Part shown: positions 1 to 64,000 of the stretch, one piece after another
How positions within the stretch are numbered: position 1 is the first letter of the stretch
Layout of the letters: every line of letters begins with the position of its first letter
DNA from: Deferribacter desulfuricans SSM1
GTDB taxonomy: Bacteria; Chrysiogenota; Deferribacteres; Deferribacterales; Deferribacteraceae
Assembly (NCBI RefSeq): GCF_000010985.1
Contig: NC_013939.1
Coordinates: forward strand, 835,501 to 899,500
Length of the DNA stretch: 64,000 nt
Reading direction: 5' to 3'
The notes under the pieces: model-generated
Told to the model about the DNA's origin: nothing
The model's database searches: none
What the model saw: only the letters and a program-made list of their open reading frames with translations
Position numbers and translations under genes: made by a program

Positions 1-213
1 AAGCACAGACAAACTGTCATAATTTGATATATCAAGTTTATAAAATTGGAAATTTTCGTTTTTAAGCAACTCGTTTTTTCTATATTCTTTCAATCTCACA
101 TCATAGTAATCGTTTAAATTATCTACTCCAATTACTTTGTGTCCGTCATTTAATAGTTTTTTAGCAGTAAAATAACCTATAAAACCTGCTGCACCTGTTA
201 ACAATATATTCAT
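1..213 (-). CDS. NAD-dependent sugar-nucleotide epimerase, N-terminal part
   Basis: The first 71 residues of a short-chain dehydrogenase/reductase-type epimerase; the rest lies beyond the left edge. The start shows a Rossmann fold with the glycine motif GAAGFIG at residues 7-13, then VIGVDNLNDYYD, the acidic end of beta-2 expected for NAD binding. The NDYYDVRLKEYR stretch is typical of UDP-glucuronate 4-epimerases and GalE relatives, which make precursors for surface polysaccharide. Its ATG overlaps the cysS TGA by 4 bases, so the two are probably co-transcribed and translationally coupled. Exact substrate cannot be called from this fragment. Confidence 0.8.
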   Translation of the reverse strand, partial: MNILLTGAAGFIGYFTAKKLLNDGHKVIGVDNLNDYYDVRLKEYRKNELLKNENFQFYKLDISNYDSLSVL

Positions 214-1655
214 TTTAACCCCTCATGTTTTTTTATTGCTCTGTATCTTGTCCCAGTTGGTGTATCTAATAATTCTATCCCGAGAGATTCTAACTCATCT
301 CTTATTTTATCGGCAAGTTCAAAGTTTTTGTTTTTCCTTGCGTTTGTTCTTTCTTCAATTTTTTTAATTAATTCACTTTCAGATATAGGTAAGTTTGAAG
401 CAAACCATTCTTTAGGAGTTTTATTTATTATTCCTAGCACTTGATTTACTATTTTTTTAAAGTTGTTAGTAAGTTTTAGTATCTCTTCATAGGTTTCTTT
501 AACAACTTTTTGATTGAGTAATCTGTTTATTTCTTTAATATAATCAAATATAGCAGCTAAAGCTTTTGCAGAGTTAAAATCATCATCCATACTTGTTTCA
601 AATTCTTTTTTGAAATTTTCAAAGATTTTATTTGCTTCTTCTAAATAATTTTTCCCTTTTTTAGATACAACATAGTGTTCAAGATCATCTAAAAAGGTAT
701 AGATTCTATTTAAAGATTGCTCTGCTTCTACTAAATGATCAAATGAAAAGTCTATGGGGCTGCGATAATGTGTTGTTAAAAGAAAAAATCTTAATACTTC
801 TGGGTCAAATTCTTTAATAATCTCTCTTATTGTAAAAAAGTTCCCAAGAGATTTTGACATTTTTTCTTTGTTAATATTTACAAAACCGTTATGAATCCAG
901 TATTTTGCAAACATCTTTTCTTCTGCTGCTTCGCTTTGAGCAATTTCATTTTCATGATGAGGAAATATAAGGTCTTTCCCTCCACCATGAATATCAAAAG
1001 GAATTCCTAATAATTTTGCACTCATTACACTACATTCTATATGCCAGCCAGGTCTCCCTTTCCCCCACGGGCTTTCCCAGTATGGCTCATTTTCTTTACT
1101 TTTCTTCCATAGAGCAAAATCAAGAGGATTCTCTTTTCTTTCATCAACTTCTACTCTAGCACCTGCCAATAATTCATCTAAGTTCCTCTTGGAAAGTTTA
1201 CCGTAATCTTTAAACTTTTCGACTCTGTAATAAACATCTCCGTCAACAACGTATGCATAACCTTTTTCAATCAATTTTTCGCATAGTTTAATCATTTCAT
1301 CTATAAATTCTGTAGCTTTTGGGGTGAAATCAGGTGGCATAATGTTTAATTTTTCCATGTCATAATCGTGTTCTTTAATAAATTTTTCTGTTAGCTCTTT
1401 CCAGTGTATATTTTCTTCATTACTTCTTTTAATTATTTTGTCGTCAATATCAGTAAAATTTTTGACAAATGTTACATCGTACTCTTTATAAATAAGATAT
1501 CTTCTGATTATATCAAAAACTACAGAGCTTCTTGCATGTCCTATATGGCAGTAGTCATAAACTGTTACACCACAGACATACATTCTAACTTTATTATCTT
1601 GAAGTGGAATAAATTCTTCTTTTTTACCTGTTAATGTGTTAAATATTATTAGCAT
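210..1655 (-). CDS. cysS: Cysteine--tRNA ligase
   Basis: Class I aminoacyl-tRNA synthetase charging tRNA-Cys in the cytoplasm. The 481 residues fit the family (about 460-480). Visible are the first zinc ligand in YVCGVTVYD, the HIGH signature (HIGHAR) near residue 37, the GGGKDLIFPHHENE block with further zinc ligands, and KMSKSLGNFF near residue 268. An anticodon-binding helical tail ends the protein. The ATG at 1655 has a GGGG Shine-Dalgarno six bases upstream. A promoter lies just upstream and the epimerase gene follows with a 4-base overlap. Confidence 0.97.
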   Translation of the reverse strand: MLIIFNTLTGKKEEFIPLQDNKVRMYVCGVTVYDYCHIGHARSSVVFDIIRRYLIYKEYDVTFVKNFTDIDDKIIKRSNEENIHWKELTEKFIKEHDYDMEKLNIMPPDFTPKATEFIDEMIKLCEKLIEKGYAYVVDGDVYYRVEKFKDYGKLSKRNLDELLAGARVEVDERKENPLDFALWKKSKENEPYWESPWGKGRPGWHIECSVMSAKLLGIPFDIHGGGKDLIFPHHENEIAQSEAAEEKMFAKYWIHNGFVNINKEKMSKSLGNFFTIREIIKEFDPEVLRFFLLTTHYRSPIDFSFDHLVEAEQSLNRIYTFLDDLEHYVVSKKGKNYLEEANKIFENFKKEFETSMDDDFNSAKALAAIFDYIKEINRLLNQKVVKETYEEILKLTNNFKKIVNQVLGIINKTPKEWFASNLPISESELIKKIEERTNARKNKNFELADKIRDELESLGIELLDTPTGTRYRAIKKHEGLK

Positions 1656-1690
1656 TCTTAACCCCTTTGAACATTAGAATTTATCCTTTT

Positions 1691-1718
1691 AGTATATAAA
1701 ACTTTTTTGTTTAATCAA
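1691..1718 (-). promoter_or_regulatory. Predicted sigma-70 promoter for cysS
   Basis: Reading the minus strand, TTGATT (1718-1713) and TATACT (1696-1691) are separated by 16 bases, about 35 bases before the cysS start. The match is good but rests on sequence only in an AT-rich genome. Confidence 0.5.
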
Positions 1719-2639
1719 TCATTTTATGTTATGACATTTTATGAAATGCCCATCTGAAATTTTAATTTCTTCAAGTTCTTTATCACAAACCGAGCTATAA
1801 TTTGGACATTTTTCAGCTAAAGGGCAATATGTATTATCTATTTTTCTGTGTGTGCTAAAATTTGTTAAATCTTTTGAAAGTAAAAGTTGTTTTGTATAAG
1901 GGTGCAGAGGCGATTTTATTATTTTATCAGTTTTGCCATGCTCTACAATTACCCCTTTATAAATAACATAAACATAATGACAAAGAAAGTAAACCACTGC
2001 TAAGTCATGAGAAATTAATAAAATACTTTTATTTTTTTCTATATTTAATTTTTTGAAAAGATTTAAAATTTCTGCTTGCACTGAAACATCAAGTGCACTG
2101 ACAGGCTCATCACCTAATATTAACTCTGGATCAGTGGATAAAGCTCTTGCAATAGATATCCGTTGCCTTTGTCCTCCAGAAAATTGATGTGGATAGCGAT
2201 ATAAATGATCCTCTTCCAATCCAACAGATTTAATTAGCTGCTTGCAAATATTTTCGATTTCAACCTTTGATTTTGTTAGATAATTTTTTACGCCATCTTT
2301 CAGAGTACTTATAATTTTTAATTTTGGGTTTAAACTTGAGTAAGGGTCTTGAAAAACCATCTGAACATTTTTTCTAAACTCTTGATAAATTTCATTTATA
2401 TTTTTATCTTTATAAAGAATTTTACCACTGTCAGGCTTATAAATGTCTGCTATTATTTTAGCGAGTGTTGATTTTCCGCTTCCTGATTCACCCACCAGCC
2501 CTACTACTTCTTTTGGATAAATTTTAAAATTTACATTTTTTAGAGCTTTAATGGAGAGCCTCTTTTTTGCAAAAAGGCTCTCGGTTACATTAAAACTTTT
2601 TTCAATGTTTTTGCATGTAATTAAAGGTGTTTTGCTCAT
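1719..2639 (-). CDS. Oligopeptide/dipeptide-type ABC transporter ATP-binding protein
   Basis: ATPase subunit of the OppF/DppF type, which would power uptake of peptides or nickel at the inner membrane. It shows Walker A GESGSGKST, the Q-loop VFQDPYSSLNP, the ABC signature FSGGQRQR and Walker B LILGDEPVSALD. It ends with the cysteine-containing C-terminal extension (CPLAEKCPNYSSVC) typical of this subfamily. At 306 residues it is full length. It starts one base after pyrC stops, so it looks like the last gene of the pyr operon. No permease or binding protein is nearby, so it is an orphan here and its substrate is unknown. Confidence 0.88.
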   Translation of the reverse strand: MSKTPLITCKNIEKSFNVTESLFAKKRLSIKALKNVNFKIYPKEVVGLVGESGSGKSTLAKIIADIYKPDSGKILYKDKNINEIYQEFRKNVQMVFQDPYSSLNPKLKIISTLKDGVKNYLTKSKVEIENICKQLIKSVGLEEDHLYRYPHQFSGGQRQRISIARALSTDPELILGDEPVSALDVSVQAEILNLFKKLNIEKNKSILLISHDLAVVYFLCHYVYVIYKGVIVEHGKTDKIIKSPLHPYTKQLLLSKDLTNFSTHRKIDNTYCPLAEKCPNYSSVCDKELEEIKISDGHFIKCHNIK

Positions 2640-2640
2640 T

Positions 2641-3915
2641 TTAGTTTTGGAATTTATAAACTATTTTTCCATTTTTAATAGTATAAATTGTAGCACCCTT
2701 TAATTTTTTGCCAAAAAAAGGTGAATTTGTTGATTTTGATTTATTTATTTTTTCATCAAAAATATACTCTTTGTTTATATCAATTAGAGTAATATCAGCT
2801 TTTTTCCTTTTTGCAATATACCCTCTATCATTTAATTTTAAAATCTGTGCAGGTTTATAAGATGTGAGCTCTACAAATTTTTTCATATCAATTTTGCCAT
2901 CTTCTACCAATTTTAATGTTAAAGGGATTAATGTTTGCAAACCGGTAATACCAAAAGCAGCATTGTCAAACTCTACAAATTTTTCATCTTTATGATGTGG
3001 AGCATGATCTGTTGCAATAACGTCAATAGTCCCATCTTTCAATGCTTCGATAATTGCTTCCTTATCCTCTTCTGTTCTAAGTGGTGGGTTCATCTTATAA
3101 TTTGTGTCATAGTCAGTTAGATAATCTTCAGTTAAGCTAAAGTGATGAGGTGCAGCTTCTGCAGTGACATTTATACCAAGACTTTTAGCCCATTTAATAA
3201 GTTCTACCCCCCCTTTTGTACTAACGTGTGCTAAGTGCATGTGAGCTTTGGTAAGTTTTGCTAGTAAAATGTCTCTTGCTATCATGATTTCTTCTGCTTC
3301 ATCTGGTATCCCTTTTAGTCCAGTTAATGTAGAAATTTTGCCTTCGTTTATTACACCTTTACCTGCGAGGTTTTTATCCTCTGGATGACTGATAATAAAA
3401 GAGCCAAACTGAGAGGCATATTCTAACGCTCTTCTCATCACCTCAGAATTCATAACTGGAAGTCCATCATCAGAAAAAGCTATTGCCCCTGCTTCTAAAA
3501 TGTCACCCATTTCAGTTAATTCTTCACCTTTCATCCCTTTTGTGATTGCTGCAACAGGGAATAAATCAATTAACCCTACCTCTTTTGCTTTATCAACCAT
3601 GTATCTTGTGATTGAACTGTTATCGTTTACAGGTTTTGTATTTGCCATTGGAAGGCAGGTGGTTACCCCTCCAGCTACTGCTGCTTTGCTTCCTGACTCG
3701 ATGTCCTCTTTGTATTCAAGGCCTGGATCTCTAAAATGTACATGCATATCTATCAAACCAGGAACTGCTATTAGATTGGAGCAATCAATAACTTCTGCGT
3801 CTTCTATGGATTCGTTTGTTACATCTTTAATAATTCCATTTTCTATTATTATATTTATTTCTTTTAATATATTGTCATAGTTTACTACTTTGCAATTTTT
3901 TAAAATCATTTTCAT
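2641..3915 (-). CDS. pyrC: Dihydroorotase
   Basis: Cyclises N-carbamoyl-aspartate to dihydroorotate, the third step of de novo pyrimidine synthesis. It is a class I, bacterial-type amidohydrolase of 424 residues. It has the metal-binding DMHVHFRDPG motif near residue 57, the histidine motifs HPED and HVST, and the catalytic ATDHAPHH near residue 305. A strong GGGGG Shine-Dalgarno precedes the ATG. It begins one base after pyrB ends. In this family the enzyme often works as a complex with PyrB, which fits the gene order pyrR-pyrB-pyrC. Confidence 0.97.
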   Translation of the reverse strand: MKMILKNCKVVNYDNILKEINIIIENGIIKDVTNESIEDAEVIDCSNLIAVPGLIDMHVHFRDPGLEYKEDIESGSKAAVAGGVTTCLPMANTKPVNDNSSITRYMVDKAKEVGLIDLFPVAAITKGMKGEELTEMGDILEAGAIAFSDDGLPVMNSEVMRRALEYASQFGSFIISHPEDKNLAGKGVINEGKISTLTGLKGIPDEAEEIMIARDILLAKLTKAHMHLAHVSTKGGVELIKWAKSLGINVTAEAAPHHFSLTEDYLTDYDTNYKMNPPLRTEEDKEAIIEALKDGTIDVIATDHAPHHKDEKFVEFDNAAFGITGLQTLIPLTLKLVEDGKIDMKKFVELTSYKPAQILKLNDRGYIAKRKKADITLIDINKEYIFDEKINKSKSTNSPFFGKKLKGATIYTIKNGKIVYKFQN

Positions 3916-3916
3916 A

Positions 3917-4846
3917 TTATTCCCCCTTTTTGTTTAATGATAAGAGATATAAAACAGCCATTCTCACAGCAACACCGTTTTCAACCTGATCTAAAATTAC
4001 CGATTGTTTAGAATCTGCAAGTATTGATGGCAATTCAACACCTCTATTGATTGGACCTGGGTGCATAATAATTGCATCTTTTTTGGCAAGAGATAATAAT
4101 ATTTTATTTAAACCAAAAAATTTAGAATATTCTCTTAGTGATGGTAATAAAAGATTTGACTGTCTTTCTCTTTGGATTCTAAGCATCATAATCACATCTA
4201 CATCATCTACAGCTTCTTCAATGGAACTACAAACTTTACAATTAAATTCGTTGAAATGCTCTGTGAGCATCGTTTTTGGTCCAAACAGTCTAACAGTTAT
4301 ACCTAATTTTGGCATCCCCCATAGGTTTGACCTTGCAACCCTACTGTGCTCTATGTCTCCAATTATTGCTACATTTAAACCTTCAAAAGTTTTTTTATGC
4401 TCTTTTATTGTTAGTAAATCAAGTAATGCCTGAGTTGGATGTTCATTTGTCCCGTCACCAGCGTTTACAACATTTGCTTTCGTATTTTCTGCTATAAATT
4501 TTACAGAACCAGAAAAAGCATGTCTTACTACAAAGATATCTGCATTCATAGATTCTATATTTCTAACTGTGTCAATAAGTGTTTCCCCTTTTGTGGTGCT
4601 GCTTGATGATGATGAAAAATTGATTGTGTCAGCTGATAATCGTTTTCCTGCAATTTCAAATGATGTTCTTGTTCTTGTTGAAGGCTCAAAAAATAGATTT
4701 ACGATGGTTTTCCCTTTCAGTGTTGGAACTTTCTTCACATCGCGCTGATTGATTTCTTTAAATTTTTCAGCAGTTTCCAAAATGAAAAGAATTTCTTCTT
4801 TTGATAAGTCCTTTAGACCTATTAGGTCAGTTTTTGTAAAGCTCAT
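3917..4846 (-). CDS. pyrB: Aspartate carbamoyltransferase catalytic subunit
   Basis: Transfers the carbamoyl group to aspartate, the committed step of pyrimidine synthesis. It is 309 residues, the usual length. The carbamoyl-phosphate-binding motif FFEPSTRTRTSFE lies near residue 52 and the HPTQALLDL motif near residue 136. No pyrI regulatory subunit is seen, so UTP feedback through PyrI is not expected; control is more likely at the leader and through PyrR. The Shine-Dalgarno is GAGGG. Confidence 0.97.
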   Translation of the reverse strand: MSFTKTDLIGLKDLSKEEILFILETAEKFKEINQRDVKKVPTLKGKTIVNLFFEPSTRTRTSFEIAGKRLSADTINFSSSSSSTTKGETLIDTVRNIESMNADIFVVRHAFSGSVKFIAENTKANVVNAGDGTNEHPTQALLDLLTIKEHKKTFEGLNVAIIGDIEHSRVARSNLWGMPKLGITVRLFGPKTMLTEHFNEFNCKVCSSIEEAVDDVDVIMMLRIQRERQSNLLLPSLREYSKFFGLNKILLSLAKKDAIIMHPGPINRGVELPSILADSKQSVILDQVENGVAVRMAVLYLLSLNKKGE

Positions 4847-4853
4847 GTCACCC

Positions 4854-5399
4854 TCACTTTATCATTTTACTTATACTAACACTATCTATTTCATCTATCT
4901 CTTTTAATTTTACATTGATTCTTTCATCGATGCTGGTGGGAACATATTTACCTTTAAAGTCTGGTTGGATAGGCAATTCTCTATGTCCTCTGTCAATAAG
5001 AACAGCTAAGATAATCTTTTTTGGTCTTCCATAATCTATGATAGCATCCAGTGCGGCTCTAACAGTTCTTCCTGTAAAGATCACATCATCTACTAAAATT
5101 ATGTTTTTATTTTTTACATCAAAATTGATTTCAGTTCCTCTCAAAATTGGGAATTCTGATATTTCAGTTAAGTCATCTCTGTACAGAGTGATGTCTAAAT
5201 ATCCAATCTCTATATCAATATTTTTAAACTGTTTGATTTTTTCTTTTATTCTATCAGCAAGAATTGCACCTCTTCTTTTTATCCCTATGATTTTTGTGTT
5301 GTCAAAATCAGTACATTTTTCTAAGATCTGAAATGTTAGTCTTGTTAGCATGTTATCTAACTCATGGGCGTTTAAAATCTCTTTTTCGTAATTTTGCAT
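4854..5399 (-). CDS. pyrR: PyrR, pyrimidine regulator/uracil phosphoribosyltransferase
   Basis: Type I phosphoribosyltransferase fold of 181 residues. The PRPP-binding loop IILVDDVIFTGRTVRAAL is intact and the GIKRRGAILADR segment matches the family. PyrR proteins bind UMP/PRPP and, in Bacillus-type systems, pyr leader RNA, and have uracil phosphoribosyltransferase activity. An upstream in-frame GTG at 5405 overlaps the Shine-Dalgarno; the ATG at 5399 sits five bases after GGAGG and is the better start. It is the first gene of the pyr operon, directly behind a terminator hairpin. Confidence 0.93.
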   Translation of the reverse strand: MQNYEKEILNAHELDNMLTRLTFQILEKCTDFDNTKIIGIKRRGAILADRIKEKIKQFKNIDIEIGYLDITLYRDDLTEISEFPILRGTEINFDVKNKNIILVDDVIFTGRTVRAALDAIIDYGRPKKIILAVLIDRGHRELPIQPDFKGKYVPTSIDERINVKLKEIDEIDSVSISKMIK

Positions 5400-5413
5400 C
5401 TTCACCTCCAGAC

Positions 5414-5445
5414 AAAAAAAAAGCCTTCCGGTTCCCCAGAAGGCT
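5414..5445 (-). terminator. Rho-independent attenuator in the pyr operon leader
   Basis: On the minus strand a 10-bp stem (5445-5436 with 5431-5422; one G-U pair) closes on a GGAA loop and runs into eight T residues (5421-5414). It sits directly before the pyrR ribosome-binding site, so it would end transcription before the operon unless prevented. The first stem bases overlap the stop codon of a leader peptide. Confidence 0.88.
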
Positions 5446-5491
5446 AAAAGTCTTTACAAAATATTATTTTTAAAAAGTTTATTTTTTTCAT
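5444..5491 (-). CDS. Putative pyr operon leader peptide (15 aa)
   Basis: A short reading frame MKKINFLKIIFCKDF with its own AAGGTGG Shine-Dalgarno four bases before the ATG at 5491. Its TAG stop (5446-5444) is the first part of the attenuator stem. The mRNA between start and hairpin is U-rich. This is the architecture of the enterobacterial pyrBI leader: with low UTP, RNA polymerase slows on U-rich RNA, the ribosome stays close and blocks the hairpin. The reading is inferred by analogy; no homology to a known leader peptide is claimed. Confidence 0.6.
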   Translation of the reverse strand: MKKINFLKIIFCKDF

Positions 5492-5506
5492 AATACCACC
5501 TTCAAT

Positions 5507-5535
5507 ATTTTGGCAGTTTATTTTGTGGCTGTCAA
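5507..5535 (-). promoter_or_regulatory. Predicted promoter of the pyr operon
   Basis: Minus strand TTGACA (5535-5530) and CAAAAT (5512-5507) are spaced by 17 bases. The predicted transcript would begin near 5500, only a few bases before the leader-peptide Shine-Dalgarno. That leaves no room for a separate PyrR-binding anti-antiterminator between promoter and leader peptide. Confidence 0.6.
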
Positions 5536-5564
5536 GATTTTAATATACTTTTTTTAAAAATTAT

Positions 5565-5592
5565 TTGACAAATGTGAAAAATTATATATTTT
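5565..5592 (+). promoter_or_regulatory. Predicted promoter of the panBCD operon
   Basis: TTGACA at 5565-5570, a 16-base spacer and TATTTT at 5587-5592. Transcription would start near 5600, just before the bulged hairpin of the pan leader. It is divergent from the pyr promoter, with the two -35 elements about 30 bases apart. Confidence 0.5.
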
Positions 5593-5602
5593 ACAGTTCG
5601 AA

Positions 5603-5630
5603 CGCTTGGATCCCTGGCGGGACCGAGACG
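5603..5630 (+). promoter_or_regulatory. Candidate pan RNA motif in the panB leader
   Basis: The leader RNA can form one long hairpin: CG, CTTGG, a bulged A (5610), TCCC, the loop TGGC, then GGGA, CCGAG, a second bulged A (5628) and CG. A hairpin with two bulged adenines upstream of panB is how I recall the published pan motif, a candidate pantothenate-pathway riboswitch. Here it is followed by a terminator placed against the panB ribosome-binding site. The assignment rests on context and shape, not on a covariance-model search. Confidence 0.5.
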
Positions 5631-5665
5631 GCTATGAGTATGAAAGATATATTTACGCAATAAAT

Positions 5666-5697
5666 AGCCTTCCGGTTTCCGCCGGAAGGCTTTTTTT
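5666..5697 (+). terminator. Rho-independent terminator in the panB leader
   Basis: Perfect 10-bp stem AGCCTTCCGG/CCGGAAGGCT with a six-base loop and seven T residues, ending five bases before the GAGG ribosome-binding site of panB. The position implies attenuation of panBCD. The stem sequence is almost the same as that of the divergent pyr attenuator. Confidence 0.88.
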
Positions 5698-5711
5698 GTT
5701 TGAGGTGAAAA

Positions 5712-6530
5712 ATGAGTAAATACTGTGAAGTTAAAAAAATTACAGTAAATCATTTGAAAAAGATGAAAAAAGATGGTGAGAAAATTGCATGTCTTACAGC
5801 TTATGATTACACATCAGCTAAACTTGTGGATGCTGCAGGTGTTGATTTGGTATTAGTTGGTGATTCATTAGGTATGGTTATTAATGGGTATGAAAATACA
5901 CTTTATGTTACATTAGATGAAATAATTTATCATACTAAGGCTGTTAAAAGAGGTTTAAAAAGAGCGTTTTTAGTAGCTGATATGCCATTTGGGACTTATC
6001 ATATTAGTGAAGAGGAAGCTATTAAAAATTGTGTAAGAGTTATTAAAGAGAGTGGTGCTGAGGCTGTCAAGCTTGAAGGTGGTAAAAATGTAGCATCATT
6101 AATAAAAAAACTTGTTGATAGAGGTATAAATGTAATGGGGCATATAGGGCTTATGCCTCAATATGTTCATTCTATGGGTGGTTATAAAATCCAGGGTAGA
6201 GAAGGGGATGAAAGATTGATAGAGGATGCTCTGGCTCTGGAAGAAGCTGGAGTTTTTGCTATCGTCTTAGAAGGGGTTGTCGCTGAAGTAAGTAAAAAGA
6301 TTACTGAGACTGTAAAGGTGCCAACAATAGGTATTGGTGCAGGCAAAGATTGCGATGGTCAAATACTGGTATTTCATGATGTATTTGGTATGTTTGATGA
6401 CTTTGTTCCAAAATTCGTTAAAAGATATGCTGATGTAAAATCAGTTATTTTGGATGGTGGTAAGAAATATATTGAAGAAGTGAAAAACGGTATTTTCCCA
6501 TCAAAAGAACACTCCTTTTTTAGAGGTTAA
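5712..6530 (+). CDS. panB: 3-methyl-2-oxobutanoate hydroxymethyltransferase
   Basis: First enzyme of pantothenate synthesis; adds a hydroxymethyl group from methylene-tetrahydrofolate to ketoisovalerate to give ketopantoate. It is 272 residues, normal length. The metal-binding aspartates lie in LVGDSLGMV and VADMPFGTY, and MGHIGLMPQ and the catalytic glutamate region [13 protein letters not shown] are present. First gene of panB-panC-panD; panC begins two bases after its stop. Confidence 0.97.
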
Positions 6531-6532
6531 CT

Positions 6533-7378
6533 ATGAAGATAGTAAACACTAAAGCAGAAATGAAAAAGATAAGTCAAAATTTTAGAAATAATGGATATAA
6601 AATAGGCTTTGTGCCCACTATGGGTTATTTGCATGAGGGGCATCTTTCACTTGTTAGGCAGGCTAAGAAGGATAATGACAAAGTTGTAGTGAGTATTTTT
6701 GTAAACCCATTACAATTTGGTCCAAACGAAGATCTTGATAAATATCCAAGGGATTTAGATAGGGATCAATCTTCATTGAAAAAAGAGGGTGTTGATGTAT
6801 TGTTTTACCCATCTGTAGAAGAGATGTATCCAAAGGACTTTTTGACTAAGGTTTCTGTGAAAAAAATCACTGAGGTTTTGTGTGGAGCAAGCAGACCTGG
6901 TCATTTTGATGGTGTTTGCACAGTTGTCACAAAACTTTTTAACATTGTAAAACCTGACAATGCTTATTTTGGAAAAAAAGATTATCAGCAATTAAAAGTT
7001 ATTGAAAGATTTGTGAAAGATCTCGATATGGATGTAAATATTGTTGGTATGCCAATTGTTAGAGAGTCTGATGGTTTGGCTATGAGTTCAAGAAATGTTT
7101 ACCTTAGTGAAGAGGAGAGAAAGTCAGCTTTATCACTTAATAAATCTTTCAAAGTTGTTGAAGCTGCTTTAGCTGAAGGGGTGAGAAGTGCCGAAGATAT
7201 AAGAAAGAGGGTTATTGATTTTATCTCCTCACATCCATATACAAAAATTGATTATGTGGAAATTGTTGATCCTGAAACTTTAGAAAAAGTGGTGGAAATT
7301 AAAAGTAACTTTTTACTTGCTTTAGCTGTTTTTGTGGGTAAGGCAAGATTAATAGATAATAATATATTTGAGGTGTAA
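6533..7378 (+). CDS. panC: Pantothenate synthetase
   Basis: Joins pantoate and beta-alanine using ATP, through a pantoyl-adenylate. Nucleotidyltransferase fold of 281 residues, with the HIGH-like HEGHLSLV after [17 protein letters not shown]-type pantoate-binding residues ([10 protein letters not shown]) and the KMSKS-like MSSRNVYL. It sits between panB and panD, and its last codons contain the panD ribosome-binding site. Confidence 0.97.
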
Positions 7379-7379
7379 T

Positions 7380-7751
7380 ATGAAAAGAATAATGTTTAAA
7401 TCAAAAATTCACAGAGCTACAGTTACAGATGCTGACCTTCATTATGAAGGTAGTATTACTATTGACAAAGAGTTAATGGATGCTGCAGGTATTTTACCTT
7501 ATGAAAAGGTTGATATTTACAATATTACAAATGGTTCAAGATTTTCCACTTACACAATTGAAGGTAGACCTGGAAGTGGTGAAATCTGTTTAAATGGTGC
7601 AGCTGCAAGACTTGTGCAGCCTGGTGATATGGTGATTATTGTATCTTATGGTTTTTATGATGAAGAAGAGTTAAAAGATTTAAAACCTGTTGTAATTCAG
7701 GTTGATGAGAAAAATAGGATAATTAGAAAAGAGGAAACAACGTTAGTTTAA
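7380..7751 (+). CDS. panD: Aspartate 1-decarboxylase precursor
   Basis: Pyruvoyl enzyme that makes beta-alanine from aspartate for PanC. The 123-residue proenzyme cleaves itself between Gly24 and Ser25, seen here as HYEGSITID with Ser25 in place. The downstream YNITNGSRF and [13 protein letters not shown] blocks are conserved. The ATG at 7380 has GAGGTG seven bases upstream and is preferred over an in-frame TTG at 7368 inside panC. Confidence 0.97.
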
Positions 7752-7758
7752 ATAAAAG

Positions 7759-7787
7759 TTGAAATAGTTTTAAATTTTGTGTAATAT
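7759..7787 (+). promoter_or_regulatory. Predicted promoter before the C-rich hairpin RNA
   Basis: TTGAAA (7759-7764) and TAATAT (7782-7787) with a 17-base spacer, placing the transcript start near 7794 and the following hairpin within the first 20-30 bases of RNA. Confidence 0.55.
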
Positions 7788-7793
7788 ATAATT

Positions 7794-7873
7794 AATAATA
7801 AAGCTTCTTTTTGCCCGGCTGATCCTATGCTTCTACCCTCCTCCCCTCTGAAGCATTCAGCCGGGATTTTTTG
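7794..7873 (+). ncRNA. Hairpin leader or small RNA with a C-rich loop and terminator
   Basis: A two-part stem: CCCGGCTGA (7814-7822) with TCAGCCGGG (7857-7865), and ATGCTTC (7827-7833) with GAAGCAT (7850-7856). It closes on a pyrimidine loop containing CCCTCCTCCCC, and six T residues follow (7867-7872). With its own promoter this could be a short free RNA whose loop is complementary to Shine-Dalgarno sequences. It could also be an attenuator for the hemerythrin gene, whose GGGAG ribosome-binding site follows at once. It also terminates panBCD. The function is inferred. Confidence 0.55.
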
Positions 7874-7881
7874 GGAGTGAT

Positions 7882-8289
7882 ATGAAAGAATACTTGCCAA
7901 ATGAGTTGATTACTGGCATTGATAAAATCGATGAACAGCATGGTGCAATGCTATATTTATTAAATAAGTTGGAAAAATATTTCAAAGAAGGGGAGGGTGA
8001 AAAAGCGATCTCTGATTCTTTAAGCTTCTTAGAAAACTATGTAAAAACTCACTTTAAAACCGAAGAAGAATATATGATTAAATATAATTACCCTGATTAT
8101 GAAGTCCATAAATTAGAGCATGAAAAATTTAGAAAAGACTTTGCTATGAAAAGATTAAAAATATTAAGAGGAGTATCTAAGTCTGAGGCACTTTTATTAT
8201 TAAAATCTTTAAAAGATTGGTATGAAAACCATGTTTTAAAGACAGATATTGTTCTTGCTTCTTTTTTAAAAAACTTAGAAAAACATTAA
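7882..8289 (+). CDS. Bacteriohemerythrin
   Basis: Non-heme di-iron oxygen-binding protein of 135 residues, a four-helix bundle acting in the cytoplasm. The iron ligands can be read: His20 (EQHGAML), His57 and Glu61 (HFKTEEEYM), His76 and His80 (HKLEHEKF), and the C-terminal NHVLKTD pair. In bacteria these proteins store, deliver or sense oxygen. It lies directly before a heme-binding chemoreceptor, so a role in aerotaxis or oxygen avoidance is plausible. The gene follows a promoter and terminator-like hairpin. Confidence 0.93.
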   Translation: MKEYLPNELITGIDKIDEQHGAMLYLLNKLEKYFKEGEGEKAISDSLSFLENYVKTHFKTEEEYMIKYNYPDYEVHKLEHEKFRKDFAMKRLKILRGVSKSEALLLLKSLKDWYENHVLKTDIVLASFLKNLEKH

Positions 8290-8344
8290 ATATTTTGTTA
8301 AAGTAACCGATATAAAAATAAATTATGATTTGGGGAGATGATCT

Positions 8345-10057
8345 ATGAGCCTAAAACTTAAATTAGCTTTAATAATTTCCATTGTTATGCTGATTTCATT
8401 TAGTGTCTTATTTATTTTTAGTGCTAAAATTGCAAAAAAAACAGCTATAGCTTCTCAAGTTGAAAGGGCAAGAAATATTGTTGTTGTAGCTGAAGGGACA
8501 AGAGAGTTTATGGCTAAAAAGTGGAAGGCTGATTTATACAATTTTGACGAAATTAAAAAGAACGTTGATAAATTTTTGTTAACTGTTCCGGTTGTGAGCT
8601 CAATAAAAATAATTAAAAGTAAATCAGAAGAACTTGGTGTTAAATTTAAAGTGCCTAAGATATCTCCAAGGAACCCGGAAAACAAACCTGATTCTTTGGA
8701 AGTTAAAATATTATCTGAGTTAAAAAGTAAGGATACAGGAGTTGGTAAGACTCCTGAAAAAGTTATTGTTGATAAAAAATCTGGATTTATCAGATATTTT
8801 AAAGCAATAAGATTAACAAAAGAGTGCGAATGGTGTCATGGGAATCCAGCTGATAGTGTGAAATATTGGGGAAATGATAAGGGGTTAGACCCAACCGGAG
8901 TTAAAATGGAAGGTTGGAAGGCAGGTGAAATACATGGTGCATTTGAAATATTTATACCATTAGCACCAATTAATGCGATGATAACAAAAAATATGACCAG
9001 AGATTTTTCTGTTTTAATAATCGTGTTAATAGTAATTATTGCTATACTTTATATAATGAATTCAAAGCTTATTTTTTCAAGATTTGATAATATTAATGCT
9101 GCATTGGCAAAAATTGCAAGTGGTGATTTTACTACAAAAGTAGATGTAAAATATGATGATGAGGTTGGTGCTATTGCAAAAGCTGTTAATAAGATGGTGG
9201 ATGACATTAAAAATGTTTTAAGTTCTGTTTCAGAATCAGTAGTATCGCTTGCATCTACTTCTGCTGAGCTTGCTTCAAACTCTGAAGCTATAGCAGAAGG
9301 AGCAAGAGAGCAGAGTGAGCAGGCTACAACAACTGCAAGTGCAGTGGAAGAGGTAAATGCTACAGTAACAGAAGTGGCTCAAAATGCTGCTAATGTGGCA
9401 AACAGTGCTGCAGAAGCTAGAGAATCAGTTATAAATGGCCATGCATTAGTAGAAGAAACAAAGCAGATGATGGATCAGATTGCAACAACAGTTTCTCAAG
9501 CAGCAGAGACTGTAAGGACACTTGGTGAATCTAGTGAGCAAATAGGTGAGATAATTCAAGTGATTAATGATATAGCAGATCAAACAAATCTTCTAGCATT
9601 AAATGCTGCTATTGAGGCTGCAAGAGCAGGGGAGCATGGTAGGGGATTTGCAGTGGTTGCTGATGAAGTGAGGAAATTAGCTGAGAAAACTATGAGAGCT
9701 ACAAAAGATATTACTGATATGATACAAAATATTCAGGCTGATACTGGTGGTGCAGTTGCAAGTATGAATGAAGGGGTAGAGCAGGTAGAAATAGGTAAGG
9801 TGAAGGCTGATGAAGCAAAAGAGGCTCTTGATATCATTAAAGAAAATGTGGAAAATGTATCGTTGGAAGTTGAAAATATTGCAAGGGCCACAGATGAACA
9901 GGCAAAAGCTACAGAGATGATGGCTCAATCTATAGAAAACATATCTAAAGTAATAAATGAAAATTCAATTGCAGCATCTGAGATGGCCACAGCTGTGGAA
10001 ATGCTATCTAAACTTGCAGAAGAGTTGCAGACTCAAATAAAAAGATTTAAAATATAG
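8345..10057 (+). CDS. Methyl-accepting chemotaxis protein with c-heme sensor domain
   Basis: Transmembrane chemoreceptor of 570 residues. A first membrane helix (about 7-27) is followed by a periplasmic DUF3365/Tll0287-type domain with the heme c motif C161-E-W-C164-H165, then a second membrane helix (about 220-240) and a HAMP linker. The cytoplasmic signalling coiled coil carries the conserved hairpin [18 protein letters not shown]. The covalent heme suggests redox or gas sensing in the periplasm. A GGGGAG Shine-Dalgarno precedes the ATG. Adjacency to hemerythrin supports an oxygen or redox-taxis role. Confidence 0.93.
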
Positions 10058-10084
10058 GAGGCTGTTACAAAAAAATTAAATTAT

Positions 10085-10160
10085 AAGATTGCTTCGGCAA
10101 CTTACATTGCTTTGCAATGACCCCAAAATCAGTGATTGCTAGCGTTAACGGAGCAATCTT
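10085..10160. repeat. Dispersed palindromic repeat, copy 1
   Basis: AAGATTGCT ... AGCAATCTT arms enclose CATTGC/GCAATG-type inner complementarity. The same design recurs at 12860-12931. Both copies have GAGGCTGTT-type sequence nearby, which suggests a miniature mobile repeat. The arms resemble the AGATTGCTTCG/CAATGAC repeats common in many bacterial genomes. Confidence 0.6.
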
Positions 10161-10196
10161 GGTAATTGAGCAGGTATTGCTACAAAGTTTTGGAAT

Positions 10197-10229
10197 AAAA
10201 AAAGGGCTGCTATAAGCAGCCCCTTTTTT
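10197..10229. terminator. Bidirectional terminator between chemoreceptor and fapA-like gene
   Basis: GGGCTGC (10204-10210), loop TATAA, GCAGCCC (10216-10222), flanked by an A-run on the left and a T-run on the right, so it can serve both converging transcripts. Confidence 0.85.
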
Positions 10230-11820
10230 ATTTTAGCATATAATCAATTGCTTTTTTCTCTTTATTATAAAAGAAGTAACCATTTCTAAGTTTTTTTTCT
10301 AATAATAGTGTAGCTTCACCGATTATAACTTTTACATTTGGGTAAGCTTCTTTTAGTACCTCTATTTTTGAACCTTTAAATTTTTGTACTTCTTCATAAA
10401 GTTCTTTCAATTTTACTTCAATTTTTATCAATTTTTTGTTTATTTCTAATTTTGCTTCTTTCAATTTTTTTATTTTTTCTTTTAATCTATCACGAATTAT
10501 TGGCCTATCGGCATTTCCTAAATATAAATTTATTTTTGTTAGTTGCTCGTTTAAAGCGCTTTTTTCTGCAACTAAAGTGGAGATTTCATTTAACACTTTA
10601 GTTGATATCCCAGTAGAAACAACCGTTTTAGTAAAAGAAGGGGAGCCTAAAATTTTAACAGTTATCCCTTCTAATGCGTTGACTTTTCCACCATAAATCA
10701 TACCAGGTGTTCCTGTTACTTCAACTTTTCCCTCACAATAAATAATTGAATCTCTTATGTATTTTTTTACTTGGACATTTTTATCGACAGTTATGTTAGA
10801 AAATTGGATGTAGCTTGCTTCTAATTCTTCAGCTTTAATTATATTTCTATTTGCAAAGCTTCTACCAGTGATCCCTTCTTTCACAATAAGTTTTCCATCT
10901 GTAATTACATTTCCAGAGACAGATTTTGCTATTACATCTTTGCCAGCTTTAACTGTAAATTCTGCTTTTACTTCACCTTTAATTATTACAGAGCCTGGAA
11001 AATCTATATTCCCTGTCGAATAGTCAACATTTTTATTTACAACAAAAATATCAGAAATATCAAGCTCGTAAGTTAAATTATCAACATGTTTAATAAGTAA
11101 TAACCCTTTTATTTTAGAATATACTTTATTTTCTTTTATTGTAAGGTTCTCTGATAGTTTTAAATTTATAGGTTTACCATCTACTGCAGGTATTGTTTTC
11201 CCTGTTACGGTAAAACCATCTTCACCCTTTGTGGGTTGAATTATCATTGCAATCTCTTCATTTTCTTCAACAATAAAAAGTTTCTTTTTGAAAGCTTCTT
11301 TATAATCTATTTTGTCATTAATTTCTTCAGCTTCAAAAAATGAATTAAGAACATCATCAGATTTACTTTTAATGATTAGCTCACCATTATTTCCATTTTT
11401 AGGAGGTTTCCCTTTTGCAACTAATATTGATGAATCTAATGGTTTGTCATTTTTTAGAAAAAGTACAATTCTTTCTAAAACATCTGTAAGAATGCCACTT
11501 TTTACACCGTTTTCGTTCAATAAATTAACCAAGTAATCTTTGTCTATATTTTTTTTTGGTTTTTCAGGGATAAACAGATAAGCTTTCATCTCATCATCAG
11601 AGATCATAACCTCAAAATCTTCTGTAAAAATCTCTTCATATAGTTTGCCTGATTTTCCAATGACAGTATCTTTGATATCAAATTCTAAGGTATATTTATT
11701 TTCGTCGTCTGGATTTATAGAAATAATCTTGTAATCAAGATCAGAAATATTCCTTTTAAAATACTTTTGTGCCTTCTCAAAAGCTTCTTCAAGTGATTTA
11801 GCTGTAACTGTATAACTCAT
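10228..11820 (-). CDS. FapA/DUF342 family protein
   Basis: 530-residue member of the DUF342 (flagellar assembly protein A-like) family. The N-terminus TAKSLEEAFEKAQKYF resembles a Jag-N-type domain. The middle has GEDGFTVTGKTIPAV and the repeated beta-strand blocks GNIDFPGSVIIKGEV and AKSVSGNVITDGKLIVKEG, and a coiled coil lies near residues 410-480. Members are polymerising, bactofilin-like beta-solenoid proteins linked to flagellar or cell-surface assembly; the exact role is not known. It follows the cyclic-nucleotide-binding gene by three bases, so they share a transcript. Confidence 0.85.
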   Translation of the reverse strand: MSYTVTAKSLEEAFEKAQKYFKRNISDLDYKIISINPDDENKYTLEFDIKDTVIGKSGKLYEEIFTEDFEVMISDDEMKAYLFIPEKPKKNIDKDYLVNLLNENGVKSGILTDVLERIVLFLKNDKPLDSSILVAKGKPPKNGNNGELIIKSKSDDVLNSFFEAEEINDKIDYKEAFKKKLFIVEENEEIAMIIQPTKGEDGFTVTGKTIPAVDGKPINLKLSENLTIKENKVYSKIKGLLLIKHVDNLTYELDISDIFVVNKNVDYSTGNIDFPGSVIIKGEVKAEFTVKAGKDVIAKSVSGNVITDGKLIVKEGITGRSFANRNIIKAEELEASYIQFSNITVDKNVQVKKYIRDSIIYCEGKVEVTGTPGMIYGGKVNALEGITVKILGSPSFTKTVVSTGISTKVLNEISTLVAEKSALNEQLTKINLYLGNADRPIIRDRLKEKIKKLKEAKLEINKKLIKIEVKLKELYEEVQKFKGSKIEVLKEAYPNVKVIIGEATLLLEKKLRNGYFFYNKEKKAIDYMLK

Positions 11821-11823
11821 TGA

Positions 11824-12501
11824 TTAAATATCACCTAATAAAATTTTATAAAAGTATTTATCAATTAAGTTTTTATTAATATTAAACTTTATTTTGTTTT
11901 TGTCAACTAAATCTAAGCTATAGATAACTTTCATCTTTTCCAATAAGAAAAGAGTTTTTAAAAACTCACTTTTATCTATTTGGATTTTAGTTAATATATC
12001 TTCCAGATCTTGTTCAAACTCGATTTTAGCAGATTCTTTAAAAGTTTTATAGATATATATTAAAGTCTTAGCTTTAGTTTTATAGTCGATACTTTTTATC
12101 AACCTTTCATTACAATCTTTTAGTCTACTACTCAATTCTTGTAGCATATTGAGACTAATTGAAGGGATTTTAGCTGATATGGTTAAAAATGTTTTATAAT
12201 CTATTTGAATAAGTTTTGTATCTTTAGTTGCTCTTACAGAGGCTGTTCTTTTGCCTGTGGTAAATAACCCCATTTCACCAAAAAGGGTTGTAGGTTTTAG
12301 TTTATTGATTAAGCGCAATGAATTTTTACTATCCTTTATCAATACATCAAGTTCACCATCTATTAGTAAATATGCCGTATTTGCATCATCTCCTTCGTAA
12401 AAAAGGAATTCGCCTGATTTAACAGTATGTTCTTTGCCGTATTTTCTAAAGATTTCTATGTGTTTTTCTTGAAGTTTAAATGAGCTTATTAAATTATTCA
12501 T
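11824..12501 (-). CDS. Cyclic-nucleotide-binding domain protein (Crp-like sensor)
   Basis: 225 residues with a cNMP-binding beta-barrel (GEFLFYEGDDANTAYLLIDGE near residues 30-50, and the LFGEMGLFTTGKRTASVRA phosphate-binding cassette near 92-110). The cassette's Glu and Arg are kept, so nucleotide binding is possible. The C-terminal 90 residues (LEDILTKIQIDKSEFLKTLF) could be a degenerate winged helix but do not match a Crp DNA-recognition helix that I can recognise. Coupled to the fapA-like gene. Confidence 0.8.
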   Translation of the reverse strand: MNNLISSFKLQEKHIEIFRKYGKEHTVKSGEFLFYEGDDANTAYLLIDGELDVLIKDSKNSLRLINKLKPTTLFGEMGLFTTGKRTASVRATKDTKLIQIDYKTFLTISAKIPSISLNMLQELSSRLKDCNERLIKSIDYKTKAKTLIYIYKTFKESAKIEFEQDLEDILTKIQIDKSEFLKTLFLLEKMKVIYSLDLVDKNKIKFNINKNLIDKYFYKILLGDI

Positions 12502-12538
12502 ATAAATATAATAACAAATTATGTTTGTACTTACAACA

Positions 12539-12781
12539 CTAAGAGTTAGATTTTTTTAGGTTAGATAGTTGAGATTTTAAATCTTCTAAAATCCTTCTAA
12601 GTTCAGCTTCGTGACCTTTTTCCTGCTCTGCAAGGCTTTCAAATAGTTGTTTTGCATTTTCATCTACAGCTTTATCTGCTGCTGTTTTGTAGAACCTCAT
12701 GGCCTCTATTTCTTTGGGTATTCTTAATAAGACAACCTCAATCATCTGTTCTAAGGCTTTTATTTTTTCTCTTTTATCCAT
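12539..12781 (-). CDS. Small rubrerythrin/ferritin-like protein
   Basis: 80 residues forming two helices with the ferritin-like pattern EAMRFYKTAADKA and LAEQEKGHEAELRRIL. The Glu...Glu-x-x-His arrangement gives half of a di-iron site, so the protein would need to dimerise to make a full one. The ATG at 12781 has GGAGG six bases upstream; a longer in-frame extension runs into the palindromic repeat and is not credible. It fits with the oxygen and heme proteins around it. Peroxide or iron handling is inferred. Confidence 0.75.
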   Translation of the reverse strand: MDKREKIKALEQMIEVVLLRIPKEIEAMRFYKTAADKAVDENAKQLFESLAEQEKGHEAELRRILEDLKSQLSNLKKSNS

Positions 12782-12859
12782 AACTTCCTCCAAACATAAA
12801 CAACTAAAATTGAGGGTTTTGCACATTAGACTAACACATTGATAATTATCATAATCATA

Positions 12860-12931
12860 AGATTGCTTCGTCGCATTAGCTCCTAGCAATGACTGGGGAA
12901 CTGGTCATTGTGAGCGTTAGCAAAGCAATCT
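12860..12931. repeat. Dispersed palindromic repeat, copy 2
   Basis: AGATTGCTT ... AAGCAATCT outer arms and CAATGAC ... GTCATTG inner arms form a long cruciform or hairpin between the rubrerythrin-like and cytochrome b5-like genes. A GAGGCTGTTGCACAA sequence (minus strand) lies about 60 bases to its right, matching the GAGGCTGTTACAAAA left of copy 1. Confidence 0.65.
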
Positions 12932-13027
12932 AGCATATTTAGCATCTTTTTCTGTGCAATACCCTCAAATATTGTTCCATTGTGCAACAGCCTCGAAACA
13001 ATATAAGTATTTTGAAACAGGATATAA

Positions 13028-13714
13028 TTAATGAGGCCATGTAATTTTGCCTCCATTATATGCAATAAAAGTTACAGTTGGGATTATGATAAAATAACCA
13101 ACAGAGTAAAGTATATTGTAAATTGTAGATTGAGGGTTATTATTGCTCATTATTTTTAGAGATATTACAATTAAAGAAAGTAAGATCAAAATTATTGAAA
13201 AAGTTATTTTATTTTTAAAAATTTTTGTAAGTGTTAGGTCGTAATTAATCCACCAGCTCAGTATTCCAGAAAAAACTGCTGGAAAAATGGATAAAGTAGC
13301 AACAATAAGTGCATAAAACGCACTTTTACCAAAATTTTCATTATTGGTTATTATGTACAATAGTTGCATTAAAGCTCCAAAATAAAAGATTCCCATGGGG
13401 TAATGAATTAAAATGGGGTGAGGATGGAGTTTGCTGTATAAAACTCTTAATTTATCCTTTTTATCGTCATTTATTGTAGTAGTATCATCTTCTAAATTAT
13501 CTACAAATTTTATATTATCCCTTTGCAGTACATCTTCTCCATGTGGAGCCATAGATATAAAGTTTGTAAGGTCTTCACCAGCCTGGTGCCTTGACATATG
13601 AGTACCATTTTTCCAAAGTTTACTGTTTGTCACGTCATAAATTTTATTTTTAAAAATTATATAAGCTCTTTTTCCATCTTTTCCGTCAAATTTTTTGACG
13701 TCTTCTCTTTTCAC
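13028..13714 (-). CDS. Cytochrome b5-like heme domain fused to DUF2231 membrane domain
   Basis: 228 residues. Residues 1-75 look like a small cytochrome b5/steroid-binding-type domain (KRAYIIFKNKIYDVTNSKLW, HMSRHQAGEDLTNFI, APHGEDVL), in which His residues could bind heme. Residues 90-228 hold about four hydrophobic helices starting with HPHPILIHYPMGIFYFGAL, the DUF2231 signature. It is an inner-membrane redox protein candidate. It belongs to the minus-strand run with DUF169, CBS and the acetyl-CoA-synthetase-like gene. Confidence 0.78.
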   Translation of the reverse strand: MKREDVKKFDGKDGKRAYIIFKNKIYDVTNSKLWKNGTHMSRHQAGEDLTNFISMAPHGEDVLQRDNIKFVDNLEDDTTTINDDKKDKLRVLYSKLHPHPILIHYPMGIFYFGALMQLLYIITNNENFGKSAFYALIVATLSIFPAVFSGILSWWINYDLTLTKIFKNKITFSIILILLSLIVISLKIMSNNNPQSTIYNILYSVGYFIIIPTVTFIAYNGGKITWPH

Positions 13715-13727
13715 AAATTACCTCTTT

Positions 13728-14483
13728 TTAGTCAGTTTCAAAAGTGGTGTAATCATAAGGAAGATCACATTGCTCTTTCATATCAAAAGGGATTGGGTAT
13801 CTAATACCTGCTTTATGGGTAGCCAGCAACCCTTCTATAACTTCTTCCAATCTACTAAAAGGGATACCAATTGCCAGTTCGTAATCTTGTGTCATAGCAA
13901 ATCTTCTATCTCCAAGACATGGGATTTCTATTTTTGGTTCATTTGTAAGATATGCTTCTACAACGCACCTTGAACAAACACCAGCATCTCCACTACTTTT
14001 CATTACAAATTCTCCACCTTCATGATATAAGAATGCTTGTAAAAAACGCATTGCCTGAGCAGTGTTTGTATAAAGTACAATTACATCAGGAGTTATGTTT
14101 TCAATTGGTCTAGTTAGTGGGTATGTTAAAAAACCTGCAAATCTCTCTTTTACCCTTGGCATAGATTGCTGCATCTTTTTAGCAGAATCGATATCCTTTT
14201 GATAAATAGAGCAATTAACTTTTCCTTCAAGTACTCTCTCAGGGGTAGATATTAATCCGCAGTTGCTTGCACCTAGTACGCAATAGCTGTAATTGCCCTC
14301 TACATAAGTTGACCATCCGTAATACCTTGAATATGCAATTTGCTGACAAATATTGATTTTTTTGTTTTTTATTCGTATTTTGATCCCTTCAATATGGCTG
14401 CTTTCTTTGATGAATTTTATAGCAACTGGGATAGTTTGCAATTTGACTGTTTTGTCCAAGGTACTTAAAAACTTTTCAAACAT
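13728..14483 (-). CDS. DUF169 family protein
   Basis: 251 residues matching the DUF169 family (COG2043): PVAIKFIKE near the start, ICQQIAYSRYYGW, CVLGASNCGL, the long block DVIVLYTNTAQAMRFLQAF, and the cysteine pair CSRCVVEAYLT. The several conserved cysteines suggest a metal or cofactor. The family is found mainly in anaerobes and its function is not established. It lies 13 bases before the cytochrome b5-like gene in the same direction. Confidence 0.82.
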   Translation of the reverse strand: MFEKFLSTLDKTVKLQTIPVAIKFIKESSHIEGIKIRIKNKKINICQQIAYSRYYGWSTYVEGNYSYCVLGASNCGLISTPERVLEGKVNCSIYQKDIDSAKKMQQSMPRVKERFAGFLTYPLTRPIENITPDVIVLYTNTAQAMRFLQAFLYHEGGEFVMKSSGDAGVCSRCVVEAYLTNEPKIEIPCLGDRRFAMTQDYELAIGIPFSRLEEVIEGLLATHKAGIRYPIPFDMKEQCDLPYDYTTFETD

Positions 14484-14501
14484 AACTTCCCCTTTATTTT
14501 T

Positions 14502-14927
14502 TTATTGACAGGATTCGTTTTCTATAAACGCTTTTAGTACATCACCTAGTGAAATTATTCCTACAAGCTTACCCTCGTCGTTTAAAACAGGTAGTCTATG
14601 AATATATTTTGTTAAAAATAGTTCGGCAGCCTTTTTGAGTGAGTCGTTTTCATGGATAGTTATTGGTGGTTTGCCCATTATAGTTTTTACTGGCGCATCG
14701 GTTAATTCTTTTACATCTATCAATGGGATCTGTTCTGCTTCATGTAATATGTCTGGTAATTGAGCTAAAAGGTCCGACTCACTAAATACTCCTACAACAT
14801 TATTATTTCCATCTAAAACTGGCACCCCTGAAATATTTTTTTCTCTAAGTCTTAAAACTACATCTCTAATATTTTCGTTTTCATAAGCAACTATGACATT
14901 TTTTGTCATATAATCTTTAACTTTCAT
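14502..14927 (-). CDS. Tandem CBS-domain protein
   Basis: 141 residues, two CBS domains: VKDYMTKNVIVAYENENIRDV / GVPVLDGNNNVVGVFSESDL and VKTIMGKPPITIHENDSL / RLPVLNDEGKLVGIISLGDV. CBS pairs bind adenosyl ligands (AMP, ATP, SAM) and act as energy-state sensors. The ATG at 14927 has AGGAGG nine bases upstream; an in-frame TTG at 14945 overlaps that site and is rejected. Downstream of a degenerate AMP-forming synthetase, it may sense a related nucleotide; this is inference. Confidence 0.9.
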   Translation of the reverse strand: MKVKDYMTKNVIVAYENENIRDVVLRLREKNISGVPVLDGNNNVVGVFSESDLLAQLPDILHEAEQIPLIDVKELTDAPVKTIMGKPPITIHENDSLKKAAELFLTKYIHRLPVLNDEGKLVGIISLGDVLKAFIENESCQ

Positions 14928-14957
14928 AATCAAAAGCCTCCTCAAATTAATTTTATT

Positions 14958-16841
14958 TTATATAATTTGTTGTGCAATTTCCTTTAAAATTTCTCTTTGA
15001 ATTTCACCATTTGGTGTTTTTGGAATTATTGAAGTTATTTTATAAATATCGGGTAATACCACTTCACCTATTTCATCAATAATCAGTTCATTGATTTCAA
15101 TAAAAAGGTCGTTGTATAGACTTTCGTCTATATTTTTATTAAGTACGCAAAACGCTATTAAGGTTTCTCCACGTTTTTCATCCAAAACATTTACTACAGC
15201 TACATCTTTTATCAAATTATGCTTTTTAATAGCTTGTTCTATCATCAAAATATTAATTCTTTTTCCACCTACATGAAGTACATCATCCATTCTCCCGGTG
15301 AGAATTATATCTTTGTTTTCAAGATATTCTGCACCATCACCGGTTTTAAAGAATTTTTGTTTGTTGATCGATTTTATATAAACTGTTCTAAGAAGTTTTG
15401 CATCTCCACATATACCAGCAGTTAATGAAGGGAAAGAGGAGGTAAAAACTATTTCCCCTTTTGTTGCAGTACTTTCAATTGGTAAGCCTGTTTTTCCATC
15501 TATGATTTGTAGCGGGATTCCTGGTAGCGGTTTGCCTACAGTGTAAATATTAGTTATTTCACTATATCCTGGTATTTGAGCAGCAATGGCACCACCAGCT
15601 TCTGTTAACGTGAATATATTTATTATTGGGTGTCGTTTATTAAGTAGTTTTATAAAAGCCCATTTGGTGGACTCTTCATTTCTTCTCCCACCACCAGTTG
15701 CAATCAACTCTAAATAATTTTGCCTTCTATAGACACCTTTCTTTTCATCTGCATTCATAAGTCTATTTAAAATAGTAGGTGTTGTATAAAATTTATTTAT
15801 ATTGTATTTGTCTAAAAATTCATAAAAATCGCTTGCATTATCAACTTCTATAGTATCTTCATATAAAAAAATTGTTTGACAGTTTAAAAGTGGTCCATAA
15901 ACCTTGTATGTGTGTCCAGTAATCCAGGCGATATCAGCTGTGTTCCACAAAATATCATCATCTCTTGGATCAAATAGCAATTGATGAGAGAATTTGGCCC
16001 ATAATAAAAAACCTCCAGCTCTGTATTTTAAAGCTTTTTGGACTGTTAGATGAGTTGAAGTTACAAGTGTAAAAATTATATCGTTTGCATCATATACGGT
16101 TTCTTCTATAGCAAATGCTCTTGAATAATCTTCATCACTGATTAGGTCATGATACCAAAGGTCTCTCAATGGCTTCATATGGACTCTTTGCCCCAGTCTT
16201 TTTACCACAATACATAGTTTAGGCTTATTTTCAGCTATATTTATGGCTTGATCAACTCTATCTTTTAAATTTACTGTCGTTTTTGAATAGTATCCATCAG
16301 CTGTTATAATCACAGAGTTCTTACAATCGTTTAATCTTTCAGCTAAACTTTCAGCTGAATAACTTGTATGATAAACTGTGTGGACAAGGCCAAGTTTAAC
16401 ACAGGCAAGCATTGCTATAATAAGCTCTGGTATATTTGGCATAAAAATCAAAACAGAATCTTTTCTAGAAATATTGAGTTTTTTTAGAGCTGATGCAAAC
16501 TTAGAAACATCTGCATATAAAGATCTAAAGGTCAAAATTCTTTCTGTATAATCCTTCCCTCTCCAGACTATCGCTGCTTTATTACCTTTGCCATTATCAA
16601 TATGCATTTTTAATAGATTTTTTATAGGGCTGATTTTCCCTTTTACAAACCAGGCTGTTTCAAAATCTTCTTCATTGTTGCATGATACAAGAAATTCATC
16701 TTCCCAATCAAGAAACTCATAGGCTAAAAATTTATAAAAAGATCTTAAATCTTTTGATTTGTCATAAAGCTGTTTTATATATTCGATATCTAAATTATTT
16801 CTTTTATAAGTTAAACAAAGGTTATTTAATTCTTTTATCAT
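14958..16841 (-). CDS. Acetyl-CoA synthetase homologue with degenerate active site
   Basis: 627-residue adenylate-forming protein, co-linear with acetyl-CoA synthetase (Acs N-domain, LIFMPNIPELIIAMLACVKLG, DILWNTADIAWITGHTYKVYGPL, FKTGDGAEYLENKDIILTGRMDD). The key motifs are altered. The phosphate-binding loop TSG(S/T)TGxPKG reads TSTHLTVQKA near residue 255, WWQTETGG reads FTLTEAGG, and the C-terminal catalytic lysine of PKTxSGK is Glu in PKTPNGE near residue 612. Normal adenylation is therefore unlikely. It may be a regulator, a thioesterification-only enzyme or a pseudoenzyme. The frame is intact, so it appears to be under selection. Confidence 0.8.
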   Translation of the reverse strand: MIKELNNLCLTYKRNNLDIEYIKQLYDKSKDLRSFYKFLAYEFLDWEDEFLVSCNNEEDFETAWFVKGKISPIKNLLKMHIDNGKGNKAAIVWRGKDYTERILTFRSLYADVSKFASALKKLNISRKDSVLIFMPNIPELIIAMLACVKLGLVHTVYHTSYSAESLAERLNDCKNSVIITADGYYSKTTVNLKDRVDQAINIAENKPKLCIVVKRLGQRVHMKPLRDLWYHDLISDEDYSRAFAIEETVYDANDIIFTLVTSTHLTVQKALKYRAGGFLLWAKFSHQLLFDPRDDDILWNTADIAWITGHTYKVYGPLLNCQTIFLYEDTIEVDNASDFYEFLDKYNINKFYTTPTILNRLMNADEKKGVYRRQNYLELIATGGGRRNEESTKWAFIKLLNKRHPIINIFTLTEAGGAIAAQIPGYSEITNIYTVGKPLPGIPLQIIDGKTGLPIESTATKGEIVFTSSFPSLTAGICGDAKLLRTVYIKSINKQKFFKTGDGAEYLENKDIILTGRMDDVLHVGGKRINILMIEQAIKKHNLIKDVAVVNVLDEKRGETLIAFCVLNKNIDESLYNDLFIEINELIIDEIGEVVLPDIYKITSIIPKTPNGEIQREILKEIAQQII

Positions 16842-16898
16842 TTTTATTCACTCTTTCTTAGTTAATAAATAAAACAATATTTCACAAAAATCAATAGG

Positions 16899-17549
16899 TT
16901 ATAGTTTGTTTATAACAAAATTTTTATACTTTTCTGCACTGATATGTGCCTGTCTTGTAGGCTCTGGTATTCTGTATTTGCAAGTTGTACTGAGAACAAT
17001 TTTTAGTACTGATTCAAAATCCACCAGATGTCCTGGTGAGATAAAGATAGGTTTCACGTTAGTTCTACTTCTAAGGACATAACCTACTAATTCATTTTTA
17101 TGGTAAAGTTTTGTGTAGTCTCCTTTATTGTGACCTGGTTCTTTATATTTTCCAACTAATTTAGATTTTGCGCATCCGATGGTGGGTACATTAAAAACAA
17201 CTCCAAAATGACTAGCAAGCCCCAGTTTTCTTGGATGAGCAATACCTTGAGAATCCAAAATGAATATATCGGGGTGGCTTTTAAGCTTTTTGTAGGCCAG
17301 GAAAATAGCTGGTAATTCTCTAAAAGATAATAATCCAGGGATATAAGGGAGATTTATTTTTCTATGAGCATTTGAAATTTCTACTATTTCAAGGTTTTTA
17401 TTTAAAATTACTATAGAGCAAAAACATAGTGAGTGTTTTATAGAAAAGGATACATCTATACCAGCTATTAGGTTTATATCTTTATTGAAAGGGGTTATTT
17501 TTACTTTTTTTGCTAATTTTTTTTGAAGTTTTATTAAGTGGCTATACAT
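16899..17549 (-). CDS. nfi: Endonuclease V
   Basis: Cuts DNA one base 3' of deoxyinosine, starting repair of deaminated adenine. It is 216 residues, with AGIDVSF holding the first metal-binding Asp, the LPYIPGLLSFRELP block, FILDSQGIAHPRKLGLASHFGV and the C-terminal YRIPEPTRQAH. All are typical of the family. It begins four bases after yjbQ ends, in the serA-yjbQ-nfi run. Confidence 0.94.
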   Translation of the reverse strand: MYSHLIKLQKKLAKKVKITPFNKDINLIAGIDVSFSIKHSLCFCSIVILNKNLEIVEISNAHRKINLPYIPGLLSFRELPAIFLAYKKLKSHPDIFILDSQGIAHPRKLGLASHFGVVFNVPTIGCAKSKLVGKYKEPGHNKGDYTKLYHKNELVGYVLRSRTNVKPIFISPGHLVDFESVLKIVLSTTCKYRIPEPTRQAHISAEKYKNFVINKL

Positions 17550-17553
17550 TAAC

Positions 17554-17949
17554 TTATGAATTTATATATTTCAAAATTACTGTTCTATTTCGTGGACCAT
17601 CAAATTCGCAGAAAAAAATCCCTTGCCAGGTTCCTAAAACCATTTTGCCATTTTCTATAATAACTTGCTCACTGCAACCTATTACTGAAGATTTTATATG
17701 GGCATCAGAATTGCCTTCTAAGTGTCTAAAAGGGTAATCTATAGGTATCTTTTTATTTAAAAAAGATATTATATCATCTTTAACTGTGGGGTCAGCATTT
17801 TCGTTTATTGTGATTGCAGCAGTTGTATGAGGGGTGTAGATGAGGAGTATGCCATCATCCCACCCCTCATTGTTTATAATCTTTTTAATTTCAGTAGTAA
17901 TGTCAATCAGTTGTTCTCTTTTAGTTGATTTAACATTAAATTTTATCAT
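17554..17949 (-). CDS. YjbQ/UPF0047 family protein
   Basis: 131-residue member of the UPF0047 family. It shows the signature HTTAAITINENADP and the C-terminal GTWQGIFFCEFDGPRNR with its conserved His, Glu and Arg. Some members have weak thiamin-phosphate synthase activity, but the true role is uncertain. Its ATG overlaps the serA stop by four bases, indicating coupling. Confidence 0.9.
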   Translation of the reverse strand: MIKFNVKSTKREQLIDITTEIKKIINNEGWDDGILLIYTPHTTAAITINENADPTVKDDIISFLNKKIPIDYPFRHLEGNSDAHIKSSVIGCSEQVIIENGKMVLGTWQGIFFCEFDGPRNRTVILKYINS

Positions 17950-19568
17950 AGTTCTACTAAATTTACTTCCAACATACCATCTATTTTCTTTATTTCAGAA
18001 AGAACTGATTCAGGGATTTCATTGTCAACAGATACAAATGCAATAGCTTCACCACCTTTTTGCCTAGCTAACTCAAATCCGGCAATATTTATATTATTTT
18101 CACCTAAGATTGTTCCAACTTTTCCTATTACGCCTGGTCTGTCTATATTTCTAAAGTATAAGAATGTGCCTTCAGGTATAATATCTATCCTAAAATCATC
18201 AAAAAGTACGATTCTTCCTTCTTTGTTGTTAAATACTGTTCCTGCAATTATTCTATGTTCTTTATCCGTTTTAATTTCTAAGATAAGCAGGTCATTGTAT
18301 TTATCATAAGTTTCCTGTTTTGATTCTATTACGTTGATTTTTCTATCTTTTGCGAAATATGGAGCATTTATATATGATACAGATTCCTGCAATCTCACTT
18401 CTAAAAAGCCTTTTATAGCTGCTATGGTAAATGGTTGGTAGCTAAAAGGGGTATCGAAGGTTCTTTCACAGATATCATCTTCGAATCTTTTACCTACAAG
18501 TGTTACTTTGATTTCATCAGGTCTACCTTTTACAGTTTGAGCTGCTAGTTTTGATATTTTTTCTATTAGTTCGAAATAGATTTGTAAATCTTCTGGAAGC
18601 TGAGATTTCATAAAAGGTATATTAACTGCATTTATATAAGATTTGCCATGAAGGGCGTTTACTATCTGCTCAGCAATAATTACTGCAACCCCTTTTTGTC
18701 CTTCTTCAGTGTTTGCTCCGATGTGTGGTGTTACAAATAGATTGTCTAGCTCTAAAAGTTTATTACCTTTTGGTGGTTCTTTTTCAAAAACATCTATTGC
18801 AGCGGTAAAGACTTTTCCTGATTTGAGAGCATCATAAAGATCATTTTCATTGATAATACCACCTCTTGCACAGTTGACAAGGATAACACCATCTTTCATT
18901 AACTCTATTTCTTTTTTAGTTATCATATTTTTAGTTTCTTTTGTAAGTGGTGTGTGAAAAGTGATTACATCAGAGATTTTAAGCAAATCTTCGAGGTTAT
19001 CAAGTAGAGTTACCCCAAGTGATTCTGCTTTGCTTTTTTTAATATATGGGTCATAAGCTACAATTTTCATACCAAAACTTTTTGCCCTGATAGCTACATT
19101 GCTACCAATTCTGCCAAGTCCTACTATGCCTAGTGTTTTATTAAAAAGCTGTATCCCCATAAATTTCTTTCTGTTCCATTCACCATTTTTTAGGGAAATA
19201 TGTGCTGCTGGGATTTTTCTAGCAGCAGCAAGCATCATACCCATCGTGAGTTCTGTCGCGGCAAGTGTGTTACCTGTAGGGGCGTTCATTACTATAATAC
19301 CTTTTTTACTTGCAGCTTCTATATCTACATTATCTAATCCTACACCAGCTCTACCTATAATTTTTAATTTTCCTGGGTTTTCTAAAAGATCTGCAGTGAT
19401 AGTTGTCCCACTACGGGTGATAATTGCATCATAGTTGCCGATAATCTCTTTTAACTCTTCATGAGAAATACCTGGCTTTTCTTCTACTTCTATGTCTTTA
19501 CTATCAAGTAAGATTTTTATCCCTTCCTCTGCAATATGATCAGTAATTAAGACTTTGAATTTTTCCAC
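17946..19568 (-). CDS. serA: D-3-phosphoglycerate dehydrogenase
   Basis: First step of serine synthesis, oxidising 3-phosphoglycerate with NAD. At 540 residues it is the long form with an intervening domain and a C-terminal ACT domain. The NAD-binding GIVGLGRIGSNVA lies near residue 148, and the catalytic Arg, Glu and His lie in NCARGGIINE, DVFEKEPP and VTPHIGANT. The ACT domain (RPGVIGKVGTILGENNINIA) likely binds serine for feedback control. Translation starts at GTG behind GGGGG. Confidence 0.96.
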   Translation of the reverse strand: MEKFKVLITDHIAEEGIKILLDSKDIEVEEKPGISHEELKEIIGNYDAIITRSGTTITADLLENPGKLKIIGRAGVGLDNVDIEAASKKGIIVMNAPTGNTLAATELTMGMMLAAARKIPAAHISLKNGEWNRKKFMGIQLFNKTLGIVGLGRIGSNVAIRAKSFGMKIVAYDPYIKKSKAESLGVTLLDNLEDLLKISDVITFHTPLTKETKNMITKKEIELMKDGVILVNCARGGIINENDLYDALKSGKVFTAAIDVFEKEPPKGNKLLELDNLFVTPHIGANTEEGQKGVAVIIAEQIVNALHGKSYINAVNIPFMKSQLPEDLQIYFELIEKISKLAAQTVKGRPDEIKVTLVGKRFEDDICERTFDTPFSYQPFTIAAIKGFLEVRLQESVSYINAPYFAKDRKINVIESKQETYDKYNDLLILEIKTDKEHRIIAGTVFNNKEGRIVLFDDFRIDIIPEGTFLYFRNIDRPGVIGKVGTILGENNINIAGFELARQKGGEAIAFVSVDNEIPESVLSEIKKIDGMLEVNLVEL

Positions 19569-19595
19569 TTTTTACCCCCAACAAAATTTTCAAAG

Positions 19596-19624
19596 ATATT
19601 AACAAAACAGCAAACTATAATCAA
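19596..19624 (-). promoter_or_regulatory. Predicted promoter of serA-yjbQ-nfi
   Basis: Minus strand TTGATT (19624-19619) and TAATAT (19601-19596) with a 17-base spacer, about 30 bases before the serA start. Confidence 0.55.
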
Positions 19625-19641
19625 GAAATTTGAAAAAGAAA

Positions 19642-20073
19642 TTATTCAACTTTATATACAAACTCTATAATACTTTTTTCTTTTGGATTGTTTTTATTTA
19701 TTGCGTTTACTCTAATTGAATAAACTATAATATCGTTTACTGTATCTTCATATCTGTTTAACACCGTAGCTTCAACATCATATTCACTAAACAAGCTGTT
19801 TAAATCAATTGTAGTATTATCGGTACATAATTGATTGTTACATAAAGATTTCTCATCTCCTGAAACCAACTTATCCATTATATATTCACTTGCACCTCTT
19901 GCTGCCATCAGTGCATTTTGGTATCTTTTATGTGTACCAGAAATGTTTGTAGATGAGTTTAGCATATACATTATAGCTGCCACAAAACCTAAAGCAACTA
20001 GTGATAAAATAAGAGTTGTTAAAAGAGCAATCCCCTTATTGTTTAATTTAGATGATCTAACTAATTTTTTCAT
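19642..20073 (-). CDS. PilX-like minor pilin
   Basis: 143 residues. After a short leader (LNNKG) comes a hydrophobic helix (IALLTTLILSLVALGFVAAI) and the PilX-type alpha-helical segment THKRYQNALMAARGASEYIMDKL. Last gene of the minor pilin operon. PilX proteins form part of the type IV pilus tip with PilV, PilW and PilY1. The usual Glu5 is absent, as in other PilX proteins. Confidence 0.72.
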   Translation of the reverse strand: MKKLVRSSKLNNKGIALLTTLILSLVALGFVAAIMYMLNSSTNISGTHKRYQNALMAARGASEYIMDKLVSGDEKSLCNNQLCTDNTTIDLNSLFSEYDVEATVLNRYEDTVNDIIVYSIRVNAINKNNPKEKSIIEFVYKVE

Positions 20074-20074
20074 A

Positions 20075-20995
20075 TTATAGATCCATAGGTTTTATTGTGT
20101 ATACAACAGTTTTCCATCTATAATGGGTATAATCGTTTGGAAGTTGTAACTCTACTCCATCAACAGTTATTTTGTTGTTGCTGTCAGCCCCCTGAAAAGT
20201 AAAATCTCTGTCGTATCCCCCATCTTGCAAAAGTATAAATGTTCTGACTCTTTTTAGTTTCTTTCTAAATGTCGTAGCATTATCACTGCTAATATTAGCA
20301 AATGTTAATAATTCCTCGTCACTTTCAATCTCACCGTCATTATCTTTATCATAATCGAATCTTACTTTGAAATCCGCTACACAGTCTATAATTGGATCAC
20401 CGTTACCACTATTAACAGCTCTAAGTAACTTGAATGTATTTGGATTACATGTATCAGGTAAGTTACTAGTGCTTAATTTGTATGTTATTTTTGTGCATGT
20501 TTGATTTGTACACCCAGTAGCATTATCTTGTACCGGATATGCTATATATTTACCTGTTGTTGGTCTATTTGTCCAAAGTGCGTTATCTTTTAAAAGCTTT
20601 TTATCTATGTCAATATATACATATTTTATATTGTTATCAGGTGTCCCAACTGTTGTATTATCATCAGCATTAACAAATATCCAGTGCTGGGTATCGTTGT
20701 TTGTAACATTAAAAGTGGACCTTATTATAAGTGTAATATTGTCAGGATTTTCACAATTTATACATTCAATTACTTTAGATGTTTCATTATCAGAGATACC
20801 ATAGCCAGCATGGGTGATATCAAGTCTTAAAATATCGAGTCCCACCATTTTTTCTATTTCTGTTTCTATATTTTTAGTTTCCTTTCTGTAATCTTTTAAA
20901 AGTGTAGTATAGGTTATATAAACAGCTGATAATATAATAGCCAATAAAAAAATCACTATTAAAAGTTCTATTAATGTTAAACCTTTTTTATTCAT
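20075..20995 (-). CDS. PilW-like minor pilin
   Basis: 306 residues with a class III-type prepilin start, MNKKG followed by LTLIELLIVIFLLAIIL, including the conserved Glu5. The globular part carries Asp-rich segments (DKDNDGEIESDEE near residue 217) that could bind calcium, plus paired cysteines. It starts four bases inside the end of the PilV-like gene. A tip-complex or pseudopilin role is inferred from family and context. Confidence 0.75.
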   Translation of the reverse strand: MNKKGLTLIELLIVIFLLAIILSAVYITYTTLLKDYRKETKNIETEIEKMVGLDILRLDITHAGYGISDNETSKVIECINCENPDNITLIIRSTFNVTNNDTQHWIFVNADDNTTVGTPDNNIKYVYIDIDKKLLKDNALWTNRPTTGKYIAYPVQDNATGCTNQTCTKITYKLSTSNLPDTCNPNTFKLLRAVNSGNGDPIIDCVADFKVRFDYDKDNDGEIESDEELLTFANISSDNATTFRKKLKRVRTFILLQDGGYDRDFTFQGADSNNKITVDGVELQLPNDYTHYRWKTVVYTIKPMDL

Positions 20996-21423
20996 TGTAT
21001 ATCCTTTGCGATATAAGTTTGAGTTGTGTAAGTATATTTTTTACCAAAAAGTTCCCAACAAGAGGTAATAACTATCTTTTTAGTAGTTCCAGATGTGTTT
21101 ACAGTAAAAGATTTTCCTATACTTATCCATGTATTTCTATATTGGGCTTTTATACTGCAGTTGTCGTTTGCAGGGGAGCACTCTATATTTTCACAGGAGC
21201 CAATTAAATTATCTATCTTGTTAAAACCGTATGCTCTTAATTTCTCGATTTCATTATTAACTTGCTCTATTGCAATATTTCTGACATTATTCCTCATATT
21301 CATTTTTTTGACAGTTATCATCGATGCTACAAGCCCAAGTAATGCCACAGAAAAAATAAATAAACTAACCATCATTTCTATTAAGGTAAATCCTTTATTA
21401 TTTTGCAACACAGCTACCACCAT
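20992..21423 (-). CDS. PilV-like minor pilin
   Basis: 143 residues, prepilin start QNNKG followed by FTLIEMMVSLFIFSVALLGL with Glu5 present. Several cysteines follow (GSCENIECSPANDNCSI), likely forming disulfides outside the cell. Its start lies inside the end of the FimT-like gene (26-base overlap) and its stop overlaps the PilW-like start. Confidence 0.75.
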   Translation of the reverse strand: MVVAVLQNNKGFTLIEMMVSLFIFSVALLGLVASMITVKKMNMRNNVRNIAIEQVNNEIEKLRAYGFNKIDNLIGSCENIECSPANDNCSIKAQYRNTWISIGKSFTVNTSGTTKKIVITSCWELFGKKYTYTTQTYIAKDIQ

Positions 21424-21844
21424 TATCTATTTTCCCTAATCTAACTCTTATACCGTTGCTTACAATGCAATTGAAAGGTAGTGAATCATTTATTGAATCA
21501 CTAATTAATTTGATTGAAGTATTTGATAGAGTACCTCTATCGTCAATTGTTATAGTATTTGGATTATCAAAGGATACTTTAAATGTTATTGAGCTAATGA
21601 TAGTTCCATTGTCATTTTTAATGTCTAATTTATTTTGTGAAGGAAATTCAAGTTTGAAGCTTGTTTTTTCAGTAAAAGCTTTTGTCCTGTATTGCTGTAT
21701 AATGGAATATAGTTGCCTCAAGTCTTTCTCTCTTTCATGTTTTATCTTCCACTTATTATAATTTGGTATTGCTATAGCTAATATTATAGCAAATATTGAT
21801 ATTACTACAAGCAATTCTATTAGAGTTATCCCTTTTTTATTCAT
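21398..21844 (-). CDS. FimT/GspH-like minor pilin
   Basis: 148 residues from the ATG at 21844: MNKKG followed by ITLIELLVVISIFAIILAIA, then a GspH/FimT-like beta-domain ending in a cysteine pair (NCIVSN..., GGSCVAK). The ATG overlaps the PilY1 stop as TAATG, implying translational coupling. An upstream in-frame ATG at 21859 would add five residues and cannot be excluded. Confidence 0.75.
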   Translation of the reverse strand: MNKKGITLIELLVVISIFAIILAIAIPNYNKWKIKHEREKDLRQLYSIIQQYRTKAFTEKTSFKLEFPSQNKLDIKNDNGTIISSITFKVSFDNPNTITIDDRGTLSNTSIKLISDSINDSLPFNCIVSNGIRVRLGKIDNGGSCVAK

Positions 21845-24800
21845 TATTTTTCTATCCATAAAAGTATTCTACCTTTTCTATTGTTACCAGTTAAGTCCTC
21901 ACCTAAATCAGAAGCTATAACATTTTTATCTACTTCGATGTATCTTTCATTTCCTACATCGTCATCTGTTACAATGGAAATTTCTCCTTGACTAGATGTA
22001 GTAAATATAGCAAAATCATCAGTTACTTGATAATTACTACAAATTTTGTGAGTAATATTGTCTGGTCTTAAAGGACCACCAGTAGCACAGTTAAGTGCCC
22101 ATATTTTACTTTTACCTTTTAAAATACATGGATCTTTTTCATATTTGTTTGTAATAAATGTAATGATTTGCGATGTCCAGTAATCTCTATTATTAGTATA
22201 TCTATTAGCTGGATTGTTTTTATTTTTTACTAAAACAGGGTCTATAATATTTCTTTCCTTTAAATATACATTATCAGTAGGGTCTAGTTTTATTTTCCAT
22301 CCTAGTTCCTTGGACTCATTGTTTGTGATTTCAAAATTTGTTAGGTCATTACAAGGATCATCTAATAGCTCTACAGATTTAATATTGTTAACAGTCCCTT
22401 TACAACCTTCTTCAACATCACAGTCAAAAGGTATTCCGTAAATATAATTCTCTTCGTTTCCAACACCTGAGGTACCTTCATCATCTCCAGGATAAAAGTA
22501 TCTACCGCTACCAAAAAACAAATAATAACCTAAGTTAAAACATTTGCCTGTTTCGATTTTAGAAACGGTTGGGTTTTGGCTAAAATTATAGTAATTTTGA
22601 TAAACAGTCCAAGCTGATGGATCTCCTCCTTTAGTATGGATTACGACTAAACCACCTTGAGAATTTGTTTTACCTACATTTTTTACAATACCTGTTACTA
22701 CAAAATCAGTAAAACCATCTTCATTTTTATCAATACCAGTTGTATATAGTTTACCACCAAATGCGTTTTGAGTTTTACCGTCTAAAACATCTGGAGTACT
22801 TTTTTCTAATGTGAAATCATTTTTTAATTTTAAAACAAAAAACTTTAATGACTTAGAGGAGTGACCATCATATGTAGTAGGACCTGAAGAAAACATTATA
22901 TAATTACCTTCAGGGCGTTTTATATAAGCAGGACCTGAATATGAAAAACCTAAGTCTTTATGATTAAATTCCCACAGAAATTTTGGATTTACTGGATCTG
23001 TAATGTCTAGTGCAAAGTATGATGATAGCCCATTTTCGTTATCAGGACTTTTGACGCATTCATCAGCAGCTTCCTGCTTACTACAATAGCAACCCCCACC
23101 TAATCTTAATCCGCCAATTAAGATTTTCTTTCCATCTTCTTCTATTATATATGGTTGTGCATCTACATAATATAAATGGCAATAATTTGGGTCTGCCAGA
23201 AATTTTAAATATGGGATAACAGAACGTGGTATAAATCCCCATAACTCTTTACCTATTTCATTTTGTCCACTGTCATTTTTAGAATTTTGCAAGACTGCTA
23301 AATAACCCTCTGGATCATCTCTTAATTTTTTAGCATAGCCTACTTTAAAAGCATGAAGCATTCCATCATTTGCGCCAACATAAGCAACAGTATAATCCTC
23401 ATACTTTACCAACATAGGTCTAGAGTGGATAATGTCACCTAACTTCCATACTTTTTGTTCATTATCAACTTTAATTGTTCTATTTCTATAGTTATCAAAA
23501 TCTTTACCTTTTATGTAATCTATTAAAGAACTAACATTATCTGTATCAAACAATTGTTGGTTAGTAAAATTATCAATTTGGGTAAGATTTCCAGAATCAT
23601 CATATGTGTAAATTTTTCTATTATCAGCTTCTCTATTTAATAATTCTTCACTTGCATCCCATATTGGTGTAATGTCGTCAAAAGAATAGAAAGTTTCACA
23701 ACTAGAATTATCAATTAGACCAGAGCCATCATCATCACATGTAATAAGTTTTAGCACTAATTTATTGTCCAATACATCATAATCATATGTTAAAATCTTA
23801 TCTTCTGTTAATTTAAACTTTTTATTATTTATTGTATCTTCTCTAATGTTAACTTTTATAGTTTCATTATCTTTTTCTATTGCATAAACCCACCACCCAA
23901 ATAAACGTCCAATCCATGTCAATGTTGTATTATCAATATCCTTTTTGTTTTCAAATAAACCTTGGATAGCAATACTTGTGCTACTTGTCCTATCAGTCAT
24001 GAGTGCTACACCAGAACCTGCTGCTGCTCCTTGCAAAATTCTAGCAATTGTTGTACTTAAACTTGTTTCTAAATCTGTTGCGTTATTGGCCTCGAAATAG
24101 TTGTCAGGAATATTGTCATTATTTGTATCCCATTCGTTTGAATTGTCTGGCAAATTATTAAAATTATTATCAGCAAAAGAACCGTATTTTGCTGAAAGTT
24201 TAAGTAAATCTTTTGCGTTTTCCGAATCATCAAATGCAAAGATTGTAAAAATATTTAATTTTTGAGTACCTGTTAAATCTTCTCTTAAATCTGTAGTATG
24301 AGTCCAATAAGATACTGCAGCTAAGCTATATGACCCATTGGAGTCATTTAAGTCATTATGTAATTCGTTATCTGTAAAACCCTCATTTCCTTCAATAATG
24401 TCAAGAAGGTTATCAATTGTGCTATTTGGATCATTACTATCGAGCTTACTTGGAAAGTTTTTATCCATTGTTGATTCACCATCAGTTAAAATAAGAACAT
24501 AATTTTGCTGACAACTATATTGGATAGGGCTATCATACGTAAATGTACCGTTATAATAAGTTTTATCTCCTTTAAAATATAAAGTAGCTTCATATAGAGT
24601 TTCACCAAGTGGAGTCCAAGTTGACGGAGTGATATTATTTATGTCAAGAATAAATGTTGAATTATCATATTTACTCCCTATATCAGAAACTAAATGACCT
24701 CCATCGTCATGATTAAAGGTGAAAAGTCCATATCTTACTTTATCCCATGTTTTTTGTATTATCCCAGTGGGTTGTGTTTCGACTTTCAAAGCAACTCTAA

Positions 24801-25482
24801 ATGTTGTTGGGTTATTATCAATTAACCAACAATTATTATTCCAGGTTGCAGGTCTAACATCAAAATAAACAAAATTATTGTCATTGTAAAAGTAAAAATA
24901 AGCACCTTTATTATTATCAGTATAACCATTATTGAGTCCAGTAAGGTCTAGTACATTATTTTCTAATATTTTTCGAAAATCTCTATCAAAATTATCTGTT
25001 GCAGTTAACAAAATATTTCCATCTTCGATGATATATTTTCCTCCAGTTAAAACTTTTTTTACTGCATCTATTCTCCTAGTTGTTAACCAATTTAAAAAAT
25101 TACCACTCCATTCACCATCTTCTTTTTCCTGGAAATAATCATTATCATCATCATATGAGTATTTCTTGTTAGGATCAAAAAGTCCAAAATAGGTTTCATT
25201 ATCTTTGTATCCTAAATAAACTGTAGCATCATTTGAGCAATCATTAGAGTATGATCTTGTAGATGTATTATCTTTATATACAAATTCAAACATGCTTCCA
25301 GAATTATCCAATATTATTAGCACATTTGGCTGAATAGCTGAGGAAACAAATGGTGGTATAGAGCAGTAAGTAACCATTTGTCCAGCATCTGAGTTATTTG
25401 ATGGTTTTGCAGCTTGAGATAATAATGGATTAAAAAAACACATTAAAATTATTATTAAAGATATTATAGTATATTTACGCAT
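21844..25482 (-). CDS. pilY1: PilY1-like type IV pilus tip adhesin
   Basis: About 1212 residues with a signal peptide (RKYTIISLIIILMCF to SQAA). A von Willebrand A domain with a MIDAS motif DNSGSM sits near residues 60-65. A C-terminal seven-bladed propeller-like PilY1/PilC domain begins near VGANDGMLHAF (about 700), and a calcium loop DKNEDGFTD lies near 918. PilY1 caps type IV pili and controls adhesion and retraction. The ATG at 25482 has GAGG six bases upstream and is preferred to a GTG at 25494. The cluster order PilY1-FimT-PilV-PilW-PilX is compact. Confidence 0.88.
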   Translation of the reverse strand: MRKYTIISLIIILMCFFNPLLSQAAKPSNNSDAGQMVTYCSIPPFVSSAIQPNVLIILDNSGSMFEFVYKDNTSTRSYSNDCSNDATVYLGYKDNETYFGLFDPNKKYSYDDDNDYFQEKEDGEWSGNFLNWLTTRRIDAVKKVLTGGKYIIEDGNILLTATDNFDRDFRKILENNVLDLTGLNNGYTDNNKGAYFYFYNDNNFVYFDVRPATWNNNCWLIDNNPTTFRVALKVETQPTGIIQKTWDKVRYGLFTFNHDDGGHLVSDIGSKYDNSTFILDINNITPSTWTPLGETLYEATLYFKGDKTYYNGTFTYDSPIQYSCQQNYVLILTDGESTMDKNFPSKLDSNDPNSTIDNLLDIIEGNEGFTDNELHNDLNDSNGSYSLAAVSYWTHTTDLREDLTGTQKLNIFTIFAFDDSENAKDLLKLSAKYGSFADNNFNNLPDNSNEWDTNNDNIPDNYFEANNATDLETSLSTTIARILQGAAAGSGVALMTDRTSSTSIAIQGLFENKKDIDNTTLTWIGRLFGWWVYAIEKDNETIKVNIREDTINNKKFKLTEDKILTYDYDVLDNKLVLKLITCDDDGSGLIDNSSCETFYSFDDITPIWDASEELLNREADNRKIYTYDDSGNLTQIDNFTNQQLFDTDNVSSLIDYIKGKDFDNYRNRTIKVDNEQKVWKLGDIIHSRPMLVKYEDYTVAYVGANDGMLHAFKVGYAKKLRDDPEGYLAVLQNSKNDSGQNEIGKELWGFIPRSVIPYLKFLADPNYCHLYYVDAQPYIIEEDGKKILIGGLRLGGGCYCSKQEAADECVKSPDNENGLSSYFALDITDPVNPKFLWEFNHKDLGFSYSGPAYIKRPEGNYIMFSSGPTTYDGHSSKSLKFFVLKLKNDFTLEKSTPDVLDGKTQNAFGGKLYTTGIDKNEDGFTDFVVTGIVKNVGKTNSQGGLVVIHTKGGDPSAWTVYQNYYNFSQNPTVSKIETGKCFNLGYYLFFGSGRYFYPGDDEGTSGVGNEENYIYGIPFDCDVEEGCKGTVNNIKSVELLDDPCNDLTNFEITNNESKELGWKIKLDPTDNVYLKERNIIDPVLVKNKNNPANRYTNNRDYWTSQIITFITNKYEKDPCILKGKSKIWALNCATGGPLRPDNITHKICSNYQVTDDFAIFTTSSQGEISIVTDDDVGNERYIEVDKNVIASDLGEDLTGNNRKGRILLWIEK

Positions 25483-25493
25483 ATCAATCCTCA

Positions 25494-25802
25494 CTATTTA
25501 ACTAATGATAATATTTTTATGTAATATACATAGTTTCCATTGTTTTTATATTTAATTTTATATGCAGATTTTAAGTATCTTTTATTTACTTTTCTATTTT
25601 CAGGGTTAATAATTATAGTATTATCATCAACATAAAAATAGAAACCATCTTCCAAAGATATGAATTCATTTTTAAAGCTTTTTATATATCCTGTTTTTAA
25701 ATTAACTATTTGCTCTTTAGGTAAATTATTAGATTCTTCTTTTGCAAAACTCATTATAGATACTGAAAAGCTTATGATTAATACAAAAAATATTTTTTTC
25801 AT
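25494..25802 (-). CDS. Small secreted protein upstream of pilY1
   Basis: 102 residues with a clear signal peptide (KKIFFVLIISFSVSIMSFA). The mature part (YIKSFKNEFISLEDGFYFY, NRKVNKRYLKSAYKIKYK) looks like a small beta-rich domain. The ATG at 25802 follows GGAGG by six bases; a longer in-frame start at 25868 has no such site. Its place before pilY1 recalls PilY2 of Pseudomonas, but I see no sequence match that would prove it. Probably the first gene of the pilin operon. Confidence 0.65.
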   Translation of the reverse strand: MKKIFFVLIISFSVSIMSFAKEESNNLPKEQIVNLKTGYIKSFKNEFISLEDGFYFYVDDNTIIINPENRKVNKRYLKSAYKIKYKNNGNYVYYIKILSLVK

Positions 25803-25928
25803 ATAGTTCCTCCACAAAACTTGTAATAATAAATTATATCCATTTTGTAAAAAAATCGTGAAAAACACTAAATTTATTTTAAAATATTTTTTATATATTG
25901 CAAATAAACTTAAAATTAAAGTTTCCTT

Positions 25929-26822
25929 TTAAAACTTGATGGCAATAGTGAAGTTTGAGGTTATCTTTCTTTTGATTTTGAAACCATGAGTGGCAAGGAG
26001 TTTTTCTGCCACATTTAAGCCCACGCCAAGCCCTTTTGTCTCATTTTCACTTATATCATTTTTTATAATAAGGTATTTTAATTTTTTGATTTTACCACAT
26101 TTTATTGTGACATTTTGACCAGCATGTTTTAAAATATTATCAAACAAAAGGTATAAGGCAAAGTAAATATCTTGATATGGTGCATTAATATAAATTTCAG
26201 AACAGTTAAATTTTATAGAAAAATGTTTGTTTAGCTCCAGTTCATCAATTAAAGATTTAATTAAATTAGGTATGTTAATTTTATTTTTGCTTTGATTTTG
26301 AGTGGGTAATCTTTTGATAAAATATTGAATATTTTCTAAATCCTTTGCAAGGTTTTCATGAGCATGAAATAATCTTTCCAGCTGAGCTTTGTTTTCTGTT
26401 TTGATTAAATGAAGATTGAGTTTTGAGGTGGTTAAAAAATTTCTCAGTTTGTGTGAAAAAATCAATAGTAGAATTTCAAAGTTTTTTAGATAATTTTTTT
26501 CTTTTATTATCAACCTGTATAAAACAAGATAATACAATATTGCCACAGAAAAGATTGCTATCATATCCCAGTAAAAAATTATAAAGAGCTTATCTTTGAG
26601 TTTGTCTTTTATGTATGAAGATTTGATATAGATGTATTTTTCACCGTTTACATTAAAAAGGGTGTAATCTTTTTTGAAAGAAAGTTTATTTTCAATAAGT
26701 AGATAATCTGGTAATTTAAATTTTTTCTTGGCGGTTTTTAGCGTAAGATAGAGTTGAATTTCTTTTTTTAACTGTTCTTCTATTTCTATTTTGTAGCTAA
26801 AAATGAAGATTAAGTTAATCAT
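25929..26822 (-). CDS. Sensor histidine kinase
   Basis: 297 visible residues. A short periplasmic loop and a membrane helix (DMIAIFSVAILYYLVLY) precede an H-box FSHKLRNFLTTSKLNL with the phosphorylated His, and the ATP-binding domain ends in a G-box GLGVGLNVAEKLLATHG. From the first ATG only a piece of membrane helix 1 is included. The open frame continues upstream with KIFIALELIIAIVLS, which would complete the helix, but no ATG, GTG or TTG is available there. Partner of the response regulator just upstream. Confidence 0.85.
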   Translation of the reverse strand: MINLIFIFSYKIEIEEQLKKEIQLYLTLKTAKKKFKLPDYLLIENKLSFKKDYTLFNVNGEKYIYIKSSYIKDKLKDKLFIIFYWDMIAIFSVAILYYLVLYRLIIKEKNYLKNFEILLLIFSHKLRNFLTTSKLNLHLIKTENKAQLERLFHAHENLAKDLENIQYFIKRLPTQNQSKNKINIPNLIKSLIDELELNKHFSIKFNCSEIYINAPYQDIYFALYLLFDNILKHAGQNVTIKCGKIKKLKYLIIKNDISENETKGLGVGLNVAEKLLATHGFKIKRKITSNFTIAIKF

Positions 26823-26878
26823 ACTGAGGACAATGGCAATAATTAGCTCTAAAGCGATAAAAATTTTTATTTCAAATT

Positions 26879-27526
26879 TTATTTTAATCGATACCCCCGA
26901 CCTTTGTGAGTTTCTATTAAATCTTTGCCTAAGATTTCTCTAAGTTTTTTTATGTAGGTTCTGATTGATTCTGTACCGACGGGGTTCTCCTGCCAGACAT
27001 AATTTAGGATGCATTCATTAGATACTACTTTACCTCTATTTTTTGCTAAAACATATAAGAGCTCCCACTCTTTTTTAGTAAGAGGGATAAGCTCATTATT
27101 TATGAAAAGCGATTGCTGGGTAATATCGATGACAATCTCATCTGATATGGAAATTTTGTTTTGATTATCAAAATATCTTTTTGTTACAGCGTTTATTCTA
27201 AGTAATAGTTCTTTTGGTTCAAAAGGTTTGGTAATATAATCATCAGCTCCTAACAAAAAACAGGTTTCTTTATCAGACAAGTCAAATTTTGCAGTAATGA
27301 TTATAACAGGTGTATTTTTTAGTTTTTTAATTTTTTTTAAAAGATCTTCACCTTTGTTAAATTTTAACATCAAATCAAGAAGTATAATATCATACTCATT
27401 TGATAACAGCTTGTATTCGTATTCTCTATCGTCAATTATCCAGTCCACATCATTTTTTTCTGATTCTAAGAATTCCTTTAAACTTTCTCCAAGTAATAAA
27501 TCATCTTCAATCAACAATATTTTCAT
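26879..27526 (-). CDS. OmpR-family response regulator
   Basis: 215 residues. The receiver domain has acidic residues EDD near 7-9, the phospho-acceptor Asp in IILLDLML near 52, and Lys in YITKPFEPKELL. The winged-helix DNA-binding domain ends with SIRTYIKKLREILGKDLIETHKGRGYRLK-type recognition sequence. It directly precedes the histidine kinase on the same strand. The target genes are unknown; the pilin operon next door is a candidate. Confidence 0.92.
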   Translation of the reverse strand: MKILLIEDDLLLGESLKEFLESEKNDVDWIIDDREYEYKLLSNEYDIILLDLMLKFNKGEDLLKKIKKLKNTPVIIITAKFDLSDKETCFLLGADDYITKPFEPKELLLRINAVTKRYFDNQNKISISDEIVIDITQQSLFINNELIPLTKKEWELLYVLAKNRGKVVSNECILNYVWQENPVGTESIRTYIKKLREILGKDLIETHKGRGYRLK

Positions 27527-27576
27527 AATATCATTTTAGCAAATCTTTACATCATAATCAAACAACAAATTGTTGA

Positions 27577-29193
27577 TTAAAAAATTACTCTGTTTTTACC
27601 TTCCTTTTTTGCTTTATATAGATTGTCGTCTGCTTGTTTGAGCATTTCATCGATTGTTAAGCCTTTTTTGAACTCTGCTATACCTCCGCTAATTGTTATT
27701 CTTTTATCTATTGAAAAATCATGTGATTCAATTTTTTTTCTGAGTCTTTCTGCAAGATTAAAAGCAGAATTTATATTTGTTTTTGGACATAATATTAAAA
27801 ATTCTTCTCCGCCCCATCTTGCTGCGATATCAGTATTTCTTATTGTTTCTTTTGTTAAGTTAGCAATTTCTATTAATATCTTATCACCCATTTGGTGTCC
27901 ATAAGTATCATTAATAATTTTGAAGTTATCGATATCAAATAGGATAATTGAAAAAGTGTCATTATATCTAATAGCTTTATTGTATTCATTAGTTAGATCT
28001 TTTTCTATTTTTCCTCTATTATAAAGTTTTGTTAAACAATCTGTTATTGATAATTTTTGGAGTTTTTGGTTTATTTTTTCTAACTCTTTATTTTTTTTAT
28101 ACAATTCAGTAGTGGTCAATTTTTCAAGTTCTTTAGCAATTATACCTATTTCATTGTTAGGGTATTCAAAAGTGTTTAATTTTATATCAATTTTCTTATT
28201 TTGTGTTATCTGAAGTAACTTATCATTTAATATTATTAATGGATTTATTATTTTTTTCATAAATGACTTACTTAAAAACCAACCAAATAAAATAATCATT
28301 ATTAAAAATGTAATATTTAAAATAATTAATCTATTGTAAATCGGGGTTATAACTTCCTTTTTACTTACAGATGTAACAATAATCCATCCTAAAATAGGGA
28401 TTTTGGAGTAGTATCCTAATTTAGGATCTCCATTGAGAGTAAAAGATATTTTTTTGTGATCATAAACAAAATTTATGTTATTTATGTAGTTGTAATATTT
28501 TTTTCTCAAAAAATGATTGTTTGGTGTTATTATTATTTCGCCAGTATCTTCTTTTATTATAAAAGAATTTGTTGATTTATAATTTTTTATATATTTATTA
28601 ATCTTGCTTGTAATTTTTGAAAAATCAGAATCAATTGCTATTACACCAACAATTTTACCATTATTATCTACAAGAGTCTTGCTGATAGAAATTAACCATT
28701 CTTTAGTTTTTATTTCCTGATAAGGAATACCATTTGATACATTTGGAAATGATTTTATAGCTGCGATATACCATGGTCTTATCATAGGGTTGTATCCTTT
28801 TGGAGGTGTGTAGTTATTAATCAAAAGACTACCATCGATATAACCTGCATATACGTAATTTATGTCTGGGTCAGAATCTTCTGTGTACTTAAATAGTTTT
28901 AGAGCAAATTGTTTTTGATTATCTGATAGATATATTGCATTTTTAATAACATCAATTTTGCTAAGTATTTTTACTGCATTGTGTATTTTTGTAAAGTAGG
29001 ACTCAATATAATATTTATCTGCCTTATTTCTTTCTTCAAGTGTAGTGTATATGCTTTCAATACCATTATCATACAAAGTTTTGCTTATGTAAATACTTAG
29101 AAGCAGAAATAATGAGATAAAAATTAAAGTTATGTTTTTAAAAAGTATTACTCTAAGCGATTTAAATTTTTTTGGTTTATTTAAAACTCTCAT
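27577..29193 (-). CDS. Diguanylate cyclase with extracytoplasmic dCACHE sensor
   Basis: 538 residues. An N-terminal membrane helix (about 18-40) is followed by a large periplasmic dCACHE-type sensor (YVYAGYIDGSLL, RPWYIAAIKS, VGVIAIDSDFSKI), a second helix (about 288-308), a HAMP-like linker and a GGDEF domain. The active site reads GGEEF, and RNTD five residues before it is an intact inhibitory I-site. The enzyme should make cyclic di-GMP in response to a small ligand and limit itself by product binding. Next to pilin genes, a motility or attachment role is likely. Confidence 0.93.
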   Translation of the reverse strand: MRVLNKPKKFKSLRVILFKNITLIFISLFLLLSIYISKTLYDNGIESIYTTLEERNKADKYYIESYFTKIHNAVKILSKIDVIKNAIYLSDNQKQFALKLFKYTEDSDPDINYVYAGYIDGSLLINNYTPPKGYNPMIRPWYIAAIKSFPNVSNGIPYQEIKTKEWLISISKTLVDNNGKIVGVIAIDSDFSKITSKINKYIKNYKSTNSFIIKEDTGEIIITPNNHFLRKKYYNYINNINFVYDHKKISFTLNGDPKLGYYSKIPILGWIIVTSVSKKEVITPIYNRLIILNITFLIMIILFGWFLSKSFMKKIINPLIILNDKLLQITQNKKIDIKLNTFEYPNNEIGIIAKELEKLTTTELYKKNKELEKINQKLQKLSITDCLTKLYNRGKIEKDLTNEYNKAIRYNDTFSIILFDIDNFKIINDTYGHQMGDKILIEIANLTKETIRNTDIAARWGGEEFLILCPKTNINSAFNLAERLRKKIESHDFSIDKRITISGGIAEFKKGLTIDEMLKQADDNLYKAKKEGKNRVIF

Positions 29194-29293
29194 ATATGAA
29201 AACCTAACTTATTATTTTAATTATATCAAAAACAATTTGATATTTCAATTTTATGATTTGATCAAACTGAAAGGTTATTAAGTTCCAAATTAC

Positions 29294-29322
29294 TTGACAA
29301 ATTTCATAAAAACATCTAAAGA
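29294..29322 (+). promoter_or_regulatory. Predicted promoter of tRNA-Arg
   Basis: TTGACA (29294-29299), 17-base spacer, TAAAGA (29317-29322), a few bases before the mature tRNA start. Confidence 0.55.
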
Positions 29323-29334
29323 ATCAAACACATT

Positions 29335-29408
29335 GCCCCCGTAGCTCAGGAGGATAGAGCACAGGATTCCTAATCCTGGTGTCAGAGGTTCGAGTCCTCT
29401 CGGGGGCG
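29335..29408 (+). tRNA. tRNA-Arg (anticodon CCT)
   Basis: Full cloverleaf: acceptor GCCCCCG/CGGGGGC, D-arm GCTC...GAGC, anticodon stem CAGGA/TCCTG with loop TTCCTAA (anticodon CCT), and T-arm GAGG-TTCGAGT-CCTC. The 74 bases end with discriminator G and no encoded CCA. tRNA 3' ends are common integration targets, and accessory DNA begins directly after it. Confidence 0.97.
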
Positions 29409-29447
29409 TTTTTATTATCAATAAGTTATAAGACACCCAATTTTCTG

Positions 29448-29471
29448 GTGATACTCTTAGTGATACTCTTA
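29448..29471. repeat. Tandem 12-mer beside the tRNA
   Basis: GTGATACTCTTA occurs twice in direct tandem 40 bases after the tRNA. It may be recombinase-binding arm sites or an insertion scar; no other copy was seen in the window. The remaining bases up to 29639 are AT-rich with no coding frame that I can support. Confidence 0.4.
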
Positions 29472-29639
29472 ATTTTTTAAAATACTTTTTAGTAGAAATT
29501 ATGATCGATATTGTTCTTAATATACAAATATGAGTTTACCAAAAGATTTTATACACAATTCTTAATCAGATGTTAAAACCGCCACGTTGATTAAATAGAA
29601 TAATTTATCTTTATAAGATATGTGAAATTATTATTATTT

Positions 29640-30212
29640 TTATACCGCTACTGACTCCATGTTTTCCATTACGTTATCTATAAATTCGGTTGCAAAAGAA
29701 GCATCAACACCATATTCATTTTTTACATGGATACATTTATTTAATTTTTGAACATCATTTTCGGTAAAAAAACGAACATCAGCAATTTTGTAAAAATGAA
29801 TAGCAAACATTCTTACATACATGTATAATGTAGATTCTTTGATATCTAATTCGTACAATACAATATCAGGATGGTATAACTTTTCTAAATAAAGTATAAG
29901 CTCATCTTTAGATTGTATTTCATATAACTCATTGTCAATAGCCCCATGCCTGCTTTTAATTAGAAAGTTAATCAACGATTTATAATAAATTACTCTGTTT
30001 CTTCTATTTCCTAAAACACTTGTTTTTAAAAGGCCTTTATTTATATATTGATATATTGTAGATTTTTTTAAGTTTTTCTTACTAAGTTTAGAAAACAAAT
30101 GACATACTTCATCGATCTTAAAACAATTATTGCGAATACTTATTATTTCTTCAAAAGAAAAATTATCAAATTTAATATTGTCGTCCACTAAACTAATTAA
30201 ATTTTTAACCAT
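29640..30212 (-). CDS. HTH domain protein of the integrative element
   Basis: 190 residues. Residues 30-90 (CFKIDEVCHLFSKLSKKN, LKKSTIYQYINKGLLKTSV, RRNRVIYYKSLINFLIK) look like a MerR/excisionase-type helix-turn-helix with a wing. The rest is of unknown function. The ATG has a very strong Shine-Dalgarno (AAAAGGAGGGG) that is the 3' arm of an 11-bp hairpin in the mRNA. Placed between the tRNA and a tyrosine recombinase, it could be an excisionase or element regulator. Confidence 0.6.
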   Translation of the reverse strand: MVKNLISLVDDNIKFDNFSFEEIISIRNNCFKIDEVCHLFSKLSKKNLKKSTIYQYINKGLLKTSVLGNRRNRVIYYKSLINFLIKSRHGAIDNELYEIQSKDELILYLEKLYHPDIVLYELDIKESTLYMYVRMFAIHFYKIADVRFFTENDVQKLNKCIHVKNEYGVDASFATEFIDNVMENMESVAV

Positions 30213-30215
30213 TTT

Positions 30216-30254
30216 CCCCTCCTTTTATAGTCTTCAGAAAATGAAAAGGAGGGG
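30216..30254 (-). promoter_or_regulatory. Hairpin that hides the ribosome-binding site
   Basis: On the minus-strand mRNA CCCCTCCTTTT (30254-30244) is fully complementary to AAAAGGAGGGG (30226-30216), which is the Shine-Dalgarno of the HTH gene starting at 30212. The 17-base loop allows a stable hairpin, so translation should need melting or an anti-structure. Confidence 0.6.
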
Positions 30255-30305
30255 AGTCAATGTAATTTTTAGATATTTTCATAAAATTTTTGAAAAAATT
30301 TCATT

Positions 30306-32015
30306 TTAAAATTTAACATGATCATTTATGATCACTTTTTTTAGAGAAGGGAACGTTGTTGCCTTAGTTTGAAATTTGCTGATAAGCTCCATGGTATTCA
30401 TCCCTAATCTTGAAGGTAAAAATATTTCGCTGCCACCGTTGTCATTAAATTTTTGTTGAAGTTCTAATCCAGTGTTCTTATGAAAAGCATTCAATACTTT
30501 TTCACCTGGATCAGAATTTAAAACCTCCCTTTTGAATTGCTTATCAAATTTAATGGCTTCACGATAATTTTCAAAAATACCAAGGATAACATATCCTATT
30601 GGTTTAATGTCTTTATGATATCTGTGTTTTATTATCCAATTTATTTCTTCATTTATCTTTTCTTCTGCCAAGTTATCATTATTGATAGGCAATCCTATTA
30701 ACCCTATTTTTATAAATACCCTACCCGGGAATTGATCCAAAGTAATAAGAAATAGTCCAACGATATATCCATAATGATTTCTGTTTGAAAATAATTCACG
30801 ATTTTGCAATTTTGATAGTTTTATTTTTATTTTCAATTTATTTGAAGGAATTTCTATAGCCTTATTTTTCCCATTATTGATAATGAAAATCTTTGGTTCT
30901 TTGTTGTTATCTCTTATCTTGTACCTTATGTAAGAATTTGATTTACAAGTACAGCCACGCAAATCAGATAGTAGACTGAGTTCATCAAATATTTTTTCAA
31001 AAGGATCTTTTATCTTAATTCCATATGGCAACTTTACTGTTTTTTTTGCATTAGAAAATATTGCTTTATTAACTTTTGTAGGATCATTATAATTGTTCTT
31101 ACTTAAGAATTCCTTGATTTCTTTTATAAATTTCACTGTTATACCAAAATCTTGTAAAAAGAAAGGATTTGAAAATCCAATTTTGTCAGAGAACAATAAT
31201 AATGGCCAGTTTTGAATATTGCGACTTGAATAGGTGGCTTTATTATTGAAAAACTCATAATCTGGAATGAAAAGCCCAGATAAATAATCAAGATTATAAG
31301 AATTCTGAATAAATGTGTCTAATCTATTGGATACGATAAATGGAAATTTAATATTGTTGTGGATGTATTTGTCAAATATTAACAGAGTACTTAACGCCGT
31401 TGCAACTGGATACATTAATGCGATATTTTTTTTAGTTAGTTTGTCCAGTTTATTTTTAATGGCAATTTTATAAACATCCACAGTATCAGCATTATTTTTT
31501 ACTAATCCTATTTTTAAAACACTATCAGATGTTGAATCTTTGATTCGATCTTTTAGAATAAATATTTGATCTTTATCATCAGTTGGACCTATTGTACTTA
31601 ATACTTTATTAATTATAGACATCTTTTCAGTGGAACTGATCAATTTTAAATAATTATCCAATGATATTTTTTTATAGTTAGTACAGAATTCACAAAAATA
31701 CTTATCATCAAATTTACCGTTTTTTAACTCTTCATATAATCTTTTGCTTAACTGGTAACCCAGCATGTAATGATGCCTATATCTGTTTATGCCAAAAAAA
31801 CTTGCTACATAATTTACGGATAATGGTGGCGGAAATTTTACTTTATTTGTTTCAACAAGATACAATGTGGCATAAAGAACTTTATTTGTAATTTGTTCAA
31901 TAGCACTTTCATCTAAGATTTTACTTGTTAACTGATTATTCTTAGCAATATTAATTACTTTACTGTTCTTATAAATGCATTGACAAAACGGAATTGTTTC
32001 TCTTATTATTTTCAT
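30306..32015 (-). CDS. Unknown 569-aa protein of the integrative element
   Basis: I do not recognise this protein with confidence. It is mostly soluble. Visible points: cysteine pairs CQC near residue 12, CEFC near 110 and CTC near 352; a segment near residues 415-440 (YGYIVGLFLIT, RVFIKIGLIG) followed by YVILGIFENYREAIKFDKQF near 488, which has the spacing of a T5orf172/GIY-YIG-like nuclease but without clear catalytic residues. It lies between the HTH gene and a 102-aa gene on the same strand. Confidence 0.5.
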   Translation of the reverse strand: MKIIRETIPFCQCIYKNSKVINIAKNNQLTSKILDESAIEQITNKVLYATLYLVETNKVKFPPPLSVNYVASFFGINRYRHHYMLGYQLSKRLYEELKNGKFDDKYFCEFCTNYKKISLDNYLKLISSTEKMSIINKVLSTIGPTDDKDQIFILKDRIKDSTSDSVLKIGLVKNNADTVDVYKIAIKNKLDKLTKKNIALMYPVATALSTLLIFDKYIHNNIKFPFIVSNRLDTFIQNSYNLDYLSGLFIPDYEFFNNKATYSSRNIQNWPLLLFSDKIGFSNPFFLQDFGITVKFIKEIKEFLSKNNYNDPTKVNKAIFSNAKKTVKLPYGIKIKDPFEKIFDELSLLSDLRGCTCKSNSYIRYKIRDNNKEPKIFIINNGKNKAIEIPSNKLKIKIKLSKLQNRELFSNRNHYGYIVGLFLITLDQFPGRVFIKIGLIGLPINNDNLAEEKINEEINWIIKHRYHKDIKPIGYVILGIFENYREAIKFDKQFKREVLNSDPGEKVLNAFHKNTGLELQQKFNDNGGSEIFLPSRLGMNTMELISKFQTKATTFPSLKKVIINDHVKF

Positions 32016-32058
32016 GTCTAAACTCCTTTCTTTCTTTATAAAAATTTGGGGTTTGGTG

Positions 32059-32085
32059 GGCTATGCAGGTGCCATCTGCATAGCC
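32059..32085 (-). other. Intercistronic hairpin
   Basis: GGCTATGCAG (32059-32068) pairs with CTGCATAGCC (32076-32085), 10 bp with a 7-base loop, between the 102-aa gene and the 569-aa gene. There is no adjacent T-run on the minus strand, so it looks like an mRNA processing or stability structure rather than a terminator. Confidence 0.5.
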
Positions 32086-32093
32086 TTCCCACT

Positions 32094-32402
32094 TTAAAAC
32101 TCTACTTCTACCGAACCCAATCCAGCTAAGTGATACAAAAGAAATGTCCCCAATTCTTTTTTACCTTCATCGAACGCTTGCAGAATTAGATTTACCATAT
32201 CTTCTATTTGAAACGGTACTGTGATATAATTAACATTCAACTCATCATCACTTAAGTAGATAAAAAATTTGTTATCATCTGTCCTGTTCACATGAAGATA
32301 TCCATCCTTTGCTTTCTCAAAAATTAACTTCTCTGGTGTCACATATTGCGCTTGCTCAATTGAATAAGATTTTACCTCAATTTGTTCTGCATCTTTTCTC
32401 AT
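32094..32402 (-). CDS. Hypothetical 102-aa protein
   Basis: Small acidic soluble protein (VKSYSIEQAQYVTPEKLIF, HVNRTDDNKFFIYLSDDEL), not recognised. The ATG at 32402 has GGAGG five bases upstream; a GTG two codons earlier overlaps that site. It is divergent from a putative HTH gene at 32605, so the 200-base gap between them probably holds both promoters. Confidence 0.6.
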   Translation of the reverse strand: MRKDAEQIEVKSYSIEQAQYVTPEKLIFEKAKDGYLHVNRTDDNKFFIYLSDDELNVNYITVPFQIEDMVNLILQAFDEGKKELGTFLLYHLAGLGSVEVEF

Positions 32403-32604
32403 GTTCACCTCCTAATTCTCTTAGTACCCGGCATCCCGGGACTCTATGATATAATGCTGCCGCGCAATGAACCTTTTGTCAAGTAAATTTTTTAAACTTT
32501 TTAAAAAAGTAATATGTGAAGATAGCATGAATTAAAAAGCTTGACTTTCCGCATCAATCATTATTACTCTTGTAAAGATATTCTAACCAGTGAGGATTAT
32601 GTTT

Positions 32605-32946
32605 ATGCCTGCTAAAAGAGATGACAGATTTGATGATATAATGAAGTTAAAAAAATCTAAAATTACAATTGTATTAAAAGAAGAGTATATCAGAGAAATA
32701 CGAAATAAGGTTTCTCGATATAGACTTCAAAAACTGTTTAGTAAAGACTTTGCTGCGAGGGTAGCAAGGGGTGAAGAGTTTAATATTACCATGAAAATTT
32801 TCTACAGATTGTGTAAATTGATGGGATGGAAATTTCCGGATTATTTCAAAGTTATTATCGAAGAACCAGATGACATCACAAATAAGCACAAAAAAGGCTC
32901 TGTAACTTCTGATATTGAAAATAATAGTAATACAACAGCCGATTAA
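32605..32946 (+). CDS. Putative HTH regulator (Cro/CI-like)
   Basis: About 113 residues from the ATG at 32605 (earlier GTG 32590 and ATG 32599 are possible; GAGG lies at 32592-32595). The segment RLQKLFSKDFAARVARGEEFNITMKIFYRLCKLMGW has the layout of an XRE-type helix-turn-helix with RVARGE in the turn-recognition region. The basic N-terminus and a polar tail follow. A divergent regulator next to the element genes is typical for phage-like control; this is inference. Its stop overlaps the stop of the convergent gene by four bases. Confidence 0.55.
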   Translation: MPAKRDDRFDDIMKLKKSKITIVLKEEYIREIRNKVSRYRLQKLFSKDFAARVARGEEFNITMKIFYRLCKLMGWKFPDYFKVIIEEPDDITNKHKKGSVTSDIENNSNTTAD

Positions 32947-33365
32947 TTAATTTTTTCAGGGGGCGGTACTTTGCCGTACAGATTTCTCCATTGCTTTATA
33001 TTTTCATATTCCTCTGCACTAACTTTGATATGTTTGAAACCTTCCAATGTTGCTAAAAAAGCAGAAACATCATATTGCTTCAAATTCTTTTTATGTTTTC
33101 GATTAAAAACACTGATAAATTTATTAACCGCATAAAGACAGTCTTTTGCATAGCTTTTGCTCATTTCACCTTTCCTTACATGTGATTGTATAAAATTGTA
33201 AAAGCCATTAAGGAAATCCTGGTTTAGATGATCAAGATACTTAAGAGTAGTCCTTTCTTCAAGAAAAGGAAAAAAATAATTTTTAAGTAGGCGATGGTAT
33301 TGTTTTACAGTCGTTCTACTGCCTGTCAAGCGATACCGTCTAACAAATTGATCCCACAATCTCAT
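32943..33365 (-). CDS. Recombinase companion: stand-alone core-binding (SAM-like) domain
   Basis: 140 residues resembling the N-terminal DNA-binding domain of tyrosine recombinases (TGSRTTVKQYHRLLKNYFFPFLEER, SKSYAKDCLYAVNKFISVFNRKHKKN) but with no catalytic domain. The ATG at 33365 comes one base after the recombinase stop, so the two are translated from one mRNA. It may help synapsis or control directionality, or be a reduced recombinase. The product is inferred from sequence pattern only. Confidence 0.6.
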   Translation of the reverse strand: MRLWDQFVRRYRLTGSRTTVKQYHRLLKNYFFPFLEERTTLKYLDHLNQDFLNGFYNFIQSHVRKGEMSKSYAKDCLYAVNKFISVFNRKHKKNLKQYDVSAFLATLEGFKHIKVSAEEYENIKQWRNLYGKVPPPEKIN

Positions 33366-33366
33366 C

Positions 33367-34371
33367 CTACTTCCCCAAATAAAAGCAAGTGACATCAATC
33401 CTGTGATGTCCAAGCTCTTCGCTAATAATTTTTCTTGCTTCTTTGTCTAATTCTTTTGCTTCTTCCAAGGTTATTCCATAATATTCAGACATAACCTGTA
33501 AATATGAGCCATTAATAAATCCGCTTCTCACTGGTGCATCAAAGCCGGTCAATTCTAAATACCTCTCTTGAGCATAAGTATGCCTTTCTCCATGAAAGTG
33601 ATAATCACAATCAAACCTTTCATTGAAATCTCTTATTACACCGTACGCAAAATTTTGCCATTGAGAAAATTTCATATCGTCAGGTATCAGCGAACGGTTG
33701 AAACCATACTCATTCTTAAAATCCTTAGCATAATTTAATAATTCATAACCTTTATCTGAAAGAATGGGTACTTCTCTTGGCTGAGAACCTTTTGTGCCTT
33801 TTACAACATCAAGCATATCATCTTTTCTGTGAATGCCTTTCAAATCATGAAGTGCAGATTCTTTAAATCGCAAACCAAACATCCTCTCCATTTCAACCTG
33901 AATTCTAAGAGCTTCATATCTTGTATCACCTGTTTGAATAAACTTTTGTGAAAGATAATCGGTGAATTGTTCATGAAGTTGATTACTTACGCTTCTATCG
34001 ATGTTGTAGTACCTTTTACCACGATTTAGCCCCTCTTCTTTCGCTGAAAGTTTTAAATCATCTCTGCCGTAATGATCAAAAACACGATTAATACAGGAAA
34101 TTATATTTGCAGCATGAGCTTTTGAAATGTCGGCATCTCCGACCTCATTTCTTAGATGTTCTGCAAAAGCCTTCATATGTTCAGACTGAAGTTTCGAGAG
34201 GTTTTTCATCTCCAATTCTTCCTTTGCAAACTTTGCTAATTTTCTGATCGCTGTTACAGTTTTTTTAATAGAACCTTCATTGCCGCTTCTAACCACTTCC
34301 ATTGCTAAACGGTAAGCAGCAACTTTCCTAGTCAAATTCTTTTCGCCGATAAAATTCCTTTTAACCTTCAT
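33367..34371 (-). CDS. Tyrosine recombinase/integrase
   Basis: 334 residues. The N-terminal core-binding part (about 1-130) is followed by a catalytic part with Arg in GLRFKESALHDL (near 169), HGERHTYAQERY (near 259) and LGHHRIDVTCFYLGK with the nucleophilic Tyr near 331. It matches the Integrase_1/phage_int_SAM_2 group rather than integron IntI; the HTLRHSFATHLL block of IntI is absent. It likely moves the element next to tRNA-Arg. The catalytic set appears complete. Confidence 0.88.
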   Translation of the reverse strand: MKVKRNFIGEKNLTRKVAAYRLAMEVVRSGNEGSIKKTVTAIRKLAKFAKEELEMKNLSKLQSEHMKAFAEHLRNEVGDADISKAHAANIISCINRVFDHYGRDDLKLSAKEEGLNRGKRYYNIDRSVSNQLHEQFTDYLSQKFIQTGDTRYEALRIQVEMERMFGLRFKESALHDLKGIHRKDDMLDVVKGTKGSQPREVPILSDKGYELLNYAKDFKNEYGFNRSLIPDDMKFSQWQNFAYGVIRDFNERFDCDYHFHGERHTYAQERYLELTGFDAPVRSGFINGSYLQVMSEYYGITLEEAKELDKEARKIISEELGHHRIDVTCFYLGK

Positions 34372-34513
34372 TTTTCACCTCCCCTAAAGTAAACCAAACA
34401 ACAGTACATCTGCGTTCATAATATATAAGAACACAGGTCAATAAAATTTTATCAAAAACGCAGGGTCATCACCCTGACTAATTTAATTCAATTTTTTTTA
34501 ATTCTTCTCTTCA

Positions 34514-34618
34514 AGGCGATTGCCTGAGCCGATGTGATAAACCTTTTTAGCGAAATCCTCCAGGATTTGAGGCTCCCGGAAAGCCCACGGGCAATCTATA
34601 TTGAACCGGCTAAGCCGG
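34514..34618. other. Serial short hairpins upstream of the recombinase gene
   Basis: Within about 100 bases: AGGC-GATT-GCCT (34514-34525), AAATCC-TCCA-GGATTT (34553-34568), CCCG...CGGG (34575-34591) and CCGGC-TAA-GCCGG (34606-34618). GC content is higher than the surroundings. No reading frame is convincing. It could be a structured RNA or a recombination/attachment region. Confidence 0.45.
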
Positions 34619-34639
34619 ATTGTAAGGGGGTAATTTCCA

Positions 34640-34729
34640 GTGGCAGATAAGCGTGAATATCGGCACTTTCACGGTTACAGACAACATGACCGTTGTAAAA
34701 AAACAGCATGTTATCTGTTTATCTGCCAC
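34640..34729. other. Three-way-junction-like inverted repeat
   Basis: Outer stem GTGGCAGATAA (34640-34650) with TTATCTGCCAC (34719-34729). Inside are one hairpin CGTGAA/TTCACG (34652-34673) and a second with ACAGA-C-AACATG (34677-34688) against CATGTT-A-TCTGT (34707-34718). All three helices nest without conflict. It may act as single-stranded DNA or RNA. Confidence 0.6.
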
Positions 34730-34809
34730 CTAAACTTTTGTTTTCTGTTTTTTCTGTGTAATCAAAGAATTTATTATAGAAGTATTTACAATAAGTTGCA
34801 CGTTTGTCC

Positions 34810-34848
34810 GTCAATCGTTCACCTTGGCAAGCAAGGTGAACGATTGAC
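34810..34848. repeat. Perfect 17-bp inverted repeat
   Basis: GTCAATCGTTCACCTTG (34810-34826), five-base loop, and its exact complement (34832-34848). No T-run follows, so it is not a typical terminator. It could be a replication, transfer or binding site of the plasmid-like segment. Confidence 0.7.
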
Positions 34849-34987
34849 TAATCCTCCAAGTTTATAAAAATATTCTCCTAAAATTTCCTAAAATGAATCG
34901 AATAAATGTCAGAATACATCTACCTATGTAATCAAAAGTTTTATCCGCACTGCGGAATGAATATACATTGTACAGTATGCCTGAGGT

Positions 34988-35009
34988 AAAAAAGCGCAAG
35001 CGCTTTTTT
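34988..35009. terminator. Bidirectional terminator-like hairpin
   Basis: AAAAAAGCGC and GCGCTTTTTT with a minimal loop; A-run on one side and T-run on the other. It ends whatever enters from the left before the ParR-like fragment. Confidence 0.6.
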
Positions 35010-35049
35010 ATCTATTTTTTATGTATCTGTATTCATTGAAAATAGAATA

Positions 35050-35082
35050 GAATTATGACTTAACTAAGTTAAGTCATAATTC
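35050..35082. repeat. Perfect 33-bp palindrome
   Basis: GAATTATGACTTAAC, TAA, GTTAAGTCATAATTC. It lies about 85 bases before a ParR-like gene start, where an operator or partition centromere would be expected. Confidence 0.65.
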
Positions 35083-35100
35083 AGTATTAGTGCCATATTA

Positions 35101-35117
35101 GTCAAATTTTATTTGAC
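35101..35117. repeat. 17-bp palindrome near the parR-like start
   Basis: GTCAAAT, TTT, ATTTGAC. Together with the 33-bp palindrome it forms the region directly upstream of the ParR-like fragment, a possible operator. Confidence 0.5.
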
Positions 35118-35166
35118 CGTATCTCTTAATATTTGTGAGCGGGAAGAAATATAGGAGGTGATGATA

Positions 35167-35262
35167 ATGGTGGAAAAACAGTATAGTTTTAAAGCAAAAA
35201 AAGATGATGATGAAATCTTAATGGAAGTTTTAGAAAGTATACCTCAAAATATACGCGGGTAG
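35167..35262 (+). pseudogene. ParR-like partition protein, N-terminal fragment
   Basis: 31 residues beginning MVEKQYSFKAKKDDDEILME and ending at a TAG made partly by the IS left end. The KQYSFKAKKDDDEILMEVLESIP pattern is like the ribbon-helix-helix N-terminus of ParR/StbB-type plasmid partition proteins. The Shine-Dalgarno GGAGG is eight bases from the ATG. The rest was lost when the IS256-family element arrived. Confidence 0.6.
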
Positions 35263-36573
35263 TGTATAAGAATTTTGTGTAAGGATTGCAAAAGAGGTAT
35301 ACCTCCTGTAATCTACTTAACCCCATAAAAAAGAAAAAGGAGGAGGTATACCCCATGAATAATTATAATTTAGCTGAATTATTTGAAAAAAGAAAGGATA
35401 TTAGAGAAATTTTTATGGAATTTATGTCAAAACAGTTTGTTAATTTTTTAGAAAAGCTTGGAGAAATAGAAAGAGAGGTCCACTGTTCATTAAATGCTGA
35501 TAGTAAGAATGGATATTATACACGCAATTTTAATACAATTTTTGGTAAAGTAGAAGGGGTAAAAATACCAAGGACACGAAAGATAAAATTTCAGCCATCA
35601 TTTTTAGAGCCATATAAACGTACAACGTTTGAATTAGATGATATAGTGATATCAATGTATCAGGGAGGTTGTTCAACCAGGGATATAGTGCGAACATTAG
35701 AGAATTTACTTGGTCAGAAGTATTCTCCAAAGTGGGTGAGCAAGATAACTGATGATATTTTGGAAGAGTTGGAAAAATATCACAACAGAAGATTTGAACA
35801 ATGGTATCCGATTTTGTTTATAGATGGCACATATTTAAAATTGAAAAGGGGTACGGTATCAAGTGAGGTTATATACACAGTTATGGGAATTGATGAGGAT
35901 GGTCATAAAGAGATTCTTGCATTTTACACATTTGGTGGTAGTGGAGAAAGTGCATTAAACTGGAAGGAATTGCTATATGAGCTTAGGGAGAGAGGGTTAC
36001 AGGAGCCAATATTAGTTGTAGCAGATGGTTTAAAAGGTATCAAAGAAGCAGTACTTGAGGTTTATCCTAAAGCAGATTTTCAGACTTGCGTAGTTCACAA
36101 AGTGCGGAGCTCATTATCCAAGGTACGCAAGCGGGATGAGAGTGCTGTAACTGAAGATATGAAAAACATATACATGCAAGAGAATGAAGAGGAATTTTTA
36201 AGGAATTTTGAGATATTTCGCAGGAACTGGTCATATAAATATCCAGAGATGGTTGCATCATGGGAAAGGGATTTGCCAGAGTTGATGACTTATTTGAAAT
36301 ATCCAGCTCTAATGAGACCATATATTTACACTACAAATCCTTTGGAGAGGTTTCATAAGGAGGTTAAAAGACGATCTAAGGTAATTGAAGTATTTAATGA
36401 TAAGAAAGCGTTAGAAAAGGTAGTATTTTTAGTGATATTGGAGATGAATGGTAGTTATAGAACCCGTAAGATGAAACATTGGAACTATTTTTTAATAGTA
36501 TTGAAGAATAAGAGAGTTGAGAAATATGGTAGATTACAGGAGGATAAAAATCTTACACAAAATTAGTTGCACT
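35261..36573 (+). mobile_element. IS256-family insertion sequence
   Basis: 1313-bp element. The left end AGTGTATAAGAATTTTGTGT and the right end (read inward) AGTGCAACTAATTTTGTGT match over AATTTTGTGTAAG, as expected for IS256-type terminal repeats. It carries one transposase gene. The flanking 8-9 bases do not match, so no target duplication is visible, and both flanking genes are truncated. This suggests a rearrangement after insertion. Confidence 0.85.
35355..36566 (+). CDS. IS256-family transposase
   Basis: 403 residues, DDE enzyme of the mutator (MULE-like) group. Catalytic Asp in LFIDGTYLK (near 156), Asp in VVADGLKGIKEA (near 224) and Glu in NPLERFHKEVKRRSK (near 331) are all present. 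The ATG at 35355 follows AGGAGG by several bases; an upstream TTG frame is not needed. The gene looks intact, so the element may be active. Confidence 0.93.
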   Translation: MNNYNLAELFEKRKDIREIFMEFMSKQFVNFLEKLGEIEREVHCSLNADSKNGYYTRNFNTIFGKVEGVKIPRTRKIKFQPSFLEPYKRTTFELDDIVISMYQGGCSTRDIVRTLENLLGQKYSPKWVSKITDDILEELEKYHNRRFEQWYPILFIDGTYLKLKRGTVSSEVIYTVMGIDEDGHKEILAFYTFGGSGESALNWKELLYELRERGLQEPILVVADGLKGIKEAVLEVYPKADFQTCVVHKVRSSLSKVRKRDESAVTEDMKNIYMQENEEEFLRNFEIFRRNWSYKYPEMVASWERDLPELMTYLKYPALMRPYIYTTNPLERFHKEVKRRSKVIEVFNDKKALEKVVFLVILEMNGSYRTRKMKHWNYFLIVLKNKRVEKYGRLQEDKNLTQN

Positions 36574-37290
36574 ATGCTCATCAACAATATTAGATAAGTC
36601 TTCTTCTTCATTATATATCTTTATTTTGTTTGTTCTGAGGATATCCACAGCCTCAAGTGGACTGATATTGTATTTTACTGCACCTTTCAAAAGTTGTGCT
36701 ATTTTCATTATTCCGTCCCGTTCAAGCATCTTTTGAAGATGAGGAACATGTTTAGAATTTTGAAACCAAATGCACTCAACAGTATTAAAACCAACATCTA
36801 AAATCAAGGTATTTGCAATTGGTGTATCATATAACAGTTTACATGTAAAATACACACTTGCACCCTGAGGAAATATTTTGGAATTAAATCCTAAGCTTTC
36901 ATTATCAACTTCAAAATCAGCTACAGATGCTTTCAGTTTCTGGACATTGGTCTGGTTATAGAATTGTAATGGAAGCCCAAGAGCCAGTAGAATGTTATCC
37001 ATTGGAATAGAATAATCATGAAATACTTTGTAAATCAAAAGTAGAGTAAAAAACATTAGTTTTTCAATGTTATTAATATTGATTCCATCAAGTTTTGCAG
37101 CTTCACCTAAAACGTAATGCTTTGAATGATAAAGAAATTTTTTTTCCTGGCTCAGATGATTAAACTCAAAATTAACAGATAGAATTTCCTTTACTGCAGA
37201 TGGAAATTTTCGCATGATTAACTCACCCCCTTCCCGATAAGCAACCTTCACATCACCAAAGCCTACATCAATTGCTACAACTTTTTGCAT
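36553..37290 (-). pseudogene. ParM/Alp-like actin ATPase, C-terminally truncated
   Basis: 245 residues; the family is usually about 320-350. The start VVAIDVGFGDVKVAYREGGE is the actin-type phosphate-1 loop, and TLILDVGFNTVECIWFQN is phosphate-2. The last six residues (SATNFV) and stop are read from the IS right end, so the natural C-terminus is lost from 36573 leftward. The ATG at 37290 has GGAGG six bases upstream. It would have polymerised to segregate a plasmid or integrative element. Confidence 0.72.
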
Positions 37291-37542
37291 AACACACCTC
37301 CTAAAGCTCAACCTTTCCTTACATCTTTTACAAAAGAACCGGTCAATGAAATCTTTTAAAGTTTTAGATGAAATTAAAACCTTTTTAAGATATTAATTTA
37401 TCTAACCATTTGCATTTGTTATGATTAGTACCAGTATAAAATATGGTGATTCAAGCTAAATGGTTACTCAAAAACCGAAAAACGAAAGGTGTATTGTTTG
37501 GAAGTCTAAATTTAGTAATTTGTTTTAGAAAAATTTATATTC

Positions 37543-38175
37543 TCAATCAATTGTGGCCAGTTTAATACCCAACCAGATAAACAGTGCACCAAGTCCACGA
37601 TCCAGCCAGCATGATAATTTTGTATTTTCGTTAAGATAGGCAGTTAACTTGCCTCCAATAAGAATTAAAGGAGGTTCAATTAAACCGGCTACCGCGATAA
37701 TAAGAATCCCGTGGAAAAACAACTGTGCACTAACAGGACCTGCACCTACCTCAACAAATTGCGGCAAAAATGCAAAAAAGAAAACGGCAACCTTTGGATT
37801 TAATACTGCTACCAGTACACCTTGTTTGAACACTTTCCTCAATCCTTTTGGAGATTCTTGCTCTCTCACAGAAATATTGCTCCCCTTAGACTTCAGTGCC
37901 TGAATACCAAGCCAGATAAGATATGCCGCACCAATCCATTTAACTGTAGAAAATGCTACCGCCGAAGTAACTAAAATTGCCGACAATCCCAGAGCTGCAA
38001 AAACAACATGAATTAATGCACCTGTCCAAATTCCAAACATTGCAGCAAATCCCGACTTTATGCCTCCTTTAGCTGTTTGTCCCAATATGAATGCCATATC
38101 TGGACCTGGAGAAATATTTAACAAAACAGCAGCAGTTAAATATGTAGCCCAATGGGCAAGAGAATAATCGAACAT
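37543..38175 (-). CDS. LysE/RhtB-family amino-acid exporter (integron cassette)
   Basis: 210 residues with about six membrane helices and the family signature SPGPDMAFILGQTAKGGIKSG near residue 22. Exports amino acids such as homoserine or threonine in known relatives; the substrate here is unknown. GC content is clearly above the surrounding DNA. The gene lies directly after attC1 in the minus-strand reading, so it is the last gene of a cassette array. No attC is seen after its own stop. Confidence 0.85.
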   Translation of the reverse strand: MFDYSLAHWATYLTAAVLLNISPGPDMAFILGQTAKGGIKSGFAAMFGIWTGALIHVVFAALGLSAILVTSAVAFSTVKWIGAAYLIWLGIQALKSKGSNISVREQESPKGLRKVFKQGVLVAVLNPKVAVFFFAFLPQFVEVGAGPVSAQLFFHGILIIAVAGLIEPPLILIGGKLTAYLNENTKLSCWLDRGLGALFIWLGIKLATID

Positions 38176-38222
38176 TATTTTTCAAATCATTTCTTAGACA
38201 GACGCCTAATTTCTATTTTGTT

Positions 38223-38294
38223 GCATAACGACCAAGCTCACCTGCCGCCATGAAGCGCCAGCGGATTGGAGGTTAGCTGGAGCGATTTGTTATG
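38223..38294 (-). repeat. attC site 1 (after the helicase cassette)
   Basis: About 72 bases. The minus strand starts with CATAAC, contains CTGGCGC/GCGCCAGC-type and CCGC/GCGG complementarity, and ends GGTCGTTATG. The outer CATAACG/CGTTATG boxes pair. The site overlaps the helicase stop codon, as is common for compact cassettes. Confidence 0.8.
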
Positions 38295-40812
38295 TTTCTT
38301 TGTAATAATTTTCTATATATTTTGTCCAAAGATTGTCTATATCTAAATTATGGCTAGTCAAAAATTCTTGCAACTTTTCGTCGCTTATTTCAGAAATATT
38401 GTAATTCTTAAATTCCTTAAAAAAGTTTTTTATATTTTTCTTTAACTCTCTAAGTTTACCTTTTCTCATTATAAAAACTTCATGCGTAAAGTTAGCATCT
38501 CTTGAAAGATTTTTTGTGGGTATAACTAAAATTCTCCTTACTGAAACAGTGCCATATTCGCTTTCAAACCATCCACAATGATTATTCATTTGTCCTGCTT
38601 CATTCTTGGTTATGGTCTTCCTAGAATCATCTACCTCACTCTTACACTCAAAAATAAAATATTTATTATCAACACCACACCATAGATTGTCTGGGCCTTT
38701 TTTGAACTCTTTATCAGGACGTTGACTTAGAAAACCTAAAGCTTCACCTACTGATTTTAATGCAGATTCAAATTTTTCTGATGGCATTCCAAAAGATAAA
38801 TCCTCTAACATACCGTCTATCTCCACCATCATGTCGGAATAGGAATTAAATTTTTTGATCCAATCTTTAATACGTTTTAATCTATTTTCATTAATAAATT
38901 CCAATTTTTTATAAACGATTCCTTCTTTTGGTATCATTAATTGAAGATTTTTTTGATATGCACTCTTTTGTATTTTATTGGATTCAACTTTACTAATTTT
39001 ATATTTATATCTTGCCATTAATTGCAAATACCAACCTTTTTCCTCCTCATTATCTAATTTATCAACTATTTGTTGTATTAATTCTATAGATTTTTCTAGA
39101 TCACCTTTAATTAGAGAATCTTGAGCTTTTTTTTCCAGATCCAATATATGATTAATTTCAGGTTTGCTTTCATTCGTAGATATTTCATTCATTCGCTCTT
39201 GATAAAACTGCTTCCAGCCTTCGTCTCTCCTTAATACTTGATTTATCAAAGATCTTACCACCTCAAAAGGAGATTCATCTTCATCAAGGTCATTTTTAGC
39301 TAGTTCTGCCACCTCTAATGCAATTTCTATTTGTTTCTGAGTCTGGTACGAAAAATATCTTTTTGTTAGCGGGCTCATAAGAAATTTTGTCAAGTCCCCA
39401 CCGATTATAACTATTATACTATAATCTTTTTCTCCTCTAACACTTCTTCCGATACCTTGTTCTATTTTTTGTGCAATTTTGATATTAATTATATCGCTAG
39501 TTGGTCTACAGCTTTCTTCATACCTGTCAGATAGAGAATCAAAAAATGGTTTTGAATCTAAAACCAAAATTCTGCAAGATTCATCTGGTAAATCTATCCC
39601 ATCATATCTATTTACAATAACAATAGTGTTCTCAAATTTACCTGATTTTAATTTCTGTAAAATTTCATAAATGTTATTAGAGGTAGTTATCGTTGCTCCT
39701 AAATTTTGATAATGAGCAGCCTTTTTAAAATTTGGCACGATCGTAACTATCCCGAACTTTTTTTTCGGATTTGGCTTGGCAAATTTAGTTACAATAAGAT
39801 TTCTATCCAATTCCTCATTTATTAGAGAAGGAACTAGAATAAGCTTTTCACCTGACCATTTTAATTTCTCATAAGTTAGTGGCTGCGTTATTGTTTCTGG
39901 GGCAAAACCAAGCCCTTTTATAAAGAAAGAATCATCTTGAGTCGTAGCTGACATCAGAATTCTTTGGTCAGCGTTTGTAAAAAAAGTAAATTTGTAAATA
40001 GGACTATATATGGGTGATATTTCAATATATTTACCAGAAATATAGGCTTGACAATTTTCGATATTATCTTTGATTAACGGCCAAATAAATTTAATTTCAT
40101 ATTCATTTTTATATTGAATAAGCTTGTTGATTACTTCCGATTTTTTATCAATCCATGCCCAATATGGAATCGGTAGTAATGTATTAAAATCTCCTGCTTT
40201 AATCTCTAAATAGCTACCCTCTCCTTGGGTTATTAGATCATCCTCAAAAAGCTCAAGAAAATCAGAATATAATCTATGATCTCTACATATTTTAATTGTA
40301 AATGTATCCTTAAGTGAATCAATACAAGCATGGGAATCATCTAATACAATATGCTTTATTGGAATTGCCCTAGCATCTAAGCCAAATATTGTTAATCCGT
40401 TGAAAACTTTTTGTACGTGTGTGATTAGAATTTTTTTACCGGATAAAAAATCTTCTGGAAGTTGATTATCCGTTCCTATTTGGCAATATGGAACACCAAA
40501 CTTATCTGCCTCTAAACAAGTTTGTTCAACGAGGTATATATTTGGGCAAATATATAAACATGGACCTTCATTATTGTTTAATCTTGAATGTAGAATAAGA
40601 AGGCCAATTAATGTTTTTCCTTCTCCTGTATGGAGTTTTATTATAAGATCCTTTTTGTCTCTATATTTACTAAACCATTCATTTAAAATATATTCTTGAG
40701 AAGGCCGAAGTGGACCTGTTTCACTTTTCCTATCAAGTGAATCATAAATTTCGATCGGATTTATTTTTCTAATAACTTTTTTTTCTTTAAGCTTTCTGCT
40801 GAAATCAACCAT
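38290..40812 (-). CDS. Superfamily 2 helicase fused to a PD-(D/E)xK nuclease (integron cassette)
   Basis: 840 residues. Walker A LHTGEGKT near 60-67, a DDSH box (VLDDSHACID near 155), SATTQDDSF (motif III) and QGIGRSVRG (motif VI near 455) define a DEAD/DEAH-type helicase. The C-terminal 150 residues contain PDNLWCGVDNKYFIFECKSE near 705-722, a PD...E-x-K nuclease core. Helicase-nuclease fusions are frequent in phage defence, which is the inferred role; no specific named system is recognised. Flanked by attC2 and attC1. Confidence 0.8.
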   Translation of the reverse strand: MVDFSRKLKEKKVIRKINPIEIYDSLDRKSETGPLRPSQEYILNEWFSKYRDKKDLIIKLHTGEGKTLIGLLILHSRLNNNEGPCLYICPNIYLVEQTCLEADKFGVPYCQIGTDNQLPEDFLSGKKILITHVQKVFNGLTIFGLDARAIPIKHIVLDDSHACIDSLKDTFTIKICRDHRLYSDFLELFEDDLITQGEGSYLEIKAGDFNTLLPIPYWAWIDKKSEVINKLIQYKNEYEIKFIWPLIKDNIENCQAYISGKYIEISPIYSPIYKFTFFTNADQRILMSATTQDDSFFIKGLGFAPETITQPLTYEKLKWSGEKLILVPSLINEELDRNLIVTKFAKPNPKKKFGIVTIVPNFKKAAHYQNLGATITTSNNIYEILQKLKSGKFENTIVIVNRYDGIDLPDESCRILVLDSKPFFDSLSDRYEESCRPTSDIINIKIAQKIEQGIGRSVRGEKDYSIIVIIGGDLTKFLMSPLTKRYFSYQTQKQIEIALEVAELAKNDLDEDESPFEVVRSLINQVLRRDEGWKQFYQERMNEISTNESKPEINHILDLEKKAQDSLIKGDLEKSIELIQQIVDKLDNEEEKGWYLQLMARYKYKISKVESNKIQKSAYQKNLQLMIPKEGIVYKKLEFINENRLKRIKDWIKKFNSYSDMMVEIDGMLEDLSFGMPSEKFESALKSVGEALGFLSQRPDKEFKKGPDNLWCGVDNKYFIFECKSEVDDSRKTITKNEAGQMNNHCGWFESEYGTVSVRRILVIPTKNLSRDANFTHEVFIMRKGKLRELKKNIKNFFKEFKNYNISEISDEKLQEFLTSHNLDIDNLWTKYIENYYKET

Positions 40813-40826
40813 TGTCTTTTATCTCC

Positions 40827-40898
40827 ACATAACGATTAAGCTCACCTGCCGCTATGGAGCACCAGCAGAATAGCGGTCAGGTGGAACGCTTTGTTAGC
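40827..40898 (-). repeat. attC site 2 (between cassettes)
   Basis: The minus strand runs from AGCTAACAAAGCGTTCCACC to TAATCGTTATGTGG. Inner arms CCTGACCGCTATTC and ATAGCGGCAGGTG pair imperfectly. Strong similarity to attC3 (shared ACCTGCCGCTATGGAGC and AGCAGAATAGCGGTCAGGTG) marks them as the same family. Confidence 0.85.
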
Positions 40899-40910
40899 TA
40901 AAGTCGTTTA

Positions 40911-41438
40911 TTACTTTACAATGTCTTCTAAATACCATTTTTTGTGAAAATCATTAAATTCCTCCATTTGTTTTACTAGAACACCAAGCAAACCACCAGT
41001 CCACTCTGGATAAGCTCTATAACCATCAGGATTCATAAGATGTTCTGGAAAAGTTCTCATTGTGTAAACTGGGTTTTGCCATGAGTACTCTTTCCCTAGT
41101 GTCCGAAAATAGTCGCCATTTATTTTAAATTTTGTTTTTCCCTTAAACGATAACTCAATTACTTTAAACTCCTTTGACTGCATTTTCTCTGCAAACTGCA
41201 AAAATACTCTAAAAACATCTGCCATGCTATTCGTGCTAGAAATTGATGTCAGGTCGTATACAAGTACTGAGGGATTGAAATAATTGCCAAAATGAACCGA
41301 CACTTCGATCCCACTATTTCTCGGATCACTTTTGATTACATTGTTCATTTTAGATTGTAATTGAAAGTAATTGAAAGTATATATGGCAATAACTGCTACT
41401 AAAATAAAAGAAAAAAATATAATTATAAATCTTTTCAT
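40911..41438 (-). CDS. Membrane-anchored hypothetical protein (integron cassette)
   Basis: 175 residues with one N-terminal membrane helix (FIIIFFSFILVAVIAIYTF) and an outside-facing remainder (ELSFKGKTKFKINGDYF, EWTGGLLGVLVKQMEEF). No family is recognised. Located between attC3 and attC2, so it is a single-gene cassette. The Shine-Dalgarno AAAGGAGAT precedes the ATG. Confidence 0.7.
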   Translation of the reverse strand: MKRFIIIFFSFILVAVIAIYTFNYFQLQSKMNNVIKSDPRNSGIEVSVHFGNYFNPSVLVYDLTSISSTNSMADVFRVFLQFAEKMQSKEFKVIELSFKGKTKFKINGDYFRTLGKEYSWQNPVYTMRTFPEHLMNPDGYRAYPEWTGGLLGVLVKQMEEFNDFHKKWYLEDIVK

Positions 41439-41470
41439 TTCTTATATCTCCTTTTAAAAAAGTAATATCA

Positions 41471-41541
41471 GCTAACGACAGAGCTAACCTGCCGCTATGG
41501 AGCGCAGCAGAATAGCGGTCAGGTGCAGCGCCTTGTTATGC
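41471..41541 (-). repeat. attC site 3 (after the first cassette)
   Basis: The minus strand runs from GGCATAACAAGGCGCTGCACC to CTCTGTCGTTAGC. The outer boxes GCATAAC and GTTAGC and the inner GACCGCTATTC/ATAGCGG arms give the folded single-strand shape of an integron recombination site. TAACAAGGCGCTGCA is typical of attC sites in marine Proteobacteria. Confidence 0.87.
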
Positions 41542-41547
41542 CTGGCC

Positions 41548-42141
41548 CTATAGTGCATCATCCTCTTGCTTAGCCAATTCAGCATCACATGAATCTTTAT
41601 TTGTGAATGAATACTCGACAGCAATGTAGCCTGTATTGCCTGATGTTGCGCCTGCAATCAAGCCAACTTGCTTTAAATCAGAGGGTAAATGTGAGCCCTT
41701 TTCAGAGTCCCATATTGCAATAAGTATTCGTTCTTTTTTAATTAGCCCCATCATCCAATCACTTGGCTCGTTCCATATGCTATTAGGTAGAAGATCATCT
41801 ATCGTCTCATGTTCACCATAAATAGCGGTGAGTTTTTTTTCCATTTCTTGAAACGCACTTTTAAGTTCAATGCCATACGAGCTAGTGGCAATATCTTTGC
41901 CAATGGCCTTGATCCAGCACAACCCTCCCTTTGGGGCTACTTTCACAATGTACGCTTCGAATGCCGAGTGAGGTTTAGGGACTTTTATCAATTTATAAAT
42001 ACCATTGCCTATCCTCTCCGGTTTCCCCCCAATCTCTTTTAACGACATACCTTTTCTCAACCCGAATGGCCCAGCCATTGCATCGGACACCATAAACGCC
42101 ATAAAAACAATAACGATCGCTACGATACTTTTTTTATTCAT
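41548..42141 (-). CDS. Exported hypothetical protein (integron cassette)
   Basis: 197 residues with a signal peptide (KKSIVAIVIVFMAFMVSDAMA, cleavage likely before GPFG). The mature protein has paired cysteines and GLRKGMSLKEIGGKP near its start. Not recognised. GC is higher than in the neighbouring DNA. First gene of the visible array; no attC or attI is seen upstream of it, and the region to the right holds IS debris. Confidence 0.7.
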   Translation of the reverse strand: MNKKSIVAIVIVFMAFMVSDAMAGPFGLRKGMSLKEIGGKPERIGNGIYKLIKVPKPHSAFEAYIVKVAPKGGLCWIKAIGKDIATSSYGIELKSAFQEMEKKLTAIYGEHETIDDLLPNSIWNEPSDWMMGLIKKERILIAIWDSEKGSHLPSDLKQVGLIAGATSGNTGYIAVEYSFTNKDSCDAELAKQEDDAL

Positions 42142-42218
42142 CTCTATGTCCTCCTACGAATAATTATGGTATTTATATTTTATGTTGCTAAGATATATAA
42201 TTAAGTTAATAAAAAACA

Positions 42219-42275
42219 GGGGACAGAGGACTACATGTTTCCTAAGCTTTAAAGCTTCATTGGGAGTCTGTCCCC
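42219..42275. repeat. GGGGACAGA inverted repeat
   Basis: GGGGACAGA (42219-42227) and TCTGTCCCC (42267-42275) enclose the palindrome AAGCTTTAAAGCTT (42244-42257). Such GGGACAGA repeats are common near small transposase remnants. It marks the right boundary of the cassette cluster. Confidence 0.5.
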
Positions 42276-42372
42276 CGTCCCAAAAGTCCCCATTGGTTGA
42301 TTTGGCTTCAAAGCCACTGTCAAACGGGAGATAGGACTTGGGACTTAAAAAATACGATAAGCGAGGTTTGAC

Positions 42373-42555
42373 ATGAAAAATAATTCTTTTAAGCATTTTA
42401 TCGGAATTGATATTTTTAGGAATAAGTATAACTACACCATTATTGTTGATTCTATGAACACCATTATTAAAAATAAAGAGGATATAGTGCATAAAAAACT
42501 TAATATCAATAATATTACTAATCCTCACAAAAACCCTATTACATCATTTAACTAA
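42373..42555 (+). pseudogene. IS110-family transposase N-terminal remnant
   Basis: 60 residues starting MKNNSFKHFIGIDIFRNKYN. FIGIDIFRNKYNYTIIVD corresponds to the first acidic strand of DEDD transposases of the IS110/IS1111 group. The frame stops after 60 residues where about 300-400 would be expected, so this is debris. The opposite-strand frame here is a shadow. Confidence 0.5.
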
Positions 42556-42558
42556 ACT

Positions 42559-43178
42559 ACTAAGCCATATAAGCTCATTTTATTAATAATCCCAAATGCC
42601 ATAAAATACTCATTACTTTCAAAATAACCTAAAAATTACCTGCAGGATAATTACAGATAACTCTTAGATTATTTTACGATATTCAGTTGTTTGGGTGTAT
42701 TTGTATATTTGTGTATTAATACAATTTATTAACCATCAATCCAATCAAACAAGATTTTATTTATAATCACTCATTAAAAATGTCAAGTTTTTTTGGGGAC
42801 GGCAAAAAATTCTTTTGTACAGGTTAATTATTTTTGCCTCATCTTTATAAATGTACTGCATATTGATAAATCTAAAGGAATCAATTTCTTCTTCGCTGGA
42901 TTACACAATATCGCATAATTTAACCAATAACAGTCCTTATCATAAAATTTTCCTTTCCTTTAATTTTATAGTGTATCGCAATAATATGACTATAGTAGAA
43001 TAAATGGGGACTCTAACAAGAAAAACTCATTTAAAAAAATTGGGTGATTACAGATTATCTTACCAATAACATAAAATAAATTTTGGGACAACACTTGCCT
43101 TTACATTTAGTAATAATCGACTTTTGAAGGGAAATTTTATGTAATAATTTCACAAAATTGTTGATTATATTAATCAAT
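42559..43178. other. AT-rich intergenic stretch
   Basis: About 620 bases without a supportable gene, RNA or clear repeat on either strand. Given the IS remnants on both sides it is probably decayed mobile DNA. Confidence 0.5.
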
Positions 43179-43214
43179 TATAATATAGTTTTGTTTAATA
43201 CATTAAACAAAACT
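43179..43214 (+). promoter_or_regulatory. -10 element and 28-bp palindromic operator before the ATPase gene
   Basis: TATAAT at 43179-43184 is followed by AGTTTTGTTTAAT, AC, ATTAAACAAAACT (43187-43214), a perfect 13-bp inverted repeat lying at the expected transcript start, 14 bases before the ATG. This is a good place for a repressor to block transcription. Confidence 0.55.
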
Positions 43215-43227
43215 CAAAGGGTTATTT

Positions 43228-44412
43228 ATGCTAAATTTTTTTACAGAACGATTTGCATTGTTGCTTACCGGTTTAAACATTCAATACAAGCGGTATTTCT
43301 TTCATAAAATTGATTTTAATGACAAATTAATTGGTATTTTAGGCGCAAGAGGGGTAGGGAAAACCACTTTTCTTTTACAATATTTAAAAGAGATTGATGT
43401 CCCTATAAATAAAAAACTTTACATTTCCGCTGATTCGATAGAGATGAGCAATCTGTCGTTATTTGAGCTGGCAAAGGAATTTGCAGCAAAAGGTGGTAAG
43501 GTTTTAGCAATAGATGAAATTCATAAATATCCAGATTTTGTAGCGCATTTGAAAGAAATCTATGACCTTCTTGATATAAAAGTTCTTTTTTCAGGTTCAA
43601 GTGCTTTAAGATTGGAACATGCAAAAGCTGATTTGAGCAGACGAGCAGTTTTATACAGAATAAACGGACTATCATTTAGAGAATTTCTGGAATTAAAAAC
43701 AGGTAAACAATTTAGAAGTTTTTCATTAAAAGATATTTTAGAAAATCATATGGAAATCACTTATGAAATTTTAAAATCGATAAAACCACTGGAATACTTT
43801 AAAGAGTATTTACAGTATGGATTTTATCCCTTTTATTTTGAAAATCCTAACACATATTATAAAAAATTGGAAGAAACAATTAATGTAGTTATAGAGTCCG
43901 ATTTGCCTATACTGTTTAAGATCGATCCGAAAAATATCGTCAAACTTAAAAAACTTGTTAAATTAATATGTTTTTCAGAGCCTTATGAACTCAATCTTTC
44001 AAAACTTGCACAGAAAATTGAAGTTAATAGACATACTCTGTACCGTTATATTGAATATTTAAATTCTGGTAATATTCTAACATCATTAAAACCAGATGTA
44101 AAAGGTGATGCCATTTTTACAAAACCTGAAAAAATATATCTGAACAATACAAATTTAAACTACTGTTATTGCGAAGAACAAAAAATTGGGACAATTAGAG
44201 AAACTTTTGTGGTTTCACAGTTAAGAAATTTCTATGATTTAAGCTATCCTAAAAAGGGGGATATACTGATAAACAATCAATATTTAATTGAAATTGGTGG
44301 TAGAAATAAAGATTTTTCACAAATTGCGGGTAGTGGCTACCTTTTTGTCGATGACATTGAGGTGGGATATGGCAGAAAGGTTCCATTATGGTTAATCGGA
44401 TTTTTATATTAA
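43228..44412 (+). CDS. AAA_14/DUF4143-type ATPase
   Basis: 394 residues. Walker A GARGVGKTT near 39-47, Walker B VLAIDEIHKYPDF near 93-105, a sensor-like LFSGSSALRLE, and a C-terminal part with a winged-helix-like segment (NLSKLAQKIEVNRHTLYRYIEYL) and a PD-(D/E)xK-like end (NNQYLIEIGGRNKDFSQI). These proteins are frequent in mobile and accessory DNA of thermophiles and their role is not settled. A strong palindrome in the promoter suggests tight control. Confidence 0.8.
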   Translation: MLNFFTERFALLLTGLNIQYKRYFFHKIDFNDKLIGILGARGVGKTTFLLQYLKEIDVPINKKLYISADSIEMSNLSLFELAKEFAAKGGKVLAIDEIHKYPDFVAHLKEIYDLLDIKVLFSGSSALRLEHAKADLSRRAVLYRINGLSFREFLELKTGKQFRSFSLKDILENHMEITYEILKSIKPLEYFKEYLQYGFYPFYFENPNTYYKKLEETINVVIESDLPILFKIDPKNIVKLKKLVKLICFSEPYELNLSKLAQKIEVNRHTLYRYIEYLNSGNILTSLKPDVKGDAIFTKPEKIYLNNTNLNYCYCEEQKIGTIRETFVVSQLRNFYDLSYPKKGDILINNQYLIEIGGRNKDFSQIAGSGYLFVDDIEVGYGRKVPLWLIGFLY

Positions 44413-44590
44413 ATTGTACTCCTCACAACCCAACACCCTCATCTCTTCACATCCTCATTGCCTCATATCTTCATATCTTCAATTGTTAAAACATACGAAA
44501 ACTGAAACCTGAAGAAAATACTGCTGTTAGTTTTGCTTAAAAGGAGTTTGAATAATAGAGCTTAAAGTATCCAATAAAAACGATAGGGAC
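44413..44590. other. Non-coding, partly CT-rich low-complexity stretch
   Basis: Repeated CTTCA/CCTCA words (about 44429-44482) follow the ATPase stop. No gene is supported here. Confidence 0.4.
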
Positions 44591-44657
44591 AAAATGGTAA
44601 AAATGAATAATTTTAACCCACCCTTTCATGGATAAAATTACTTATTTTTACCATTTT
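44591..44657. repeat. Long imperfect inverted repeat beside the IS21 remnant
   Basis: 25-base arms (44591-44615 and 44633-44657) match at 23 positions, both beginning or ending with AAAATGGTAAAAAT/ATTTTTACCATTTT, around a 17-base loop. It lies immediately left of the istB fragment and may be the folded remains of the IS end, or a terminator. Confidence 0.55.
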
Positions 44658-44663
44658 CTTTTT

Positions 44664-44880
44664 TTAAAAAAGTTCTCTCATACGATAACTCTTACCGTTG
44701 ATTAAAAATAGATAGCAATGATGCAACAATATGTCCAGTATTGCAGTAGCTACTACCTCATCTCCAAATATCTCATTTCATTCTTTAAATGGCTTATTTG
44801 TCGTAATTATCGTGGATTTCTTTTCATATCTTCTCGATATCAATTTTAAATACAATGATATTGATGATTTTATAAGGCAA
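44664..44880 (-). pseudogene. IstB (IS21 helper ATPase) C-terminal remnant
   Basis: Minus-strand translation gives LISRRYEKKSTIITTNKPF, then KE-stop-NEIFGDEVVATAILDIL, then LLHHCYLFLINGKSYRMREL and a stop. This is the conserved C-terminus of IstB. A TGA replaces the usual Trp codon after KPFKE, and the N-terminal two-thirds with the Walker motifs are missing. Confidence 0.8.
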
Positions 44881-45098
44881 ATATTTTTTTAATTTTTTCT
44901 TTTTTTGATATTTTCATTTCATTTGTTTTTAAAAACTATTAAGAAATGATAAACTATAAAGGATAATAATAGAAAAGCTGGTTTTATTTAAAAACTTCCT
45001 AAAAATCTTTAATTGACCTGTCTATAGGTAAAGTTTTATATTGTAGAAGGGAGATTTACTCAGTAATAATTGTAGAATCTCTTTTAAGTAAAAAACTT

Positions 45099-46319
45099 TT
45101 ACTTTTTCTTTTTTATATAGGCTTCATTTATTTTATTTATGATTTCTTTTTCATCATTTTCTATCGTAATATCTGCTCCTGCATATAATAAATAATGAAC
45201 TATATTAAGATCTGAATTGAAAAACCAAGCTGTATGAATTGGAGCCTTATTGTCCCATGATGTCAAATTAATATCTGCACCATTTTCAACTAAAAATTTT
45301 ACGATTTCTAAGTTTCCATTGCTTGCTGCATAATGTAAGGGAGTCATAAGATTTTCATCTCTGGCATTGATGTAGATTCCTTTTTTTAAAAAGAAATCAA
45401 TAACTTTTATGTCGTTTGTATCAATTGCAAGATGTAAAGGAGTGTGTGTTATAGAAGTATTATAAATATAGTTGATTGTCTTATAATCATAATCTTTTAA
45501 AAAACATTCAAGGAAGGTTAGTAAATCGTATTTTTTCACATCAGAAACTGAAATCTCTTTGCTATATTTTAAATATAAATTAAGTAAGTCGTATGATTTT
45601 TCTAACCAAGCATATATTACTGAACTTAAGCCAAAAACATCTCTATCATCAACATCTAACCCAAGAGAAATTAAATACTCAGCAATTTTTAAGCTTATTT
45701 TACTATTTCCTATAGTTGCAAGAGGGGTTTGACCGATATTATCCTTTGTGTTTGGCTTTGCACCATTATGAATCATGAATTCAATAATCTCCATGTAGTT
45801 TTTGTTATCAATTAGTTGATAATATTCAGAGGTATAAACATAGTTGGCAATAAAATTATGTATTAATGTTCTGCCACAAATGTCTTTACTATTTATATCT
45901 GCTCCATGTTGCAAAAAATAGTTGGCAATATCAAACCGTTGTTTTTCAATAGAGAGCAAAAGTGGTGTAATACCAAAATCATCTCTAATGTTAACATCTA
46001 TACCTTTATCAATTAACTTTTTTATTAACTTAAAGCTTTCATCTGGTTTATCATAGAATTCTTGACTTATAATTATCTCATGAAGTAAAGAATAACCTCT
46101 AAATCCTCTTAAATTAATATCAATACCGTCTTCCATTAAAAAATTTACAACATCATAATGTCCTAAAGCTATTGCATAAAATATTATATGAGTCCCACTC
46201 TCATCAAAAAGATTATTTATATCTTTTTCTTTTTTTATTAAATCTTTTAGTAGTTTAATTTTGTTTGCGTTATTTTCGAGAATTTTATAAAAGCTTAACT
46301 TCATCTTTTTATTCATCAT
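45099..46319 (-). CDS. Ankyrin-repeat protein (second of a tandem pair)
   Basis: 406 residues made of ankyrin repeats, e.g. YDVVNFLMEDGIDINLRG, TPLLLSIEKQRFDIANYFLQ, TPLHYAASNGNLEIVKFLVE, with a more divergent central part. No signal peptide or enzyme domain is seen. It overlaps the end of its paralogue by 11 bases, so both come from one mRNA. Ankyrin proteins mediate binding; in bacteria they can be immunity or effector proteins, but nothing here shows which. Confidence 0.88.
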   Translation of the reverse strand: MMNKKMKLSFYKILENNANKIKLLKDLIKKEKDINNLFDESGTHIIFYAIALGHYDVVNFLMEDGIDINLRGFRGYSLLHEIIISQEFYDKPDESFKLIKKLIDKGIDVNIRDDFGITPLLLSIEKQRFDIANYFLQHGADINSKDICGRTLIHNFIANYVYTSEYYQLIDNKNYMEIIEFMIHNGAKPNTKDNIGQTPLATIGNSKISLKIAEYLISLGLDVDDRDVFGLSSVIYAWLEKSYDLLNLYLKYSKEISVSDVKKYDLLTFLECFLKDYDYKTINYIYNTSITHTPLHLAIDTNDIKVIDFFLKKGIYINARDENLMTPLHYAASNGNLEIVKFLVENGADINLTSWDNKAPIHTAWFFNSDLNIVHYLLYAGADITIENDEKEIINKINEAYIKKKK

Positions 46320-47475
46320 TATGTTTTAATACCAAATGTACACGTTCTTCTGGGATAACTCCTAAATTGTTCTCTATTGTAAGATCAGCGCCAGCTTTTA
46401 CTAAAATTTTTGTTATTTTTTTATTTCGTTTTAAAAGAGCATAATGAATTGGAGTATCTTTTGTTTCATTTAAAGCGTTTACATCAGCTCCATTTTCAAT
46501 CAACAATTTTACAATTTCGAAATGTTCTCTAAATGCAGCTTCATGCAATGGGGTATTTTTCATTGCGTTTCTTACGTTTACATTTATTCCCTTATGAATA
46601 AAAAATTTTACAATATCAAAATTTCCTATATAAGTAGCGATATGTAAGGGTGTAGTGTAAATAGGTTTATTATAAATTTCTTTTAAATTGATGTAATCAT
46701 AACCTGTTAAAAAATTATTTAAGAACTTCATAAGATTGTTGTTTGTAACATCTTTATAAGAAATTTCTTTACTATATTTGGTATAAAGTTTAATTAAATC
46801 AAACGCTTTAGCAAACCAAGCATATATTATCGGAGTTAATCCGAAAATATCTCTTTCATCTACATCTAATCTAATAGAAATTAAATACTCTGCAACTTCT
46901 AAAAACTCATTATTATCATTTTTGTCGTCATCCAAATCATCCATACCTATTAAAAACAAAGGAGTTTGATTGAGGTTATCTTTAGTATCAATTTTAGCTC
47001 CATTTTTAATAAGAAATTTAACACCTTCTAAGTTTCCACAATAGGCCATATCATATAAGGCTGTTTGTCCAAAAATATTTTTATGATTTACATTTGCTCC
47101 ATGCTTCAATAGATAGGTTGCTATGTCAAAACGTTTTCGTCCACAAGCCCAAATTAGAGGTGCATCACCATAATTATCACCAATATCAGCAGGTACACCT
47201 TTTTCAAGAAGTTTTTTTACTAATTCGAAGTTTTCAGCTACAACTGCTGAATGTAGTAATGAAAAGCCGTCAAAATTTCTAATATTTAAATCAATACCAT
47301 TATCTATAAGAAAGTTTACAATATCGTAATACCTAAATTGAAGCGCATGAAACATTATATGACTATCATGATCGTATAATTTATTTATATCCCCTGCTTG
47401 TATGATCAGATTTTTTAATTTTTCTATAATTTCAGACTCATCTTTTTTTAAAAAATCCATAAAAAAACTTTTCAT
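46309..47475 (-). CDS. Ankyrin-repeat protein (first of a tandem pair)
   Basis: 388 residues, paralogue of the following gene with the same layout: HALQFRYYDIVNFLIDNGIDLN, FDGFSLLHSAVVAENFELVKK, APLIWACGRKRFDIATYLLK, TPLHEAAFREHFEIVKLLIE. Line-by-line similarity, including the divergent middle (EYLISIRLDVDERDIFGLTP against EYLISLGLDVDDRDVFGLSS), indicates a tandem duplication. GAGGG precedes the ATG. Confidence 0.88.
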   Translation of the reverse strand: MKSFFMDFLKKDESEIIEKLKNLIIQAGDINKLYDHDSHIMFHALQFRYYDIVNFLIDNGIDLNIRNFDGFSLLHSAVVAENFELVKKLLEKGVPADIGDNYGDAPLIWACGRKRFDIATYLLKHGANVNHKNIFGQTALYDMAYCGNLEGVKFLIKNGAKIDTKDNLNQTPLFLIGMDDLDDDKNDNNEFLEVAEYLISIRLDVDERDIFGLTPIIYAWFAKAFDLIKLYTKYSKEISYKDVTNNNLMKFLNNFLTGYDYINLKEIYNKPIYTTPLHIATYIGNFDIVKFFIHKGINVNVRNAMKNTPLHEAAFREHFEIVKLLIENGADVNALNETKDTPIHYALLKRNKKITKILVKAGADLTIENNLGVIPEERVHLVLKHNDE

Positions 47476-47698
47476 TTTCGTTCCCTCACTAGATATTAGG
47501 TATTTATAATAGAATAGAGCGCCAGAAAATGACGTTTAAGCCAGACAGTTATGATCTTTAGTTTAAAAAAGCTTTGTTAATAGAAAATAAAGTTTTACTA
47601 ATAAATTTTTTCAATTTTTTATCAAATTAATAAAGTAACAACAAAAATTTTGGATGTTTGAAAATTTAATATCATCAATTTCTGTCTAAACTATGTTT

Positions 47699-48538
47699 TT
47701 ATAAGCTATTTATAAAGGACATAATTTTCTTTACTTCTTCTTGAGGTATCTTGTTAATATCAAATATAAATTCTTGTCCTCTATCAGGGATATTAACAAT
47801 CACATCACATCCATCTATTTTACAATTTTTTTCATTAATATATGTGAAGTGTTTAGGATAATTAAAATAATTAGGCAGACGCCATTTACTCCTATTTTTG
47901 TAATTTTTTAAGTCGGTCAATATAATTTGATCTGAAAAACTTAAAAGTTTAAAATTTTTTGAAATAAATAATATGTTTTTTCTATACTTTTTGGATGAAA
48001 TATGTGGATGTGAAACAAGATAAGGATATTTATCTTTTATTAATTCAGTTTGCTTTGAATCATTTAAATCATAAATTTCATCAACTATCATGTAACTCCA
48101 AATTAGATGAATATCCAAAGATTTTCTTTTATAACACCACTTATTATTTCTTAATTCAATATGTTTGAACCATCCAAAAAAAAGAAAAATATCTCCCTTT
48201 GTTACATCATGATTAATTAAATGAGATGCAGCGCTATTTGTCTGTCCAAATGCCATTATTTGTTTATCAGGTAAATACATAGGATCAAAATGACATTTAA
48301 ACTTCTTCTCTTTGTAATTACAATTATACCATTTTCCTGATTTAATTTTATTTTTTGTGACGTCATTCAAAATATCTTGAATTGAAAAAGTATTATACTT
48401 AAAAGTTAAGTCACTATAAGAAATATTTGATTCTTTATCAGGTATTGGTATTGAAAATAAAGTTCCATCAGGAAAAATTAAACTTGGGAAACCACCGTAA
48501 GAACTATCAAATCCTTTTCTACTAAAAATGATTTTCAT
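47699..48538 (-). CDS. Nmad3-type nucleotide modification-associated protein
   Basis: 279 residues. The start KIIFSRKGFDSSYGGFPSLI and the middle GDIFLFFGWFKHIE with LIWSYMIVDEIYDL match the Nmad3 family, defined by comparative genomics as associated with base-modification systems. Biochemical function is unproven. It starts two bases after Nmad2 ends and is the last gene of the UDG-WYL-Nmad2-Nmad3 operon. Confidence 0.8.
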   Translation of the reverse strand: MKIIFSRKGFDSSYGGFPSLIFPDGTLFSIPIPDKESNISYSDLTFKYNTFSIQDILNDVTKNKIKSGKWYNCNYKEKKFKCHFDPMYLPDKQIMAFGQTNSAASHLINHDVTKGDIFLFFGWFKHIELRNNKWCYKRKSLDIHLIWSYMIVDEIYDLNDSKQTELIKDKYPYLVSHPHISSKKYRKNILFISKNFKLLSFSDQIILTDLKNYKNRSKWRLPNYFNYPKHFTYINEKNCKIDGCDVIVNIPDRGQEFIFDINKIPQEEVKKIMSFINSL

Positions 48539-48540
48539 TT

Positions 48541-49314
48541 TTAACCATTACATGGAGATTTTTCTTCTGCAGAATCATTGCAATTGTCATCAATATGGCA
48601 ATTTATAGGATTACCTTGAAGACCATCTCCATATTTTTCAATTAATTTATTAATAAAATTGACAAAATCTTTTGTATATTTATCAGGACAATACTTGTAT
48701 CTATTAGGAAGACATTCTGCAAACTTTAATGGAAATTCTATTCCTTTATCCCCAAAGTATACAAATTCTTCAGAAATAAAAACTTTATTACCTTTTAAAT
48801 CTTTTAAGATAACATCATATTTCTTTTGCATATCAGTATCTTTTAAATACTTGTCTAATAAAGTCACATCAAAAAAAACTTCTTCATCAGGCAATTCCCT
48901 TATAGTTTTGGGTTCATGCCCATGACATCTTAACCATTTCCATTTTCCATTTTCAATGTAATAAACATTATCTCCCCTTCTTTTTCTCCAATCCCTACTA
49001 TTTTTTTCAAATTTTTTATCCTTAAATCTATGGTCGTTAAAATATTCGTTCAATGTTAAAATCTCAGTTACTTTTGCAAAATAAATCAGTGATTGTTTTA
49101 CTTCTGGCTTAAAATTCTTACTTATTCTTTTTTGTGCTAACATTTTACTTTCAACACCTACTAAGTATAAACCTTCATTTTCCATATACTTTTCATAAGT
49201 TCCCTTTTTGACTCCAAGATGATTTGGCATACAAGCAGCTAAAGTCAAATAACCCCAAAAAGGATTAGGAGCAAAGCCACTATCGTGTGTTAATTTGTAA
49301 ATTAATATTTTCAT
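48541..49314 (-). CDS. Nmad2-type nucleotide modification-associated protein
   Basis: 257 residues beginning KILIYKLTHDSGFAPNPFWG, followed by YLTLAACMPNH and GLYLVGVESKML, the hallmark of Nmad2 (HDxGFAPNPFxG). The domain is predicted to act on modified nucleotides or DNA; no enzymatic activity is established. The C-terminus carries several cysteines (CHIDDNCNDSAEEKSPC). A GGGGAGG Shine-Dalgarno is present. It lies between the WYL regulator and Nmad3. Confidence 0.82.
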   Translation of the reverse strand: MKILIYKLTHDSGFAPNPFWGYLTLAACMPNHLGVKKGTYEKYMENEGLYLVGVESKMLAQKRISKNFKPEVKQSLIYFAKVTEILTLNEYFNDHRFKDKKFEKNSRDWRKRRGDNVYYIENGKWKWLRCHGHEPKTIRELPDEEVFFDVTLLDKYLKDTDMQKKYDVILKDLKGNKVFISEEFVYFGDKGIEFPLKFAECLPNRYKYCPDKYTKDFVNFINKLIEKYGDGLQGNPINCHIDDNCNDSAEEKSPCNG

Positions 49315-49348
49315 TTCCGTTCCTCCCCTATATTATTATTTTAATACA

Positions 49349-50281
49349 TTATAAATGTGTTGAATACTTTTTAATAATATTTTCAACAAATTTCTTGATA
49401 ACTTTTATGTATTCATAAGGTTCTTTAATTTGAACATATTCAGCCCAGGGACGAACAAAATACAACAACTCTTCGTCATTTGATACATAAAAAGTTATTA
49501 ATAATTTTTCATTATCTAATTCTTCTTCAATTTTTTGCTGAGGAAATATTTCTTTTCTTTTAAAATAAAAGGCAACTTCTGAATCTATTTCAGCGATTAC
49601 TTTAACTTTCTCTTTTTCCTCAAACCAAATACTACTGGCATTGTTTATCAGTTCATCAATTTCCTGTTGAGAGATTTCAAAGAATTTCATAAGGATTCTT
49701 ACATCTTTGATAAGGTCAATTGAAAATTTTTTTAATGTGTTTTCATGTTTTGCCAATAAGTACCAGAATCCATTATCTATTAGTACGCACAAAGGTTTAA
49801 CTGTATATTTTTTCCCATACTTTTCATAATAAAATTCTATCTCTTGACGGTGTTTAATTGCATCATCTATTTCAGAAAGAGTATCCATAATTTTATCAAT
49901 ATCAATGTATGTGGATGTGGGATTATTGATAAATTTTACGACTTCAACCGAATTTATATGTAAAATCTTTTTTAAAATTTTATCAATATGTGCCTTGGTT
50001 TTTGGTGTGACAAACTTTTTTACATATTCAAGTAATGCTGCCAGAAATTGAATTTCTGTTTTTGGCAGATTTACATCTGTAAATTTTACATTTTCAAGCA
50101 ATGAATAAGTGTGATCGTCTGGATCATAATATAAAAGCCCGGGGATATTTAATAACTCTGCCATATATCTTTGAGCAGTTCTTACGCTGACTCCTAATTC
50201 GTCTGCAACAAGCTTGGTTGTTACTTTCCTATGTTTTTTTAATAGTTCAAGTATTTCAATAGTTAGAGCTATTCCCTTCAT
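49349..50281 (-). CDS. WYL-domain transcriptional regulator
   Basis: 310 residues. The N-terminal winged helix-turn-helix (LTIEILELLKKHRKVTTKLV, ADELGVSVRTAQRYMAELLN) is of the HTH_11/DeoR-like type. The centre (HRQEIEFYYEKYGKKYTVKPL, NGFWYLLAKHE) and C-terminus form WYL and WCX domains that bind ligands, often nucleic acids. Such regulators commonly control defence islands (BrxR, CapW). It probably binds the CGACA-N5-TGTCG palindrome upstream of its own operon; this is inferred. Confidence 0.88.
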   Translation of the reverse strand: MKGIALTIEILELLKKHRKVTTKLVADELGVSVRTAQRYMAELLNIPGLLYYDPDDHTYSLLENVKFTDVNLPKTEIQFLAALLEYVKKFVTPKTKAHIDKILKKILHINSVEVVKFINNPTSTYIDIDKIMDTLSEIDDAIKHRQEIEFYYEKYGKKYTVKPLCVLIDNGFWYLLAKHENTLKKFSIDLIKDVRILMKFFEISQQEIDELINNASSIWFEEKEKVKVIAEIDSEVAFYFKRKEIFPQQKIEEELDNEKLLITFYVSNDEELLYFVRPWAEYVQIKEPYEYIKVIKKFVENIIKKYSTHL

Positions 50282-50290
50282 AGTTTGAGA

Positions 50291-50983
50291 TTACAATTCT
50301 TTTTCCAAATATTTTATAACTCTTCCATCAAAATATGATGGGTGGATAATACCCAATAATTTCTTGCCATTAAATTCAGTTTTTGCAAATAAGCGTCTAC
50401 ACGATTTATCCGAATATGCGTAAACAGAAGTAATTTTTACCTTTGTTACACCATATCGTTTATTTAAAATTTCTGAGATGAATAAATCAAATGTTTCAAG
50501 ACCTTCTAATAAAATTATTTTGGGATTTATATAATCTACTATTTCTTTTACTTTACCAAAGCAGAATTGTTCCAGTGATATCCGTAATTCTTTATCTAAA
50601 CTTAGCCATTCTTTTTTACTCTTTGACCTGAAAAAAATAAGATTTAACTTTACACTTTTTTCTAACAACTCCAATTTTCCTATTTCCTCAAATAAATTAT
50701 ACATTACAACAGCAGTTTTATACTTTTCATTTTTATTGTTTTTACCACTATATTTTATATATTCGTGTTCTTTTTCGAGATTGAAAACATCTTCAATATT
50801 AAAATCTTTATCTCCTCCACCAGGGTTATAACCTATTATCATTAATTCTGGATTCTTCCTTACTTTGGAATAGAAAACTGCAAAACCGTTTTTTTCTACG
50901 ATATTATTTTTATCCTTACTACTTGCTATTTCCCAAACATTTTTTACTTCTTCTAATAAGTTTAATGCCCATTTTCTACACAT
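50291..50983 (-). CDS. Uracil-DNA-glycosylase-superfamily protein
   Basis: 230 residues. The motif LMIIGYNPGGGDKDF near 47-61 corresponds to the UDG active-site loop, and the C-terminal LLGIIHPSYFDGRV to the HPS DNA-binding loop. The classic catalytic Asp/Asn context is altered (NPGGGD), so it may excise another altered base, or only bind. First gene of the operon with WYL, Nmad2 and Nmad3; GGGGG precedes the ATG. Confidence 0.72.
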   Translation of the reverse strand: MCRKWALNLLEEVKNVWEIASSKDKNNIVEKNGFAVFYSKVRKNPELMIIGYNPGGGDKDFNIEDVFNLEKEHEYIKYSGKNNKNEKYKTAVVMYNLFEEIGKLELLEKSVKLNLIFFRSKSKKEWLSLDKELRISLEQFCFGKVKEIVDYINPKIILLEGLETFDLFISEILNKRYGVTKVKITSVYAYSDKSCRRLFAKTEFNGKKLLGIIHPSYFDGRVIKYLEKEL

Positions 50984-51002
50984 GATTACCCCCTTAATTA
51001 AT

Positions 51003-51031
51003 ATTTTACAATATGGATTTATTCATGTAAA
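51003..51031 (-). promoter_or_regulatory. Predicted promoter of the UDG-WYL-Nmad2-Nmad3 operon
   Basis: Minus strand TTTACA (51031-51026), 17-base spacer, TAAAAT (51008-51003). The shared palindrome ends one base upstream of this -35 element. Confidence 0.6.
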
Positions 51032-51032
51032 G

Positions 51033-51047
51033 CGACAGTAATTGTCG
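51033..51047. promoter_or_regulatory. Palindromic operator, copy 1
   Basis: CGACA-GTAAT-TGTCG, lying between the divergent WYL operon and the AAA+ ATPase gene. The same 15-mer with one central change is at 56874-56888, again one base from a -35-like hexamer on the minus strand. Likely a binding site for the WYL regulator or a LexA-like repressor. Confidence 0.65.
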
Positions 51048-51093
51048 TTTACCGAAAGTAATATCTTTTTAATAGTTATTTTGGAGGTTTATT

Positions 51094-52611
51094 ATGGAAA
51101 GTTTAATAATGAGAATTCACGAAATTTATAATGATGAAAAAATATTAAATAATTTAAATGTAAAAAATGAAATAACCGATAAGTTAGAAAAGCTTTTTGA
51201 TATATCAACTCCTGAGGCCAATCTTTTAGGATTTTTTATTGCTAAAAGTATAGATAACTCTGAGGGTGTTGCTATTAAGCAATATTGTAATAACCTTACA
51301 ACTAAAAAATATTTAGAGATAATAGCTTTTATTATCAGTCTTGAAAATCAAAAAATAGTAACAACAAAACCTAATGAGCTTCACATATTTGACAATCAAA
51401 AGACAGTTTTAGACCCTAATGTAAAAGTTGAAGCGTATGTGTTAAAAAAGCTTTTAAAAGAGGATAAATTAGAAGAAAAAATTAAAATAGATGAACTAAA
51501 AGATGAAATTGAAATTTTAAATGTTTTGATTAAGCCAATAGCTGAGTTGGAACAATCTGAAGTTTCATTTACTATGTTAGCAAAGGAACTTCAAGGATTG
51601 ATTAACAGATTACCTAAAACATCTTTAACTTATAGGATATTGTCAAGATATTCTTTTGAAGAACAATTTTTATTTTTATATTTAGTTTATTCTATCTTAC
51701 AACCCTATTATTCACCAACAGAAATATTTAACAACTACATTTCGATTACTGCGAAAGAGACTAAAAAATATTTAAAATTTTTGTACAAGATTATAAATAG
51801 GGAATTACCAATTATTAAAGATAATATAATAATAATTGATAATGAGTATACAGATCTTTCTTCTTTGGATATAAATCTAAAGATAAATGATTTTATACTG
51901 GCAAGGCTCTTTGCCCAAAAAAATCATTTGTTTTTATCAAATACCTTGGAATTTAAAGAATATCAATTAAAAGAGAAAATAGTTTTTAATGAAAAAATTG
52001 AAAGAAATATCAAAATTATAAAACAAACTATTGTCGATGGTATTACGAAGAAAGTATTAATTCATGGTGAAAGTGGCACAGGTAAAACTACAGTGGCATA
52101 TCATTTATCAACTCTTACAGGGAAAAAGTTAATATCAGTAAACTACAAGGATTTTTTGCCATATGCAAATAAAAATCATTCTTTTTTATTGAATAAAGTT
52201 TTTGATGTTTTTACTTCAGTAGAGTTAATTGAAAATGAGAAATTTATTTTATTTTTTGATGATATTGAACGGTTTCTATTTCCTGGTTCTAATTTTCTTT
52301 CTAACAAAATAACTTACGAATTTATTGAATATTTAAAAAATTTTTCTGGAATTTTAATTGTAACAACAAAAGAATTAGAAAAGTTACCGTTACATTTAAA
52401 AAATCAATTTGATGTTATTTTGAAAATGGAATTTCCAAATAAAACTACAATACAGAAAATTTTGCAGCACAATATACAGGATATTTCACTTGATGAAATC
52501 AAAAAATTATCAGAATATCCTTTAACTTATTATCAAGTAAATAATCTGGTATCTTACTACAAAAATTTTAAGTACTTTCCTTTAGAATTAATTATAGATG
52601 GGATTTTTTAA
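51094..52611 (+). CDS. AAA+ ATPase with long N-terminal helical region
   Basis: 505 residues. Residues 1-300 are mainly helical and not recognised. Residues 310-505 form an AAA module: Walker A GESGTGKTT near 325-333, Walker B FILFFDDIERF near 385-395, and IVTTKELEKLPLHLKNQFD with a likely sensor and arginine finger region. It is divergent from the WYL operon and shares its operator region, and is followed 24 bases later by a DnaE-type polymerase. It may load or remodel that polymerase or DNA; this is inference. Confidence 0.75.
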   Translation: MESLIMRIHEIYNDEKILNNLNVKNEITDKLEKLFDISTPEANLLGFFIAKSIDNSEGVAIKQYCNNLTTKKYLEIIAFIISLENQKIVTTKPNELHIFDNQKTVLDPNVKVEAYVLKKLLKEDKLEEKIKIDELKDEIEILNVLIKPIAELEQSEVSFTMLAKELQGLINRLPKTSLTYRILSRYSFEEQFLFLYLVYSILQPYYSPTEIFNNYISITAKETKKYLKFLYKIINRELPIIKDNIIIIDNEYTDLSSLDINLKINDFILARLFAQKNHLFLSNTLEFKEYQLKEKIVFNEKIERNIKIIKQTIVDGITKKVLIHGESGTGKTTVAYHLSTLTGKKLISVNYKDFLPYANKNHSFLLNKVFDVFTSVELIENEKFILFFDDIERFLFPGSNFLSNKITYEFIEYLKNFSGILIVTTKELEKLPLHLKNQFDVILKMEFPNKTTIQKILQHNIQDISLDEIKKLSEYPLTYYQVNNLVSYYKNFKYFPLELIIDGIF

Positions 52612-52635
52612 TTTTATTGGCAGATGGAGAAAATT

Positions 52636-55434
52636 ATGAAAAGGGATTTTATTCACCTTCATCTTCATACACAGTACTCGCTTCTTGATGGAGCAATCCA
52701 TATCTCAGAACTTATGAAAAAATTGAAAGAACATGGTTCAAAAGCCGTAGCAATTACAGATCATGGAACTATGTACGGCATAGTTGATTTCTACACCCAA
52801 GCTCTGGCCAACGATATAAAACCTATCATCGGTTGTGAAGTTTACGTTGCTCCGGATTCCAGATTCAACAAAAATTACAGTAAAAAAGAGGATAAAAGCT
52901 ACCATCTGGTACTGCTTGCCAAAAACAATGCAGGATTGAAGAATCTCCAGTATCTTGTCAGTCTCGGCCATATAGAAGGATTTTATTACAAACCAAGAAT
53001 AGATAAAGAACTCCTTGCCAAATATTCTAAAGGATTAATTGGTTTATCAGCCTGTCTTGCAAGTGAGCCTGCACAGAAAGCTTTAACTGATGGTTATGCT
53101 GCCGCTAAAGAATCAGCTTTAGAATATTATGAGATTTTTGGTAAAGATAATTACTACCTTGAAATACAGGATAATAATATTCCAGAGCAGTATATTGTAA
53201 ATACTATTTTCATGGAAATATCAAGAGAGACAGGGATTCCAATTGTTGCAACAAACAACTGTCACTTTTTAAACAAAGAAGATTATAGCTCACATCAGGT
53301 TCTGATGTGTATTCAATATCAGCAAACTTTAAACGACCCCAACAGAAGAGATTCTCACTCCTCAGAGCTTTTTGTTAAATCACCTGAGGAGATGTGGCAG
53401 GCTTTTGGAGAAATCGAAGAAGCATTAATCAACACTGTAAAAATAGCAGAGCGCTGCAATGTTTCAATGACCTTTGGAGAACTACATCTACCTGTTTATG
53501 ACGTCCCAGAAGGATATACACTAAAAACCTATTTAGAACACATTGCCAAAGAAGGGCTTCATAAAAGATTAGCAAAAGTACCATTAGAACTGCATTCAAA
53601 ATATTATCAAAGGTTAGAATACGAGCTTAAAATAATCCATGAAAAAGGGTATGATGGATATTATCTGATTGTCTGGGATTTTATCAACTTTGCCAGAAAA
53701 AATAAAATACCTGTTGGCCCAGGTAGAGGCTCTGGAGCTGGTTCTCTTGTAGCCTATGCAGTAGGTATCACAGATATTGACCCTATAAAATACAAACTCC
53801 TTTTTGAAAGATTCTTAAATCCTGAGCGTAAAAGTATGCCCGATTTTGACATCGATATTTGCATGAATAGAAGAGAAGAAGTGATAGATTATGTGAGAAA
53901 CAAATATGGTCATGACAGAGTAGCACAGATTATCACTTTCGGTAAACTACTTGCAAGAGGTGTAATAAGAGATGTGGGAAGAGTTTTAGAAATCCCACTT
54001 AAAACTGTTGATAAAATAGCAAAAATGATTCCAGCAAAACCAGATCTCACGCTAAAAAAGGCATTGGAAATGGATCCAGAACTAAAACCAAATATCGAAA
54101 GTATAGAAAAAGGGAAAGAGTTATTAGAGCATGCGTTAAAGTTAGAAGGTTTACTTAGAAATGCAGGGATGCATGCTGCAGGTGTAGTAATCTCTGATAA
54201 ACCATTAGTGGAGTATGTCCCTCTTTGTAAAGGTCAAAATGATGAAGTTGTCACCCAGTTTGAAAAAGATACTCTTGAGAAGGTAGGACTTGTTAAACTT
54301 GACTTTTTAGGATTGAAAAACCTTACAGTAATAGATTATGCCTCAAAACTCATCAGAAAATCAAAAGACCCAAATTTTGATATTTCAGCTATCCCTTTGG
54401 ATGATAAAAAGACCTTTGAACTGCTATCAAGCGGTGAAACCACTGGAGTTTTCCAGCTTGAAAGTAGTGGAATGAAAAATCTTCTAAAAAAATTAAAACC
54501 TACGACATTTGAAGATATTATTGTGCTGGTTGCATTATACAGACCTGGTCCTATTGGAAGTGGGATTCTCGATGACTTTTTAAAAAGAAAGCATGGTCTG
54601 CAAGAAGTTACTTACCCACTACCAGAGTTAGAAGAGATACTAAAAGAAACCTACGGTATCATCGTTTATCAAGAGCAGGTTATGCAAATTGCTCAAATTG
54701 TCGCTGGATATTCACTGGGTAGCGCGGATTTACTTAGAAGAGCAATGGGTAAGAAGAAACCTGAAGAGATGGCTAAACACAGGAAAATTTTCCTTTATGG
54801 TGATGAGAAGCTAGGGATAGAGGGAGCTGTAAAAAGAGGATTTGATGAAAAGATAGCTTCAGAAATTTTTGATTTAATGGCAAAATTTGCTGAATACGGT
54901 TTTAACAAAAGTCACTCGGCAGCTTACGCCATGGTGAGTTATCAAACAGCTTATTTAAAGGCACACTACCCTGTGGAATATATGGCATCTATTATAACTC
55001 AAGAGTTTGAATTTAAATATAATTATAGAATAGAAGAATTAATTGCTGAATGTAACAACATGGGGATAACCGTATTGTTACCAGACATCAATAAATCTGA
55101 GAAAGATACTGTTGTAGAAAGAAATCTAATTAAAGTTGGTCTCAAGGCAATACATGATAACGATGAAATAATTGATAAAATTATTTTTGAAAGAAATAGG
55201 AATGGTGAGTTTAAAAATCTTAAAGATTTTTGCAAACGGATTGATTTAACAATAGTAAATAAAAATGCAATAAGCTCATTTATCAAATATGGTGCTATGG
55301 ATTCCTTTGGTAAAAGTAGAAAACAATTATTACAGGTTTTGAATGATACAATAAAGTTATGTTTGCAAGAACAAAAGTGGAAAAAGACAGGAATAATTAC
55401 AATTGAAAACCTCTTAAAAACGTCTGATAAATAA
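52636..55434 (+). CDS. dnaE: DNA polymerase III alpha-subunit homologue lacking the C-terminal region
   Basis: 932 residues from the ATG at 52636, which has GGAG six bases upstream. PHP domain (HLHLHTQYSLLDGA) and palm with catalytic Asp in PDFDIDI near 403-405 and KLDFLGLKNL near 556. Fingers and helix-hairpin-helix follow, and the protein ends soon after GAMDSFGKSRKQLL. Bacterial DnaE is normally about 1100-1160 residues: the beta-clamp motif, OB fold and tau-binding domain are absent. The 5' 2.3 kb has higher GC than the last 400 bases. It is probably a specialised second polymerase rather than the replicative one. Confidence 0.88.
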   Translation: MKRDFIHLHLHTQYSLLDGAIHISELMKKLKEHGSKAVAITDHGTMYGIVDFYTQALANDIKPIIGCEVYVAPDSRFNKNYSKKEDKSYHLVLLAKNNAGLKNLQYLVSLGHIEGFYYKPRIDKELLAKYSKGLIGLSACLASEPAQKALTDGYAAAKESALEYYEIFGKDNYYLEIQDNNIPEQYIVNTIFMEISRETGIPIVATNNCHFLNKEDYSSHQVLMCIQYQQTLNDPNRRDSHSSELFVKSPEEMWQAFGEIEEALINTVKIAERCNVSMTFGELHLPVYDVPEGYTLKTYLEHIAKEGLHKRLAKVPLELHSKYYQRLEYELKIIHEKGYDGYYLIVWDFINFARKNKIPVGPGRGSGAGSLVAYAVGITDIDPIKYKLLFERFLNPERKSMPDFDIDICMNRREEVIDYVRNKYGHDRVAQIITFGKLLARGVIRDVGRVLEIPLKTVDKIAKMIPAKPDLTLKKALEMDPELKPNIESIEKGKELLEHALKLEGLLRNAGMHAAGVVISDKPLVEYVPLCKGQNDEVVTQFEKDTLEKVGLVKLDFLGLKNLTVIDYASKLIRKSKDPNFDISAIPLDDKKTFELLSSGETTGVFQLESSGMKNLLKKLKPTTFEDIIVLVALYRPGPIGSGILDDFLKRKHGLQEVTYPLPELEEILKETYGIIVYQEQVMQIAQIVAGYSLGSADLLRRAMGKKKPEEMAKHRKIFLYGDEKLGIEGAVKRGFDEKIASEIFDLMAKFAEYGFNKSHSAAYAMVSYQTAYLKAHYPVEYMASIITQEFEFKYNYRIEELIAECNNMGITVLLPDINKSEKDTVVERNLIKVGLKAIHDNDEIIDKIIFERNRNGEFKNLKDFCKRIDLTIVNKNAISSFIKYGAMDSFGKSRKQLLQVLNDTIKLCLQEQKWKKTGIITIENLLKTSDK

Positions 55435-55499
55435 ATATTGACAGGTACTATTCAGATATTCATTGATTAACTTCTGAGTTTCTAATCTAAAAGATCACA

Positions 55500-55521
55500 A
55501 AGGTGGACAAAAGTCCACCTT
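55500..55521. terminator. Bidirectional terminator between dnaE-like and lipoprotein genes
   Basis: AAGGTGGAC, AAAA, GTCCACCTT: a perfect 9-bp stem between two convergent genes; its right arm touches the lipoprotein stop codon. Confidence 0.6.
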
Positions 55522-56323
55522 AATTTAACCAGAAAAATTTATCTTTATTTTCAAGGATAGATTTACCATAATCAGTTAACATAACTGAAAAACTGTTTCC
55601 TTTTTTACATAGCAAGTCGATCATATTAATTTTTTCAATATTGCCATCCTCTTTTTTTAAAACAAAAGCTTTATTCAAAGGTGAACTTACGTCGATTATA
55701 TCATAAGGACTATTAGCTATTTCATATCTAAAGCTGAAAATATAATCACTATTACTACAAATTTCTGAAATTGATTTATTTTTAATTGTTTTTCGATATT
55801 TTATGTTAATCCTGTCTTTTAAAAATTTTAAAAAATCACTAACCTTTGCTTGTTTTTTAAACTGCGTATAAAAATCTTCAACAAAACTAATTATATCTTC
55901 ATCTACTCCGTAATATTTATTAAAAAGGAGGATTTTATTTACAGTTTCTTTTTTTAGAAGTCCACTGGAGATTACTTCTTTACTATTATTTTCTAATAAA
56001 GAATTTATTCTTGAATAGATATTGTTATATAATGCTATATAATATTGATTCCTTGACATTCCACCTTCTACAGCCATTTTCAGAATAGTGGCATCAAAAT
56101 CATACCCAAGATCTTCGCAGGTTTCCTTATACCCTTTTTTCATGTTAGCAATTAGTTCTTTTACAGTACTAGCAGGTTCAAGGTTTTTTGATACTTTTTC
56201 AATTTTACTTATCCATTTTTCAAGATTTTCTTGAGAAAATGGCATCGCTTTACCATTCCCTTTACTTCCTGATGAACATGCAAGAACAACAAAAATGAGT
56301 AGATAGAAAATTATTTTCTTCAT
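55520..56323 (-). CDS. Hypothetical lipoprotein
   Basis: 267 residues with a type II signal peptide (KKIIFYLLIFVVLAC, lipobox VLAC, then SSGSKGNGK). The mature part is helical (ISKIEKVSKNLEPASTVKEL) and ends DYGKSILENKDKFFWLN; not recognised. The ATG at 56323 has GGAGG five bases upstream and is preferred over ATG 56338. Second gene of a two-gene operon behind palindrome copy 2, which links it to the WYL/Nmad/DnaE cluster. Confidence 0.7.
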   Translation of the reverse strand: MKKIIFYLLIFVVLACSSGSKGNGKAMPFSQENLEKWISKIEKVSKNLEPASTVKELIANMKKGYKETCEDLGYDFDATILKMAVEGGMSRNQYYIALYNNIYSRINSLLENNSKEVISSGLLKKETVNKILLFNKYYGVDEDIISFVEDFYTQFKKQAKVSDFLKFLKDRINIKYRKTIKNKSISEICSNSDYIFSFRYEIANSPYDIIDVSSPLNKAFVLKKEDGNIEKINMIDLLCKKGNSFSVMLTDYGKSILENKDKFFWLN

Positions 56324-56341
56324 TTTTACCTCCTTCATAGT

Positions 56342-56842
56342 TTATTCTAAAACGATGAAACGTAATTCTTCTTGCTGAAATTCACTTAAAATCTGCTTTA
56401 AGCTTTTTAGTTTTATATTGTTAATTTTTAGAAATCTTCGAATTAGTTCATATTCTCTTTCTGAATAGAAATATTGAAAAATATTCATATAAAATGCTGG
56501 GATATATTCTTTTTCAAAATAAAATTCCAATTCTGTTAATTGGCCTTTAGAGTTTGTGTGAAAAATAAACAGACCTATATTTGCATTTACAATTAAATTT
56601 TCATTTGATGGGAAAACATCGGTTGTATCATTTTCTTGAAAGAGATATATTGTTCCGTCAAATAGCCCACTTTTAAGATTTTTATTCAAATAAACTTTGG
56701 ATATATCTTTAATAAAATAAGTGTTAATTATTTGCCCAATTTTTGATGCTGTTAATTTAAGGTTCGTGTAATTAAATAAGAAGTTGAGAAAGTTACAAAA
56801 TTCTTTGAATTTCATTAAAGGTACCATACCTAACAACCTCAT
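56342..56842 (-). CDS. Hypothetical protein behind operator copy 2
   Basis: Up to 166 residues; starts at ATG 56842, 56827 or 56815 are possible. The predicted -35 at 56872-56867 would place the transcript start close to 56840, which favours 56827. The protein (FCNFLNFLFNYTNLKLTASK, GLFIFHTNSKGQLTELEFYF) has no recognised domain. First gene of the operon with the lipoprotein. Confidence 0.6.
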   Translation of the reverse strand: MRLLGMVPLMKFKEFCNFLNFLFNYTNLKLTASKIGQIINTYFIKDISKVYLNKNLKSGLFDGTIYLFQENDTTDVFPSNENLIVNANIGLFIFHTNSKGQLTELEFYFEKEYIPAFYMNIFQYFYSEREYELIRRFLKINNIKLKSLKQILSEFQQEELRFIVLE

Positions 56843-56873
56843 GTGATCTTTTCAATAGATTAAAACATGCAAC

Positions 56874-56888
56874 CGACAATAATTGTCG
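56874..56888. promoter_or_regulatory. Palindromic operator, copy 2
   Basis: CGACA-ATAAT-TGTCG, identical to copy 1 except for one central base, and again one base upstream of a minus-strand -35-like hexamer (TTGCAT). TATAAT on the plus strand (56890-56895) overlaps its right edge. Confidence 0.65.
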
Positions 56889-56895
56889 CTATAAT

Positions 56896-57123
56896 TTAAA
56901 TAAAAAAATGGTGTTATAGAATTTCAAGATGAAAAGATTTATTATTCAATTCCTAAAATCACAAAAGTAGTCAGGTTACACCTTTTTTTCTTATTTCTTG
57001 CAAATTTTCATGTAAACATGACCCAGTTTTTCATTAATTATGAAATACAAAATCTTTCTGAACAATATTCTGGTTTGTCATTGACAAAAGCTCTCATAAA
57101 AAGTGGGATGTAAGTTTTTATAC
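56896..57123. other. Intergenic stretch with an IS21-end-like sequence
   Basis: No gene is supported. A 13-codon frame (MKRFIIQFLKSQK) begins near 56930 but lacks a ribosome-binding site. The IS21-end-like 32-mer at 57000-57031 is listed separately. Confidence 0.4.
57000..57031 (+). repeat. IS21-end-like direct repeat, left copy
   Basis: Contains AAATTTTCATGTAAACATG then ACCCAGTTTTT. The copy at 61951-61982 has the same orientation and differs at three positions. The TTTCATGTAAA..TGACCC pattern is typical of IS21-family terminal sequence. Confidence 0.6.
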
Positions 57124-57151
57124 TTGCATTTTTCTACTAATATAGTAGAAT
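57124..57151 (+). promoter_or_regulatory. AbiEi promoter with embedded palindromic operator
   Basis: TTGCAT (57124-57129) and TAGAAT (57146-57151) flank TTCTACTA-ATA-TAGTAGAA (57132-57150), a perfect 8-bp inverted repeat. The transcript start would be at or just before the ATG at 57159, so the mRNA may be leaderless; no Shine-Dalgarno is seen. AbiEi proteins repress their own promoters through such repeats. Confidence 0.6.
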
Positions 57152-57158
57152 ATCGCAA

Positions 57159-57959
57159 ATGCAAAGAATAGATAATAAGAACTTTAACCTAAATAATTTT
57201 CTATTAACTTTACTATCCAAAGGTAGATACTGTTTTACCTTAAATGAAATTAGAAATATAAGTAAATTATCTGATAAAGCTATTCATCAGGCACTTTACA
57301 GAGCAAAAAAAAGTAATAAAATTGCTCAAATCAGACAAGAGTTTTATGTAATAATCCCCCCAGAGTTCTATGATAGAAAAATGATACCACCTTATCTATT
57401 CATAGACGATATGATGAAATTTCTGAATAAAACATATTATGTATCCATGTTTTCTGCTGCATCAATGCTTGGAGCAGGACACCAGCAACCAATGCTTTTT
57501 CAGCTGATAATCGAACCACCAGCTTTAAGAAATATAAAAAAAGAACATTTAGAGATCCATTTTTTTATAAAAAAGCAAATTGATATTAATTACATTGTTA
57601 AGAAAAAAACTAAAGCCGGTTATATAAACGTTTCATCTGTAGAGCTAACCATTTTAGACCTTATTTTATACCATCATAGAATAGGAGGAATCGGTAGGAA
57701 CTTACCTATTCTTGAAGAATTATTGGAAGATGCAGATGTTGAGAAGATTCATGAAATAGCAATTAGACATAATCTCAAGACCAGTTTTCAAAGGCTGGGT
57801 TTCATTTCTGATGTTTTACTGGGATATAAAGAAGTCTCCGATTTCATTTATAAGCACTTAAATAAAACCAAGAAAATACCTCTGTCGCTATTACATCCGG
57901 CAAAAGGCAAATTGGATAAAAAATGGAAAATTATTGTTAATACCGAGGTAGAGTTATGA
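57159..57959 (+). CDS. AbiEi-type antitoxin/transcriptional repressor
   Basis: 266 residues. The N-terminal winged helix (YCFTLNEIRNISKLSDKAIHQALYRAKKSNKIAQIR) and C-terminal AbiEi domain (YYVSMFSAASMLGAGHQQP, VSSVELTILDLILYHHRIGG) match COG5340-type antitoxins of type IV toxin-antitoxin systems. It would repress its own promoter and counter the nucleotidyltransferase toxin AbiEii. The stop overlaps the abiEii start as ATGA. The toxin is broken, so the antitoxin is now an orphan. Confidence 0.85.
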   Translation: MQRIDNKNFNLNNFLLTLLSKGRYCFTLNEIRNISKLSDKAIHQALYRAKKSNKIAQIRQEFYVIIPPEFYDRKMIPPYLFIDDMMKFLNKTYYVSMFSAASMLGAGHQQPMLFQLIIEPPALRNIKKEHLEIHFFIKKQIDINYIVKKKTKAGYINVSSVELTILDLILYHHRIGGIGRNLPILEELLEDADVEKIHEIAIRHNLKTSFQRLGFISDVLLGYKEVSDFIYKHLNKTKKIPLSLLHPAKGKLDKKWKIIVNTEVEL

Positions 57960-58490
57960 TACCAACGAGATATATACTTGAATGGAAAGAATTTGCTCCA
58001 TGGGTTGATAACTCACTAATCGAGCAAGATTTAATTATACATCGTACCATTATAGAATTATTTTCCAATAAATTTCTAAAATCAAAATTGGCTTTTAGGG
58101 GTGGTACTGCTTTCAGTTTTAGGATATAAGGAAAGGAAATTAAAATTGTCTAATGGATGGTGTAACAAATCAGCTATAGTAAATACTTTTTGCCTGGAAG
58201 AGTTACTTGCAACAAAGTTGAGGGCATTATATCAAAGAAAAAAGGGAAGAGATTTATTTGACTTGTATTATGTTTTGAAGAATAGAGAGGTTGATGTAGA
58301 AAAGGTAATATTCTGCTTTAAAAAATATATGGAACATGACGGTAACAATATTACAAAGAAAGATTTCATGAAAAATTTGGATGAGAAATTAAACGATGCT
58401 GATTTCATTGGTGACATTTACGCATTACTTGTGCCGAATATTCAATATAACAATTTAGAAGCATATCTTTATATGTTAATGCTAATATAA
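57956..58490 (+). pseudogene. AbiEii-type nucleotidyltransferase toxin, internally deleted
   Basis: The N-terminal part (57956-58129, IPTRYILEWKEFAPWVDNSL to LAFRGGTAF) ends in a premature TAA. The C-terminal part in another frame (58101-58490) has FCLEELLATKLRALYQRKKGRDLFDLYYVL. The region between GGTA and the C-terminal half, which should hold the Asp-x-Asp catalytic residues, is missing, so toxin activity is lost. Overlap with abiEi fits the normal operon order. Confidence 0.85.
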
Positions 58491-58495
58491 AATAT

Positions 58496-58515
58496 AACAG
58501 TTATGCGTAGTGCCC
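58496..58515 (+). repeat. Inverted repeat flanking the 578-aa gene, left copy
   Basis: AACAGTTATGCGTAGTGCCC. Its inverted partner at 60287-60306 matches at 18 of 20 positions. The two point inward around the 578-aa gene. GTTATGC also resembles an integron core site. Confidence 0.55.
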
Positions 58516-58526
58516 CGTCAACCTCC

Positions 58527-60263
58527 TCAACAAGACGTCCCTGTTTGGCGCATTGCTTCTGCAATTAAAGATAGTGCACGTGTAAGGTCTGTTACCAACT
58601 TCTTTACCTTTTCACGATTTGATAAGTTATATAGTTGAAAACGTTGCAAAGCCTTGTTGAAGTTTGAACCTTTACGGTGAGCGGCACCAGTTGATCGGAT
58701 TGTCTGTATAGCATGCATAGCATACATAATTTGTTTCCTAATGTCTTCCGTAACCCCTATCTCTTTCAGATAGATTCCAAGTAGTTCAATAGATCCCCTA
58801 ATCGAACTTCCATCAATCTTTTGACCACTCTCACGGGAGAGAAGATTAACGTTTAGTGAATCTACTGTAACTTTTGCTAATGCTTGCACTTGCTCATCGA
58901 ACTCTTTCCATTCCTCGGTTAAGGGCAAATGTAGTGTTTCATAAGCATGTCTGTCCTTTTCATCAAGTCCCTGGAATAAGTCCTCACCGTATCTTGCTCT
59001 TGCTTCTCTTTGAACTTCCTCAAAGGCAACACGGAAATAGTAAATAGGGTCATCTGTTGGGTCAGCAAATTCCGCCATAAAATCGCGGAGCCAACGGTGT
59101 CTGGTGATCGTCCCCCTTGGAGGAACATTGAATTGACGCCAATGTAATTGCTCTTTATATGGAATGCGACCTAAATCTCCAAGCCAAACTTGGACAAGTT
59201 CCTCCCCCGTAATATCTATGGGAAGATGCCAAAGGTCAAGACAACCTACGCCTGAATTACCAACCCTATAGCGACTTGGTTCTTGGTAGTATTTAACTAG
59301 GACTTCTCGCTTAAAGAATACTGGTGTAAGAAAATGAGGGGTTCCACGATCAGTAAAATAGTTGCTAAGTTCCTTCTCATTACACGTCGACTCAATATCT
59401 TTACCTTGTTCATTACGATCTATGATAAAAGTAGCGAACTTTTTTTCTCTCTCCCCAGTAGCAAACCATGTATGGCGCTTGTCTGGTTCGGAATAGGGAA
59501 ATACCACATCTTTGCCAAGAAGACGTGATGCACTCTTATAATTATTCCAAGGAATGTCAGTACGAAGCCAAAGTTCAAAGCTCGATGATTTATCACATAG
59601 GGTGTAGCTTGCAAACTGTCCCCCGATATGTTCACTGATGTCTTCCAAAGCTCGTCTACGATGATCATGATAGCGGACTAGGTAGCATTGATTTGCCGCT
59701 AAGTAATCTTTCAGATGATGAACATCGACTAAAACTAAACGGTTATCATTCTCTTGCTTAATCCGGACTATTGGTTGTATGTCTCCATCATCGTCAATAC
59801 GATAATATTCGCCTTTTTCAGGTACAAAGAACGCTTCATGGTATAGAATAAAATTCTGCACCAATTCAAAAGTATTCGGAACAAAGTCGTGAAAATAACG
59901 ATAAATTATAAAGGGCCTAAATTCGATGCCATCAATTTCAGTACTCATTCCTGAATCATAATGGGCTACTTTCTCATCCCCATGGCTATAAAAGTAAGGT
60001 TTTCCGAATTCTAGGTCGATATCCCAATCGGGCTTTGACAATAGTCTCTCAAGGTTACCCTTAGCCGCAGAGGCAAGTGCACTGAAGGTAAATAAGTTCG
60101 TAGCTCTTTCTTGCCATGAACGAGCAACAACAATCCAATCTTTAGCTTCGTTTTCTTTCTTTGCAAACCAGTCTTCAAAAGCCAAAAAGGATAAGACATT
60201 CCGCATTGCTGGCTGATCGGTAAACTCGCGGATGACACTTGGAATTCTATTATCCATATTCAT
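58527..60263 (-). CDS. Unknown 578-aa protein of the high-GC unit
   Basis: Not recognised. The ATG at 60263 follows AGGAGGG by nine bases. Soluble and mixed alpha/beta, with WIVVARSWQERATNLFTFSAL near the N-terminus, HHLKDYLAANQCYLVRYHDHRR in the middle, and a helical C-terminus (HAIQTIRSTGAAHRKGSNF) that recalls HEPN/Apea-type helical bundles without a clear Rx4-6H motif. GC and codon use are well above the surrounding DNA, indicating transfer. It is downstream of the nuclease-like gene and flanked by 20-bp inverted repeats. Confidence 0.7.
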   Translation of the reverse strand: MNMDNRIPSVIREFTDQPAMRNVLSFLAFEDWFAKKENEAKDWIVVARSWQERATNLFTFSALASAAKGNLERLLSKPDWDIDLEFGKPYFYSHGDEKVAHYDSGMSTEIDGIEFRPFIIYRYFHDFVPNTFELVQNFILYHEAFFVPEKGEYYRIDDDGDIQPIVRIKQENDNRLVLVDVHHLKDYLAANQCYLVRYHDHRRRALEDISEHIGGQFASYTLCDKSSSFELWLRTDIPWNNYKSASRLLGKDVVFPYSEPDKRHTWFATGEREKKFATFIIDRNEQGKDIESTCNEKELSNYFTDRGTPHFLTPVFFKREVLVKYYQEPSRYRVGNSGVGCLDLWHLPIDITGEELVQVWLGDLGRIPYKEQLHWRQFNVPPRGTITRHRWLRDFMAEFADPTDDPIYYFRVAFEEVQREARARYGEDLFQGLDEKDRHAYETLHLPLTEEWKEFDEQVQALAKVTVDSLNVNLLSRESGQKIDGSSIRGSIELLGIYLKEIGVTEDIRKQIMYAMHAIQTIRSTGAAHRKGSNFNKALQRFQLYNLSNREKVKKLVTDLTRALSLIAEAMRQTGTSC

Positions 60264-60286
60264 GATTTTTACCCTCCTATTATTGA

Positions 60287-60306
60287 GGGCATTACGCATA
60301 ACGGTT
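60287..60306 (-). repeat. Inverted repeat flanking the 578-aa gene, right copy
   Basis: Minus strand AACCGTTATGCGTAATGCCC. With GCGGATAA (60308-60315), TTATCCGC (60359-60366) and GTTATC (60369-60374) it forms an attC-like palindrome about 78 bases long between the two genes. The spacing of the paired boxes is asymmetric, so integron origin is uncertain. Confidence 0.5.
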
Positions 60307-60359
60307 TGCGGATAAACGAAGTTGCCGAAGGCAATTTTGGAAAATCTATGATTTCCCTT

Positions 60360-61754
60360 TTATCCGCTGTTATCTGCTGTTGCGGCGACTTCTTCATTAG
60401 GTGTCTCATTTGTTTTATACTTGAGCCAATATTCCACAATAGGCCACAAGTCAAAGCCTATTCTTATGGAGAATGGTTGTATCATTCTGCGTGCCTGCGA
60501 TAATGCTAGCTGCTCAACTATCTTTGGAATATCCTCTTGAATTTGTTTGGGACCTTCCAAATATTGTATTCTAATAGGATACTCCCGTCGGTGAGTTTCT
60601 TCTTCAAAAAATTTCTTGGCGTCAGTGGAAACCTTGTCCATAGTTGCAATTATCCCGCTAACCCCTCCATATCGGGTTGTCCTATAAACAAAAGGATATG
60701 CATCCCCCAATCCAAACTCTCTATCTTTGAGCTCAAAGAAAAGACGAGAGTCAAAATCCTCCACCATGATATCAAGTTCCTCACCACTTGCTTCCAATCC
60801 CCATTTAATACATTCTTCCTTTACCCCCGATTTCTTCAGAAGTTCTGTAACCCAAATGGACATCCATAAGCTCCCGTCAAGTAATTTTTTGCCTCTTTCT
60901 GAAAGGGTATAGATTACTTGTAAGTTTTCTTCAGGAAATGATCGACCACAAATACTACAACGCAGGGAAGCCATGGGGTCCGTAGTAAGATGTTTTTTAG
61001 AAGGAACAACACAAATAGTGTGCTGATCTTGTTTACATGTTAACAAATATTCTTCTGTTATCAAACCTAAAGAGAGAAGGCGTTCAAGAATGTCTGATTT
61101 CGCGAGTTCGACAGCATCCTTACTCGTCATTTTTCCTACTTGGGCTAACCTTAACATAAATCGTCTTATATCAGTATTCACTAAAAGCTCGGCTGCCTTA
61201 ATATCTTCAAGGCTGTAATTTGGCGTAGTGCCTTTAAGTTCCTCCTCATGCTCAGATTCTTCTTCTTCAAAAAACTCTTCAAAAGGAAAATAACGGCGCC
61301 TAACATACATTGAAAAGCGGAATTTCGGAATTTTCCAATTAAACTTCATTCCCCTGACCCTTCTACCATCAAATCGAGATTTGATACCATCTTCAACGTC
61401 TGCACAAAACTTTCGCAAAGCTTCTTCTTGTTTCCTATATCCAATAACAGAAGCCTGTAGGGTATCTTGCCCCAGTGGGTTTACGAGATAAACAAACTCA
61501 TTCGCGAAAAATAGATCACCCAAGATTTCACTAAATTCTGGTCTCCTAAACCGATACATGGGGGAAGTCTGAATAATTACCTTTGTAATTAGTTGTTCGC
61601 CAGGTTCTGGCAATTTAGCTAAGCTTAACACACCTGTAAACATGCCGCGTATTACCGGCAGATAACCTTTATCTCTTAGATGCGTTAAAAGGCTTTCCAT
61701 TTCGGTTTGTTCACGGACACTTGCGTTTGCTACAAAGGTAATAACACGGAGCAT
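60360..61754 (-). CDS. PD-(D/E)xK-like protein with zinc ribbon, high-GC unit
   Basis: 464 residues. A central helical part (IKAAELLVNTDIRRFMLRLA), a CxxC pair CSICGRSF near 267 (half of a zinc ribbon), then ELDIMVEDFDSRLFFELKD near 323-341. There Asp and Glu-x-Lys have the spacing of a PD-(D/E)xK nuclease core, followed by YRTTRYGGVSGIIATMDKVS. I do not recognise a named family. The start is two bases before the stop of the 60-aa gene is passed, so the genes are coupled. A defence-type nuclease role is inferred. Confidence 0.68.
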   Translation of the reverse strand: MLRVITFVANASVREQTEMESLLTHLRDKGYLPVIRGMFTGVLSLAKLPEPGEQLITKVIIQTSPMYRFRRPEFSEILGDLFFANEFVYLVNPLGQDTLQASVIGYRKQEEALRKFCADVEDGIKSRFDGRRVRGMKFNWKIPKFRFSMYVRRRYFPFEEFFEEEESEHEEELKGTTPNYSLEDIKAAELLVNTDIRRFMLRLAQVGKMTSKDAVELAKSDILERLLSLGLITEEYLLTCKQDQHTICVVPSKKHLTTDPMASLRCSICGRSFPEENLQVIYTLSERGKKLLDGSLWMSIWVTELLKKSGVKEECIKWGLEASGEELDIMVEDFDSRLFFELKDREFGLGDAYPFVYRTTRYGGVSGIIATMDKVSTDAKKFFEEETHRREYPIRIQYLEGPKQIQEDIPKIVEQLALSQARRMIQPFSIRIGFDLWPIVEYWLKYKTNETPNEEVAATADNSG

Positions 61755-61755
61755 A

Positions 61756-61938
61756 TTATCCCTCCTTATTTGTATAGTACTCTATCTCATTAATGTATTG
61801 CAACGTCAAAGCCGCAATGGCAGATAACTCGTTCATATCCGAACTATTCGGATATACTACCAATTTTGGAAGATATGCAAACTGTTCGCATATACATCCC
61901 TCTAGACGAATATTATTTTTTCCTCCTTTGATGGTCAT
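61756..61938 (-). CDS. Hypothetical 60-aa protein, first gene of the high-GC unit
   Basis: Small protein (TIKGGKNNIRLEGCICEQFA, LSAIAALTLQYINEIEYYTN) with a CxC motif. The AGGAGGTG Shine-Dalgarno is ideal, and the next gene begins one base after its stop, which supports translation. Function unknown; it could be a regulator or partner of the nuclease-like protein. An IS21-end-like sequence abuts its ribosome-binding site, so its promoter may lie within that remnant. Confidence 0.6.
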   Translation of the reverse strand: MTIKGGKNNIRLEGCICEQFAYLPKLVVYPNSSDMNELSAIAALTLQYINEIEYYTNKEG

Positions 61939-61950
61939 GTTTCACCTCCT

Positions 61951-61982
61951 GTAAATTTTCATGTAAAAATGACCCGGTTTTT
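61951..61982 (+). repeat. IS21-end-like direct repeat, right copy
   Basis: Contains AAATTTTCATGTAAAAATG then ACCCGGTTTTT; same orientation as the copy at 57000-57031. A further AACTGACCC follows at about 61989, like the repeated TGACCC boxes inside IS21 ends. Confidence 0.6.
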
Positions 61983-62058
61983 ATAAAAACTGACCCACCC
62001 TGAGATAAAATAATCTGAGTATCAAACATTATTTATACGTTTTAACGTTCCAAAGTTC

Positions 62059-63603
62059 TTAAGTTTCAACGTTTTCCCATTCAAATGAAACAATATTGCG
62101 ATTTTTTTTGCTAAATTCTATGCCTATCAAGTAAATATCTGAATATCTGTTCTCATACTTTTCAAAATATCTCTTTTCTTTTATCTGTTTTAATGCTTTA
62201 TTTTCCGCATCCTCATCAACCACTTTAAACTCAATTATGTAAACTTTCCCATTATGTATTATCGTTACGTCTATTTTTCCCCTGTTGGTGACATCTTCTG
62301 CTATCGTATATAATCCAGCACCATTAAATAACGCATAAACTACAGATGCATAAAAACCCTCATACTCTTCCAAATCATTCTTCCTATACCAATCATGAGA
62401 TATCGATGAAAAAAAACTAACTAAACTCTTTTTCAATTTCTCTATATCTCCAACACGCAAAGCTTCCTCTAAAACTGTCTCCGTATCTTCTTTTATGTCC
62501 AACGTAGATAAAACATCTATTAAAAAGAAATTATTTAAACTCATCTTCACTTCTAAATTGGGATACGACAATACATACTTCGTCTTAAAACCTGAACTAA
62601 CTGTACCCTTTATGGTTAAATACCCTGTCTGAAAAAGTATGTTCTCAGGTCTTATAAATCCCACATCCAAATTGGATAATATTTCATCACTTGCCCTTAA
62701 AGATTCTAATTTCGGTAGATAAAATTTATTATCCAATAACAGTTTTATCAAAAAGGTAGGTGTACCTGTCTCAAACCAGTAAGGTCTAAAACTCTTTTTA
62801 TCAAACAAAAGTAAAATATCAAATGGATTGTAAACCTTCTCTCCAAGCCAGCTATAACCATTGTACCACTCTTTAACTTCTTTTCTGTCAAAATCTTTTA
62901 TCCTATCTGCAAAAACACTCTCCAAATCTGATTGTGTATAGCCACAAATTGTGGCAAATCTTTCATCCAATGTGATATCATTCAATTGATTCAATCCACT
63001 AAATATCGATACCTTGGAAAACCTCGATACACCGGTCAAAAATACAATCTTTAAATAAGGGTCTGCATCCTTTAATACAGATTCAAAATCTTTCAATATC
63101 TCCCGGTTCTCCTTCGCAACCTCTATATCATCTATCCTATCCAGTATTGGCTTGTCATACTCATCAACAAGTACAACAACCTTTTCATCATATTTTGCTG
63201 CAAGATTTTCTATCAACTCTTTAAACTTCAGACTTATAATATCCTCTGTCAACGATATATCATAGTCCCTCGAAATCTTATCAAGATATGAATTTATGAT
63301 TTTGATTAATTTATCGGCATTGTTTATAACTCCACTGCCGAAACTGATTTTTATTACCGGGTACTTTCTATCCCAATCCCAATTGTCATAAAGGTAAAGA
63401 CCTTTGAATAATTCTCTATTTCCGCTAAAAGCCTCTTTCAATGTATCAAGAAAAAGGGATTTACCAAATCTGCGTGGACGACTGAGGAAGAAATATTTAC
63501 CTACTCCGACCAATCTTTCAACAAAATGCGTTTTATCCACGTAATAATAATTTTCCGTTCTGATTTCTTTAAAACTCTGTATACCTATCGGCAACTTCTT
63601 CAT
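62059..63603 (-). CDS. AAA-ATPase-like/PD-(D/E)xK protein
   Basis: 514 residues. The N-terminus LPIGIQSFKEIRTENYYYVDKT and SRPRRFGKSLFLDTL near 42-56 (P-loop variant) with VVLVDEYDKPILD (Walker B) identify the AAA-ATPase_like family. The C-terminus GKVYIIEFKVVDEDAENKAL near 455-475 is its PD-(D/E)xK partner domain. These proteins occur in many copies in anaerobes and thermophiles; the role is unproven, possibly DNA-directed. It is separated from its neighbours by AT-rich gaps. Confidence 0.9.
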   Translation of the reverse strand: MKKLPIGIQSFKEIRTENYYYVDKTHFVERLVGVGKYFFLSRPRRFGKSLFLDTLKEAFSGNRELFKGLYLYDNWDWDRKYPVIKISFGSGVINNADKLIKIINSYLDKISRDYDISLTEDIISLKFKELIENLAAKYDEKVVVLVDEYDKPILDRIDDIEVAKENREILKDFESVLKDADPYLKIVFLTGVSRFSKVSIFSGLNQLNDITLDERFATICGYTQSDLESVFADRIKDFDRKEVKEWYNGYSWLGEKVYNPFDILLLFDKKSFRPYWFETGTPTFLIKLLLDNKFYLPKLESLRASDEILSNLDVGFIRPENILFQTGYLTIKGTVSSGFKTKYVLSYPNLEVKMSLNNFFLIDVLSTLDIKEDTETVLEEALRVGDIEKLKKSLVSFFSSISHDWYRKNDLEEYEGFYASVVYALFNGAGLYTIAEDVTNRGKIDVTIIHNGKVYIIEFKVVDEDAENKALKQIKEKRYFEKYENRYSDIYLIGIEFSKKNRNIVSFEWENVET

Positions 63604-63863
63604 CTAAATTTCTCCTCACTTACCACTATACCACTCACTACTCAATTACTTACAACTATACCACTCTACCACTCCCCTCATGTCTAAATTATACCTTACA
63701 AACCGAAATTTGCAAATAGATAATCCTTTCATAAACTACCAAAAAGAACTAAAACATTTTAAAGTACATTTCAATCTAACATAATCTTCAAATTTTTCCG
63801 GGTGCTGGACTTAGACATAGGAAGTACTTAAAGTGTCCGAATAGAGCGATACTGGCAAAGTGC
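63604..63863. other. Low-complexity intergenic stretch
   Basis: Two copies of ACTATACCACTC and related CACTC/CTAC words lie between 63622 and 63677. No gene is supported on either strand. Confidence 0.4.
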
Positions 63864-64000
63864 TTATTCTTCCGTAAAGATTATAGATTCAATGATGTCT
63901 AAGATTTTTTCCATTTTACTGTCGGATAGCTTTTGTACAAATTGTACATTTCTTGCTTTAAAATCTATACTTCTCATTTGATCCACCATTGCAGCGCCAT
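63864..64000 (-). CDS. PemK/MazF-like toxin, C-terminal end
   Basis: The last 44 codons of a gene entering from the right edge: GAAMVDQMRSIDFKARNVQF followed by VQKLSDSKMEKILDIIESII and a short tail. The VDQMRSIDFKARNVQFVQKL pattern is the usual end of PemK/MazF mRNA interferases (type II toxin-antitoxin). The antitoxin should lie just beyond the window, upstream on the minus strand. Partial, so the assignment is moderate. Confidence 0.55.
   Translation of the reverse strand, partial: GAAMVDQMRSIDFKARNVQFVQKLSDSKMEKILDIIESIIFTEE

Follow-up and report, generated by a model that had tools for sequence, protein, structure and literature searches.

What controls a small cassette of Deferribacter desulfuricans SSM1 in which nearly identical palindromes stand at promoters, and does its regulator switch the genes on or hold them off? 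One gene of the cassette encodes a WYL-domain protein; WYL damage activators have reportedly been worked out before (DriD in Caulobacter, PafBC in mycobacteria), as have WYL repressors in defence islands (BrxR and CapW). The window, meaning the whole 64,000-nucleotide stretch that was analysed (G000:C1:835501-899500), had earlier been read from its letters alone, and this sequence-only reading reported two palindromes, at 51033-51047 and 56874-56888, that differ at one base and occur nowhere else in the window. Their coordinates and sequences were confirmed exactly, and the claim of uniqueness stands for exact copies; a matrix built from operator sites within the phylum adds a degenerate third copy at 47520-47534. 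In window coordinates, the three operators are:

51033-51047: operator 1, CGACAGTAATTGTCG, lying between the divergently transcribed UDG-WYL-Nmad and AAA-DnaE operons; exact, matrix score 22.2, the best in the window
56874-56888: operator 2, CGACAATAATTGTCG, ahead of the operon for the 166-aa protein and the lipoprotein; exact, matrix score 17.6
47520-47534, minus strand: operator 3 (degenerate), CGTCATTTTCTGGCG, ahead of the two ankyrin genes; its matrix score of 14.4 is the third-best in the window

Operator 3 lies 45 bp upstream of the ankyrin-repeat gene, and 7.5% of shuffles hold any match as good. A scan of the whole 2.54-Mb genome found exact copies of CGACA-N5-TGTCG at operators 1 and 2 only, both inside the WYL cluster, and not the many unrelated occurrences that would speak against a local regulon. 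The relaxed form CGWCA-N5-TGWCG gives one further match in the genome, 79 bp before mazG (G000:C1:1803456). This match was rejected as an operator; it seems to lie in an interspersed repeat shared with locus L003 and also violates the flanking-pyrimidine rule.

Around the three operators, ten genes in four transcription units can be proposed as the local regulon of this genome:

45099-46319, minus strand: second ankyrin-repeat-like protein, overlapping the end of the first ankyrin gene; likeness judged from sequence
46309-47475, minus strand: ankyrin-repeat protein behind operator 3 (PF12796, E 1.6e-85)
47699-48538, minus strand: Nmad3 (PF18754, E 1.4e-55)
48541-49314, minus strand: Nmad2 (PF18753, E 1.2e-34)
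49349-50281, minus strand: WYL regulator, the proposed binder (Pfam HTH_11, WYL and WCX, with a helical linker)
50291-50983, minus strand: UDG-like protein, encoded first in the WYL operon and named on a motif basis only
51094-52611, plus strand: AAA ATPase (PF00004, E 8.7e-11), whose homologue in G010 (40%) lies beside operators
52624-55434, plus strand: truncated DnaE paralogue of 936 aa, 85% identical to the housekeeping DnaE
55520-56338, minus strand: putative lipoprotein, second gene of the 166-aa operon (weak LPAM_1 match)
56342-56842, minus strand: 166-aa conserved protein with homologues in G010 and G014 (32-33%)

The true start of the 166-aa protein is probably the ATG at 56827, since its homologues in G010 and G014 align from residue 7. 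The UDG-like protein has no match in Pfam, NCBIfam or PHROG, a weak PDB match (E 0.66) and an AlphaFold model too poor for use (pLDDT 46.8); its label comes from motif-like GYNPGG and HPS, both conserved in the G010 homologue (49%), and no relatives were found in plasmids, phages or viral contigs. Over residues 1-785 the DnaE copy shares about 92% identity with the housekeeping DnaE (G000:C1:2027661), against only about 47% in its C-terminus, and the last ~225 residues (the clamp region) are missing. With dN at 0.054 and dS at about 2 against the housekeeping enzyme, the copy appears to be kept by purifying selection. From its content, the cassette may serve in defence or DNA repair. In one figure of the DefensePredictor report, NMAD and UDG domains are among the predicted defence systems, which are listed as not validated (PMC13092281); as far as that report was consulted, those systems differ in having no DnaE copy or WYL operator, and the UDG label here is motif-based. 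The cassette proper contains no recognised defence system, and candidate defence genes are found in the surrounding island. This island-like stretch (29334-63603) has a tRNA-Arg gene, an integrase, a Mutator transposase, the PADLOC candidate PDC-S28 (38290-40812) and a PDDEXK_9 AAA-ATPase (62059-63603). At 57159-58490, an AbiEi-like antitoxin gene precedes a partner ORF that is shortened and possibly broken.

The WYL protein itself has the domain order of DriD: an HTH, a helical linker (3HB), WYL and WCX, with predicted helices at 74-88, 93-110 and 128-143 between the HTH and WYL domains. A fold model (pTM 0.40) ranks DriD first (E 3e-14, at only about 19% identity) and PafBC second, followed by CapW and BrxR. 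The sequence profile also matches DriD and PafBC, with DriD first, and gives no CapW or BrxR match at E 1. Searching the genome with the window protein finds one WYL gene and not a PafBC-type pair of subunits; among viruses there is a single distant relative.

The link between this protein and the operator was examined across the Deferribacterota. WYL relatives were gathered from 51 genomes of the phylum, and up to 20 kb was taken around twenty matches. Exact CGWCA-N5-TGWCG occurs in the 200 bp before the WYL gene or operon at 10 of the 14 Deferribacterota loci, and a one-mismatch operator at three more, against an expectation for those 14 loci of 0.1 from their own site density and 0.02 from shuffles. 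WYL relatives outside the phylum (Epsilonproteobacteria, Elusimicrobia and others) have no matching site nearby, and their recognition helices are mostly of the RTIQRD type; among the WYL orthologues, RxAQRY at the recognition helix is invariant. Because the operator lies upstream of WYL orthologues that share RxAQRY and is absent near relatives with a different helix, it can be tied to the WYL protein, which this association strongly supports as the likely binder of the palindrome. The earlier idea of a single local regulon is thereby borne out, the operator accompanying WYL orthologues at their own promoters.

Several of these loci show how the parts of the cassette are rearranged. The congener G010 encodes homologues of the AAA (40%), 166-aa (33%), UDG-like (49%) and WYL (38%) proteins in a different gene order. 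Of its three operator copies there, two lie in a divergent promoter region and one at the 3' end of the WYL gene, this last with a perfect TATAAT 11 bp on. Following the WYL/UDG/AAA set in that genome (L021, G010:C8, 5548-15454) are genes for a UvrD-type helicase, a nuclease-like protein, a DUF2357-PD-(D/E)XK protein and a McrB-like AAA protein. At L062 (G011, 7474-10130), a WYL gene that is 74% identical to the one in the window is divergent from a broken-looking Nmad3 homologue (two ORFs), which suggests a recent exchange of the cassette between families. At L075, L077, L078 and L079 (g15), WYL and comEC are transcribed divergently and operator-like palindromes lie between them, an arrangement that hints at a damage regulator linked to DNA uptake. 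In G025, a gene for a TIR-domain protein sits immediately behind WYL on the same strand (L067, 8424-9269).

Where the operator sits within promoters says more about what its binder may do. The consensus over 64 sites is RCGWCA-N5-TGWCGY, and in the window a -10-like hexamer is found at the same distance past each operator:

51059-51064, plus strand: putative -10 TAATAT of the AAA-DnaE operon, 11 bp past operator 1
51016-51021, minus strand: putative -10 TAAATC (weak) of the UDG operon, 11 bp past operator 1
51031-51026 and 51008-51003, minus strand: TTTACA and TAAAAT, an alternative promoter of the UDG operon directly after operator 1
56857-56862, minus strand: putative -10 TAATCT of the 166-aa operon, 11 bp past operator 2
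47503-47508, minus strand: putative -10 TATAAA of the ankyrin operon, 11 bp past operator 3

The sequence-only reading had placed a minus-strand -35 hexamer one base after both palindromes. This holds at 51033 (TTTACA-17-TAAAAT) but not at 56874, where a promoter scan found no minus-strand promoter. A class-II activator site upstream of TTTACA/TAAAAT was the first idea, and is retained solely as the alternative for the UDG operon. Across 26 cassette-promoter units, the average -10 score has a sharp maximum at a gap of 11 (5.60), a height that 0 of 2000 shuffles attain. Because the pattern was first noticed on this set, the gap was tested on sites fetched later. Gap 11 was the second-best gap at the f5 and f6 sites (p 0.001); at the g15 sites, which come from AT-rich genomes, it reached p 0.04 and was not among the top gaps, and after duplicate promoters were thinned the best pair of gaps in g15 was 10-11. 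With a -10 at gap 11, the operator spans approximately -38 to -24, so that the position of the -35 hexamer falls in its middle. By computation, then, the -35 lies at the centre of the site and the spacing to the -10 is constant; the exception is the WYL promoter of the f5 genomes.

This is the geometry described for DriD. In Caulobacter crescentus, DriD runs an SOS-independent damage response with a regulon of DNA-damage genes; it is activated by single-stranded DNA, and its target sites have the -35 at their centre and keep a constant distance to the -10, at promoters with poor -35 elements, one of them divergent (PMC12340889). The system described here resembles it in domain order, best fold match, -35-centred sites, a divergent operon and a damage-gene regulon, and differs in its low identity (about 19%) and in an operator that marks recA in relatives as well as defence-like cassettes. 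PafBC of mycobacteria, according to the portion of the report available, is an ssDNA-activated WYL-domain activator of a damage regulon (PMC11804915). It is likewise a WYL activator of damage genes and the second-best fold match; however, it is a heterodimer whose site lies at about -24, and it depends on RNA polymerase for binding, whereas here a single protein would face a two-fold palindrome over the -35.

Taken with the computed results (the operator itself, where it occurs, how it is linked to WYL and where it lies relative to -10-like hexamers), these comparisons lead us to favour, with some reserve, a DriD-like WYL damage activator acting at an operator that replaces the -35, with a local regulon of four units in this genome and a wider one that includes recA elsewhere in the phylum. 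In such a mechanism, the N-terminal HTH of the WYL protein would read RCGWCA-N5-TGWCGY, and the WYL-WCX core would probably sense single-stranded DNA. The operator would take the place of the -35, and the bound regulator would probably recruit RNA polymerase in lieu of a good -35 element. The units controlled here would be the ankyrin pair, UDG-like/WYL/Nmad2/Nmad3, AAA/truncated DnaE and 166-aa/lipoprotein, and elsewhere in the Deferribacterota the same operator would mark a wider DNA-damage regulon including recA. Binding of the operator by the WYL protein is suggested by the association of their genes. As DriD is the best fold and profile match and has the same promoter geometry, activation by ssDNA is favoured; both the sensing of ssDNA and activation rather than repression are thus argued by analogy, and the signal may be DNA damage or phage DNA. 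Some observations weigh against the activator reading: the set in which the gap of 11 was first noticed is also the one where it is strongest, the f5 WYL promoters have their -10 closer to the operator, the fold match to DriD has low identity and comes from a model of pTM 0.40, recA of this genome has no site, and the UDG operon has an ordinary promoter just after its operator.

The chief rival keeps the WYL protein and reverses its action. As an autoregulated repressor of the BrxR/CapW kind, it would cover the promoter until a nucleic-acid signal on infection releases it, and a defence-like cassette would stay silent until needed. There is precedent: in the parts of the two reports at hand, BrxR is a WYL repressor of defence loci that binds inverted repeats at promoters (PMC9122601), and CapW is another, with inverted-repeat sites that overlap the -10 (PMC9122588). 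The likeness extends to WYL regulators in defence islands, inverted repeats at promoters and the fold match, and the cassette of the window sits in an island with candidate defence genes. The f5 genomes offer a site that would suit a repressor: the operator stands 17-18 bp before the WYL start codon, the upstream genes are co-directional, and an extended -10 follows only 5-6 bp past the operator, unlike the gap of 11 elsewhere. However, the activators DriD and PafBC outrank CapW and BrxR in both structure and profile matches, and steric repression would need no fixed distance to the -10. The BrxR and CapW sites, as far as these sources describe them, overlap the -10 or lie just past it, whereas most sites here are over the -35, and a recA regulon is not described in them for either protein. 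We regard repression as rather unlikely overall and most plausible at the WYL gene's own promoter.

A regulator other than WYL or LexA might read the site instead, with WYL merely a frequent neighbour or target. The evidence for WYL as the binder is all associative, which leaves room for such a protein; against it, WYL is the only regulator gene that repeatedly has the operator at its promoter, across neighbourhoods that are otherwise unrelated, and the presence of WYL accompanies intergenic sites. We consider this explanation improbable.

Returning to the favoured WYL activator, its reach can be followed in relatives. Exact sites of WYL-positive genomes were compared with those of genomes having no WYL match or a very distant one: 38 of the 45 sites tested in the former are intergenic, against 3 of 16 in the latter. 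Ten genomes have an exact operator before recA, namely G025-G028 of f5 (at about 85 bp) and G039 and G041-G045 of g15, with recA identified by reading the translated sequence. At these promoters the operator arms are conserved, and the five central bases and most flanks are variable. In G018 the operator precedes ssb; genes behind other exact sites encode an N6 methylase/HsdM, a ResIII/SNF2 helicase, AAA proteins, an ADP-ribosylglycohydrolase and an exonuclease. It also precedes a YfbR-type nucleotidase gene with a divergent Hpt-like gene, and at WYL loci it faces comEC, a PD-(D/E)XK (AddB-like) nuclease gene and other neighbours. A damage-gene regulon apart from LexA, as known for DriD, is therefore seen in relatives (recA in ten cases, ssb in one). 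In the genome of the window, recA is under neither an exact nor a relaxed site, and the regulon consists of the local cluster only. The sequence-only reading would have counted sites before recA in favour of LexA, which misleads in these relatives, where it is the WYL operator that precedes recA; absent from that reading were operator 3 with the ankyrin operon, the operator's location at the -35 place and the recA sites in other Deferribacterota.

A broader interpretation, to which we give a little less than an even chance, is that the Deferribacterota have a second DNA-damage response beside LexA, governed by WYL and including recA, and that mobile defence or DNA-processing cassettes have regulator copies of their own that read the same operator. 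If so, ssDNA from phage or from damage would turn on repair and cassette genes jointly. One operator code would then join, in another phylum, a damage response (recA, ssb) and defence-like cassettes (ankyrin, Nmad, AAA, DnaE fragment). The analysis defines the operator precisely, to 17 bp, predicts the promoter geometry and lists target genes, and so offers a handle on the signal to which the Nmad/UDG-like/DnaE-copy cassette answers.

The sequence-only reading had named either the WYL protein or a LexA-type repressor as the binder, and a local SOS regulon with the palindrome as its LexA box is conceivable in principle: a DnaE copy, a UDG-like gene and recA sites in relatives would suit SOS, and LexA is encoded in the genome, beside dinB. 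Although damage genes such as recA lie near the operator in relatives, the motif is absent from all 13 lexA loci examined in the phylum (0/13, even with one mismatch) and is tied to WYL instead. LexA-positive genomes that lack WYL mostly have no exact site, and in the others (G002, G012, G013 and G019) every exact site is within an open reading frame. G040, of the same genus as nine WYL-bearing genomes, keeps LexA but has neither WYL nor an exact site. A box at both lexA and recA of one genome was not found. LexA was accordingly rejected as the binder, on its 13 loci without the motif and on the lack of intergenic exact sites in LexA-positive, WYL-negative genomes; it is very improbable, and WYL stands as the likely one of the two. 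A literature search for a WYL damage regulon or a LexA regulon in Deferribacter found none. Least probable of all is a chance pair of palindromes in one window: ten bases are few, and the in-gene sites of WYL-negative genomes show that chance copies arise, but exact CGACA-N5-TGTCG is in 0 of 300 dinucleotide-shuffled windows, and the comparative data refute chance, since identical arms are found again at WYL promoters throughout the order.

LexA may have a box of its own in this genome. The candidate CAAACANNTGTTTG occurs exactly three times, once between lexA and dinB, which is too few to call. CAAACATTTGTTTG, which lies between lexA and dinB (L061, G000:C1:458455), may be the LexA box of the window's genome. 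Near lexA, near mazG and elsewhere (L061, L009, L003) lie copies of a separate interspersed repeat (..aagcaatctcat..).
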